Positions 1 to 35,898 of a DNA stretch of 35,898 bases are shown here, one piece after another (positions within the stretch are counted from its first letter, which is position 1; every line of letters begins with the position of its first letter). The notes beneath the pieces are model-generated. The model saw only the letters and a program-made list of their open reading frames with translations, was not told the origin of the DNA and searched no databases. Made by a program: the position numbers and the translations under genes. Where the stretch lies: positions 1-35,898 of the IMG/VR virus record IMGVR_UViG_3300034375_001028, one strand, 5' to 3'. The stretch is from a virus.

Positions 1-1197
1 CAATGTACCGTCACTAGGGTCAACTGCTCCCCATACACATGCACTTTCTGATGCATAACCGTAGTCAATGCCCTTAATTCGTTCCCAACCTAATGGAATT
101 TCAAAAGGTGTAACTACATGGTCAAACGGATTAAACTCTACAAATGCTGCACCTTCTGCTACGTCCCAGTTACCGTCAAGTAATTGTTGACGCTGTACAG
201 GCGGTAGTGCTTCTAGCATTTGTTCGTATCTACCGTCTTGTGCTAGGTATGGGTTATCCTGTAACCTAGCAGGTATAAACTTTCTTGTTAGCCCGTCAGC
301 GCCTCTAAAGCTGTCTCTAGGGACTGCAGGGTCAATGTAACGCTTTTTAACCCAGTTAGCTCCTGCGCCACCGGGGTTTGCTGTACAACGCATGTACGGC
401 TCAATTTCAGGGTCTGTAGTACGTAGTCGTGAACCTAGATAGTTCCAAGCAAACTCTGTGGGTAAGTGCGTAATCTCATCAAAGCCTATCCAACTATATG
501 CTTGACCTTGATAGCGATATACATCTGCGTCACGCTCCAAGAATCCAAACTCTACTTTAGCTCCGCTTGGGAAGTTCCAAAGCTTTTCTACTTCTTTGTA
601 TTTACAGCCGGGAAATGCTTTTGGGTACAGCTCCCGACTTTTGTCAATTAGTTCTCGCAGTTCTGGCATAGAGCGTCTGAGTATTAGTGCTCTGTGTGCA
701 CCTCTGTGTGCAAAACGGAGGGGGTCAATCAACATTGCGTATGACTTACCACCCCCTGCAGCACCACCATATAATACATCTACTTCACCGGCTGCCAAGA
801 AATCCTCTTGAGGACCTGCGTTAGCCACAAAGATAACATCCGCTTGTGCTTCAGACTGCAAGTCTTGTGGGATGTCATCCAACTCGTTGGCGCTTATGAG
901 TTTATCTGCGTTCTCATTTTCGAGTTTGCTGAGAGTCTTTTTTGTTGCGTTTATAGACTTCTTGTAATTGTCAACTTTCTTTTGTGCTGCTGTTAATTTC
1001 TTTTGTTTTTCTTTTACTTTCTTTTTAGCAGCTAGCTTTGCTTTAGTTTCTGAGTGGTAGTTATAACCCCTGCCCTTTGAACCTTTAGCTCTGCCACCCT
1101 TCTTGCGAGGTGTGCCGTCACGTTTTAGTTTAAAGTTACCGTCCTCGTCTTTGAGGTACTTGTCGGGGTTAATGTCCCAATCATTTTCTTTCTGCAA
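1..1197 (-). CDS. terL: Terminase large subunit (partial, C-terminus beyond the window)
   Basis: ATP-driven DNA packaging motor and headful or cos nuclease that docks on the portal. I translated the minus strand by hand. After about 110 Lys-rich residues comes a Walker A loop (GGAAGGGKSYAM, near 735-770), then an arginine-rich ATPase core, a Walker B stretch (WIGFDEITHLP, near 470-495), a coupling-type CTANPGG motif, and the start of the RNase H-like nuclease domain (IKGIDYGYASES, near 30-70). The visible part is 399 codons and is open at the left edge. No ATG is usable before the Walker A region: an in-frame TAA lies just upstream, so the best start is TTG at 1197-1195. Alternatively the reading is entered by a +1 frameshift from the overlapping 1181-1411 ORF at its AAA-TGA end. 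Terminase identity is very secure; the start is not. Confidence 0.95.
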   Translation of the reverse strand, partial: MQKENDWDINPDKYLKDEDGNFKLKRDGTPRKKGGRAKGSKGRGYNYHSETKAKLAAKKKVKEKQKKLTAAQKKVDNYKKSINATKKTLSKLENENADKLISANELDDIPQDLQSEAQADVIFVANAGPQEDFLAAGEVDVLYGGAAGGGKSYAMLIDPLRFAHRGAHRALILRRSMPELRELIDKSRELYPKAFPGCKYKEVEKLWNFPSGAKVEFGFLERDADVYRYQGQAYSWIGFDEITHLPTEFAWNYLGSRLRTTDPEIEPYMRCTANPGGAGANWVKKRYIDPAVPRDSFRGADGLTRKFIPARLQDNPYLAQDGRYEQMLEALPPVQRQQLLDGNWDVAEGAAFVEFNPFDHVVTPFEIPLGWERIKGIDYGYASESACVWGAVDPSDGTL

Positions 1198-1411
1198 TTT
1201 TCTTTAGCCCCATGTGCGATATTGAACGTCCTGTTTTGTGTGTCAACCACAGGCTGCCTTCTCGTAGGCTCAATGTCTTGTCTTTTATTAGTGGTAGTAT
1301 TTTGTCTAGAGCTTGTAGCTCTTCGGGTATTGCATCTAGTAGCTCTGAGTTGTCTTCGTTTAGTTTGTAACCAAACGGTATAGTGCTACTCGTTCTCCTC
1401 ATATTCTCCAT
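1181..1411 (-). CDS. Small HTH-like protein, probable detached N-terminal module of the large terminase
   Basis: A 76-residue protein sits between the two terminase subunits. It overlaps the end of the small subunit by 26 nt and the large-subunit reading frame by 17 nt. Its C-terminal half (LSLREGSLWLTHKTGRSISHMGLKKIAERK, residues about 47-76, given here only as a motif region with key words LREGSLWL, GRSISHMGL and KKIAERK) looks like a helix-turn-helix or recombinase-hinge type fold. From memory of related marine phages, this kind of segment can stand directly upstream of, or fused to, the large-subunit ATPase. The ORF ends in AGA AAA TGA, and a +1 slip there continues exactly in the terminase frame. 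It may therefore be a separate gene or the first part of a frameshifted terminase. The start could be ATG 1411 or the ATG three codons later. Confidence 0.7.
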   Translation of the reverse strand: MENMRRTSSTIPFGYKLNEDNSELLDAIPEELQALDKILPLIKDKTLSLREGSLWLTHKTGRSISHMGLKKIAERK

Positions 1412-1784
1412 CTATAATCACCTCTTGTTTTGCAGGGATTATAAATAGACCACCACCTGTATTAACATTGACATCAACTCGTTCTGTCTTGCCTAAGCCT
1501 ACACGGTCTAGAAGCTGTTGTGCTGCTTGTATACGCATGTTAGCTTGGGGTATTGGTTCAGGGCTATCCATAATCTGAACAAGCTTAGAAGCTGCTTTAG
1601 GTGCGTTCTGTGCCATTATGTTAGAAGCCATGTCTAGTATTTCAGACTTGAGGCTTTTAACTACAGCGTAGTGTGTACCTTCTGCATATCCTGCAAGTTC
1701 GGCAGCTGTCTTTACATCACCACCACAGCTAGTAAGATTATCTAAAAATGATTGCTGCTTTGTAGTGAGTTGTTTCTCTGCCAT
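1386..1784 (-). CDS. terS: Terminase small subunit
   Basis: A 132-residue DNA-recognition subunit of the packaging terminase, which binds the pac or cos site and loads the large subunit. The N-terminus (LTTKQQSFLDNL, then GDVKTAAELAGYAEGTHYAVVKSLKSEI) has the tandem helix-turn-helix pattern of small terminases. The middle is a helical oligomerisation region (ANMRIQAAQQLLDRVGLGKTERVDV), and the tail is acidic (IDGEYEENE). Length and position directly ahead of the large terminase fit the family. Translation probably couples to the leader mini-ORF that ends 5 nt upstream, because no strong Shine-Dalgarno precedes ATG 1784 itself. The neighbouring structured intergenic region is a candidate location for the packaging site. 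Confidence 0.88.
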   Translation of the reverse strand: MAEKQLTTKQQSFLDNLTSCGGDVKTAAELAGYAEGTHYAVVKSLKSEILDMASNIMAQNAPKAASKLVQIMDSPEPIPQANMRIQAAQQLLDRVGLGKTERVDVNVNTGGGLFIIPAKQEVIIDGEYEENE

Positions 1785-1788
1785 CCAT

Positions 1789-1851
1789 TTATGCCTGTAT
1801 TGTTTTGACGTATTTTACGCCTCTATAAATATATACTAGTTCTTTAGTCAT
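1789..1851 (-). CDS. 20-residue leader mini-ORF upstream of terminase
   Basis: An ATG at 1851 is preceded by an excellent ribosome-binding site (AGGAGATATACG). It opens a 20-codon frame reading MTKELVYIYRGVKYVKTIQA. The stop lies 4 nt from the small-terminase ATG, which lacks a good Shine-Dalgarno, so the mini-ORF could act by translational coupling. The YRGVKY core resembles the short YRGVxY motif of tiny phage proteins annotated as DUF4278, but a match this short is weak. The strong initiation site is the main support. Confidence 0.4.
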   Translation of the reverse strand: MTKELVYIYRGVKYVKTIQA

Positions 1852-1914
1852 CGTATATCTCCTAATCGGATTTCTACGATTCTTTTCACGCATGAACCTA
1901 TGCGAACTATAAAA

Positions 1915-1936
1915 GTATAGTTATACTCTATAGTAT
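1915..1936. promoter_or_regulatory. Dyad symmetry overlapping the leftward promoter, possible operator
   Basis: Two overlapping dyads lie across the -10 and predicted start of the leftward promoter: GTATA-GT-TATAC (1915-1926) and ATACT-CTAT-AGTAT (1923-1936). A regulator bound here would block leftward transcription. They could equally be chance palindromes in AT-rich DNA, and no regulator gene is recognised in the window. Confidence 0.3.
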
Positions 1937-1960
1937 ACCCGTAATATTAAGGTTTGTCAA
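1932..1960 (-). promoter_or_regulatory. Leftward sigma-70 promoter for terminase and late genes
   Basis: On the minus strand, TTGACA (1960-1955) and TATACT (1937-1932) are separated by exactly 17 nt, which is near-perfect sigma-70 consensus. The predicted start is near 1925, about 140 nt before the terminase small subunit. TACGGGTATA spans the spacer end and the -10 box, as it does in the opposing promoter. Confidence 0.75.
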
Positions 1961-1998
1961 GCACTTTCTAAGGGAAAGGCAAAAAAAGAAGAAATTTC

Positions 1999-2027
1999 TT
2001 GACAGATTGCGAATCTACGGGTATAAT
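1999..2027 (+). promoter_or_regulatory. Rightward early sigma-70 promoter
   Basis: TTGACA (1999-2004) and TATAAT (2022-2027) with a 17-nt spacer form a perfect sigma-70 consensus. The predicted start is near 2034. It fires away from the leftward promoter; the two -35 boxes are 38 nt apart. TACGGGTATA (2016-2025) overlaps the -10 box and is shared with the leftward promoter. Confidence 0.85.
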
Positions 2028-2042
2028 ATACATATAGCCCCC

Positions 2043-2101
2043 CGGGTTATATATAGATGATGGAGCATGGCTTATCATGCTTATCTATGTACCCGCTTTT
2101 T
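2043..2101 (+). terminator. Promoter-proximal terminator-like hairpin (attenuator or small RNA)
   Basis: Starting about 10 nt after the predicted start of the early promoter, three collinear helices fold into one long stem. CGGGT (2043-2047) pairs with ACCCG (2091-2095), ATAGAT (2053-2058) with ATCTAT (2083-2088), and AGCATG (2064-2069) with CATGCT (2076-2081), leaving a 6-nt loop. A TTTTT run (2097-2101) follows after one base. This has the form of an intrinsic terminator. It would yield an RNA of about 65-70 nt unless read through, so it may attenuate early transcription or define a small RNA. Confidence 0.55.
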
Positions 2102-2223
2102 AGCTCCTGCCTTTAAAGCCCTATGAAGCTGCGGACCTGTCTGGTTTACATGCTACACCCTCCAAAAATGTATAAGATTGAGTATATATCCCTAGTACCC
2201 CCTATGGCGACTTGCCCACCCCC

Positions 2224-2539
2224 TTGAAGTCTCTCAAGACTTCAAAAATTTCTAAGATTCTAAAGAATCTATCGAGCGCACACCCTTGAAAATCTCTAAA
2301 GATTTTACAGACTCTCTAGTTTACAAAACTAGGGCAAAGATTTTCGAGTCTTTAAAGCTACGCTTTACTTGGCAATCTCCAAAAATTTCAACGACTTACA
2401 AGCATTTCTAAGCTTCGCTTAAATCCACTCTTGAGACTTTTAAAGTCTCCCATAATTCTATCGCACACGAAATTTATTTATAATAAATTTTGAACAAATT
2501 TTAGACCTTTAAAGACTTTAAAATGTCTTTAAAGGTCTA
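2224..2539 (+). repeat. Array of mini-hairpins in the early leader; no gene seen
   Basis: The 1852-2614 gap has no convincing rightward ORF. Within it lies a chain of short perfect inverted repeats: TTGAAGTCT/AGACTTCAA (2224-2245), AGATTC/GAATCT (2255-2270), AAAATCT/AGATTTT (2289-2306), CTAGTTT/AAACTAG (2316-2332), TAAAGC/GCTTTA (2353-2367), TAAGC/GCTTA (2409-2421), a GAGACTTT/AAAGTCTC dyad (2433-2449), AAATTTATT/AATAAATTT (2470-2490), and a 15-bp stem TAGACCTTTAAAGAC with its complement (2502-2539). The arm sequences differ, so these are not copies of one repeat. They are independent foldbacks, many with 3-nt loops. Possible roles are leader RNA structure, RNase processing, an origin or a packaging site. 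The AT-rich 2450-2540 stretch is the likeliest place to melt. Confidence 0.7.
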
Positions 2540-2543
2540 CTAA

Positions 2544-2610
2544 GTTCTCCAAATGAAAAAGTTGTTAGTAAGTTTCTAACGAAACTAACAACTTTTACAT
2601 TTTGGAGAAC
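2544..2610 (+). promoter_or_regulatory. Long 5' UTR hairpin that pairs the ribosome-binding site (twin element 1)
   Basis: GTTCTCCAAA (2544-2553) pairs perfectly with TTTGGAGAAC (2601-2610). The helix continues with one bulge and one mismatch through AAAAGTTGTTAG. At its tip are GTTAG/CTAAC, a 4-nt TAAG bulge, TTTC/GAAA and a TAAC tetraloop. The GGAG Shine-Dalgarno of the gene starting at 2615 lies inside the stem, so translation should need the stem to be opened or cleaved. The tip architecture recurs at 3719-3774. Confidence 0.7.
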
Positions 2611-2614
2611 TAAT

Positions 2615-3052
2615 ATGGCTTCAGCAACTTTCAGCAAAATCGACAACAATCAAATTGCAACACAACGTCAAGTCTACGGAGTAGCTTGTCATTTCGCTAA
2701 TATAGCTAGTAAGACTCCTACGGAGAGATATGGCTTAACCAAAGTGTTCAATGCTATATTGAACAAACACTACAAGGATAGCGATAGCTATATGACTCAT
2801 GGCGAAGCCACTGAGTGGTTTGAATGGGATTGTGTTCCACCACAATTCATGTCTCTCATCAAGAAGCCAAAGGCTTCGACAGTTAAAAAGACTGCTAAGT
2901 CTTCGAAGAAATCTACCCCGAAGGGGAAGGCGACAGAAGTTAAATCTACTGCTAAGCCTACGGCTTCCGACAAGAAAATGCAGAAACTTGAGAAACGAGT
3001 AGATATACTCGACAGAAAGCTTGACAAAATCCTTGACGCTTTGACTATGTAA
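2615..3052 (+). CDS. Early basic protein with C-terminal coiled coil, unknown function
   Basis: I do not recognise this 145-residue protein. Residues 1-82 look globular (YGVACHFANIAS, TERYGLTKVFNAIL, EWFEWDCVPPQF). Residues 83-120 are a Lys/Ser/Thr/Ala-rich linker. The last 25 residues form a heptad-like coiled coil (KMQKLEKRVDILDRKLDKIL) that suggests oligomerisation. It is the first gene of the early operon and follows a hairpin that hides its Shine-Dalgarno. The linker DNA is itself built of short inverted repeats, for example GAAGCC/GGCTTC at 2863-2877 and CCCC/GGGG at 2916-2926, so its codon choice seems shaped by RNA or DNA folding. The basic linker would suit nucleic-acid binding, but that is only inference. 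Confidence 0.75.
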   Translation: MASATFSKIDNNQIATQRQVYGVACHFANIASKTPTERYGLTKVFNAILNKHYKDSDSYMTHGEATEWFEWDCVPPQFMSLIKKPKASTVKKTAKSSKKSTPKGKATEVKSTAKPTASDKKMQKLEKRVDILDRKLDKILDALTM

Positions 3053-3065
3053 ATAGTCAATTCGT

Positions 3066-3094
3066 TTGACTCGGACAAGGAAGTCCTGTATAAT
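3066..3094 (+). promoter_or_regulatory. Second early sigma-70 promoter
   Basis: TTGACT (3066-3071), a 17-nt spacer and TATAAT (3089-3094) lie just ahead of the gene at 3127. Dyads surround it: TTGACTAT/ATAGTCAA at 3041-3060 spans the previous stop codon, and GGAC/GTCC at 3073-3086 lies within the spacer. Confidence 0.7.
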
Positions 3095-3126
3095 ATAAAT
3101 CTATTCAACGAGCGAGGTATATAGTT

Positions 3127-3297
3127 ATGGAAAAGTTTTTAGAAAGTGATATACAAGTCTATACAGTTTGGGTTGGTGGTATGGAAGTAAGCCCAGAGTT
3201 ATCTAATAAACAACAAGCTATGGATATAGCTGATGACTGGAAACGAATAGGCTATGATGATGTACAAATAGGTTCTTACTTCAGAAAGGAGCAATAG
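3127..3297 (+). CDS. Small early protein, unknown function
   Basis: A 56-residue acidic protein begins MEKFLESDIQVYTVWVGG and then has ELSNKQQAMDIADDWKRIGYDD, which suggests a beta hairpin followed by a helix. I do not recognise the family. The initiation region GAGGTATATAGTTATGG resembles those of several genes downstream. It is the first gene after the promoter at 3066-3094. Short early phage proteins like this often target a host enzyme, but nothing here shows which one. Confidence 0.7.
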   Translation: MEKFLESDIQVYTVWVGGMEVSPELSNKQQAMDIADDWKRIGYDDVQIGSYFRKEQ

Positions 3298-3301
3298 AGT
3301 T

Positions 3302-3478
3302 ATGAAAAAGTATAAAGTATATTACACTGGTTCTAAAAATGGCTCAATAATGGTTGATGCTAATAGTAATATAGAAGCCGAAGATATGGTTTGGGATTGG
3401 TTGCAAGATAGTGAAATTTCAGAAGATTATCCCATAGCTTTAGATTATGAAATACACTGTAAGGAGTTAATACAATGA
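3302..3478 (+). CDS. Small early protein, paralogue of the 4410 gene
   Basis: A 58-residue acidic protein (MKKYKVYYTG, then VDANSNIEAEDMVWDWL). Its N-terminal beta strands followed by an xAxxxxEAxDxV helix match the protein at 4410-4580 in layout and spacing, and both genes share the same upstream ATAGAGTTATGAAAAA. I take them as diverged duplicates of a small beta-beta-alpha-like domain whose function I do not know. The stop overlaps the next start as ATGA. Confidence 0.7.
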   Translation: MKKYKVYYTGSKNGSIMVDANSNIEAEDMVWDWLQDSEISEDYPIALDYEIHCKELIQ

Positions 3479-3711
3479 ATAGACTTATGCAAGTTTCAAA
3501 CCATTTAGATATAGCTATTGATGCTGATGTTGTTAGATATTGTGATAAGAAGCAGGTAGTTATATCTATGATACGAAGCCCTAGACTTAAAGATAACTGC
3601 TATGCAGTCCATGATGTTAGCTTTGAAGATGGCTGTATGATATTCTGGGGACATTACGATTTAACCTTCGAAGAAGCTGTAGAAAGTTTTAATACTAAAT
3701 CAATTAGATAA
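3475..3711 (+). CDS. Small early protein, unknown function
   Basis: A 78-residue protein containing DADVVRYCDKKQVVISMIRSP, then DVSFEDGCMIFWGHYDLTFEEAVESF. It seems to be an alpha/beta domain ending in a short helix. Its ATG overlaps the previous stop, so translation is coupled. No family is recognised. It is followed by the long hairpin at 3719-3774. Confidence 0.75.
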   Translation: MNRLMQVSNHLDIAIDADVVRYCDKKQVVISMIRSPRLKDNCYAVHDVSFEDGCMIFWGHYDLTFEEAVESFNTKSIR

Positions 3712-3718
3712 TTAAAAT

Positions 3719-3774
3719 GAAGATAAATAATTAGTAAGTAAGTTTCTTACGAACTTACTAATTATTTATTCTTC
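3719..3774 (+). promoter_or_regulatory. Long intercistronic hairpin with UNAC loop (twin element 2)
   Basis: GAAGATAAATAATTA (3719-3733) pairs with TAATTATTTATTCTTC (3759-3774) with one bulged base. The tip is GTAAG/CTTAC, a TAAGT bulge, TTC/GAA and a TTAC tetraloop. It has the same layout as the tip of the 2544-2610 hairpin, but the third base pair of the basal helix is changed on both sides (T-A to A-T). It lies 16 nt ahead of the 3791 start, leaving that Shine-Dalgarno (GGAG, 3781-3784) free. Candidate roles are RNase III-type processing or protection of the downstream mRNA end. Confidence 0.7.
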
Positions 3775-3790
3775 ACAAAAGGAGATGGCG

Positions 3791-4405
3791 ATGTTCAACA
3801 CTCACTGTAAAGCGGTTCAGGAATACTCTCAGCGTAATGCTAACAACATGGCAGATACTGTACTCATGGTAGTTCTATCAATCCAACAGAACTGGTTGTC
3901 AGTCGGTGAGCAGATGGCTGACGTTAGAGCTAACAAGTTAGACTCCAAGTTTCTTTGGGGCAACAAGATTAAGACTTATGAATATCTTATGTCGAATAAA
4001 CATAAGATGTTTGCCCAAGTCAAAGCAGTCCTTAACTCTGGTAAGAGCTATGACGAAAAGGCTTTCAGCCTGATGACAATCTTCCTTAGAGTTGACGGCT
4101 TAGGTTTACCTAAAGCAGGGTTCTGCTGTCAGCTAATAGCAGGAATGGTTGGTTGTATGGACGTTCATAACATTAAGATGTACAACGTAGACCCTAAGAT
4201 TCTGAAGCTGAATCCAAAGCCTAAGACTTTGAAAGCTATGGAAGCTAACGACCAACGAACCAGAACCTATATAGATTTGTGTCATGCTTATGGTTGTGAT
4301 AATCTATGGAACTCATGGTGTGAGAATCTAGCTACAAAATCTAACAGGTGGCAAGATGCTAACCATGTTAGCGAAGTCCACTACACTTATTTGATTGGAG
4401 AATAG
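3791..4405 (+). CDS. HhH-GPD (DNA glycosylase)-like protein
   Basis: A 204-residue mostly helical protein. Residues about 99-128 read RVDGLGLPKAGFCCQ and continue to GCMDVHNIKMY. This resembles the helix-hairpin-helix of base-excision DNA glycosylases (LPGVGxKTA, then VDTHxxR), with Asp124 at the place of the catalytic Asp. The Lys of bifunctional enzymes is absent or shifted by one, and there is no C-terminal Fe-S cysteine set. It might be a monofunctional or purely DNA-binding relative. The residues after the motif (KPKTLKAMEANDQRTRTYIDLCHAYG) are helical. I chose ATG 3791 because ATG 3785 directly abuts GGAG. The assignment is by motif only; an unrelated HhH DNA-binding protein is possible. 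Confidence 0.5.
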   Translation: MFNTHCKAVQEYSQRNANNMADTVLMVVLSIQQNWLSVGEQMADVRANKLDSKFLWGNKIKTYEYLMSNKHKMFAQVKAVLNSGKSYDEKAFSLMTIFLRVDGLGLPKAGFCCQLIAGMVGCMDVHNIKMYNVDPKILKLNPKPKTLKAMEANDQRTRTYIDLCHAYGCDNLWNSWCENLATKSNRWQDANHVSEVHYTYLIGE

Positions 4406-4409
4406 AGTT

Positions 4410-4580
4410 ATGAAAAAATTTAGAGTTTATATGACTGAAACAGTAGAGTATAGCTATGATGTTGAGGCTAAAAGCCCCGAAGAAGCCAGAGATAAAGTTT
4501 ATCAAGGTGATTATGACGATAAGACTTATGAGGTTTGGGATTCGTTTGATTGTGAAATAAAAGACGTACAGGAGATATAG
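4410..4580 (+). CDS. Small early protein, paralogue of the 3302 gene
   Basis: A 56-residue acidic protein starting MKKFRVYMTETVEYSYDVEAKSPEEA is cited here by key words MKKFRVY, DVEAKSPEEARDKV and DSFDCEI. It looks like strand-strand-helix-strand. A TTG at 4395 would add five codons, but GGAG at 4397-4400 is well spaced for ATG 4410 and the upstream sequence matches the 3302 gene. Function unknown. Confidence 0.7.
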   Translation: MKKFRVYMTETVEYSYDVEAKSPEEARDKVYQGDYDDKTYEVWDSFDCEIKDVQEI

Positions 4581-4582
4581 TT

Positions 4583-4747
4583 ATGACTAATAAAGAATTT
4601 ATTGAAGCAGTATTCGAAGAAGTCTATGGTGATAATGCTATCAACAGAGGCTTCAGTAAACAAGATGTAATTGAAGAATTACAGAACATGAATAACATTA
4701 TCGGTGGCTATGAGAATAGCGAAACCCATGTATGGCACGAGGTATAA
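4583..4747 (+). CDS. Small early protein, unknown function
   Basis: A 54-residue protein (MTNKEFIEAVFEEVYGDNAI, then FSKQDVIEELQNM). It is predicted helical and acidic, with a Shine-Dalgarno (CAGGAG) nine bases upstream. It begins 2 nt after the previous stop. No family recognised. Confidence 0.65.
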   Translation: MTNKEFIEAVFEEVYGDNAINRGFSKQDVIEELQNMNNIIGGYENSETHVWHEV

Positions 4748-4751
4748 GACT

Positions 4752-4916
4752 ATGGAAGATTTAGTATTAGATGTTATCAACCAGATTGAAAAAGATATAG
4801 AAAACAAAGACTTAGCACCGATATATGAACTGCTGTCGATGCTACCCAAAGAAGCACTTGAAGGATATAAGTCGGAGGCAGAAGAATATGACTATCTACA
4901 ACTCGACAACCGATAA
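4752..4916 (+). CDS. Small acidic helical protein, unknown function
   Basis: A 54-residue protein (MEDLVLDVINQIEKDIENKD, then YELLSMLPKEALEGY). It appears fully helical. I use ATG 4752, which follows GAGG at 4739-4742, rather than the in-frame start at 4704, which would run deep into the previous gene. The 3' end overlaps the next gene by 29 nt. Confidence 0.65.
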   Translation: MEDLVLDVINQIEKDIENKDLAPIYELLSMLPKEALEGYKSEAEEYDYLQLDNR

Positions 4917-5088
4917 GCTACCATCATGGTCGGTAGAGTTATTGTACGAAGGCAAGCCGTCTAAACATATCTATTGTCATAGCTATGATGAAGCTAGCAC
5001 AGAGGGTGTACTTCATGGTGGTGCTTACATCATTGCTCGAATAATAGTTGAAGAAGGATATAGAGAATATGTCAAAGGAGAGAACTAA
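4888..5088 (+). CDS. Small early protein, unknown function
   Basis: A 66-residue protein. GGAGG at 4874-4878 positions the ATG at 4888. The sequence includes WSVELLYEGKPSKHIYCHSYDEAS and IIARIIVEEGYREY (key words only), suggesting a small alpha/beta fold. Its stop overlaps the next ATG in TAATG. Confidence 0.65.
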   Translation: MTIYNSTTDKLPSWSVELLYEGKPSKHIYCHSYDEASTEGVLHGGAYIIARIIVEEGYREYVKGEN

Positions 5089-5237
5089 TGAGCGAATATG
5101 ATAGAGGAGTACAAGATTGTATTGATGGACTACCCTGTGATTACAACGGCAACCCAGATTATATAGATGGCTATGCCGACCAGTATGCATTTGAACAGAC
5201 ACAAAACGAAAACTTAATCTTAAAACACGAGGCGTAA
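5088..5237 (+). CDS. Small protein with RMF-like spacing of glycines and aromatics
   Basis: A 49-residue acidic protein reading MSEYDRGVQDCIDGLPC, then NPDYIDGYADQYAFEQ. The pattern (R)G..D.I.G.PC, about ten residues, then Y..GY...Y recalls the layout of ribosome modulation factor (G..AG...CP......W..GW). However, RMF is strongly basic and this protein is acidic, so binding rRNA in the same way is doubtful. I note the similarity only as a lead. Confidence 0.6.
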   Translation: MSEYDRGVQDCIDGLPCDYNGNPDYIDGYADQYAFEQTQNENLILKHEA

Positions 5238-5241
5238 CACT

Positions 5242-5496
5242 ATGGAAACTTTGTTTAACTTTGTAGCATCAGCAGTACATTCACTCGTTTTTAGCGGTAA
5301 GAAAAACGGTAAACTATTCGGTAAGTCTTTTATTGTAAGACGCAGAAGCTCTAAGAACCGCTTCGAAATGAGCAAGGGTAAGTGCTTTAATATCTTACAC
5401 TGCTACAAGTGGGGCTTCTATCTACAGCACAGTGGCTCTAGAGCTATCAGCTTCAACAACATTAAAGACATCAACGGCATCGAAGGAGTCAGCTAA
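5242..5496 (+). CDS. Small basic protein, unknown function
   Basis: An 84-residue basic protein starts METLFNFVASAVHSLVFSG with an amphipathic or weakly hydrophobic N-terminus. It then has KKNGKLFGKSFIVRRRSSKNRFEMSK (key words KSFIVRRRSSKNRF) and YKWGFYLQHSG, suggesting a small beta-rich domain. No family recognised. Its stop overlaps the DUF932 start (TAATG). Confidence 0.65.
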   Translation: METLFNFVASAVHSLVFSGKKNGKLFGKSFIVRRRSSKNRFEMSKGKCFNILHCYKWGFYLQHSGSRAISFNNIKDINGIEGVS

Positions 5497-6437
5497 TGTC
5501 TAACATAACACCTATGTTTCAGAACTACGGTGCTACCCAGTCCCTTAGAGATAAGGGATATGGGTCAGCAGATTTCAATATACATTCAACGCCATTGACT
5601 TATAGCTGTTGGGTTAATGATGGAGCAGGTACAGCTACCAAGCAAAGCTCTAAGTCTGTTATCTATCGCACCGATACAGGTCAAGAGCTAGGAGTTCATG
5701 GTCATGGCTATCAACCAGTAGCACCTAGAAAGATGATAGACTCTACACGTTCTATCATTGAGCGTTCAGATTTAAACACCAGAGACATCGAAGAAACCAT
5801 TAGAACTTCGCATGACGGTGCTAGATGCTTTGTCCAATATACTCTACCTGCTCATACTTATGAGACTCCAGATGGAGATACAGCGTCTCTCAGCCTACTT
5901 GCTACTAGTTCTATTGACGGCACATTCCCGTTTATGATTAGTGCCGCAGCTATACAGTCTGCTTGTACAAATCTACAGGTCTTCATTAGTGGTGAGGTAG
6001 CTGTATATAAAGCTAAGCACACCAAGAGCCTCAACGTAGAGCATGGTGCTAACCTAATCGTCAAAGCACTAGATGTATTCAGCAATGAAAGAGACTTGTG
6101 GAGTTATATGCAGGGCGAGTACGTTAGTTCTGACCAAGCTTTCAAAGAAATATGCCATGCCGTAGGCTCACCAAAGCTTATCGAAGAGTCTCAGCACCAC
6201 TCGCCATCAGCAGTTGTTGACAGGAACAGAGGCACTGGTAAGAACGTAGCTTATATCTGGGATGCTTTCCATAGATATAAAGTACGTCTAGGTCAGAATC
6301 GTTGGGCTTTGTACAATGCCTTTACAGATTGGTCTACTCACTCAGGTGCGTACACCAAAGCATCTAACCGAAACATTGCTTCGGTCAGAGCTAACCGCCA
6401 AGAGATTGTGCGTAAAGCTTTTGCAAGGGCGGCATAA
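5496..6437 (+). CDS. DUF932 phage/plasmid protein
   Basis: A 313-residue protein with the layout of the DUF932 (phage/plasmid-like TIGR03299) family. It has an N-terminal VIYRTDTGQELGVHGHGYQPV segment (key words TGQELGVHGHGYQPV), then TIRTSHDGARCFVQYTLP, a helical IQSACTNLQVF stretch, and a conserved-looking C-terminus with NRGTGKNVAYIWDAFHRYK and LYNAFTDWSTH. Family members are common in phages and plasmids and their biochemical role is unsettled; they are often found among replication or early genes, as here. Start and stop overlap the neighbours by 1 nt, indicating an operon. Confidence 0.8.
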   Translation: MSNITPMFQNYGATQSLRDKGYGSADFNIHSTPLTYSCWVNDGAGTATKQSSKSVIYRTDTGQELGVHGHGYQPVAPRKMIDSTRSIIERSDLNTRDIEETIRTSHDGARCFVQYTLPAHTYETPDGDTASLSLLATSSIDGTFPFMISAAAIQSACTNLQVFISGEVAVYKAKHTKSLNVEHGANLIVKALDVFSNERDLWSYMQGEYVSSDQAFKEICHAVGSPKLIEESQHHSPSAVVDRNRGTGKNVAYIWDAFHRYKVRLGQNRWALYNAFTDWSTHSGAYTKASNRNIASVRANRQEIVRKAFARAA

Positions 6438-6724
6438 TGCTTAGCGACAAGTTAACACCACAAGAGCGTGAGCTTCTAGTAATAACTATGGAAGAATGCT
6501 CGGAGTTAAGCATGGCTTGCAGTAAAATTATCAGGTTCGGTAATGAGATTAAGCACCTAGATAATATACTTCAGGAGGCAGGGGATGTTCTATGTATGGT
6601 TTCCCTGCTTCTTGAGTATGGTTTCTTAGAAGAAGAACCTTTACAGGAAGCAGTTGAAAGTAAATTATCTAAACTTAAACAATGGAGTAGTATAGTTGAT
6701 AACCACAGCGGGAGTGTGCATTAG
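6437..6724 (+). CDS. MazG-like nucleotide pyrophosphohydrolase
   Basis: A 95-residue all-alpha protein. MEECSELSMACSKIIRF supplies the first metal-binding helix (EExxE), and EAGDVLCMVSLLL supplies the second (ExxD). These are the signature acidic residues of MazG/dUTPase-like NTP pyrophosphohydrolases. Such enzymes hydrolyse NTPs or dNTPs to monophosphates and pyrophosphate, and phage versions are thought to adjust nucleotide pools or alarmone signalling. It is shorter than full MazG and has a single domain. Its neighbours (DUF932, SSB, replication genes, RNR further on) fit a nucleotide-metabolism role. The exact substrate cannot be read from sequence. Confidence 0.75.
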   Translation: MLSDKLTPQERELLVITMEECSELSMACSKIIRFGNEIKHLDNILQEAGDVLCMVSLLLEYGFLEEEPLQEAVESKLSKLKQWSSIVDNHSGSVH

Positions 6725-6815
6725 TTTATATGCTTTGGGAGCGTCTATTGATGTAATTGTAGGCGCTACTCTTGTGTCAGCACTAATAGAAATAACTCAC
6801 GTTTATCCAAAATAG
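6714..6815 (+). CDS. Possible 33-residue membrane mini-protein
   Basis: A GTG at 6714, directly after a GGGAG run, opens a short frame (ISLYALGASIDVIVGATLVS, then ALIEITHVYPK). It contains one hydrophobic segment and fills most of the 158-nt gap between two genes, ending just before the next promoter. The spacing between Shine-Dalgarno and start is poor, so it may not be translated. Confidence 0.25.
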   Translation: MCISLYALGASIDVIVGATLVSALIEITHVYPK

Positions 6816-6818
6816 TGC

Positions 6819-6847
6819 TTGACAACAGCAATCTAAATCAGTATAAT
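6819..6847 (+). promoter_or_regulatory. Sigma-70 promoter for the replication genes
   Basis: TTGACA (6819-6824), a 17-nt spacer and TATAAT (6842-6847) form a perfect consensus 35 nt ahead of the SSB gene. It lacks the TACGGGTATA motif of the divergent pair, so it may be regulated differently. Confidence 0.85.
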
Positions 6848-6882
6848 ACCTTTTTAATTTTTAACCACATGGAGAAAATGAT

Positions 6883-7308
6883 ATGGCAATAGTAACAGGA
6901 ACAGCTTATTGGGCAAGTGTAACAACACCGAATACAACTTATGAACCCGTATACACGGTTAATCTAGTTGTTGATGATGATACTGCTAGTGACTTTGAGA
7001 AGCGTGGCTTCCCTACAAAAGATATGGACGAGGGTAAAGCTATCGTAATCAAGCGTAAAGTCAATGGACCTAATGGTATGGTTCGCTCTGCACCTAAGCT
7101 AGTAGACGGACAGAAGAACCCTATTGATGAGCGTGTAGGTAATGGCTCTAAGGTTAAGGTTCAGTACAAGGAGTGGGAGTCAGTATGGAAAGGCAAAACC
7201 TTTAAGGGCTTAGACTTCCAAGCAATGCAAGTGTTAGACTTAGTGTCTGTCGGTTCAGTTGACGGTGGTGAGTTTGACGTAGAGGACGACATGGGAGATG
7301 AACTATAA
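6883..7308 (+). CDS. Single-stranded DNA-binding protein (T7 gp2.5-like)
   Basis: A 141-residue predicted OB-fold protein. It opens with strands (GTAYWASVTTPN, YTVNLVVDDDTA), has basic loops (IVIKRKVNGPNG, KVKVQYKEW), a core FKGLDFQAMQVLDLV, and ends in a strongly acidic tail (EFDVEDDMGDEL). An acidic C-terminal tail that contacts polymerase and helicase is typical of replicative SSBs including T7 gp2.5. It lies just after a consensus promoter and ahead of primase-helicase and polymerase, close to the T7 order. It would coat lagging-strand DNA and aid recombination. The gene has a GGAG Shine-Dalgarno. Confidence 0.75.
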   Translation: MAIVTGTAYWASVTTPNTTYEPVYTVNLVVDDDTASDFEKRGFPTKDMDEGKAIVIKRKVNGPNGMVRSAPKLVDGQKNPIDERVGNGSKVKVQYKEWESVWKGKTFKGLDFQAMQVLDLVSVGSVDGGEFDVEDDMGDEL

Positions 7309-7541
7309 TGCATTACACATATAAAACTGACGATGGCACATCTTATGATGTGTCGTTGTTGGGTGAGCAGGGACAGGGATTGTTCCAACTCATTCAGCAT
7401 AGCGTAACAAAAATCAAAGAGCTAAACAAACAGATACAGGTAATGCAAGCAGGAGCTACGCATATCAAAGCTCTGTTTGAAGCTGAACTCACGGACGAAG
7501 CAATCGTAGAGGATACGGAAGAAGAACCAGAAACTAACTAA
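7308..7541 (+). CDS. Small acidic protein between SSB and helicase, unknown function
   Basis: A 77-residue protein. It opens with a short beta segment (MHYTYKTDDGTSYDVSLLGEQ in brief) and continues as one long helix (LFQLIQHSVTKIKELNKQIQ) and an acidic end (EDTEEEPETN). Its ATG overlaps the SSB stop. I recall similar short proteins next to replication genes in marine phages, without a known role. It could be a replisome accessory factor, but that is a guess from position. Confidence 0.7.
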   Translation: MHYTYKTDDGTSYDVSLLGEQGQGLFQLIQHSVTKIKELNKQIQVMQAGATHIKALFEAELTDEAIVEDTEEEPETN

Positions 7542-7550
7542 GAGGTGCTT

Positions 7551-9206
7551 ATGCCATTTGTTAAACATAACCTACCGTGCCACGAGTGCGGAGGTAGCGA
7601 CCCAGTATCGAAGAACGATGACGGGTCTGCGTATTGCTTTAGTTGCAATACTTATTTTAAACAATATGGCACATCGGAAGTGCAACAAGATACCGTAACG
7701 GACTTTACAAGGTATCAACCGAAGCAGGATGGTGCTAGCTTTAACGCACTCACAGACCGTGGTATTAGCCTAGAGACTGCCAAGAAGTATGGCGTTAAAT
7801 CTACTACTACAGTCGGTGGTCAAGTTACAAGCCATCACTATCCTTTCTTTAGTAACGGAGAACAAGTAGCCACAAAGATACGCAAACAGGATAAACAGTT
7901 TGTGTGGCAGGGTAACTCCAAAGAAACAGGGTTGTTCGGAGAACAGCTCTTCAAATCAGGCGGTAAGTTTATTACTCTAGTCGAGGGTGAGTGTGATGCT
8001 ATGGCAGCATACGAACTGCTAGGTAGTAAATGGTCTGTAGTATCTATCAAGTCAGGAGCACAAGGAGGTGCTCGTGATGTTAAGAATAGCCTAGAGTTTT
8101 TGGAATCGTTTGACACTGTAGTTATATGCTTTGACTCAGACGATGCAGGTAAGAAAGGTGCTAAGGAAATAGCTAAGCTTCTTACTCCCAACAAGGCTAA
8201 GATTATGACACTACCAGAGGGTTACAAAGACCCTAACGATATGCTCAAAGCTAGAAAGCATACAGCATTCGTCAGTGCTTTCTGGGATGCCAAGACGTAT
8301 ACACCGTCAGGCATATTGAATCTATCTACTCAGCTCGATGCTTATCGCAAGCTACAGACAGAGAAGAAAGACTCTATACCATATCCGTGGAATGGCTTGA
8401 ACAGAAAGCTTGAGGGTATGCGACAGGGTGAGTTGGTCACTCTGACAGGTGGTACTGGTCTAGGTAAGTCTAGTGTTACTAGAGAGATTGAACACTGGCT
8501 TATCAACCACACCGAAGACAACGTAGGTATTGTCGCACTAGAGGAGAACTGGAGTCGTACAGCTGAGGGTATTATGTCTATCGAAGCTAACGCTAAGTTG
8601 CACCTCAACAGCGTCAAAGAAGATATAGGCGAAGAGAAACTTCTCGAAACCTACAAGAAAGTATTCATGGATGAGAACGATGGTCGTGTTTGGATTCATG
8701 CACACCTCGGTGTCAATCATCTTGAAGACATCTTCAGCAAGCTACGCTACTTGATTGTGGGGTTAGATTGTAAATGGGTTGTCGTTGACCATCTACACAT
8801 GCTTGTACTCCAAGCACTAGATGGTGATGAGCGTAAAGCTATTGACGGTATCATGCACCGACTGCGCTCCCTTGTAGAAGAGACAGGTGTTGGTATGATA
8901 CTGGTGTCTCACTTGAGGCGTGTCGATGGTAATCGTGGACATGAGAATGGTATTGAGACAGGTCTATCACATCTTCGTGGTAGTCAGTCGATTGCTCAGC
9001 TATCTGATGCAGTTATATCTCTTGAGCGTAATCAGCAATCAGAAGATATTATAGAGGCATCTACCACCAAAGTTCGTGTACTAAAGTCTAGATACACTGG
9101 TGATGTTGGTGTGGCTTGCGGTCTACTGTACGACACAGAGACAGGCAGGCTATCAGAGATACCTAACGATGACCACTATGCAGAACTTGATGGAGATGAA
9201 CTATGA
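7551..9206 (+). CDS. Primase-helicase (T7 gp4-like)
   Basis: A bifunctional 551-residue replication protein. It has an N-terminal zinc ribbon (Cys10, Cys13, Cys29, Cys32), a Toprim primase domain with VEGECD near 144-149 and ICFDSDDAG near 193-201, then a RecA/DnaB-type helicase with Walker A GGTGLGKSS near 295-304, a catalytic Glu in VALEENW, Walker B VVVDHLHML near 410, and a sensor-like VSHLRR. It primes lagging strands and unwinds DNA as a ring hexamer. Length and domain order match T7 gp4 (566 residues). A GTG at 7545 is in frame, but it is part of the GAGGTG Shine-Dalgarno, so ATG 7551 is preferred. It overlaps the polymerase start by 4 nt. Confidence 0.95.
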   Translation: MPFVKHNLPCHECGGSDPVSKNDDGSAYCFSCNTYFKQYGTSEVQQDTVTDFTRYQPKQDGASFNALTDRGISLETAKKYGVKSTTTVGGQVTSHHYPFFSNGEQVATKIRKQDKQFVWQGNSKETGLFGEQLFKSGGKFITLVEGECDAMAAYELLGSKWSVVSIKSGAQGGARDVKNSLEFLESFDTVVICFDSDDAGKKGAKEIAKLLTPNKAKIMTLPEGYKDPNDMLKARKHTAFVSAFWDAKTYTPSGILNLSTQLDAYRKLQTEKKDSIPYPWNGLNRKLEGMRQGELVTLTGGTGLGKSSVTREIEHWLINHTEDNVGIVALEENWSRTAEGIMSIEANAKLHLNSVKEDIGEEKLLETYKKVFMDENDGRVWIHAHLGVNHLEDIFSKLRYLIVGLDCKWVVVDHLHMLVLQALDGDERKAIDGIMHRLRSLVEETGVGMILVSHLRRVDGNRGHENGIETGLSHLRGSQSIAQLSDAVISLERNQQSEDIIEASTTKVRVLKSRYTGDVGVACGLLYDTETGRLSEIPNDDHYAELDGDEL

Positions 9207-10963
9207 ATATAGTATTTGATATTGAGGCTGATGGACTAGAACCTACTAAGATATATTGTATTGTTGCACAAGACGTAGACACAGGCGATGTGTTTACGTT
9301 TGACAATACACAGCTCGAAGCAGGTTACTTATTCCTGAAGTCAGCAACAAAACTTATAGGTCATAACATCATTGGCTATGACCTACCTGCCCTCAAGAAA
9401 GTAGAGGGTATAGATTTATCTGACAAGAAGATTGTAGATACACTTGTACTGTCTAGATTGTTTAAGCCTACTCGTGAGGGTGGTCATGGTCTAGAATCAT
9501 GGGGCTATCGCTTAGGATACAACAAGGGTAGCTATGGTCAGTCAGACGGTGCGTGGGATGCGTACTGCGAAGAGATGCTAGAGTATTGTAAGCGTGATGT
9601 TATACTCAATACTAAAGTCTATAACGAACTACGCAAGGAGAGTCGTGGATTTACTGGTCAGTCAGTCAGACTAGAACATGATGTAGCTAGAATTGTAGAG
9701 CAACAACGAGCCAACGGCTTTCAGTTTGATATGCGTAAGGCTATGCTTCTTGTAGCTTTGTTTGAAGAGAAGCTAGCCGCAGTTGAGTCTGAAGTGCATG
9801 AAACATTCAAGCCTCGTGTAAACGTACAGATTCTTAGTCCGCAGTATACTAAGACTAACAGGCTAGCTAAGACTGCTAAAGACCAAGACGATAAAGGTGT
9901 TCGCCTTACCGATGACGAGTGGGTGGAGATGGAGTTAAACGGTAAACCCATCAGGCGTGAGACAGAGATACCTTTTAATCTAGGCTCACGTAAACAGATA
10001 GGTGAGTATCTAGTCGAGGCAGGTTGGAAGCCTAAGAACTATACACCAACAGGTCAGCCGATAGTTGACGAGGGTACACTGTCTAAGGTTAAAGACATAC
10101 CCGAAGCACAGATGATAGCTAAGTACCTGATGCTACAGAAACGATTAGCGCAGGTCAACAGTTGGATTAAGGCAGTAGAACCTGACGGCAGGGTACGAGG
10201 GTACGTCAATCCTAACGGTGCAGTAACAGGACGTATGACACACAGCCACCCTAACACGGCACAAGTACCTAGCACTAACTCACCCTATGGTGAAGAGTGT
10301 AGAGCTTGTTGGACTGTTAAGTCTGGTAACAAACTGGTTGGCATTGATGCTTCTGGATTAGAGCTAAGAATGCTAGCACATTACATGAACGATGAGGACT
10401 ATACAAATGAAATACTCAACGGAGACATTCACACAACTAACCAAAAGCTTGCAGGACTTGAATCTAGAAATCAGGCAAAGACTTTCATCTATGCCCTCTT
10501 ATACGGAGCAGGAGATGCAAAGCTTGGGTCAGTGGCTAAGCGAGGCAAGGCAGTCGGTAAACAACTGCGAAGACAGTTTCTTGATAGTTTACCATCATTT
10601 AAACAGCTTATCCAACGAGTTCAAAGAGAGAGCAAGAAAGGATTTCTAAAAGGTCTGGACGGACGTAAGCTCTTTGTACGAAGTGAACACGCTGCTCTCA
10701 ACACATTGTTGCAAGGTGCAGGCGCTATAGTTATGAAAGAAGCATTGGTTATACTTGAGCACAATCTATGGCTCAAGCGTATTGATGCTAAGATAGTAGC
10801 TAATGTACACGATGAATGGCAGATAGAGTGTCGTCCATCAGTAGCGGACAAGGTTGGTCAGTTAGGAATTGAAGCTATAATACAGGCAGGTAAGAACTTA
10901 AACTTAAACTGTCCTCTTGATGGGGACTACAACATCGGAGATGGTTGGCATGAAACCCACTAA
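9203..10963 (+). CDS. DNA polymerase I-type (family A), T7-like
   Basis: A 586-residue replicative polymerase. The N-terminal 3'-5' proofreading exonuclease has FDIEADG (Asp6, Glu8), GHNIIGYDLPAL and YCKRDV. The polymerase has GRMTHSHPNTAQVPS, motif A (IDASGLELRML, Asp near 382), motif B (RNQAKTFIYALLYGAG, near 421-436) and motif C (VHDEW, His near 536). The motif B residue matching E. coli Phe762 is Tyr, as in T7 polymerase, a type that accepts dideoxynucleotides well and is common in virulent phages. It is about 120 residues shorter than T7 gp5, so a thioredoxin-binding insert may be reduced or missing. Its ATG overlaps the helicase stop, and its last codons overlap the next gene. Confidence 0.95.
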   Translation: MNIVFDIEADGLEPTKIYCIVAQDVDTGDVFTFDNTQLEAGYLFLKSATKLIGHNIIGYDLPALKKVEGIDLSDKKIVDTLVLSRLFKPTREGGHGLESWGYRLGYNKGSYGQSDGAWDAYCEEMLEYCKRDVILNTKVYNELRKESRGFTGQSVRLEHDVARIVEQQRANGFQFDMRKAMLLVALFEEKLAAVESEVHETFKPRVNVQILSPQYTKTNRLAKTAKDQDDKGVRLTDDEWVEMELNGKPIRRETEIPFNLGSRKQIGEYLVEAGWKPKNYTPTGQPIVDEGTLSKVKDIPEAQMIAKYLMLQKRLAQVNSWIKAVEPDGRVRGYVNPNGAVTGRMTHSHPNTAQVPSTNSPYGEECRACWTVKSGNKLVGIDASGLELRMLAHYMNDEDYTNEILNGDIHTTNQKLAGLESRNQAKTFIYALLYGAGDAKLGSVAKRGKAVGKQLRRQFLDSLPSFKQLIQRVQRESKKGFLKGLDGRKLFVRSEHAALNTLLQGAGAIVMKEALVILEHNLWLKRIDAKIVANVHDEWQIECRPSVADKVGQLGIEAIIQAGKNLNLNCPLDGDYNIGDGWHETH

Positions 10964-11375
10964 AGAAGACAGAAAGAAGTTTGATATTGATTTGCAGTAT
11001 GGAGTTGTGCGTGAAGATAAGATTGCGGATATGCTCACTAACAAAAAGATAGAAGTAAAATCCGAGCGTGACTTGTGGCAGAAGACTGGTAACATCTGCA
11101 TTGAGTATAAGTCTTATGGTAAGCCATCAGGTATTGATGCAACCGAGTCGGACTACTGGTTTCATAATCTATGTATTGGTGATGACGAATACTGTACACT
11201 TGTGTTTAATACTAAGACACTCAAGAAGATTGTAAAGAAACTAGATAGCTTTAAGACTGTATCAGGCGGTGACAACCGTGCAAGCCAGATGTATCTGCTA
11301 AACTTGCAGAAGTTGTTTTCATCTGATGTAATCAAAGCATTCAAGGAGATAGAAGATGAGCACGAAGCCGCTTAA
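10950..11375 (+). CDS. PD-(D/E)XK-type nuclease, small
   Basis: A 141-residue protein. The start region (ATG 10950 behind GGAG 10937-10940) overlaps the polymerase 3' end by 14 nt. The centre reads DIDLQYGVVREDKIADML, then KIEVKSERDLWQKTGNICIEYK. The ExK of IEVKSE followed by Gln/Glu-rich strands is the PD-(D/E)XK nuclease pattern, and GKPSGIDATESDYW is a motif I associate with small phage members of this fold. It may trim or nick DNA during recombination or degrade host DNA. Substrate and polarity are not visible. The fold assignment is moderately secure. Confidence 0.65.
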   Translation: MKPTKEDRKKFDIDLQYGVVREDKIADMLTNKKIEVKSERDLWQKTGNICIEYKSYGKPSGIDATESDYWFHNLCIGDDEYCTLVFNTKTLKKIVKKLDSFKTVSGGDNRASQMYLLNLQKLFSSDVIKAFKEIEDEHEAA

Positions 11376-12219
11376 AAATGTAGTACCTGACATATATAAG
11401 ATGCTAGAAAGTGTATCACAGGGTGAGCCTCTTCCAATAACGGAGGAGGCGCTTGATGAAACTATGGCATCTATGAAAGAAGCTATCATGCATTGGGCTA
11501 CTCCACGTAAACGTGACACAGACTTCACACTTCGTATGTCTAACGTAGGTAAACCTCAGCGACAGTTGTGGTTTGAGAAGCGTGACGAAGATACTAAAGG
11601 AGATGTAGATGGTCCTACTCAGATTAAGTTCTTGTATGGACACATACTCGAAGAGCTTGTACTTATGCTTGTACGTATGGCAGGACATGAAGTAACTGAC
11701 GAGCAAAAAGAAGTAGAAGTAAACGGCATCGTAGGTCACATGGACTGTAAGATTAACGGTCAGGTAGTAGATGTTAAGTCTGCATCTAGGTTTGCGTTCC
11801 AGAAGTTTAAGAACGGCACGTTAAATTCGGATGACCCATTCGGTTATCTCGGACAGCTTGCAGGTTACGAGAAAGCAGAGGGTACAGACGGTGGTGGGTT
11901 CTTGGTTATCAACAAGGAGAACGGTGAGCTGTGTATGTTTGAGCCTGATGACTTAGATAAACCTAATATAGAGACTACAATAAATACGCTACGTGATAAT
12001 TTAAAGCTTGACAAACCTCCAGAACTATGTTATACTCCTGTGCCTGACGGTAAAAAAGGTAATATGAGATTGCCTAAAGGTTGTTCGTACTGTAAGTATA
12101 AACACGAATGTCACAAGGATGCTAACGATGGTGCAGGTCTAAGGACTTTTAAATACTCTACAGGGTATGCATACCTCACAGAAGTCGTAGCAGAACCCAA
12201 AGTAGAAGAGGTACTATGA
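11356..12219 (+). CDS. RecB/Cas4-like PD-(D/E)XK exonuclease
   Basis: A 287-residue nuclease. After a substrate-binding N-terminus come GHILEELVLMLV (acidic helix), IVGHMDCKINGQVVDVKSAS (Asp and D-V-K catalytic strand), and DDPFGYLGQLAGYEKA (Q-x-x-x-Y motif IV). The C-terminus holds a Cys cluster (LCYTP, then GCSYCKYKHEC), possibly an Fe-S or zinc site as in Cas4/AddB nucleases, although the usual N-terminal Cys is not evident. In T7-like phages the exonuclease (gp6) degrades host DNA and removes primers; this enzyme is unrelated in fold but well placed to do that job. It overlaps both neighbours, and it contains a promoter-like sequence at 12008-12036. Confidence 0.82.
   Translation: MSTKPLKNVVPDIYKMLESVSQGEPLPITEEALDETMASMKEAIMHWATPRKRDTDFTLRMSNVGKPQRQLWFEKRDEDTKGDVDGPTQIKFLYGHILEELVLMLVRMAGHEVTDEQKEVEVNGIVGHMDCKINGQVVDVKSASRFAFQKFKNGTLNSDDPFGYLGQLAGYEKAEGTDGGGFLVINKENGELCMFEPDDLDKPNIETTINTLRDNLKLDKPPELCYTPVPDGKKGNMRLPKGCSYCKYKHECHKDANDGAGLRTFKYSTGYAYLTEVVAEPKVEEVL
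12008..12036 (+). promoter_or_regulatory. Promoter-like sequence inside the exonuclease gene
   Basis: TTGACA (12008-12013), a 17-nt spacer and TATACT (12031-12036) lie in the coding sequence about 180 nt before the next gene. The match is as good as that of the leftward promoter at 1932-1960. It could boost the downstream resolvase-to-RNR genes, but it also encodes LDKPPELCYT, so coincidence is possible. Confidence 0.35.
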
Positions 12220-12509
12220 ATAGAAGACTAAGTAAGCGTATACGGAAACACGCTGAAACTATACAACTTGCGTGGGTTAAGTCGCTGTTGTCGGATGACG
12301 AAGCTAACAAAGTAAATAAAACTAATTTGGCTCAGATGCTTCCAACACAGACCCACGTTTGGGGTATGGGAACTAAATACTGTAGCGTGTTTGGAATGCG
12401 TCACGTTATTAAAAAACTAAAACAACTAATGCGTATTTTTCCCGACAAGCAAGTAGAAGACTTCACACTAGCTGATGTCAACTGGAAGATACAGCAACGT
12501 AAGGTATAG
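12216..12509 (+). CDS. Small basic protein, unknown function
   Basis: A 97-residue basic protein begins MNRRLSKRIRKHAETIQLAW and contains THVWGMGTKYCSVFGMRHVIKKLK (key words VWGMGTKYCSVFGMR), ending LADVNWKIQQRKV. It looks helical with a central Gly/aromatic loop. Its ATG overlaps the exonuclease stop, and the resolvase follows 5 nt later, so it could be a recombination or nuclease accessory factor, though only position supports that. Confidence 0.7.
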   Translation: MNRRLSKRIRKHAETIQLAWVKSLLSDDEANKVNKTNLAQMLPTQTHVWGMGTKYCSVFGMRHVIKKLKQLMRIFPDKQVEDFTLADVNWKIQQRKV

Positions 12510-12514
12510 CACGG

Positions 12515-12982
12515 ATGGCTAAAATAAGGAAAGGCTACAGGAAAGCAAGAGTTAAACGCCCAGTTGAAAAGGATTTGGTTAAGGGCTACGACTCTAATTG
12601 GGAGTATCAACTTCACTCAGGCATTTTAGACGGATGGGAGCATCACGTTGATAAGGTAGAGTATACTGTGGAGCATAAGTACGAACCCGATTTTGTAAGA
12701 GTTATCAACGGTAAGAAGATATTACTAGAAGCCAAAGGACGGTTCTGGGATAGTGCTGAGTACAGTAAGTACGTATGGATAGCCAAAGCACTGCCAGATG
12801 ACATCGAACTGGTTTTCCTGTTTGCTAATCCTAATGCTCCGATGCCACAGGCTAAGGTCAGAAAGGACGGCACTAAACGCTCCCACGCTGAGTGGGCTGA
12901 GGCAAATAGCTTTAGATGGTTTAGTGAAGATAGTATACCTGATGATTGGATTAACAAAAAGAAGAGAGAGACATTTGAATGA
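12515..12982 (+). CDS. Endonuclease I, Holliday junction resolvase (T7 gp3-like)
   Basis: A 155-residue junction-cleaving nuclease. Key elements match T7 endonuclease I in order: a SNWEYQLHSG helix with catalytic Glu, HKYEPDFV with the PD-type Asp, ILLEAKGRFWDSAEYSKY with the ExK pair, IELVFLFANPNAPM, a SHAEWAEANSF segment, and a C-terminal IPDDWINKK. It would resolve branched replication intermediates before packaging and help degrade host DNA. Size is close to T7 gp3 (149 residues). The N-terminus is very basic (KIRKGYRKARVKRP), likely contacting DNA. The stop overlaps the next start. Confidence 0.9.
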   Translation: MAKIRKGYRKARVKRPVEKDLVKGYDSNWEYQLHSGILDGWEHHVDKVEYTVEHKYEPDFVRVINGKKILLEAKGRFWDSAEYSKYVWIAKALPDDIELVFLFANPNAPMPQAKVRKDGTKRSHAEWAEANSFRWFSEDSIPDDWINKKKRETFE

Positions 12983-13320
12983 AACGAGAACCTACATTTG
13001 AAGAGTACATGCGTGACTTAAACTCGCATTGGGTTTACGATAGCACTAGAGGTACAGACCCAGAGGTAACTGCTGACTCAGAAGACTTTGCTGATTGTTG
13101 GGACAATGACCCTGTAAATAATCCTGCTCACTATAACACAGGTAAGGTAGAATGCATTGAAGCTATTGAAGAGTCTATGAGTCTTGACCAGTTTCAAGGT
13201 TATCTCAAAGGCAACTGCCAAAAGTATATATGGCGCATGTCTTACAAGGGCAAAGCTTTAGAAGACTTAAAGAAAGCAAGATGGTATTTAGATAAACTAA
13301 TTAAGTCACATGAAGCGTAA
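12979..13320 (+). CDS. DUF3310 protein
   Basis: A 113-residue protein whose second half carries the DUF3310 signature: DPVNNPAHYNTGKVECIEAIE (key word NNPAHY), FQGYLKGNCQKYIWR, and LEDLKKARWYLDKLI. Members are widespread in phages, sometimes labelled nucleotide-kinase-like on weak grounds, and their role is unproven. The first half is acidic and variable. It overlaps the resolvase stop and the next small gene. Confidence 0.85.
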   Translation: MKREPTFEEYMRDLNSHWVYDSTRGTDPEVTADSEDFADCWDNDPVNNPAHYNTGKVECIEAIEESMSLDQFQGYLKGNCQKYIWRMSYKGKALEDLKKARWYLDKLIKSHEA

Positions 13321-13483
13321 TAAGTGGTGGCGTATATGGGCAAAGTCTCTTGGAGAAAAAGTTGGGGAGACTAACAGCCAAGCAGATACTGTTGCGTTTA
13401 TACGAACATTCTGGTGGGTTGTGCACATAGCCACATGCTTTATGATTATATTAAATAACTCTAAAAACTTAGGTTGGTGGTAA
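13310..13483 (+). CDS. Small Trp-rich membrane protein
   Basis: A 57-residue protein (MKRNKWWRIWAKSLGEKVGE, then FIRTFWWVVHIATCFMIIL). It has one predicted transmembrane helix (about residues 32-49) with a basic, Trp-rich N-terminus likely facing the cytoplasm. The start overlaps the DUF3310 end by 11 nt and the stop overlaps the next ATG (TAATG). I recall similar short membrane proteins in marine phages; function unknown. Confidence 0.7.
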   Translation: MKRNKWWRIWAKSLGEKVGETNSQADTVAFIRTFWWVVHIATCFMIILNNSKNLGWW

Positions 13484-13632
13484 TGGACAGGAAAGAAGAG
13501 CGCAGGAATCAGTTTGCTCGGAAAAAAAAGTTTAAGAAGTATACGAGGTCTAGCAAAGCTAAGACTGCAAGAAAAAAACAAATGAGGAAAGAATATGACG
13601 TACCAGTTTTGGAACAGATTATGGACGATTGA
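13483..13632 (+). CDS. Very basic 49-residue protein
   Basis: MDRKEERRNQFARKKKFKKY, then KTARKKQMRKEYDVPVLEQ. About 40 percent of residues are Lys or Arg, suggesting nucleic-acid binding or disorder. It overlaps the previous stop by 1 nt and the next gene by 38 nt. No family recognised. Confidence 0.55.
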   Translation: MDRKEERRNQFARKKKFKKYTRSSKAKTARKKQMRKEYDVPVLEQIMDD

Positions 13633-13798
13633 GTTTAGAAACGGAGTAGGGTTTGATATTGAGTTTGCTGACAGCCGTCCTGTTTGGACAGTTAGAGATG
13701 GCGAACACGATGTAATGCCTTTTTGTGGGACAGTAATACTACTGCCCTTTATCACTATAACGATTGGAAATGTCTGGGAGGAAATAGACGATGAGTAA
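13595..13798 (+). CDS. Small protein with one hydrophobic segment, unknown function
   Basis: A 67-residue protein (MTYQFWNRLWTIEFRNGVGF, then VMPFCGTVILLPFITITIG). It has a soluble beta-like first half and one hydrophobic segment of about 17 residues near the end, so it may be a membrane protein. It is nested between overlapping neighbours (38 nt upstream, 8 nt downstream). Confidence 0.6.
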   Translation: MTYQFWNRLWTIEFRNGVGFDIEFADSRPVWTVRDGEHDVMPFCGTVILLPFITITIGNVWEEIDDE

Positions 13799-13973
13799 AG
13801 ATTGGAGTTTTGAATTGACACAAAAACAAAAGCTAGCGTTAAAAGCATTGGGATTGTTTGTAATCTCTCCAGTGTATGTGCCTGTAATGATACTGTGGGA
13901 TAACCGCAAAGATATTGTAGGTTTCTACAAAGAGTTTTGGGCAGCAATAACCTTTGGAGATTTTAATGGATAA
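13791..13973 (+). CDS. Small protein with one hydrophobic segment, unknown function
   Basis: A 60-residue protein (LTQKQKLALKALGLFVISPVYV in brief, then MILWDNRKDIVGFYKEFW). One hydrophobic helix lies at about residues 19-35. It ends 8 nt inside the RNR gene and is the last of four small proteins between DUF3310 and RNR. Confidence 0.6.
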   Translation: MSKDWSFELTQKQKLALKALGLFVISPVYVPVMILWDNRKDIVGFYKEFWAAITFGDFNG

Positions 13974-15849
13974 GTACCAACAGTTTATACACAAGTCAAG
14001 GTACGCTCGTTGGCTCTCTAATGAGGGCAGACGAGAGACTTGGGAAGAAACTGTACAAAGGTATGTAGACTTTTGGGTTAATCGAAAGCAGATAGATAAG
14101 AAAACAGCTACTCGTTTGTATGATGGTATACATAGTCAAAAGGTTATGCCGTCTATGCGCTGTATGATGACAGCAGGTGAAGCACTAGACAAAGATAACG
14201 TAGCAGGGTTTAACTGCAGTTACTTAGCTATTGATTCACCTAGAGCATTTGATGAGCTAATGTATGTACTCATGTGTGGTACAGGTGTAGGCTTCAGTGT
14301 TGAGCGTAACTTTATTAATAAGCTACCAATAGTCGCAGAAACCTTTCACGATACAGACACAACGATTGTAGTAGCTGACAGCAAGATTGGTTGGGCTAGT
14401 GCATTCCGTGAGTTGATTGCTATGTTGTATGCAGGTAAAGTACCTAAGTGGGATATGCACAAAGTACGTCCTGCGGGTGCTAGACTCAAGACCTTTGGTG
14501 GTCGTGCGTCAGGCTCAGCACCTCTTGAAGACTTGTTTCGTTTCTGTGTAGAAGTATTCCACAAAGCAGCAGGTCGTAAGCTAACTAGTATTGAGTGTCA
14601 CGATGTTGTATGTAAGGTTGCAGACATTGTAGTTGTAGGTGGCGTTAGACGTTCAGCACTTATAAGTCTATCGAACTTATCAGACATTCGTATGGCTAAA
14701 GCTAAAACAGGTGCATGGTGGGAAGCAGATGGTCACAGACGTTTAGCTAACAACAGCGTAGCATACACCGAGAAGCCTGACTTCGAAGCATTCATTAACG
14801 AAATGAAGACTCTATACGAAAGCAGAGCAGGTGAACGTGGTTTGTTTAGCCGTGTAGCTGCTCAGAATATTGCAGCTCGTAACGGACGTAGAGACTCTGA
14901 GCAGGACTTCGGTACTAACCCATGCTCTGAGATTATACTACGGTCTAATCAGTTCTGCAATCTATCTGAAGTTGTAGTTCGTGAAGATGATACAGAAGAA
15001 ACTTTAAAAGAAAAAGTAGAGCTAGCGGCTATTATCGGTACGCTACAAGCTACACTTACAGACTTTAGATACTTACGTAACATCTGGCACAAGAACACAG
15101 CTGAAGAAGCATTACTTGGTCTAAGCATGACAGGCATTATGGATAATAAACTATTGTCTGGTCAGGAAGACCAAGAAAAACTAGAAAAGACTTTGGAGAA
15201 CTTGAGAGATGTGGCTATTAAAACTAATGAAAAGTGGGCTAAAAAGCTTGGCATTGAACAGTCTGCGGCTATTACATGTGTTAAGCCTAGCGGTACTGTT
15301 TCTCAACTTGTTGATAGTGCTAGTGGTATCCACCCCCGCTTTAGTAATTATTATATTCGCAGAGTGCGTTCAGACAAAAAAGACCCACTGGCAGTCTTTA
15401 TGGAAGCAGCAGGATTCCCAGTAGAACAAGATGTAATGTCAGAGTCTTCTGTGGTGTATAGCTTTCCAGTCAAAGCTCCTGACTCTAGTGTAGTAGTAAA
15501 AGAAGTAGGAGCAATGGAACAGTTAAAACTGTGGAAGACGTACCAAAATTTCTGGTGCGAGCATAAGCCCAGTATTACTGTGTATTATACGGACGATGAA
15601 TATCTGCAAGTCGCACAGTGGATATGGGATAACTTTGATATTTGCTCGGGTATTAGTTTGTTGCCAGTTAGTGACCATGTTTATCAGCAAGCTCCTTATG
15701 AGGACATAACTGCTGAGAAGTATGATGAAGTCTTAGCATCTATGCCGAGCAATGTAAACTGGAATGACTTAGTTTACTTTGAACAAGAAGACAATACTAC
15801 AGGCTCTCAAGAACTAGCTTGTGTGGGAGGAGCGTGTGAAATTACCTAA
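13966..15849 (+). CDS. nrdJ: Class II (B12-dependent) ribonucleotide reductase, monomeric RTPR type
   Basis: A 627-residue enzyme that reduces ribonucleotides to deoxyribonucleotides using adenosylcobalamin, so no small subunit is needed. The N-terminus has MPSMRCMMTAG, then DNVAGFNCSYLAID with one redox Cys and LMCGTGVGFSVERN. The catalytic loop NPCSEIILRSNQFCNLSE holds Asn, the thiyl Cys, Glu and the second redox Cys 11 residues on, the same spacing as Lactobacillus RTPR C408/C419. The C-terminus carries a shuttle pair (ACVGGACEIT). It is shorter than the 739-residue Lactobacillus enzyme. ATG 13966 has GGAG at good spacing, better than the in-frame TTG 13954. The host, or its surroundings, must supply cobalamin. 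Confidence 0.93.
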   Translation: MDKYQQFIHKSRYARWLSNEGRRETWEETVQRYVDFWVNRKQIDKKTATRLYDGIHSQKVMPSMRCMMTAGEALDKDNVAGFNCSYLAIDSPRAFDELMYVLMCGTGVGFSVERNFINKLPIVAETFHDTDTTIVVADSKIGWASAFRELIAMLYAGKVPKWDMHKVRPAGARLKTFGGRASGSAPLEDLFRFCVEVFHKAAGRKLTSIECHDVVCKVADIVVVGGVRRSALISLSNLSDIRMAKAKTGAWWEADGHRRLANNSVAYTEKPDFEAFINEMKTLYESRAGERGLFSRVAAQNIAARNGRRDSEQDFGTNPCSEIILRSNQFCNLSEVVVREDDTEETLKEKVELAAIIGTLQATLTDFRYLRNIWHKNTAEEALLGLSMTGIMDNKLLSGQEDQEKLEKTLENLRDVAIKTNEKWAKKLGIEQSAAITCVKPSGTVSQLVDSASGIHPRFSNYYIRRVRSDKKDPLAVFMEAAGFPVEQDVMSESSVVYSFPVKAPDSSVVVKEVGAMEQLKLWKTYQNFWCEHKPSITVYYTDDEYLQVAQWIWDNFDICSGISLLPVSDHVYQQAPYEDITAEKYDEVLASMPSNVNWNDLVYFEQEDNTTGSQELACVGGACEIT

Positions 15850-16072
15850 AGAACAAGAAGCGAATCTTCTGTCCTTTAGAATTATAGTTAATCATTCGGG
15901 GGCAATCCTCACAGAAATTGGAGGACTCCCCGAAGATAAACTTCACACGGTATTCAAGGGAGATGACTTGATACTAATTCGCAAGATTATAAGGGATGCG
16001 AAACCTAAATTAGAAAACATGCATAAGTTCTTAGAAGCTGAACTAGATGTTTTCAAGAACCCTACCACTTAA
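15836..16072 (+). CDS. Small protein following RNR, unknown function
   Basis: A 78-residue protein starting at GTG 15836, set by GGAGG at 15826-15830; the gene overlaps the RNR end by 14 nt. The sequence (SFRIIVNHSGAILTEIGGLP, then LILIRKIIRDAKPKLENM) suggests a beta hairpin plus helices. It is the last rightward gene and its final 11 nt overlap the end of the converging leftward operon. Confidence 0.7.
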   Translation: MKLPKEQEANLLSFRIIVNHSGAILTEIGGLPEDKLHTVFKGDDLILIRKIIRDAKPKLENMHKFLEAELDVFKNPTT

Positions 16073-16373
16073 CTTTATCAGCCCAGTATGCGGCAGACAT
16101 CTTGCCCTTAGCGATGTTCTTGCCGTGTCTGGCTTTAAAGCTTTTACGTTTAGCTTTCATCTTAGCTGACTCACCTGCTTTAGGTTTGCCTGCTGTCTTA
16201 GCTCCCTTCTGCCCAAAGCGAATTGTTTTAATCTTATCGCCTTCTTTTGCTACAACTATGTGAGACTTCTTAGGATGATTGGGTGTGCGCTTAGGTTTAT
16301 TATATCCTGATACACCTGCTTTCTTTAGCCTTGAGTCTTTAGCTTTACCGCCTTTCTTATAATCTTCTCTCAT
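16062..16373 (-). CDS. Small Lys-rich protein of marine phages, unknown function
   Basis: A 103-residue, very basic protein. A glycine/lysine N-terminus leads to SGYNKPKRTPNHPKKSHIVV, then KIKTIRFGQKGAKTAGKP and a Lys-rich helix ending AAYWADKVKW. The central region could form a small beta sheet (HIVVAKEGDKIKTIRFG). I recall near-identical patterns in uncultured marine phages, uncharacterised. It is the last gene of the leftward operon. Possible roles are DNA condensation in the capsid or binding host nucleic acids. Confidence 0.8.
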   Translation of the reverse strand: MREDYKKGGKAKDSRLKKAGVSGYNKPKRTPNHPKKSHIVVAKEGDKIKTIRFGQKGAKTAGKPKAGESAKMKAKRKSFKARHGKNIAKGKMSAAYWADKVKW

Positions 16374-16612
16374 CGTTTCTTACCTTTATGTAGTCCGTGC
16401 CTCGCATGTTGTTTACCTTTTGCAGTAGCCTCACGTTTCTTTTTGTTAGCTGCTGCAAGCTTCTTACGTCCTGCTGAGGTTGATTTAAGTTTCTTTATAG
16501 TCTTAGATGGTGCGTAGACCTCACCAGTTTCAGAAGATTTCTTACCACTAGGTGTTCTCCATTTCTGCTTAGTCCATTTCTTTAAAGACTTCTGTGGTTT
16601 TTTAAGTGCCAT
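16370..16612 (-). CDS. DUF5872-like Lys-rich protein
   Basis: An 80-residue protein with 28 Lys/Arg and 3 Glu by my count. WTKQKWRTPSGKKSSETGEVY and LKSTSAGRKKLAAANKKKRE (key words KWRTPSGK, TGEVYAP, STSAGRKKLAAAN) match the pattern I associate with DUF5872. Function is unknown. Start and stop overlap both neighbours by a few bases. High charge suggests nucleic-acid or virion-interior binding. Confidence 0.75.
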   Translation of the reverse strand: MALKKPQKSLKKWTKQKWRTPSGKKSSETGEVYAPSKTIKKLKSTSAGRKKLAAANKKKREATAKGKQHARHGLHKGKKR

Positions 16613-16755
16613 TATTTATGTACCTTTTGTATTGGGAAGTCTGCAGATAGACTTGCTCCCTTATGCTTAACAAACTTTCCTTTGTGCTTCATAAGTTTGA
16701 ATGAGCCGTTCTTTTGCTTCATCCAATGATAACCATCAGGTGCTTTAACTTTCAT
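16612..16755 (-). CDS. Small basic protein, unknown function
   Basis: A 47-residue protein (MKVKAPDGYHWMKQKNGSFK, then MKHKGKFVKHKGASLSADF). The GYHWMKQKNGSFKLM pattern suggests a small beta hairpin. Its start overlaps the upstream gene's stop region and its TAA overlaps the next ATG (TAATG), so it is a real member of the coupled set despite its size. Confidence 0.7.
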   Translation of the reverse strand: MKVKAPDGYHWMKQKNGSFKLMKHKGKFVKHKGASLSADFPIQKVHK

Positions 16756-16934
16756 TTATAACCTCCACCTTTTGCTTTATATTGTTTGGCAAGCATCTGT
16801 GCTTTCCTTGCTGACCACTGACCTGCTTTACCGCCTTTAGAACCTGCCTTAATCTTATTGAACAGGTTCTTTCTCATAGTAGGTTTAGTGTAGTTCCCTG
16901 CTTTATTTACTGTCGATTTCTTTTTAGCTGCCAT
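16752..16934 (-). CDS. Small Lys/Gly-rich protein (DUF6321-like)
   Basis: A 60-residue protein (VNKAGNYTKPTMRKNLFNKI, then GKAGQWSARKAQMLAKQY). The NYTKPxMRKxLFNxIKAG and GQWSARKAQMLA words recur in marine phage proteins that I recall under DUF6321. It has an excellent AGGAGG Shine-Dalgarno, suggesting high expression. Function unknown; it may be packaged with DNA. Confidence 0.75.
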   Translation of the reverse strand: MAAKKKSTVNKAGNYTKPTMRKNLFNKIKAGSKGGKAGQWSARKAQMLAKQYKAKGGGYK

Positions 16935-16935
16935 A

Positions 16936-17601
16936 CTAGCCTCCTAGTTGTCGTAGCCTTGCTTGGAGTTGAGCTATCTGCTGTTGGATTCTACTACGCT
17001 CTGCTTGCATTTGTTGTGTAAATACACTACCTGCTCCTACATTCATATTCTGCACTTGATTAACCATATTTGGTCTATTTGGATTTGCTTGTAATCGTGC
17101 TAGCTCTTGGGGCGTTGGAGTTCGCATTTGTGGTCTTGGCTGTTGTCTTGGTGTTACAGGAACAGAATTAGCACGACCTCGGTTTACTTCTGACAGCATT
17201 CTTTGATAGTCGGCTCGTTGCTGTGCAGTAGGAACTCTTGGTCTTGCAGGAGTGCTACCACGACTACTAGCGGCTTGTCTAGCTCTCATAGCTGCGTTGT
17301 ATTCTGCTTGATTTCTAGCTGCTTGAGCACGACTAGGACCTTGAGCAGGACGTTGCGCTCTAGCTCTAGCGGCTGCAGCACGTTGACGATTGCCTAAAGC
17401 TGCAAGTCCTGCTGCTCTTTGCATAGCTTGACGTTGAGCTGATAGCGCTTCGTTATTTTCTCGGCTGAATTGAGAGAAACCGTTATTAGGAAGACGGGGC
17501 TGTGTTCTTCCAAGCACTTGCTGCATTTGCTGCCTTGATGGTGGTTGTGGTTTTGCAGCACCGCCAGTTTGATATGTACTTCTTTTTTTGTAGTTGGGCA
17601 T
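16936..17601 (-). CDS. Arg/Gln/Ala-rich low-complexity protein
   Basis: A 221-residue protein, mostly disordered and rich in Arg, Gln, Ala, Pro and Asn, with repeated words such as AARARAQRPAQ, ARQAA and RQQPRPQMRTPTPQ. The C-terminus is a helical coiled-coil-like region (MQAERSRIQQQIAQLQARLR) that may oligomerise. A strong Shine-Dalgarno (AAGGAAA) precedes ATG 17601. It sits between the holin and the basic-protein cassette. I do not recognise a family. It could be a virion-associated nucleic-acid binder. Confidence 0.75.
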   Translation of the reverse strand: MPNYKKRSTYQTGGAAKPQPPSRQQMQQVLGRTQPRLPNNGFSQFSRENNEALSAQRQAMQRAAGLAALGNRQRAAAARARAQRPAQGPSRAQAARNQAEYNAAMRARQAASSRGSTPARPRVPTAQQRADYQRMLSEVNRGRANSVPVTPRQQPRPQMRTPTPQELARLQANPNRPNMVNQVQNMNVGAGSVFTQQMQAERSRIQQQIAQLQARLRQLGG

Positions 17602-17616
17602 AATAGTTTCCTTTAG

Positions 17617-18021
17617 TTATTTGTTTCGGCTAACGCCTTTAGTTTTTTCTACAGTTCTCATAGCACCTAAACCTAGCATACCCATCAGCACTGGCATCAT
17701 AGTTGATATATCTAAAACAGGGATTTCAATGGTAGAATCGGCAAGAGCAAGCGCAAAATTTGCCATCGGGATAAGAATGTACTGACTCGCAAGTCCAATA
17801 CAACAAGTCCAACCAACAGCAGGTCGCCAACCCGACACAAATAAGCTCTTATGTGCCGCCTCTGTCTTATTAACTTCAAGTTGCGCTTTCGCAAGCTCCT
17901 GTGCGTGTCTTTCAGCCATTGTCGATAGTTCAAACGCAATTGCATTTTTCTTGTCTTTGTCCTCTATAAATTTATCTAACAGTCCTGAAACTGGACCTAC
18001 CAAAGAATTTAAGTTTATCAT
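17617..18021 (-). CDS. Holin (3-TM, GTA-holin type)
   Basis: A 134-residue inner-membrane protein. An N-terminal amphipathic part (IEDKDKKNAIAFELSTMAER) is followed by a conserved SGWRPAVGWTCCIGLASQYI segment and hydrophobic helices (LIPMANFALALAD, MMPVLMGMLGLGAMRTVEK). The GWRPxxGW motif and this order match the GTA_holin_3TM family. It would form membrane lesions that release or activate the endolysin encoded nearby (19906-20256). A GAGG Shine-Dalgarno fits ATG 18021. The spanin-like gene lies directly upstream. Confidence 0.82.
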   Translation of the reverse strand: MINLNSLVGPVSGLLDKFIEDKDKKNAIAFELSTMAERHAQELAKAQLEVNKTEAAHKSLFVSGWRPAVGWTCCIGLASQYILIPMANFALALADSTIEIPVLDISTMMPVLMGMLGLGAMRTVEKTKGVSRNK

Positions 18022-18028
18022 AGTGTCC

Positions 18029-18505
18029 TCACTTTAAAGGGTTTGCAAGATAGTCCATACCATCCCACAGTTCCTGTATTTCCCTATTCATGTTTTTAAG
18101 TTTTGTTTCTAGGTTATTTGCATCAGACGCTAACACTTCTGCCTTAGCTACCGTAGCTTTCATACCCTCTATATCTTTTTCTAATTCGTTTACTTTGTCA
18201 CCGATAGTCAGTAGTTTTTCTTGCTGTGTTGCTATTGTTTTTAAATTAACTCCTAGCTCTGCAAGTTTGCCCTGTAGTTTAGAAACATCATTGGCTTCTA
18301 ACTCTTGTTCTATTAGTGTAATTCTTTCTTCTAGTGGCGTTACATTAGGAATAAATAAACCTTCAACACCTTCTAGTCTTGAGTATAAACTAGAGGCTGT
18401 CCACACACCACCACCTATTGTAGTAGCTAAAGAAAATACAATAGCTATGTAAATTCCTTTTAGCTTTACTCCACCTATTGTTAGTTCTGCATCAGCTAAA
18501 CTCAT
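18029..18505 (-). CDS. Membrane-anchored coiled-coil protein, inner-spanin-like
   Basis: A 158-residue protein with one N-terminal transmembrane helix (GIYIAIVFSLATTIGGGVW, about residues 17-36) and then a long coiled coil (TPLEERITLIEQELEANDV to MNREIQELWDGM). That layout is like Rz-type inner spanins, which link to an outer-membrane lipoprotein to fuse membranes at lysis. Its place beside holin and endolysin agrees. No outer-spanin lipoprotein with a clear lipobox is seen, so spanin identity remains inference. The ATG overlaps the previous stop (ATGA). Confidence 0.6.
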   Translation of the reverse strand: MSLADAELTIGGVKLKGIYIAIVFSLATTIGGGVWTASSLYSRLEGVEGLFIPNVTPLEERITLIEQELEANDVSKLQGKLAELGVNLKTIATQQEKLLTIGDKVNELEKDIEGMKATVAKAEVLASDANNLETKLKNMNREIQELWDGMDYLANPLK

Positions 18506-19341
18506 TCACATTCACCGTACATATAGCAGTTATGATTTTGCATGGCTAATGGAGAGCTTAAATAAAACTCAGACTCACTACCTGCCGTAAGTATATCAGC
18601 CTCAGAAAAGTACATATCTAAACCATAGCTTTGACCGTTAAGGTATACAGCAGAAGCGTTGTTAGTATTAGCCCAAGACATTTGAACCCATTGATTACCT
18701 GCACTATACGATACAGTAGCTTGCTCCGCAGTTGTGTTGTTATTCTCAGCGCCTTGCTCTAAAAATGTTACGGCTTCTTTGTTACTTGCCACCGCTAGGA
18801 ATGCACTAGCGTTGTTAGCGTGGGTTTCAATGTCATCAATAGACTGATTGTATGTATCTACATCGTCTTGAGAGATTGTTAGCACTTCTTGATTCTGTGC
18901 TACAAACTCTTGTACTTCAGCTTCTTCTTGAGGTGACTCAGCTTCTACAACTTTGGTGGCTACTTCTTGTACAGAAATCATATCAACTACAACTTCTGTA
19001 AACGTACCAATAGCATCATTCATTAAATCAAGTTCTGTATCAGCCTTTAGTTCTAGTACAGTCTGTACGTCACCATAAGGCATATAGTTTACAGCAAAGC
19101 TAGATAGTGCGTTGTTATATGCATCTAGTTGTTCTGTACTGATATGTGCAGTAGACGATAGTGTGCCATCACTTAACCCACTACCTGCATAAGAGTATTC
19201 AGTAGCAGCACCAACTAACTTAACGCCTCTATCAATTTGATTAACAATATCAGTAGAAGTGTTTATTAAATTATCTAACTCATTTGATTGAGCTACGGAA
19301 CATAGTGCTAACAGAGGGAGCATCTTCAGCGTGTTCTTCAT
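18502..19341 (-). CDS. Exported protein in the lysis region, unknown function
   Basis: A 279-residue protein. ATG 19341 follows GGAG and gives a clean signal peptide (MKNTLKMLPLLALCSVAQS), while the upstream ATG 19374 would bury it behind 11 residues. The LALC context is not a good lipobox. The mature protein is acidic and helical at first (LDNLINTSTDIVNQIDRG), with VVEAESPQEEAEVQEFVA, and a beta-rich C-terminus (QWVQMSWANTNNASAVYLNG) ending in a Cys pair (NHNCYMYGECE). The start overlaps the upstream gene by 62 nt. It may act in the periplasm or be a virion surface protein. Confidence 0.7.
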   Translation of the reverse strand: MKNTLKMLPLLALCSVAQSNELDNLINTSTDIVNQIDRGVKLVGAATEYSYAGSGLSDGTLSSTAHISTEQLDAYNNALSSFAVNYMPYGDVQTVLELKADTELDLMNDAIGTFTEVVVDMISVQEVATKVVEAESPQEEAEVQEFVAQNQEVLTISQDDVDTYNQSIDDIETHANNASAFLAVASNKEAVTFLEQGAENNNTTAEQATVSYSAGNQWVQMSWANTNNASAVYLNGQSYGLDMYFSEADILTAGSESEFYLSSPLAMQNHNCYMYGECE

Positions 19342-19906
19342 TAATTGTTTCTCCAATGTTGAGAATAGAGTCATACCATTCTTTAGTTTTTTTGTTGTAG
19401 TCTGGGATATAAATCTCAGGATTCATTTTCATTGCAAGATAAGCTCGTTTACCTGCAACAAGTCTAGAGTTTTGTAGTATTGGACAGGGTGTACCTGACA
19501 CAAACATTGACTTCCAAACCTCTAGAGAGTCACACATCCTTGATACTGCTGCTACTTTCATGCCCAAGTCTGACAGTAGCTTAGCGTCCCTACGTCTATC
19601 ACAGTTCGGGTCAACTTCATAAGAGCCGCTAGATATACCAACGCCTACTGTTTGAAGAGAGCCACCCGTACCTTTAAGACAAGTGTCCATACCATTGGAC
19701 ATATAGCTTGGTGTAATTGCAGAGCCTACTGGCATTTCAGAACTAGACCCTGCACCATTATATGTATTAGATACGCTTTTGTCTTCGGTATTATTGTTAC
19801 TATTTGTAGTGCTGCCATCTCCATGAAAGGTATTTAAAGAACCTTCTTGAGAGTTATCCGCACTTACAGCTGCCGAAAACAGCAAAAGAAACACCAAGCG
19901 TTTCAT
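19280..19906 (-). CDS. Exported protein in the lysis region, unknown function
   Basis: A 208-residue protein with a signal peptide (MKRLVFLLLFSAAVSA, cleaved before DNS). An Asn/Ser/Thr-rich stretch (TTNSNNNTEDKSVSNTYNGAG) is summarised by NTYNGAGSSSEMPVGSA, followed by a Cys-containing globular domain (SNGMDTCLKGTGGSLQ, DPNCDRRRDAKLLSDLGMK, SRMCDSLEVW, SGTPCPILQ). The Cys residues suggest disulphides outside the cytoplasm. I recall this DRRRDAK...LGMKVAAVSRMC pattern in many marine phages without a function. GGAAG upstream fits ATG 19906, which overlaps the endolysin stop. Confidence 0.72.
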   Translation of the reverse strand: MKRLVFLLLFSAAVSADNSQEGSLNTFHGDGSTTNSNNNTEDKSVSNTYNGAGSSSEMPVGSAITPSYMSNGMDTCLKGTGGSLQTVGVGISSGSYEVDPNCDRRRDAKLLSDLGMKVAAVSRMCDSLEVWKSMFVSGTPCPILQNSRLVAGKRAYLAMKMNPEIYIPDYNKKTKEWYDSILNIGETINEEHAEDAPSVSTMFRSSIK

Positions 19907-20256
19907 TAATACTTCCACATCACAGGAGTAGTATCACGAACATCAACGTGAATAAATCCTCGTGCAACTCCTACACCTGTAAAGCCCATAGCCAAAGCAT
20001 TCTTAACAATAGTCATGCGTTGTGCACCACCGTTGACAGCTATATCAGCAGCAATACCCTTAGCGTGAGTGCCGGGCTTTGCTTTCTTTGCTTCTATGCT
20101 GTGCTTTTCAGAACGATAACCGCTAGTAATATAGAATGGAAATCCACAAGCAGCTCGAAGCTCATCTAGTTTATGTATAAAATCTACGTCCATGTTGTTC
20201 TCACCAGTTTCTTGACAGTCAAAATCTGATAGTTTAAAATATTTAAAGTCGCTCAT
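19906..20256 (-). CDS. Endolysin, peptidase M15 family
   Basis: A 116-residue zinc peptidase that would cleave peptidoglycan peptides. The fold signature is complete: ITSGYRSEKHS, then GTHAKGIAADIAV (HxxGxAxD zinc ligands His and Asp), and GFIHVDVR (HxDxR with the third ligand). Length fits the compact M15A group with no separate wall-binding domain. There is no signal peptide, so release through the holin encoded at 17617-18021 is expected. It begins 8 nt after the large internal-virion-like gene and overlaps the next gene by 1 nt. Confidence 0.9.
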   Translation of the reverse strand: MSDFKYFKLSDFDCQETGENNMDVDFIHKLDELRAACGFPFYITSGYRSEKHSIEAKKAKPGTHAKGIAADIAVNGGAQRMTIVKNALAMGFTGVGVARGFIHVDVRDTTPVMWKY

Positions 20257-20264
20257 GTTTCTCC

Positions 20265-23200
20265 TTAATTTAATTTAATTCTAGATGCAAGCTCACCTAA
20301 AGTTCTAGGTGTTTTATCTTTTCTGAAAACTTCGTTTACAAGACCACCCCCTTTATATCCTTCACGCATATCTTCCATATCGAAAGCTTTGGATGTCGCT
20401 GATTTAAACTGAGTAGGTTTAAAAAGTATGTAAGAATATTCAGCTTCGCCTTTCAGTCCACGTTCAACTTCATTTCTATACATAATAGAATCAAAGCCTA
20501 TGTTTTCTAATAGCTCGTTAAACTCAAGATTTAACTGAGCTTTCTTCAAGTTATTTCTTTGGACATCTAATATTGACCCACCGTCATTTTTTTCAAACTC
20601 CATTGCACGATAAGTCAAGTCATCTACTTTCTTTTGTTGAGAAGTTGATAGTTTTTTACCGCTAACTTCAATGGCTTTCATAAACTGCTCGTCCCAATCA
20701 CCATTAATAAGTATTTTTTCAGCTTCCCAAGTTGCTAAGTCTGTGTCTATAAACAAAGGATTGCGAACATCGATATAACCTTTTTGCATAGTAATAGGTT
20801 TAATATCAACTTCATCGCCCTCGTCCATCATTTTACCAAAGTATCCTTCATCTAAAGGCATGTCATCAGCTACTTGAGTAAACTCATTTACTTCAGGAAG
20901 GTCAGGATTTAAAAGCTCACGGTCTGCAAATCTATCTGCAGCTTCAGCTCTAGTTAAAGTTCCGCTATCAATAGCTTCTTTTAAATCTCTTTTAGCCATG
21001 TTGTTTGGTAAACCACGAACAGCTATAGTAGTTGCTGAGCCTTCTGTACCTACATGAACACCTATTTCTCTAGGGAATGTAAACGCTATGTTATACTCTG
21101 CTTCTTCAAAAGAAGTAACAGTTCTAAACACTGGTTCTTTTTCAGTAGACTTTTCTACCATTTTCTTTTGAGCTGCTTCACGTTGAGCTTTTGGCAAGAC
21201 TGATAAGTCTGACCTATCTGTTTTAAGTTTAGGAGTTTTAAACTTTGTAAAGTCTATTTCGCCTTCAGCAGCTAGTTTAGAAAGTATATCAGCTGCTATT
21301 TTATTAGCACCTCTTTCAGATAATGCTTCGCCATGATAGCCTGTTCGTATAACAGCAGATAAAAAATCGTGAGTGTCTGATAAAGACTTATCAACTTTAG
21401 CACTGCCTGCTTTTTTCTTTTCTGCTTTAGTTAGTTCTAAATTATACTTTTGATATTTATTTCTAACATCTCTAATAATATCAGAGACTAAGTATTGTAT
21501 ATCACCGTCAGGGTCTACAATATCTTTTAATGCTGAAATAGTTTCGACAGATTCTTGATGTTCTTTTGACATTCCCATATCTTTACGGGCTTGTTTAAAG
21601 TTACTATCTATTGCTTCAGGCGATGTACTTTCTACAGCTTTTTTCCAAGATGGTATTTTCTCTAGTTCTTTTACAGGCTTATGAGTTTTTTGAACTTCAT
21701 TAACAAGCACAGCATTTACAAAGTCATAATCATCAACATCTCCTAAATCAACAACTCCTTCTTGCTCTAGTTCTGATAGTCTGTTGTTTAACTTAGCAGT
21801 TTCTCTGTTTACAAAAGAATCATCAAACATTCCATCAGTAGCTTTTTGTATAGTTTCCTTTACATCATCACCACTTTCTGACCGAATGGGTAGTTTTTTA
21901 TACAAATCAGTTATAGCTTTAACTCCGGCTCTAACAAAACCACCTGCCATATAACCCATAGGAGTTATTTCCCTATCAAATTTAGGTATTATAGCATCAG
22001 AAACTTCTTTTTGTAGTTCTTTAGCATTAGCTTTATAGTCTTGAACAACGTGTTCTCCTAGTATTTGATTTCCAAAATACGAACCAGATAACACAGGAAC
22101 TTTTTTAGCTGCTGTAGGTATTACGCCTTGCTGTATTAAACTTAAAGCATCCGAACCTGCAGGACCAAACGGGATTGTAAGATAAGGTATAGAGCTTTGA
22201 GTGTATTTAGAATTTTCTCTAGCTCTTTGTATAGAATCAAACATAATACCGTTACCACCCCAACGTGTAATAGAATCTAAAACAATTTCAGAAGTCTCTT
22301 TACCCTCTTCGCTTTTGCCACCAGTACGTAAATAGTTAGTCCAACGTGCCATACCTGTCATAATCAACGCTGCAGGAACAACTTTATATAAATTACGAGC
22401 AGGAGCTTTAGCAATTCGTTTGCCTGTTTGTTTCATAACAGTGTTTGTAAACGCTACAGGATAACCTAATAACTGAAACAATATAGCTGTTTTAGGATTA
22501 GAATGCCATTTAGGTTTTAATCCTGACGCAGCTGTAGGTTGAAGAATTAATTCGTCTGTATATCTTGCAGCTCCTCTAAGGTAGCTATCTTCATAAAATT
22601 TAGTGTTTGTTTTAGCACCTTCATTAAGCCAATTAACACCTTGACGATAATCAATACCTAAGTCTTTAAGTTCATCAGCTAAAACCTGACCACGCTTGTC
22701 AAGCTTACCGCCTTTATATTGTGACAAAGCTTCTAAGTTTTCATGTATTAAACGCTTACCTGTACTAAATGAAACAGTTTGTACAAATCTAGTCCATTGG
22801 TCTAGTATGTTTCCACGGAAAAACTTATTGCTAATGTCTTGCATTCTTTCATTAACTAAGTCATCACCTGCTAGTCTGTTTCCTATTTGAGATAAGTTTT
22901 GATTTACATTAATACTAAACTTACGCATTTCAGACAAAGCTTCGGCAGCAGTTAAGTTATGGTCTTTCATTAATTTTTTCTGCAAGTCATCTGTAATGTG
23001 TTTGTGACTTATGCTCAATGCTTCTCCTAAACCTTTTACACTATTTACAAATCCACCACGAGACAAATTTAACATTACTTCTGTTAAACTAGATATAGTT
23101 GCTAAGCCTAGATAAGCTATTCGAGTACCTAAACCATAAGCATCCGCAATGTTTTGACCTGTTCTGCCGTATCTTTCTAGTCCTTCACCTGTAGCATGTT

Positions 23201-25169
23201 TATATAAAGAAGTTATTTCTTTTTCGTGTTGTTTAGTAAACTTACCACCTGCTTTTTGAACTTCAGTTTTAATTCTATTAACCCAGAATTTGTTAAACTG
23301 GTCTACGTTATTAACACCTAGTACACGGTGTTTAGCTATAGACTTACCTGCTTGGAAAGTATAAGCATGTAACGAACCTAAAACATCACCATTTAAAAAC
23401 TCTTGGAAGTCTGCGTCTTCTGCAATGTCGTTTAGCTTACGTTTAGCAGAAAAGAAATGCCCACTACCTCCACCACTATCTATTTGATTTTTAATATCAA
23501 GCATAGAGTCTACTGTTCGTCTAGCGTCTCCTTTACTCATTCCTGCTTTTTGAACTAACAAATCTACAAAACCTGCTTGATTATCTTCAATAGCTTTTCT
23601 ATCCCACATACGAGGAACATAGTTGTCTACTAAATCATCAATAACACCTATTTCTTTAAGCGTTACACCCATGTCATTGTACAAATCTTTAACGCCTTTA
23701 GCAGCTGCATTAACTGCTTTATTAGTTTCTGCGTCTAAAACTTCGTGCCTTACAGGACGATTACTACGCAATGAAATCATTAAAGCATCGTTAATCTGTT
23801 CAGCTAACTTACCATTTTTATCAGCTAAGTTTAAATCATCTACAATAGCTCTAAACCTTTCATTAAATTTACCTGTAACTTCACGCTGAACTTCTGACAT
23901 ATCCTGTCTAACTATTTTTTGGTCTGCTTTATTAGTTTTAATTGCAAACTCATGCGCTAGTTTTTCTTGCAGTTCTCTAGCTGTGCCAGAAACTTTTAGG
24001 TGTGGTGATAAAATACCAGAATGCTTACCAAAAAAGTTGCCTGTTAAATTTGCAGCTGTTTCATACAAGTATTGCTTTAGTTGGTTTCTAGCTACATCAT
24101 CTGTAGTATTTGCATCTGCAAGAGTTCTAATGCGAGACAGTATTTCTTTTTTAGTTTGCTCTCCACCGCCTAGATTTTTAGCAAAATCAGCAGCCATTGC
24201 TTCTAAATTGTCACCTACATTTTTTACAGTTGTTGTAGTACCACTAATTCTAAAAGCTTCATCAACTAATTCACCTGCTGACTTAGGAAGAAACTCTCCT
24301 TCTAAAGCATCGTTAAATATTTCTACAGCTTTTTCATTAGGTACAGGAGCATCAGGGTCGGTAGCTTTTTGAAAATACTTTTGGGCTAGTTTACCGCCTC
24401 CTGCAAACAAACCATAACCTGCCACACCTAGTGGAGCGCCTATACCTGCACTAATAGCTATTGACGTTGGGTCAATTTCTTCTCGTTTATCTAAACTAAC
24501 GTCTAATTTTTGAGTAGCGTAATCGCCCATTCCACCGTAGTATGACCCCATAGCTGCTGCAAACTTTTTAGGGTTGCCTTTTATGGCTGCTCCAGAAGCT
24601 GCAATAGCTTTTTTAAGTTTTTGTTTTGCTGCAGCCTGTGCTGTCTTTTTAGCCGCTGTTCGAGCTGCAAATGTACCTCCAAATGTAGCTGAAGAGCCTA
24701 TTATACTGCCTAAAGTTGTAATCATTTCAGGATTAAAAATTATGTCTGCACCATAATCTCCAATGCGCTGCATTTGTTCACCAAAACCTTTAACTTCCGC
24801 AGCATCAAAACGTAATTGCATTAGTCGATAAGCTTCTTTTACATTTTCTGGAGCATCTTTTAGTATGTTTGCTTTAGCAATAGGAGCACCTAGTCTAGCT
24901 GCATCGTCACGCAAAAACTCAACTACGTCATCTTGCTCACCTAAAGTAGCTCCTGAGTCTATTAAAGCATTGCCTAAAGTTTGATTTTCACCTAAGTAAT
25001 CTGTAACTGTATCAAAAGCAGCTTGAACAGCAGGGTCAGCTTCAAAATCACTTATAGTATATTCTGCAGGTAATGCTTGCCCTTCTAGTTCAGCTACTCT
25101 AGTATTACTTAAATCTTCAAACTTTACGTTTTCCTGCTTTTCAAGTTCTTGAAAGAAAGAATCTGCCAT
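20265..25169 (-). CDS. Large internal-virion-like protein with ART-like C-terminus
   Basis: A 1634-residue protein. Residues 140-260 are rich in Ala/Gly helices with amphipathic character (IIGSSATFGGTFAARTAAKK, AISAGIGAPLGVAGYGLFAGG). A long helical body has further hydrophobic patches (YLGLATISSLTEVMLNL; VVPAALIMTGMARW). This suits a protein stored in the head and ejected into the envelope, like T7 gp16, although I see no transglycosylase motif. Residues 1365-1591 resemble the ADP-ribosyltransferase-like domain of polyvalent proteins: REIGVHVGT, then YIDVRNPLFI, IGFDSIMYRNE, SYILFKPTQFKSA. I infer an ejected effector domain. The gene lies between structural genes and the endolysin. Its Shine-Dalgarno is AGGAA. 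Confidence 0.72.
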   Translation of the reverse strand: MADSFFQELEKQENVKFEDLSNTRVAELEGQALPAEYTISDFEADPAVQAAFDTVTDYLGENQTLGNALIDSGATLGEQDDVVEFLRDDAARLGAPIAKANILKDAPENVKEAYRLMQLRFDAAEVKGFGEQMQRIGDYGADIIFNPEMITTLGSIIGSSATFGGTFAARTAAKKTAQAAAKQKLKKAIAASGAAIKGNPKKFAAAMGSYYGGMGDYATQKLDVSLDKREEIDPTSIAISAGIGAPLGVAGYGLFAGGGKLAQKYFQKATDPDAPVPNEKAVEIFNDALEGEFLPKSAGELVDEAFRISGTTTTVKNVGDNLEAMAADFAKNLGGGEQTKKEILSRIRTLADANTTDDVARNQLKQYLYETAANLTGNFFGKHSGILSPHLKVSGTARELQEKLAHEFAIKTNKADQKIVRQDMSEVQREVTGKFNERFRAIVDDLNLADKNGKLAEQINDALMISLRSNRPVRHEVLDAETNKAVNAAAKGVKDLYNDMGVTLKEIGVIDDLVDNYVPRMWDRKAIEDNQAGFVDLLVQKAGMSKGDARRTVDSMLDIKNQIDSGGGSGHFFSAKRKLNDIAEDADFQEFLNGDVLGSLHAYTFQAGKSIAKHRVLGVNNVDQFNKFWVNRIKTEVQKAGGKFTKQHEKEITSLYKHATGEGLERYGRTGQNIADAYGLGTRIAYLGLATISSLTEVMLNLSRGGFVNSVKGLGEALSISHKHITDDLQKKLMKDHNLTAAEALSEMRKFSINVNQNLSQIGNRLAGDDLVNERMQDISNKFFRGNILDQWTRFVQTVSFSTGKRLIHENLEALSQYKGGKLDKRGQVLADELKDLGIDYRQGVNWLNEGAKTNTKFYEDSYLRGAARYTDELILQPTAASGLKPKWHSNPKTAILFQLLGYPVAFTNTVMKQTGKRIAKAPARNLYKVVPAALIMTGMARWTNYLRTGGKSEEGKETSEIVLDSITRWGGNGIMFDSIQRARENSKYTQSSIPYLTIPFGPAGSDALSLIQQGVIPTAAKKVPVLSGSYFGNQILGEHVVQDYKANAKELQKEVSDAIIPKFDREITPMGYMAGGFVRAGVKAITDLYKKLPIRSESGDDVKETIQKATDGMFDDSFVNRETAKLNNRLSELEQEGVVDLGDVDDYDFVNAVLVNEVQKTHKPVKELEKIPSWKKAVESTSPEAIDSNFKQARKDMGMSKEHQESVETISALKDIVDPDGDIQYLVSDIIRDVRNKYQKYNLELTKAEKKKAGSAKVDKSLSDTHDFLSAVIRTGYHGEALSERGANKIAADILSKLAAEGEIDFTKFKTPKLKTDRSDLSVLPKAQREAAQKKMVEKSTEKEPVFRTVTSFEEAEYNIAFTFPREIGVHVGTEGSATTIAVRGLPNNMAKRDLKEAIDSGTLTRAEAADRFADRELLNPDLPEVNEFTQVADDMPLDEGYFGKMMDEGDEVDIKPITMQKGYIDVRNPLFIDTDLATWEAEKILINGDWDEQFMKAIEVSGKKLSTSQQKKVDDLTYRAMEFEKNDGGSILDVQRNNLKKAQLNLEFNELLENIGFDSIMYRNEVERGLKGEAEYSYILFKPTQFKSATSKAFDMEDMREGYKGGGLVNEVFRKDKTPRTLGELASRIKLN

Positions 25170-25181
25170 GTTTTATTGTTC

Positions 25182-26735
25182 CTATTTTATAGCTGCTGAA
25201 AGTGCTTGAGAGTCTGACATTCCTTCAAATTCTTTAGGGAAATCAACTATCTTTTTAATTGCCATGTGCGCTGTTTTTAAAGCATCTTTTTCATTAACAC
25301 CAATAGTTTCAAAATAACTGTTTTTTTCTAAAAACAAATCAATATTTTCTCTTCCGGCAGTTGTTTCGCTACGATAAGACCTTAAAAGATTTAATGAGTT
25401 TTCTGTAACCAATGTAGTCATAGTATTTTTAGGTATTCCTGTTTGTTCTTTACTTACAGCATTAAACGTAGCGTGTAGAGTGTGCCACGGATTAGACTGA
25501 CCTGCACCGCTTAAAACTTTATTTACAGGAGTGCTTAAACTATTTAAAGCTAGTTGATTAGCAATAGGACCTGAAGAGCCTCCAAACCCTTGAGACTGTA
25601 GCATGTATATAGCTGCACCTACATTTGCATAGTATCGGTCTTTAGCTAATGTAGCAGAAGTATCAAAATGTTTACTACTTTGTGACATTTGATTATTTTT
25701 TGTTAATCTGTCAATAATATGGTTTTGGAATGTATCATTATCGTCTTTTGGCATTTGTTCCATGCTTGTCATTCCTGCAGCTACTATAGGACTATTAGCT
25801 CTTTTAGCTACCGCACTATTAACAATAGATGAAAAAGTTTGTTCTGCTATAGCTACATCGCTTTTACTAAATGTAAATCCTTCATCGCCTGCTGTGATTG
25901 TAGTAACCTTTATATTGCCGTCTTTGTCTCTAGATACAAGAGGAGCTACTAAACTTTCTTGACCTGTTACGTGGTTTGTACGTTTTACAAAATTACCTAG
26001 TTTAGATGCTGGAGTACCCAAGTCTTCTCTTTTTAACAAGTCATTTTTAGCTAAAAACTGAGACAACCCAACATCATTAGTTTGGGCATGGGCTTTCTTA
26101 AATTGAATTACTTGTTCTGCGCTGTCAAGCATGTTGCTAGATAAATTAGCAGCATCTTTATTTACAAAGCCTGTTCCTTTTCCTATCATTTCAGCTACAA
26201 AACCTTTAATTCCTTTACCTTTTTGTCTAGCTAGTAAACGATTATAAGCTTCAGTATCTCCACCTGTTGTTTGTAAAAACGATAACGTAGTAGCATATTC
26301 TTTATCGTGAGCTTCTTTTAAATGTCTGCCATACTTGTCAGCTAAATTTTTAGCATATACATTTTTTGTAGCTTCATTATAAGTACCGGCTTCATAATTA
26401 GATTTAATATGGTCTTCTACCATTGGCGCAGCTTTAGCACTCCAGAAAGCTTCAACTCCCCCTGCATACGCATCTTGAGCAGCTTGAGTTTCAGTAACTT
26501 GAGATGCACGATTGTTAGCTGTTTTAATTTTAAGCTTATTAGCCATGTTTGTTTCATTGTCTAAAAACTCTTGCTGTCTTTGGTCAAACGCACTATCTAC
26601 AGCACCAATAAGAACCTTTGCTCCTAAGTTTTTCCAAGCTTGTTTCTTAGCTCTGCTTTCAGCTTCTCGTGATAATTTATCATTTCTTTCACGAGTATCA
26701 GCTAATAAACTCGCTCCTAATTCTGATGACCTCAT
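25182..26735 (-). CDS. Helical virion protein, unknown function (possible internal core)
   Basis: A 517-residue protein, largely alpha-helical and polar. It begins with a charged helix (DTRERNDKLSREAESRAKKQ), then AWKNLGAKVLIGAVDSAFDQ, many Ala/Gln/Asn-rich helices, and a mid-region beta patch (SRDKDGNIKVTTITAGDEGF). It is directly upstream of the 1634-residue protein and translationally close (12 nt gap), as T7 gp15 is to gp16, so it is a candidate inner-core or ejection protein by position. I see no diagnostic motif. Confidence 0.65.
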   Translation of the reverse strand: MRSSELGASLLADTRERNDKLSREAESRAKKQAWKNLGAKVLIGAVDSAFDQRQQEFLDNETNMANKLKIKTANNRASQVTETQAAQDAYAGGVEAFWSAKAAPMVEDHIKSNYEAGTYNEATKNVYAKNLADKYGRHLKEAHDKEYATTLSFLQTTGGDTEAYNRLLARQKGKGIKGFVAEMIGKGTGFVNKDAANLSSNMLDSAEQVIQFKKAHAQTNDVGLSQFLAKNDLLKREDLGTPASKLGNFVKRTNHVTGQESLVAPLVSRDKDGNIKVTTITAGDEGFTFSKSDVAIAEQTFSSIVNSAVAKRANSPIVAAGMTSMEQMPKDDNDTFQNHIIDRLTKNNQMSQSSKHFDTSATLAKDRYYANVGAAIYMLQSQGFGGSSGPIANQLALNSLSTPVNKVLSGAGQSNPWHTLHATFNAVSKEQTGIPKNTMTTLVTENSLNLLRSYRSETTAGRENIDLFLEKNSYFETIGVNEKDALKTAHMAIKKIVDFPKEFEGMSDSQALSAAIK

Positions 26736-26738
26736 TAT

Positions 26739-27353
26739 TTATACCCCTTCTTGTATAGGTGGCGTTACAGGTGTATCTAACGGTACACGTTCTACATCTT
26801 CGCCTTCTACTGTTTCTGGACTTGGGTCTAAAAGACTGTCAATCCGTGGAAGATTTTTAAGTTCGTCTTGCATTTCAGCTGTTAAGATGCCTCCCGGAAT
26901 TTGACTTGACTTAACAGAGTTTCGAAGTTTTTCTAACTTATCTTTTTCTACTTCAACTCCAAAAAGCTCTTCATCTTCATCTTCATCATCGTCATCAGTT
27001 CCAGTAATTTCAATGTCTAAATCAAGACGCTCAGCCAAAGCAATAATCATAAATGCAAGAGGCTCAGCCATAATCATCATTAAGTCTGGGTTAAACGCCC
27101 CTTCAGTAAACTCTTTAAATAGAATAACCCTAACGTATTCCATTACTGGAATGCCTTCATTTACGCCTTCCATTATGTTGACGTAAACTTCTTCCGTAGT
27201 AATGAAGTCCCATAAATATTTAGAAGCTTCCTCTACAGTTGTATATCTAGGAGCTTGTTCATAAGCAGCAGGGGCATTTGGGTCAGATGTTAAAGACTGT
27301 CCCGGAATTGGTCTGCCAAAAGCTCCATTTAAATCTTGATTAAGTTCTTCCAT
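26739..27353 (-). CDS. Conserved-looking phage structural-region protein, unknown function
   Basis: A 204-residue acidic protein. It starts with FGRPIPGQSLTSDPNAPAAY, then a helical core (TVEEASKYLWDFIT, EGIPVMEYVRVILFKEF, MMIMAEPLAFMIIALAERLDLDIEI), a run of Asp/Glu (DDDDEDEDEE, about residues 122-131), and FGVEVEKDKLEKLRNSVKSSQIPGGIL (key word SQIPGGIL). I recall relatives across marine phages next to similar large virion genes. It may be a minor virion protein or a chaperone; the two hydrophobic helices could sit in a membrane or in a protein core. Confidence 0.7.
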   Translation of the reverse strand: MEELNQDLNGAFGRPIPGQSLTSDPNAPAAYEQAPRYTTVEEASKYLWDFITTEEVYVNIMEGVNEGIPVMEYVRVILFKEFTEGAFNPDLMMIMAEPLAFMIIALAERLDLDIEITGTDDDDEDEDEELFGVEVEKDKLEKLRNSVKSSQIPGGILTAEMQDELKNLPRIDSLLDPSPETVEGEDVERVPLDTPVTPPIQEGV

Positions 27354-27357
27354 TTTA

Positions 27358-28482
27358 TTATCCTATTGGTTGTGGTCTTGTAAATGCCAACATTTGTTGC
27401 TTGTAAAAATCTTGTGCAGGGTATCCAAACGGATTTTGCATTCCATATCCTACAGGGTCTACAGCCATTTGATAAGCTCTGTCATTAATAGCCTGTGATT
27501 GATACTGACCTACAGTAACTTCTTCATACGGCATTACATAACCGCTGCTAGCGTACTCTTCTTGTACTGGTTGTTCTTCACCTACAATAGCTGTCGTAAC
27601 TTCTGCTTTAATTGCATCTGAAGCCAGTTCACCTGCATACTCAGGTATTTTATACGGAGCTTGTTTAACTTCGTCTACAATACTACCTGCTGTATCTTTA
27701 ACTACACCTACTGCTTTATCTAATAAACTTCTTTCAACTTTAGGTGGGTCTAGTTTTATATCAACTGTAGGCTTATCTATTGTAAACTCAGGAGTTTCCA
27801 TACCGTAGTTTTTAGGAAGCTCAACTGTTCCCGGAACTGTTTCAATAGGAGCAGGAGCTTCTGTAGGCTTAAAGTCATCAAAAGATGATGTTTCTGCAGT
27901 TCCGCTTATACCTTCTCCAGTAACTGCTTGACCTTGAGCTACTGCGGCTGCTTGACTTGCTGTAGTAGTGCTTACGTTCCTACCTACAAGATTATTAAAA
28001 CTATCCATAACTTTACTAGTGTTTTTCATAAACTCATCTTGAACATTGTTCCAAGCAGCTTTAAAACTTTTATGTTTAATATTAGGAAGAATAGTTTTAA
28101 TTCCCGGAATATTGCTTAGTGCTGCTTGTCCCATTTCTGTTACAAAACTACTTACACCATCAGTTACGGTTTTAAATGCAGAGTGTCCCATTTTTGCAAA
28201 GTTGCCCCCTGCCTCTAGCATTTTACCTGCGCCTTTTAGTAGTATATTTTTACTGCCTAAAAGTTTTCCTGTTAATCCTGTAAACGCTTTACCTAATGTT
28301 TTACTTAACATCCCTCCAATTCCCGGCAATATAAACGACATTGCAAGTTGCCCTACAATACCTATTTTACCCATGAATTTACCAAAACCTTTCAAAAGTT
28401 TTTTAAGACCTTTACCAATACCCTTAAAAATTCCTTTAAAACCTTTCTTTACTTTTTTCCAAACTTTACTAAAAAATCCCAT
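27358..28482 (-). CDS. Virion protein with cationic amphipathic N-terminus
   Basis: A 374-residue protein. The first 45 residues are a Lys/Gly/Phe helix (WKKVKKGFKGIFKGIGKG, then LKKLLKGFGKFMGKIG) that looks like a pore-forming antimicrobial peptide. A Gly-rich hydrophobic region follows (AMSFILPGIGGMLSKTLGKAF), then a helical middle and a disordered acidic/proline part ending in YGMQNPFGYPAQDFYKQQM. This layout suits a protein that inserts into the host membrane during genome entry. It is positioned like T7 gp14, ahead of the two candidate internal proteins. No sequence homology to gp14 is claimed. Confidence 0.68.
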   Translation of the reverse strand: MGFFSKVWKKVKKGFKGIFKGIGKGLKKLLKGFGKFMGKIGIVGQLAMSFILPGIGGMLSKTLGKAFTGLTGKLLGSKNILLKGAGKMLEAGGNFAKMGHSAFKTVTDGVSSFVTEMGQAALSNIPGIKTILPNIKHKSFKAAWNNVQDEFMKNTSKVMDSFNNLVGRNVSTTTASQAAAVAQGQAVTGEGISGTAETSSFDDFKPTEAPAPIETVPGTVELPKNYGMETPEFTIDKPTVDIKLDPPKVERSLLDKAVGVVKDTAGSIVDEVKQAPYKIPEYAGELASDAIKAEVTTAIVGEEQPVQEEYASSGYVMPYEEVTVGQYQSQAINDRAYQMAVDPVGYGMQNPFGYPAQDFYKQQMLAFTRPQPIG

Positions 28483-28492
28483 GTTTAATTAC

Positions 28493-31400
28493 CTATACTG
28501 ATATGTTTAAAATGTCTTGTAGTTTACTTGTTGAAGTTGCAAGTTTTTCATTACTAATTGCAGTAGCATATAACTGTGCATTACGTTGCTCTTGGTTTTC
28601 ATACGCTTGTCTAAGATACGCAGCTTCGTCACGCAACTGTTGCCATAGTTGTGTTTGTTCCTGTGAAGTTAGATTAAACGCAATTTGAGCATTCTGTTGG
28701 TTAGCAGCGTTTTGAGCTGCAGTGTTAGCAGTATTTGCTTGTCGCCTCCATTGAATATTAGACTGCTCTACAGCCTGTGCGTTTGCAGCATTCCACTGGT
28801 CACGGGCAAGGTCTTGTTGCTCATTAAACTTCAGTAAGTCTGCTTCCATCTGAGCCATAATTGTTTGAGCTTGTTGGAAGTTACCTGCATTAATTGCTGC
28901 TTGACGGTTTCTTTCAGCAGCATTAAACTGATTTCTAGCTGACATAGCACTTACATTGTACTGTTCAATTTGCACTCCTAAGCTTGCCATGTATTGGTTA
29001 GCTTGTTGTTGATTAGCTGCATTAAACTGAGATGCAGCGTTTTCAGCTGCTACATCACTAATCATAGATTGTTGAGCCATTTGAGCATTTAACACAGCAA
29101 CTTGTTGTTTGTTTGCTAGGTTGCTTAAATCCATTTGCAAAAAGTTCTGAGCATTAGTAATAGCTAGTTTTGTTGCTTGGTCAGCTCCTGCCATGCTCAT
29201 ATTTGCAAACATTGTAGCATTTTGTATAGCTACTTGTTGTTCAGCATCAAACTCTTTAATAGTCATAGACTGCATAAATGCACTATTAGCTAACGCAACT
29301 TGTTGGTCAAAGTCAAACTGCTTCATATCTAAGTTAGCGTTTACTTGTGCATTAAACATAGCAGCTTGTTGCGAGTTAGACAGCTCAGCTAGTCCCATTT
29401 GTTGAGCTAGTTGTGCATTGCTTTGAGCTACAGCTATTTGCTTTTCATAGCGTTGTAGTTCTGCAGTATTTTCTGCAGTCATCTTAGCAGAATCAAATTG
29501 ATTCGTGTATGTAAGATTAGCAAGAGCTACACGTTCTTCTGTGCTAAGTCTAGCCATGTCTGCATTTAATCGTAACTGCTCATTAGTTGAAAGAAGCTGT
29601 GCAGCTGTAGTTAATTTTTGCAGTTCAAAACGATTAGCTTCTGTAAAGTTTGCAGCGTCTGCAGCAGCTTTTTCAGTTAAATTAGCAATGGTAATTTGTT
29701 GTTCATTGCTAAGATTAGCCATTTCCATTTGTTGCGTAAATGTAGCATTAGTCTTTTTAAAGTCAATTAAAGCATTTAGATTTGCTAAACGTACTTGATT
29801 CTCTGCAGTCATGTTTGCACGATTAGTAGCATTTAATTCTGTTAGTTCAGTTAGTTCTAACTTCAACGATGCGTCTAAATTAATTTCAGCAATACGTTGG
29901 TCTAACTCTGCTTGTCTAATATTACGGGCTACTTTATTATTTAGTTCAGTTAATCTAAATTGATTATCAGCTGTAAAGTTAGCAGCATCAGTAGCAGCTT
30001 TATCTTGTAACACCGCTAATTCAACTTGCTGCTCATTAGTAAGATTAGCCATATCCATTTGCTGTGCAAGCGTAGCATTTGTTTTACGCAAGTCTACAAG
30101 AGTCTGTAAGTTTACTAAACGCTCTTGATTTTCTACAGTCATTGTATCTTTAGCTGCATCATTTTGTTGCGTTAAGTTTTGTAGCTCTACTGATAAGCTT
30201 GCATTAAGGTTAGCTTTCTCAATGTCTTGGTCTAGCTCAGCTTGACGGATAATTGTAGCTAGTTCCGCATCGTACTTTTTAAGACGCATTGATTGTTCAG
30301 CATTTAAGTTATTTACAGATGCATCATTTAAAGCTTTTAAGTTTTCATAATCTCTTCGTGAGTTTTCACTAAACTCTGCTAAGGCTGCTTGTTGTTGCAT
30401 TTGTGCATCAGCAGCTGCTTTAGATTGAGCATTTTGCGTATTAACTAATGCTGTTTGCTGTTGTTGCTCTGAAGAAATTACAGCTGCTTGTTGGTCAAAT
30501 GTAGATTGTTTTACAGCAATCTCTTGAGCCATACGTGCAGTTTCAGAAGCTGCGAGTTGTCTATTCGCTAAATTACCTAGTCTAACTTGCATTACATTAT
30601 TAGCTGCAGCAATTTCAGCATTCTGTTCATTTTGTAAGTTTAAATTAGCTCGGTTCTGTAATGCTGTAGCGTTGCCCTGTGCAATAGGTAAAGCACTTTG
30701 AATAATAGCGTTAAACAAAGCATCTCGTCCTACAGTAGAAGCTGATAAACCTCTACGAGCCATAACTCCTTCTAATGCATCTACAGTTGGTCTAGCCCAT
30801 GCAGGAATATTGCCGTCCTCTATACCTGCAAGCAATACTTCCATTTGTGAAGATACTAATGCTTCTTTTGGAAGAGCTGCAATTTTTGCAGATACTTCAG
30901 GGTCAGGGTCAGTATCTAATTGAGCTTCAACAACTGCAGGGTCTTGAGCAATCGCAGCTGCTGTAGCTTCCGGAATATCTGCTACGACTTCTAGCATTTC
31001 AGAAGCGTTAAGAGTTCTATCTTCTGAAGTTGTTGCTTGCATTTGTGCAGCTTCGTATGTAGGAACACCGCCTATTTCAGCCGCAGAACCTTGAGGTGCA
31101 GTGCCTGTAATAGCTTCACGACCTTCTAAGTCTGTAGCAACGTCAGCATCTGAAATTACCGTAGCTTCTCCTGTAGCTGCGTCAGCTGTTTGAGCTGTAC
31201 GAGTAGCTGCTTTTGCGTATGCCGGTACATCTTCAATATCCGTAGTTAGCGCAGAAACACCTGTAGCAGTTCCAGTTTCGGCTGTAGCTGCTGTAGCTGT
31301 AGGAGCTTCTTCTCCTGCTAACTGAGCTGCTGTGCCTTGTGCTGCTGCAGCTGACTGAGCTATACGCTGTTTAGCTGTATCAAACTCAGGCAAGTTTTCA

Positions 31401-34400
31401 ATGTTTACGCCTCGCTCTTCAGCAATAGCTATAAGTTCTGCCAAGTCTTCAGTATTTAAAGTAGTAGCAGAATATGCTGTAGCTACGTCCGGTCCTTCAA
31501 CTTCTGCAATTCTTTGTGTTCCTGCTAAATCTAAATATTTAAGTCTAGCTTGTTCTGCTTGTGCGTATTCTAGATAAGATGGAACACGATTTAAAGAATC
31601 ATATAAGCCTTTGATGTGTCCTTCAGACGCACCGTTTTCTATAGCTAAAGGAATAACCATTTTAGATGCTTTATATAGTGGGTCCTCTTCCATAGCTGCT
31701 TTTGCAGCTTCTGCCGCAGCTTCTAACGCAACATATTCTGGAGTTTGTTTAGCTTTACCATAAGAAGTAGCTGCAATAGCTAAAGAGTTTTCTGATAAAG
31801 TTCCAGTAGCCGCTGTAGCTTGAGCAGCTGTAATATCTGCTTGGTTTACTGTAGCTGCTGTAGCTCCTGTAGCTGTTGGAGCAGTTGCTGTAGCTTCTGC
31901 AATTTGTGTAACGTCTGTCGCTGCTGTGCCTGTAACAGTATCTTCACCCACAGTAGAAGCAGTATACGATGAACCAGTCACATCAGTGTCAGGACCGGCA
32001 ACACTAGTAGGAGCACCTTGTTGTGATGTTGTTCCTAAGTTTCCTTGCGTTATAGTAGGAGCTGAAGTTGTTCCTGCTTGGTCTAAAGTTTGAACACTAT
32101 CGCCTTCTGTAATTGTCCCAGAAGCAACTGTTGTATCTATAGAGTCAGCTGATTGCGTTATAGTCGGAGTTGTTGGTGTAGTTAATGCTATACCTACAGG
32201 AGCGGCAGAAGAGTTGTATGTGCTAACTGTTGCTCCGGGTTCTCGTGTGGTGGTTTCTCTAGCCATAGTGTCTGCTTCCGTTGTGTTTTGAGCTATTGGT
32301 AAAGCTAAGCTGTATAATTCACTAGCTATTTCGTATGTTTTAAATCTAGCAAGTTCTGTTTGATAGGTTCTTAAAGATTCTTCACTAGCCCCATCTTGAA
32401 GAGGAGTAGGTTCATAAACTCTTTTAGGTGGCGTAGGTATTCTTGTATCCTTACCTTCAATAATTGGAAGATACTTATCATATACTTTATCTAAGTTTTC
32501 AACTTGAGCGTTGTATAATGCTACGTCTTGATTATATCTTAAAGTGTTGGTAACTCTATTAACTGCACCACCAGAGTCAATATTATAATTGTCTCTACTC
32601 GGTTTAATTAAGAAACTATAATCTCTTTCTGGTGTAGACGTTACATTTACTAAGATGTTTTCTTCTGGGATGTCTTCTTCTGTTAGTTCAGCTTCATCAG
32701 CTGCCGATTCTTCCGCAGGAGTTTCTGTTGCGGGTTGTTCAGGAAGGTCAGCTTCTTCTAAACCTGTGTCTTCTCCTGTTGCTTCTTCTTCCTGTTGGTC
32801 AAGAAGGCTGTCAGAAGGCTGTTCTGCTTCTTCTTCTTGTTGGTCAAGAATACTGTCAGTAGGGTCAGGTGTAGTAGGTGACATTACTGGTTCGTCAGTG
32901 TTTCCTGCTGCATACCAAGCACTTAATAAAGGGGCATATTGTTGGTCTATCATTCCTGTTTTTTTAACAGGTTTTGGGTCGCCTAGTTGAATATCTTGTG
33001 CACTTACCCAAGCATTTATTGATAATGTAAACGCATTAGACGGATAATTGGGGTCACGAAAATTGTTAGGGTTCGGCATATCACTGCCTTTAGTATATTC
33101 AGCTACTTGAAATACTTGAGGCTGTTCAGGTTCTGGCGTTGGTTCAGGTTGCGGTCTATTTTGCCATTTTGTCATGTAAGCATCAAAATTTTGCAAATAG
33201 CTTAATGGGCTATTTACAAACAAGCTTGCTGTTGGCATAGGAGTATCTGCAGTAGGCTCATAATTTTCAGCAGTAGGCATTTGACCTTCTGAGCTTTCAT
33301 AGTTATAAAACTCTTCTAAAGGTCGTCCAGAAGCATCTGTAGTTACAGGAGCTTCTGGAGTTTCTGGAGCTTGTTCAGGAGCTTCTGGGTCAGCTAAAAT
33401 ACTTTCTTCTTCTTCTTCTTGTTGCTCTTCAAATCCTGTAGCTCTTTTCCATTCTGCATAAACTTCTAATCTTTTATCTTCAGGATAATCCATTAATATA
33501 GGAGGATTTCCGGCATCCTCTGCTGTAAATGTAGGCATTACAAATTCAACAGGTTCAGGGTCTGGAGTTACTTGTCTGTCAGCGTCATAAGCTGCTCGTG
33601 CTATAGTATACAAAGCATTAGCATGATTGTAAATTTTTATTGCAGCCCCTCTCGACTGAGACAGAAAGCGATGATGATAAAAATCTTGTCTAATATAATC
33701 TTCTGGGTCAACAAAAGCCGGGTCCATGATTGCAGGACCGGGATTTACAGGAGGTGTCGGAGGCTCAGTAAAATTAGAACCGTTTACATATTTATCTCTT
33801 TGTTCATAAGCAGCTTCTAAATAAGGACGCATTTCATTTTGAGCAAAGTCAATATACTTATCATTACCCGTAGCTCCTGCTTCTAAAGGTGCAGGAGTAA
33901 TAGCATCAATATAACTATAATCTGGTGTGCTATCTCTAGTCACTTCAGGAACAGGTGCACCGTATTGAGGATGATATTTAGCGACATAAGGAGCACTGCC
34001 CCCGAAATTCATACCGCCAGTCAGACTTATCGCTAAGCTGTTTCCGGCTCTTATCCAGTTACCTAGTATTACCTCACCATCATAACCTCTATTAGCATAC
34101 TCTGCCCAGTCTATAGTATTAATGTCATGCCCTTCAACAAATGAAACAGGCAATGAGCCATCTCCACCGGCATCTAAAACTGTTAAACCGTTAGGATATG
34201 CTTCACCTACTTGAGGTAAACCTGCTAGCAAATCTGCTTGTCTTTGAGCCTCAGCGTCTGCTAATAGAGCTTCTTCTGCTTCTAATCGTTGCTGTTCTAA
34301 TTCTGCTTGACGCTGACGCTCTGCTTCTTCTTCTTCAGCTTTTTTAGCTGCTGCTTCTAATTCAGCTTGTTCTGCTTGACGCTGACGTTCTTTTTCTTCT

Positions 34401-35884
34401 GCTGCTGCTATATCAGCTAGTCGTTTAGCTTCTGCTTCTTCAGCTACTCGTTGTTCTTCTGCCGCTATATCAGCTAAACGCTTAGCTTCTGTTGCAGCTT
34501 CTTCAGCTTTACGTTGTTCTTCTGCCGCTATATCAGCTAAGCGTTGTTCCTCTGCTGCTATATCAGCTAAACGCTGAGCCTCCGCTGCAGCTTCTTCTTC
34601 TTCAGCTTTTTTAGCTGCTGCGGCTTCGGCTGCTTCATCGGCTAAACGTTGCGCTTCTTTTTCGTCAGCTACTCGTTGTTCTTCTGCAGCTATGTCAGCT
34701 AAACGTTGTTCTTCTGCAGCTATGTCAGCTAAACGTTGCGCTTCTGCTGCAGCTTCTTCAGCTTTACGTTGTTCTTCAGCTGCAGCTGCTTCTGCTTCTT
34801 CTTTTTTACGTTTTTCTTCTGCCGCTATATCAGCTAAGCGTTGAGCTTCAGCTTCTGCTTCTTCTTGCTTACGTTTTTCTTCTGCAGCTATATCAGCTAA
34901 ACGTTGAGCTTCTGCTTCTGCTTCTTCTTTTTTACGTTGTTCTTCAGCTAATCTAATTTGCTCTAAGCGTTCACGTTCTTTTCGTTGTTCTTCAGCCACA
35001 CGAGCTGCTTCTGCCAAACGCTCTTCTTCAGCCTTTCTTTCTGCTTCACGTTGTGCTCTTTGTTCTTCTAAAGCAATCCTAGCAGCTTCTTGTTGTTCAA
35101 ATCGCTCTACTTCTCCTTCATTATAAAGTGCTTGGTGTTCTGCCCAAAGAGAAAAGTCATCATAATGTCTTAATCTCACTAATGGGTCTTGTCCATCAAA
35201 AACTATGTCACCGTGCATATACCCAGGTATTGGAGATATTCCTTCTAGTGGAGGAAGGGGGTTTTCTGCTGTACCTAAAGTTTCATCAATTACAATATTG
35301 CCGTATTCATTTTTAACAACTTCTGATGAATCTCTTGCAATAACTACATCAGAACCAAAAGCTTTACCGGCTTTTTGTACCGCATTCCATCTAACTGCAT
35401 TAGCTATAAAATAATTTTCACTTTGAAAATCACTAGCGTTTGGAGGAGCGTCATTAACTTCATAGTAATTAAGAACAGTTTCAAGTTCTTTATTGTAGTT
35501 TTTAGGATTAAAGAATCTATTTCTCCAGTCTTCAGAATTAACAGTTTCTCGACTTAAATCAATCAATCCTTCAGTATCTAACCATGCTCCCATGTCTGCA
35601 ATTTCAGGCTCATACACATAAGTTTGAGCTGCTATTGCCGCTGCTTCTTCGTCACGTATACGTTTAAGCTCTTCTTGACGTTCTCTTTCAGCAGCTGCTT
35701 CAGCTTCCCTAGCTTCTCTTTCTTGTCTTTGTTTTTCTGATTCGCCTGCATCTTGTGCTGCTTTCCAGTTAGTCCAAGCTTCTTCAAATTTGTCAGCGCT
35801 TCCTGTAAAGTAAGTGCTAATTACAGGTTCTTGGTCCCCGTACTTAAAATTTGTTTTTAAACTTTGCGTTAGCAGTTCTGGCAT
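28493..35884 (-). CDS. Giant coiled-coil virion protein (2463 residues)
   Basis: One uninterrupted frame with four compositional zones. Residues 1-258 are mixed and acidic. Residues about 258-548 form a TolA-like Ala/Glu/Lys/Arg helix built on QRLADIAAEE units. Residues about 550-1200 are Pro/Glu/Asn-rich with short motifs such as DSLLDQQEEE. Residues about 1200-1700 are Ala/Thr-rich (ATATAPTATGAT-like) with linkers, and the remainder is a long Asn/Gln/Ala-rich helical region (NEQQVELAVL, TAENQVRLANL, QFNAANQQQANQYMASL) with two 110-residue repeats. This suits a very long fibrous or tape-measure-like virion component; I cannot say which. Its C-terminal pattern is one I recall from marine phages. 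The ATG at 35884 is preceded by only a weak GGT Shine-Dalgarno. Confidence 0.75.
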   Translation of the reverse strand: MPELLTQSLKTNFKYGDQEPVISTYFTGSADKFEEAWTNWKAAQDAGESEKQRQEREAREAEAAAERERQEELKRIRDEEAAAIAAQTYVYEPEIADMGAWLDTEGLIDLSRETVNSEDWRNRFFNPKNYNKELETVLNYYEVNDAPPNASDFQSENYFIANAVRWNAVQKAGKAFGSDVVIARDSSEVVKNEYGNIVIDETLGTAENPLPPLEGISPIPGYMHGDIVFDGQDPLVRLRHYDDFSLWAEHQALYNEGEVERFEQQEAARIALEEQRAQREAERKAEEERLAEAARVAEEQRKERERLEQIRLAEEQRKKEEAEAEAQRLADIAAEEKRKQEEAEAEAQRLADIAAEEKRKKEEAEAAAAEEQRKAEEAAAEAQRLADIAAEEQRLADIAAEEQRVADEKEAQRLADEAAEAAAAKKAEEEEAAAEAQRLADIAAEEQRLADIAAEEQRKAEEAATEAKRLADIAAEEQRVAEEAEAKRLADIAAAEEKERQRQAEQAELEAAAKKAEEEEAERQRQAELEQQRLEAEEALLADAEAQRQADLLAGLPQVGEAYPNGLTVLDAGGDGSLPVSFVEGHDINTIDWAEYANRGYDGEVILGNWIRAGNSLAISLTGGMNFGGSAPYVAKYHPQYGAPVPEVTRDSTPDYSYIDAITPAPLEAGATGNDKYIDFAQNEMRPYLEAAYEQRDKYVNGSNFTEPPTPPVNPGPAIMDPAFVDPEDYIRQDFYHHRFLSQSRGAAIKIYNHANALYTIARAAYDADRQVTPDPEPVEFVMPTFTAEDAGNPPILMDYPEDKRLEVYAEWKRATGFEEQQEEEEESILADPEAPEQAPETPEAPVTTDASGRPLEEFYNYESSEGQMPTAENYEPTADTPMPTASLFVNSPLSYLQNFDAYMTKWQNRPQPEPTPEPEQPQVFQVAEYTKGSDMPNPNNFRDPNYPSNAFTLSINAWVSAQDIQLGDPKPVKKTGMIDQQYAPLLSAWYAAGNTDEPVMSPTTPDPTDSILDQQEEEAEQPSDSLLDQQEEEATGEDTGLEEADLPEQPATETPAEESAADEAELTEEDIPEENILVNVTSTPERDYSFLIKPSRDNYNIDSGGAVNRVTNTLRYNQDVALYNAQVENLDKVYDKYLPIIEGKDTRIPTPPKRVYEPTPLQDGASEESLRTYQTELARFKTYEIASELYSLALPIAQNTTEADTMARETTTREPGATVSTYNSSAAPVGIALTTPTTPTITQSADSIDTTVASGTITEGDSVQTLDQAGTTSAPTITQGNLGTTSQQGAPTSVAGPDTDVTGSSYTASTVGEDTVTGTAATDVTQIAEATATAPTATGATAATVNQADITAAQATAATGTLSENSLAIAATSYGKAKQTPEYVALEAAAEAAKAAMEEDPLYKASKMVIPLAIENGASEGHIKGLYDSLNRVPSYLEYAQAEQARLKYLDLAGTQRIAEVEGPDVATAYSATTLNTEDLAELIAIAEERGVNIENLPEFDTAKQRIAQSAAAAQGTAAQLAGEEAPTATAATAETGTATGVSALTTDIEDVPAYAKAATRTAQTADAATGEATVISDADVATDLEGREAITGTAPQGSAAEIGGVPTYEAAQMQATTSEDRTLNASEMLEVVADIPEATAAAIAQDPAVVEAQLDTDPDPEVSAKIAALPKEALVSSQMEVLLAGIEDGNIPAWARPTVDALEGVMARRGLSASTVGRDALFNAIIQSALPIAQGNATALQNRANLNLQNEQNAEIAAANNVMQVRLGNLANRQLAASETARMAQEIAVKQSTFDQQAAVISSEQQQQTALVNTQNAQSKAAADAQMQQQAALAEFSENSRRDYENLKALNDASVNNLNAEQSMRLKKYDAELATIIRQAELDQDIEKANLNASLSVELQNLTQQNDAAKDTMTVENQERLVNLQTLVDLRKTNATLAQQMDMANLTNEQQVELAVLQDKAATDAANFTADNQFRLTELNNKVARNIRQAELDQRIAEINLDASLKLELTELTELNATNRANMTAENQVRLANLNALIDFKKTNATFTQQMEMANLSNEQQITIANLTEKAAADAANFTEANRFELQKLTTAAQLLSTNEQLRLNADMARLSTEERVALANLTYTNQFDSAKMTAENTAELQRYEKQIAVAQSNAQLAQQMGLAELSNSQQAAMFNAQVNANLDMKQFDFDQQVALANSAFMQSMTIKEFDAEQQVAIQNATMFANMSMAGADQATKLAITNAQNFLQMDLSNLANKQQVAVLNAQMAQQSMISDVAAENAASQFNAANQQQANQYMASLGVQIEQYNVSAMSARNQFNAAERNRQAAINAGNFQQAQTIMAQMEADLLKFNEQQDLARDQWNAANAQAVEQSNIQWRRQANTANTAAQNAANQQNAQIAFNLTSQEQTQLWQQLRDEAAYLRQAYENQEQRNAQLYATAISNEKLATSTSKLQDILNISV
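29590..30249 (-). repeat. Two degenerate 330-nt tandem units within the giant virion gene
   Basis: Each unit encodes about 110 residues that begin RQAELDQ(D/R)I, pass MT(V/A)ENQ.RL.NL and KTNAT.(A/T)QQM.MANL(T/S)NEQQ, and end AADAANFT...F.L (bounds approximate). The copies are aligned throughout without obvious large gaps. They reflect internal duplication of a helical segment. Confidence 0.75.
34240..35110 (-). repeat. Degenerate 30-nt tandem repeats coding a TolA-like helix
   Basis: Units of 30 nt encode decapeptides around QRLADIAAEE. Two copies are exact: 34674-34703 and 34704-34733. Elsewhere units vary and are separated by Glu/Ala/Lys insertions. The encoded helix is strongly charged and probably rod-like. 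Confidence 0.8.
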
Positions 35885-35898
35885 ATTACCAAATAAAT

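Follow-up and report, generated by a model that had tools for sequence, protein, structure and literature searches.

The window analyzed here, the whole 35,898-base virus record, is a genome fragment whose left end cuts the gene for the large terminase subunit (terL). In protein searches, its TerL shares 62-66% and its DNA polymerase 49-50% identity with the counterparts from HTVC115P, HTVC103P and HTVC104P; the best matches of TerS are likewise found in these three phages, followed by the Roseobacter CRP phages and HMO-2011. Judged by these proteins, the window phage is a relative of the Pelagibacter phages HTVC103P/104P/115P. Among uncultured genomes, passages of PMC8528129 distinguish a group IV that is distantly related to HTVC103P-type phages and has unknown hosts; the combination given there for this group, an HTVC103P-like DNA polymerase with HMO-2011-like packaging genes, is the one that the best named matches of the window present. 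An open reading frame of 2463 aa (28493-35884, minus strand) had no PHROG match.

The subject of this analysis is the divergent switch between terS and the early operon (Table 1). A scan of the whole window for sigma-70 promoters yielded two sites with 12/12 matches to the consensus, at 1999 and at 6819, while 200 dinucleotide shuffles of the window contained on average 0.025 such sites and never more than one. The preliminary description had called the site at 1999 the strongest promoter in the window; it is the joint strongest, tied with the site at 6819, rather than the sole one. This second site (6819-6847, plus strand) is located directly upstream of an open reading frame at 6883 whose product resembles a gp2.5-like single-strand binding protein (phrog_112). 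Between 1999 and 3066, the promoter scan listed no further promoter-like site on the plus strand. The sequence TTGACT-17-TATAAT at 3066-3094 (plus strand), with GGACAAGGAAGTCC in its spacer, is promoter-like and is kept in several near relatives.

Relatives of the locus were collected from IMG/VR through gene 1 (seven viral loci) and through 80 of 360 terS matches, and dereplication left 34 leaders, 26 from the clade of the window (clade A) and eight from a more distant clade (clade B). A consensus promoter lies at most 420 nt upstream of the conserved core described below in 66 of 66 viral contexts having at least 400 nt of upstream sequence, and consensus promoters are also present at the early switch of HTVC103P, HTVC104P and HTVC115P. 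The divergent promoter facing terS (score of at least 10/12) was found in 80 of 83 distinct upstream regions. Across 46 promoter pairs, the six bases preceding the -10 box resemble each other more within one phage than across phages (178 matches, a number inflated by relatedness, versus a mean of 115 and a maximum of 154 in 2000 permutations), which suggests that a phage-specific regulator may be common to both divergent promoters.

Table 1. Features of the divergent early switch and of the leader, in window coordinates
Feature	Position	Strand	Observations
Divergent promoter towards terS	1932-1960	-	11/12; ACGGG before the -10 box in common with the plus-strand promoter
Consensus sigma-70 promoter, TTGACA-17-TATAAT	1999-2027	+	12/12 matches; drives the leader
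5'-terminal hairpin, AUAGCCC-CCC-GGGUUAU	2034-2050	+	Predicted by folding; 5' element in 62/66 core-bearing leaders
Three-segment hairpin	2043-2095	+	GGGU in common with the 5'-terminal hairpin, so the two are mutually exclusive
U-run, TTTTT	2097-2101	+	3' of the three-segment hairpin, within CTTTTTAGC; few relatives have it
Core domain, AAGCUGCGG..CUGGUUUACA..AAAAUGUAU..UAUAUAU..C-/G-run..AUGGC..CUUGCCC	2101-2228	+	Alignment A2, 31 sequences
Short hairpins	2224-2245, 2255-2270, 2289-2306, 2314-2334, 2336-2353	+	Within 2224-2353
Hairpin holding CUAGUUUACAAAACUAG	2314-2334	+	
Hairpin slots A-D	2346-2495 (about 2346-2370, 2398-2420, 2430-2452, 2462-2495)	+	Covarying arms
Long hairpin E	2502-2539	+	15 perfect pairs in the window, 11-22 in relatives
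SD hairpin, about 29 pairs	2543-2611	+	Gene 1 Shine-Dalgarno (GGAG) paired; z -7.8; covariation
Gene 1, 145-aa early protein	2615-3052	+	Heads the early operon; found at seven viral-contig loci

The leader, its hairpins and its conserved core

An untranslated stretch of about 580 nt (2034-2614) extends from the promoter to gene 1. Reading frames that start with ATG and span at least 60 aa first appear 537-842 nt past the -10 box in 50 of the 58 loci listed; the other eight possess an earlier frame of this size within the leader, at 29-170 nt. Of 72 distinct leaders, 51 (counting only those without N) had a located gene 1, at a distance of 550-853 nt from the promoter start. The product of gene 1 is 46-85% identical to that of 23 out of 25 relatives and 17-20% identical to that of the remaining two. 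It had no match among named phages, and its predicted structure (mean pLDDT 70.2) had none in the PDB at E <= 0.001.

This stretch is unusually rich in hairpins. The leader of the window contains 12, as compared to a mean of 2.8 and a maximum of 6 in 30 shuffled versions, and the number exceeded the shuffled maximum in all ten leaders tested. The fold of the entire leader is likewise more stable than that of its shuffles, with a z-score of -9.0 in the window and values between -3.8 and -18.0 across the seven leaders tested. The CUAGUUUAC hairpin recurs as an exact match in 79 viral stretches. The commonest loops of the leaders are UUA, UAA, ACA, UUUA and AUAAA, and GNRA or UUCG tetraloops are not enriched (5/188 versus 19/718 in shuffles). 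Protein sponges of the CsrB type carry GGA in their hairpin loops; GGA occurs in none of the 40 commonest loops, and we have dismissed this candidate function for the leaders tested. An AGACUU/AAGUCU hairpin is found several times per leader in relatives (e.g., L160, 1877-2265), where AGACTT and AAGTCT are 11-12 times commoner than in shuffles. As an operator array, these palindromes were rejected, because in the window they are restricted to 2227, 2434 and 16637 and because the arms vary among hairpins.

Near its 5' end, the leader contains a block of about 90 nt with conserved sequence, the core. A degenerate pattern located it in 107 viral stretches, which together with the loci collected earlier represent 70 distinct viral contexts; the distance from promoter to core amounts to 150-278 nt in a set of rows that includes duplicates. 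Within the otherwise conserved block, one segment (about 2190-2206 in the window) is a run of C in 38 of the 70 contexts and of G in the other 32. A covariance model of the core matched HTVC103P (E 4e-4) and HTVC104P (7e-3) but gave no match at the early switch of HTVC115P or HTVC033P. Further matches, in CRP-1, HMO-2011 and CRP-345 (one of eight further regions), are weak, since CRP-1 also possesses a match of similar score on the opposite strand. Four matches in genome contigs (Spirochaetales, Clostridiaceae and two from Pontibacillus) were discarded as chance; their scores follow from the way in which the contigs were chosen, and the promoter was present in none of the three with enough upstream sequence.

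HMO-2011 has 15 hairpins compared to 5.4 in shuffles at the corresponding site, whereas HTVC103P (4 versus 5.8) and HTVC115P (5 versus 4.3) show no such enrichment. By these comparisons, promoter and core extend to more distant phages than the hairpin array does. At the early switch, the record ends of the Roseobacter phages CRP-2, CRP-9, CRP-13 and CRP-345 (L249, L251, L252 and L255) lack annotated genes over 880-1255 nt, and these stretches fold more stably than their shuffles (z -3.0 to -9.1).

Covarying arms, wobble pairs and the Shine-Dalgarno hairpin

In an alignment of 25 leaders, slots A-E contain 5, 7, 1, 9 and 8 distinct inner arms, respectively, with complementarity kept throughout, and the stems in these slots are longer than in shuffled slots. 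Hairpin E was analyzed in 18 of the 26 clade-A leaders: 87.5% of the cells are paired, changes on both sides affect 11 of 18 pairs, and the covariation score of 0.400 (0.142 in shuffles) is held down by four rows of the window group that stand one column off register. None of 500 shuffles matched either the paired cells or the covariation score, and slid versions were 30-56% paired; the number of further pair types was no better than in shuffles (292/500). For the SD hairpin (MAFFT alignment A3; 17 of 26 clade-A leaders given, 14 distinct), 97.4% of the cells are paired and both sides have changed in 11 of 14 pairs; again no shuffle out of 500 was equal, and slid versions reached 40-62%. A covariation test against a tree-based null on the 25-leader alignment returned four significant column pairs, two of which are true base pairs (2357-2363 and 2433-2449). 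This test is limited in power or by the alignment, and since its outcome is weak, the statistical case is carried mainly by the two long hairpins and by the density of hairpins. These comparisons show that the predicted leader is conserved as a chain of hairpins with co-changing arms, and that both its 5'-terminal hairpin and the sequence of its core are conserved as well.

Palindromes with co-varying arms might also serve at the level of DNA, as a transcription-coupled origin of replication or another control site made up of the promoter, an AT-rich core with its G/C-run, and palindromes bound by a phage protein. A primase-helicase and a family A DNA polymerase are among the replication genes of the window, and the divergent switch lies where the skew turns, an observation that is confounded with gene direction. 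The exchange of C-run and G-run is strand-symmetric and is not accounted for by a reading in terms of RNA alone, and the core reaches phages that lack the hairpin array. The palindrome arms, however, vary among phages while their pairing is kept, and the mismatches that are tolerated in them favor one strand. In 282 stems from 34 leaders, 51 G-U pairs were counted versus 23 A-C mismatches, whereas base composition predicts fewer G-U (a ratio of 0.72); by leader, 18 favor G-U, three favor A-C, and 13 tie. This bias points to RNA transcribed from the plus strand. The enclosure of the Shine-Dalgarno sequence within the last hairpin likewise speaks against a DNA-level function, which we consider unlikely.

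The last 88 nt of the leader form 27-36 pairs in all 26 clade-A leaders (z -6.0 to -11.7), and the Shine-Dalgarno motif of gene 1 is fully paired in 21 of these leaders, three quarters paired in one and unpaired in four. Folding and covariation thus show that the last predicted hairpin of the leader pairs the gene 1 Shine-Dalgarno sequence in the clade of the window. In clade B, this hairpin is absent from all eight leaders (z +0.4 to -2.6), and in five of them the promoter-like sequence TTGACA-N17-TA(G/A)CTT (9/12) is found 84-96 nt upstream of gene 1; none of the 26 clade-A leaders possesses such a gene-1-proximal site at a score of 9/12. We infer that the SD hairpin and a promoter of its own are two ways of separating the leader RNA from the gene 1 message.

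The promoter-proximal hairpin and its U-run

A consensus promoter followed at once by a three-segment hairpin and a U-run was the starting observation of the preliminary description, and this arrangement is present at 1999-2101 as described. The hairpin is composed of the segments CGGGT/ACCCG (2043-2047 with 2091-2095), ATAGAT/ATCTAT (2053-2058 with 2083-2088) and AGCATG/CATGCT (2064-2069 with 2076-2081); if, as we presume, transcription starts near 2034, TTTTT would occupy positions +64 to +68. The first 72 nt fold with a z-score of -2.65, and two of 200 shuffles were equally stable. In the fold of lowest energy, the CGGGT/ACCCG segment is left open, and a generic terminator scan of the window did not list the three-segment hairpin.

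Such an element could act as an attenuator. In this case, the first hairpin would be an intrinsic terminator in balance with the 5'-terminal hairpin, and read-through into the early operon would be set by a factor from the host or the phage. The two folds that compete for GGGU are nearly balanced (-22.3 kcal/mol with the 5'-terminal hairpin versus -21.7 kcal/mol with the terminator; pairing probabilities of 0.71 and 0.29), the terminator fold is the one of lowest energy when the transcript has reached 64 nt, and the U-run follows. The relatives weigh against such a design. The promoter was found in 76 sequences (49 distinct over 140 nt) among the window and the loci derived from 80 of the 360 terS matches, and nearly all of these promoters lead into a TAAGCCC-NNN-GGGGTTA-type 5' element. 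Of 72 distinct leaders, by contrast, 9 have TTTTT between +35 and +90 and 17 have TTTT; near relatives have CGCTTCT or CGCTTTC at the position of the U-run, and the three-segment hairpin is missing altogether in several groups. Because hairpin and U-run are so poorly kept, an obligatory terminator is unlikely as a general design. Moreover, a conserved leader and gene 1 follow, with no other promoter-like site listed on the plus strand between 1999 and 3066, so the polymerase should read through at least part of the time. The version of the hairpin in the window may thus at most attenuate transcription; a part-time attenuator is possible in its subclade because the two folds are nearly balanced, although as the main explanation of the locus we regard attenuation as quite improbable.

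Termination at the U-run would release a short, abundant RNA of 65-70 nt, possibly a decoy. The stability with which the first 72 nt fold speaks for such a product. This product finds no support as the main transcript: the U-run is confined to 9 of 72 leaders, the three-segment hairpin varies in sequence and even in presence, and downstream of it lie about 515 nt of conserved, covarying and structured RNA as well as gene 1. Nor did the suggested decoy function hold in the form of an anti-Shine-Dalgarno sequence, since CCUCC, the ribosome-binding-site decoy motif, is not enriched in the whole leader (39 observed versus 39.1 expected); CTCC alone occurs 184 times versus 118 expected. A short RNA or decoy is therefore very unlikely to explain the locus. 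Equally hard to credit is the notion that the palindromes are by-products of mutational strand switching without a selected RNA function: the long stems are indeed nearly perfect, yet the leaders agree in the position and number of their hairpins, the tolerated wobble pairs show a strand bias, and the Shine-Dalgarno sequence has been taken into the last hairpin.

A proposed structured early leader RNA and its comparison with known systems

The evidence presented here argues, as the more likely reading, for an early leader RNA that is conserved and structured, that serves as a gate on gene 1, and that is probably released by cleavage and may then have an independent function. In the mechanism that we propose, the promoter would start an untranslated leader RNA of about 580 nt at about 2034, host RNA polymerase would pass the first hairpin, and the 5'-terminal hairpin would shield the end of the RNA against decay. 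RNase III might then cleave hairpin E and the SD hairpin, or a phage factor might open them; either event would free the start of gene 1 and release the leader as a separate stable RNA. In clade B, the promoter-like site that five of eight leaders carry before gene 1, together with the missing SD hairpin, fits a need to hold the leader RNA separate from the message of gene 1.

A broader proposal, which we put forward tentatively and consider rather doubtful as yet, is that the leaders constitute a previously unrecognized class of large, structured phage RNAs. Such RNAs, about 515-820 nt in length, would be made early from a perfect host-type promoter; a cleavable SD hairpin in one clade and a separate promoter in another would hold them separate from the message of gene 1. 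Acting in trans, they would serve uncultured marine relatives of the SAR11 phages HTVC103P/104P/115P as a scaffold, as a decoy or in host takeover. Phages of this kind may thus carry a large, previously undescribed RNA device. A separately acting large RNA, if true, would be more surprising than the gating of gene 1, and an RNA at the head of the early operon under strong selection for structure would point to RNA-based early control in phages whose nearest isolates infect SAR11 bacteria. That an early promoter feeds an RNA with regulatory structure, as first proposed, is borne out by the conserved leader; the observation was sound and its interpretation too small. A promoter and a hairpin noticed in a single genome can be the edge of a far larger RNA.

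The long RNase III stem in the phage lambda N leader lies by the Shine-Dalgarno sequence of the first early gene, and its cleavage raises expression. The long stem of the window similarly takes in the Shine-Dalgarno sequence of gene 1 and is predicted to be suited to cleavage, but no sequence relation to the lambda leader was seen, and the window has many more hairpins.

With the HTVC103P-type and HMO-2011-type phages, the window has the divergent early switch in common, and the core motif is recognizable in them; it differs from HTVC103P and HTVC115P in the hairpin array, for which these two show no enrichment. Neither near nor distant nucleotide searches with the leaders of the window and of two relatives produced a match in named phages, and no title or abstract start that we searched reported a leader RNA of this kind. 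A term search of the main text of PMC9038755 and PMC8528129 did not return "promoter", "noncoding" or "intergenic"; passages of PMC10504331 mention promoters for the phage described there, and in the searched passages of these three articles an RNA feature of this kind is absent. Transcriptomes of two other pelagiphages are the subject of PMC12753301. No Rfam family, GOLLD and ROOL included, exceeded the gathering threshold in the window; matches below this threshold, mostly miRNA and snoRNA models scattered on long hairpins, were set aside as chance.

The put RNA of phage HK022 (PMC9378689) is a structured element with which an early phage transcript begins, and it acts on RNA polymerase to suppress pausing and termination. 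The window resembles it in having two stem-loops in about 70 nt after an early promoter, but its leader is far longer, and the second stem-loop is missing in several groups of relatives. GOLLD and ROOL are phage-encoded RNAs of about 600-850 nt with many helices and of unknown function, as outlined in passages of PMC12286853. The leader (2034-2614) shares with them the character of a large phage noncoding RNA with extensive covarying structure, a likeness to be read with the weak outcome of the strict tree-null test. GOLLD and ROOL are often located near tRNA islands, whereas the window holds no tRNA genes and no Rfam match, and its RNA is an early 5' leader that is composed mostly of short independent hairpins.

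Follow-up and report, generated by a model that had tools for sequence, protein, structure and literature searches.

Cis-acting hairpins before phage early genes are a known kind of element, and several described systems resemble the one reported here. The hairpin promoters of the N4 virion RNA polymerase (vRNAP) have a stem of 5-7 bp, a loop of 3 nt and a conserved start site. MS2 coat operators and iron-responsive elements have a 4-nt loop with a bulge on the 5' side 3 bp beneath it, close to a ribosome-binding site, and the protein bound to an MS2-like translational operator represses translation. HK022 put RNA consists of two tandem hairpins in the early leader, and in put-type processive antitermination terminators are read through without a phage protein. 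The RNase III sites of T7 are not known for combining an unvarying tip with perfect stems of unrelated sequence. The polycistronic early mRNA of T7 has five sites at which RNase III cuts it (PMC4858673). In N4 promoters the variable stem bases are unconstrained provided that the hairpin is preserved (PMC4496689). Polymerase template switching is known to give arm homogenisation and spacer inversion (PMC8604942), and it can also create and maintain RNA hairpins (PMC8794818).

The DNA analysed here is a virus record of 35,898 bases, referred to as the window, with its early gene block on the + strand (2615-15849) and its late genes on the - strand. The early block includes genes for a DUF932 protein, a gp2.5-like SSB, primase/helicase, DNA polymerase, a Cas4-like exonuclease, endonuclease I and ribonucleotide reductase. 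The primase is about 45% identical to primases of Pelagibacter and Roseobacter phages, and going by such relatives the phages with the element appear to be aquatic. A tRNA search of the window found none. At the early/late boundary (1932-2027) a near-perfect pair of sigma70-type promoters stands back to back, one serving the leftward, late operon (TTGACA-17-TATACT; 1932..1960, - strand) and the other the early operon (TTGACA-17-TATAAT; 1999..2027, + strand). This divergent pair recurs in six related contigs (G001, G002, G003, G004, G008 and G016), and all six related contigs scanned have an orthologous early-operon promoter. A second early promoter (TTGACT-17-TATAAT) is located at 3066..3094 on the + strand, and altogether good sigma70 promoters are found both ahead of the leader and inside the operon (1999-2027, 3066-3094, 6819-6847 and 12008-12036). 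These are strict consensus matches only; a lenient scan was uninformative (background rate 84%). The first early gene (2615..3052, + strand; 145 aa) is weakly similar to phrog_17155 and has no Pfam or NCBIfam match above cut-off.

Two long hairpins with matching tips had been proposed in an earlier note on this DNA, and both are borne out, with full extents of 2543-2611 and 3718-3775. The first, hairpin A (2543..2611, + strand), has a 13-bp upper stem (2557-2569/2584-2596) separated by an A.A mismatch from a lower stem (2543-2553/2601-2611), in which the Shine-Dalgarno sequence GGAGA of the first early gene is paired (2604..2608, + strand); its conserved tip is AGTAAGTTTCTAACGAAACT (2567..2586, + strand). 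The second, hairpin B (3718..3775, + strand), is composed of a 17-bp stem (3723-3739/3753-3769), a 1-nt 3' bulge and a 6-bp base, and carries the tip AGTAAGTTTCTTACGAACT (3737..3755, + strand). Its Shine-Dalgarno sequence lies immediately 3' of the hairpin and is unpaired. Hairpin B is unchanged in several relatives despite diverged flanks. RNAfold gave -31.7 kcal/mol for hairpin A (shuffled mean -10.1, z -9.1) and -24.2 kcal/mol for hairpin B (shuffled mean -7.6, z -7.2), and none of 200 shuffles matched the native energy of either. The two rank among the longest short-range inverted repeats of the window, and the tip AGTAAGTTTCTNACGAA occurs there at exactly two sites, with no third even when 3 mismatches are allowed. 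The window and seven related loci gave no Rfam match above the gathering score.

Hairpins A and B are members of an undescribed family present in dozens of uncultured phage sequences, all built on the plan of a near-invariant tip, AGTRAGTTCTNACGAACT, atop stems of unrelated sequence; the dissimilarity of the outer stems, first remarked for this pair, thus holds across the family. The homologue set for the gene behind hairpin B comprised 65 loci, and in about 20 close relatives a hairpin stands at the same place before the homologue of this gene, with differing stems and few tip classes. Listing all long hairpins gave the classes AGT-RAGTTCTTACGA-ACT, AAG-AAGTTCAGAATGAA-CTT, AAG-AAGTCATTTATGA-CTT and CCC-CTTTACAGGGTAAA-GGG. 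The window and seven assembled contigs have a few tip-bearing hairpins each, all within the early gene block, and a scan of IMG/VR for the tip brought in additional phages, single records of which hold as many as 6 or 7 model matches. These many homologues support the suggestion that the pair represents an element under selection, present more than once in a single early operon.

Across the family the stems measure 8-29 bp, with a recurrent interruption some 13-17 bp below the tip. Over these unrelated stems the tip keeps about 15 positions invariant, part of this invariance being imposed by the search pattern, and no flipped loop orientation was seen in the main class. Copies are mostly intergenic, and stemmed hairpins are oriented toward a gene starting within 150 nt (44 sense versus 2 antisense); tips without a perfect stem show no orientation bias (5 versus 6). 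The ~20-kb stretches scanned of HTVC103P, CRP-403, uvMED S28-C10, HTVC168P and CRP-9 contain no family hairpin, and one weak model match among cultured or named relatives was judged on inspection to be a chance hit. Two family hairpins, run by BLAST against 50,697 phage records, gave short partial matches only. A literature search, which covered few subscription journals, found no description of the motif.

The opposed T-A and A-T pairs in the tips of hairpins A and B had been taken as a compensatory change. With two paralogous copies this is weak evidence alone, and the real evidence is supplied by the family. Among 89 distinct phage tip occurrences, a sample independent of selecting stems, 56 continue into at least five further perfect pairs, formed by 23 different 5-mers, while the chance of five extra perfect pairs is about 0.1% per occurrence. 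In about 20 of the remaining tips the stem is interrupted by one mismatch. In a control of 84,980 bacterial and archaeal genomes none of the 11 exact tip matches has a stem, and host prophages or bacterial genomes were on this ground rejected as carriers. A covariation alignment was built from 45 gapless sequences, none from the window, which were chosen for having stems and are hence biased when taken alone. Here 92.7% of cells pair, and pair changes affecting both sides number 163, compared with 51 after shuffling and 27-52 after sliding; the nine outer pairs jointly show all Watson-Crick types, most of them all four. A covariance model built from these 45 sequences, and so without the window copies, still finds hairpin B (3728-3764, E 1.1e-9) and hairpin A (2558-2595, E 4.1e-7). 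It is also positive in 18 of 20 other contigs, a count that is not independent since several of them supplied model sequences. Both further copies and covariation were therefore found, and the proposed element was not refuted.

The manner in which the stems change nevertheless departs from ordinary RNA selection. RNA function should tolerate G-U above A-C, each one transition away, and family stems have 11 G-U against 13 A-C (5:6 in the inner 10 bp). Terminator-like hairpins from the same loci, taken as control, have 24 G-U against 2 A-C (Fisher p 0.0005 for all pairs and 0.004 for the inner 10 bp), in a comparison that is small, uses one type of control hairpin and removes relatedness only roughly. 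Comparisons between nearest relatives revealed 69 both-side pair changes, and 2 changes from Watson-Crick to G-U. In class C, the loop AGG of L350 and L366 is inverted to CCT relative to L083, the hairpins otherwise matching. Because both-side changes without G-U and an inverted loop are as expected from template switching, we infer that the stems probably evolve by this DNA process, and hence stem covariation alone cannot prove RNA function. The lack of a G-U preference fits either DNA template switching or a DNA-level role. Hairpins ascribed to template switching likewise have perfect stems, both-side changes without intermediates and loop inversion (PMC8794818), but the process accounts for the evolution of the stems and not for the conserved tip or the conserved position seen here. 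The family would be a natural case of stems whose evolution seems to go by template switching and not by way of G-U intermediates.

The tip had previously been drawn with a 5' bulge, a TTC/GAA helix and a UNAC tetraloop. This form is possible, but nearest-neighbour energies prefer another, in which AGU is followed by a purine 2x2 (or 2x3) internal loop, a GU(U)-AC stem and a UCU(U) loop. The advantage of the alternative is 0.5-1.3 kcal/mol for hairpin A, varying with the drawing of the bulged fold, and 4.0 kcal/mol for hairpin B; for the family consensus, AGU / RA.GA 2x2 loop / GU-AC / UCUU is better by 3.6-4.7 kcal/mol. The internal-loop position R is A or G almost always in the family, and a purine here would suit stacked purine mismatches. 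As to the loop itself, most members have UUAC; UAAC is seldom seen, and some members carry AUAC or a 3-nt UAC. The GNRA-like folding suggested for it suits the sequence of most members, yet belongs to a fold 0.5-4.7 kcal/mol worse than the alternative. Tips of classes B and C suit the bulged form better, and the tip may be dynamic. A reading of the tip as a slipped helix or a-b-a'-b' pseudoknot (GTAA-GTTC-TTAC-GAAC) was dropped, as it is broken by the TAAC variants. The likeness to MS2 operators and iron-responsive elements holds in the bulged fold, whereas the other fold is energetically preferred here; moreover, the element differs from both in its tip sequence, in belonging to dsDNA phages and in having several copies per genome.

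The early leaders share a fixed order of hairpin D, a short linker, hairpin A and the first gene. In the window, hairpin D (2502..2539, + strand) has 15 bp of perfect stem and lies directly on the 5' side of hairpin A, and the tandem D and A before the first gene was found in 16/16 leaders folded. In the window and 15 related leaders, hairpin D has perfect or near-perfect stems of 15-24 bp, often of the form TTAGTA...CT-ATAAA-AG...TACTAA. The distance from the tip of the leader copy to the start codon is usually 27-31 nt, and 43 in one case. In the 13 leader copies of the AGT and AAG classes that were scored, the Shine-Dalgarno sequence is predicted to be paired within hairpin A, and the arm and Shine-Dalgarno sequences differ between phages, changing together (GTTCTCC/GGAGAAC, GTATTCCTT/AAGGAATAC and GTTTCCTT/AAGGAAAC). 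The Shine-Dalgarno sequence is free in the CCC-class leaders (L089, L090 and L358), in most later copies, which lie between genes, and in 44 of the 71 hairpins scored. Judging from the predicted pairing, a hairpin that holds the Shine-Dalgarno sequence should block translation until it is opened or cut. Further upstream, the early leader (2220-2500) has a run of more short inverted repeats that lack clear U-tracts.

The conservation of the tip, the complementarity of the stems, their placement facing a gene and the predicted Shine-Dalgarno sequestration in leader copies are computed properties. The hairpins probably control the expression of the early genes they precede. That they do so as a leader element of the mRNA, with a tip that is recognised and a stem that either gates expression or is cleaved to allow it, is in our estimate an even proposition, with action as RNA favoured over a DNA-level reading. 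Each hairpin would then be a copy of a single cis-acting element that early phage mRNA carries on its sense strand; its near-invariant tip would be the recognition site of a trans-acting factor and its stem a structural platform, free in sequence provided that pairing stays. Since the lower stem of the leader copy holds its Shine-Dalgarno sequence, the first early gene should be translated only after this stem has been opened or cleaved; the most plausible agents would be host RNase III, acting at the interruption in mid-stem or close to it, or a protein that binds the tip. In downstream intergenic copies the same event may separate or protect single-gene mRNAs, like the RNase III sites of T7, and it would be DNA template switching, not stepwise compensation in RNA, that keeps the stems perfect and rewrites them. 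Against action as mRNA stand the finding that G-U is not favoured over A-C, the free Shine-Dalgarno sequence in 44 of the 71 scored hairpins, a promoter within the 5' arm in one group, and a third copy abutting an antisense promoter in some relatives. The search for phage-encoded partners, which also counts against it, gave no RNase III in 18 contigs and no known RNA-binding domain among 33 window proteins scanned. If the mRNA reading is true, a control element that Rfam lacks, and that BLAST with two of its hairpins did not reveal in cultured phage genomes, is common in a mostly uncultured phage group; the family then offers many natural variants that separate the recognised tip from the stem.

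The precedent for cleavage is T7, whose RNase III sites are likewise hairpins located between early genes and shortly ahead of ribosome-binding sites, likewise with an upper and a lower stem and an interruption, in an early operon transcribed by host RNA polymerase. The family also places long double-stranded stems between early genes and ahead of ribosome-binding sites. No T7-like RNA polymerase was found in contigs with the element. The hairpins could be plain RNase III sites or mRNA stabilisers that depend on double-strandedness alone, with the tip kept for fast folding or good capping, as the long near-perfect stems, their recurrent interruption and the T7 early mRNA (PMC4858673) would suggest. 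We regard this as quite unlikely, because the invariant tip positions, even if partly imposed by the search pattern, exceed what capping needs, and RNase III leaves the invariant tip unexplained. Antitermination acting on the transcribing polymerase, as by HK022 put RNA, would agree with the early-operon position and the tandem hairpins of the leaders, but later copies stand singly between genes, near ribosome-binding sites and with no hairpin D, and no bypass of a terminator has been shown; it seems very unlikely. Still less credible, and disfavoured, is a mutational by-product, that is, neutral palindromes yielded by template switching. The both-side changes without G-U intermediates and the class C inversion of AGG to CCT are marks of that process (PMC8794818, PMC8604942), but the conserved tip, the single loop orientation, the gene-facing placement and the conserved positions at orthologous genes are left unexplained.

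A cruciform or single-strand hairpin in the phage DNA, with its tip read by RNA polymerase or another DNA-binding protein as in an N4-like hairpin promoter, would place the transcript start in or after the 3' arm and leave the Shine-Dalgarno sequence free. Several observations agree with it: G-U does not count as a pair in the stems; one group has a promoter-like TTGACA/-10 inside the 5' arm, which might give a transcript without the full hairpin; and a third copy, absent from the window (G003 21208-21294 and G004 17466-17542 in contig coordinates; L113 and L115), abuts the start of a predicted antisense transcript with the promoter TTGACA-17-TATACT or TACAAT. Moreover, N4 vRNAP promoters follow the same plan, with a conserved tip, stem bases that are free if paired, and several copies that face early genes (PMC4496689). 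The shape is different, however, with stems beyond the 5-7 bp of N4 and no start-site consensus seen behind the hairpins, where only the ribosome-binding site recurs. Host-type promoters are also present, good sigma70 sites already serving the operon, and no virion polymerase was identified. A single-subunit RNA polymerase (PF00940) was found in 0/18 contigs and 3/3 control phages with a model that may miss N4-type enzymes; given the sigma70 promoters, the host polymerase therefore probably transcribes through the hairpins. We consider the DNA-level element unlikely. That the family is a widespread and hitherto undescribed phage regulatory system, in which a trans-acting factor of phage or host reads one fixed tip before several early genes and so coordinates their expression, with stems continually rewritten by template switching, is a tentative proposal to which we give rather less than even weight; its strongest form would be a new DNA-level class of hairpin promoter that is not of the N4 type.

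Three further observations concern the wider sequence. A giant protein of the late gene block (28493-35884; 2463 aa) is largely repetitive and Ala/Gln/Glu-rich; it was considered as a virion RNA polymerase and rejected, having no family match, no polymerase motifs in a crude scan and no convincing PDB match. The gene behind hairpin B (3785..4405, + strand; 204-206 aa), for which a start at 3791 suits the Shine-Dalgarno spacing better, belongs to a conserved 206-aa family with no family-library match, and its product gives a confident all-helical model with weak resemblance to HhH-GPD (8-oxoguanine glycosylase-like) proteins. A further tip class, AAGCTC-TATG-GAGCTT, occurs on variable stems of 14-20 bp in the early leaders of some relatives (L039 3182-3238, L040 2404-2460 and L048 3064-3108), the L048 copy being on the opposite strand.
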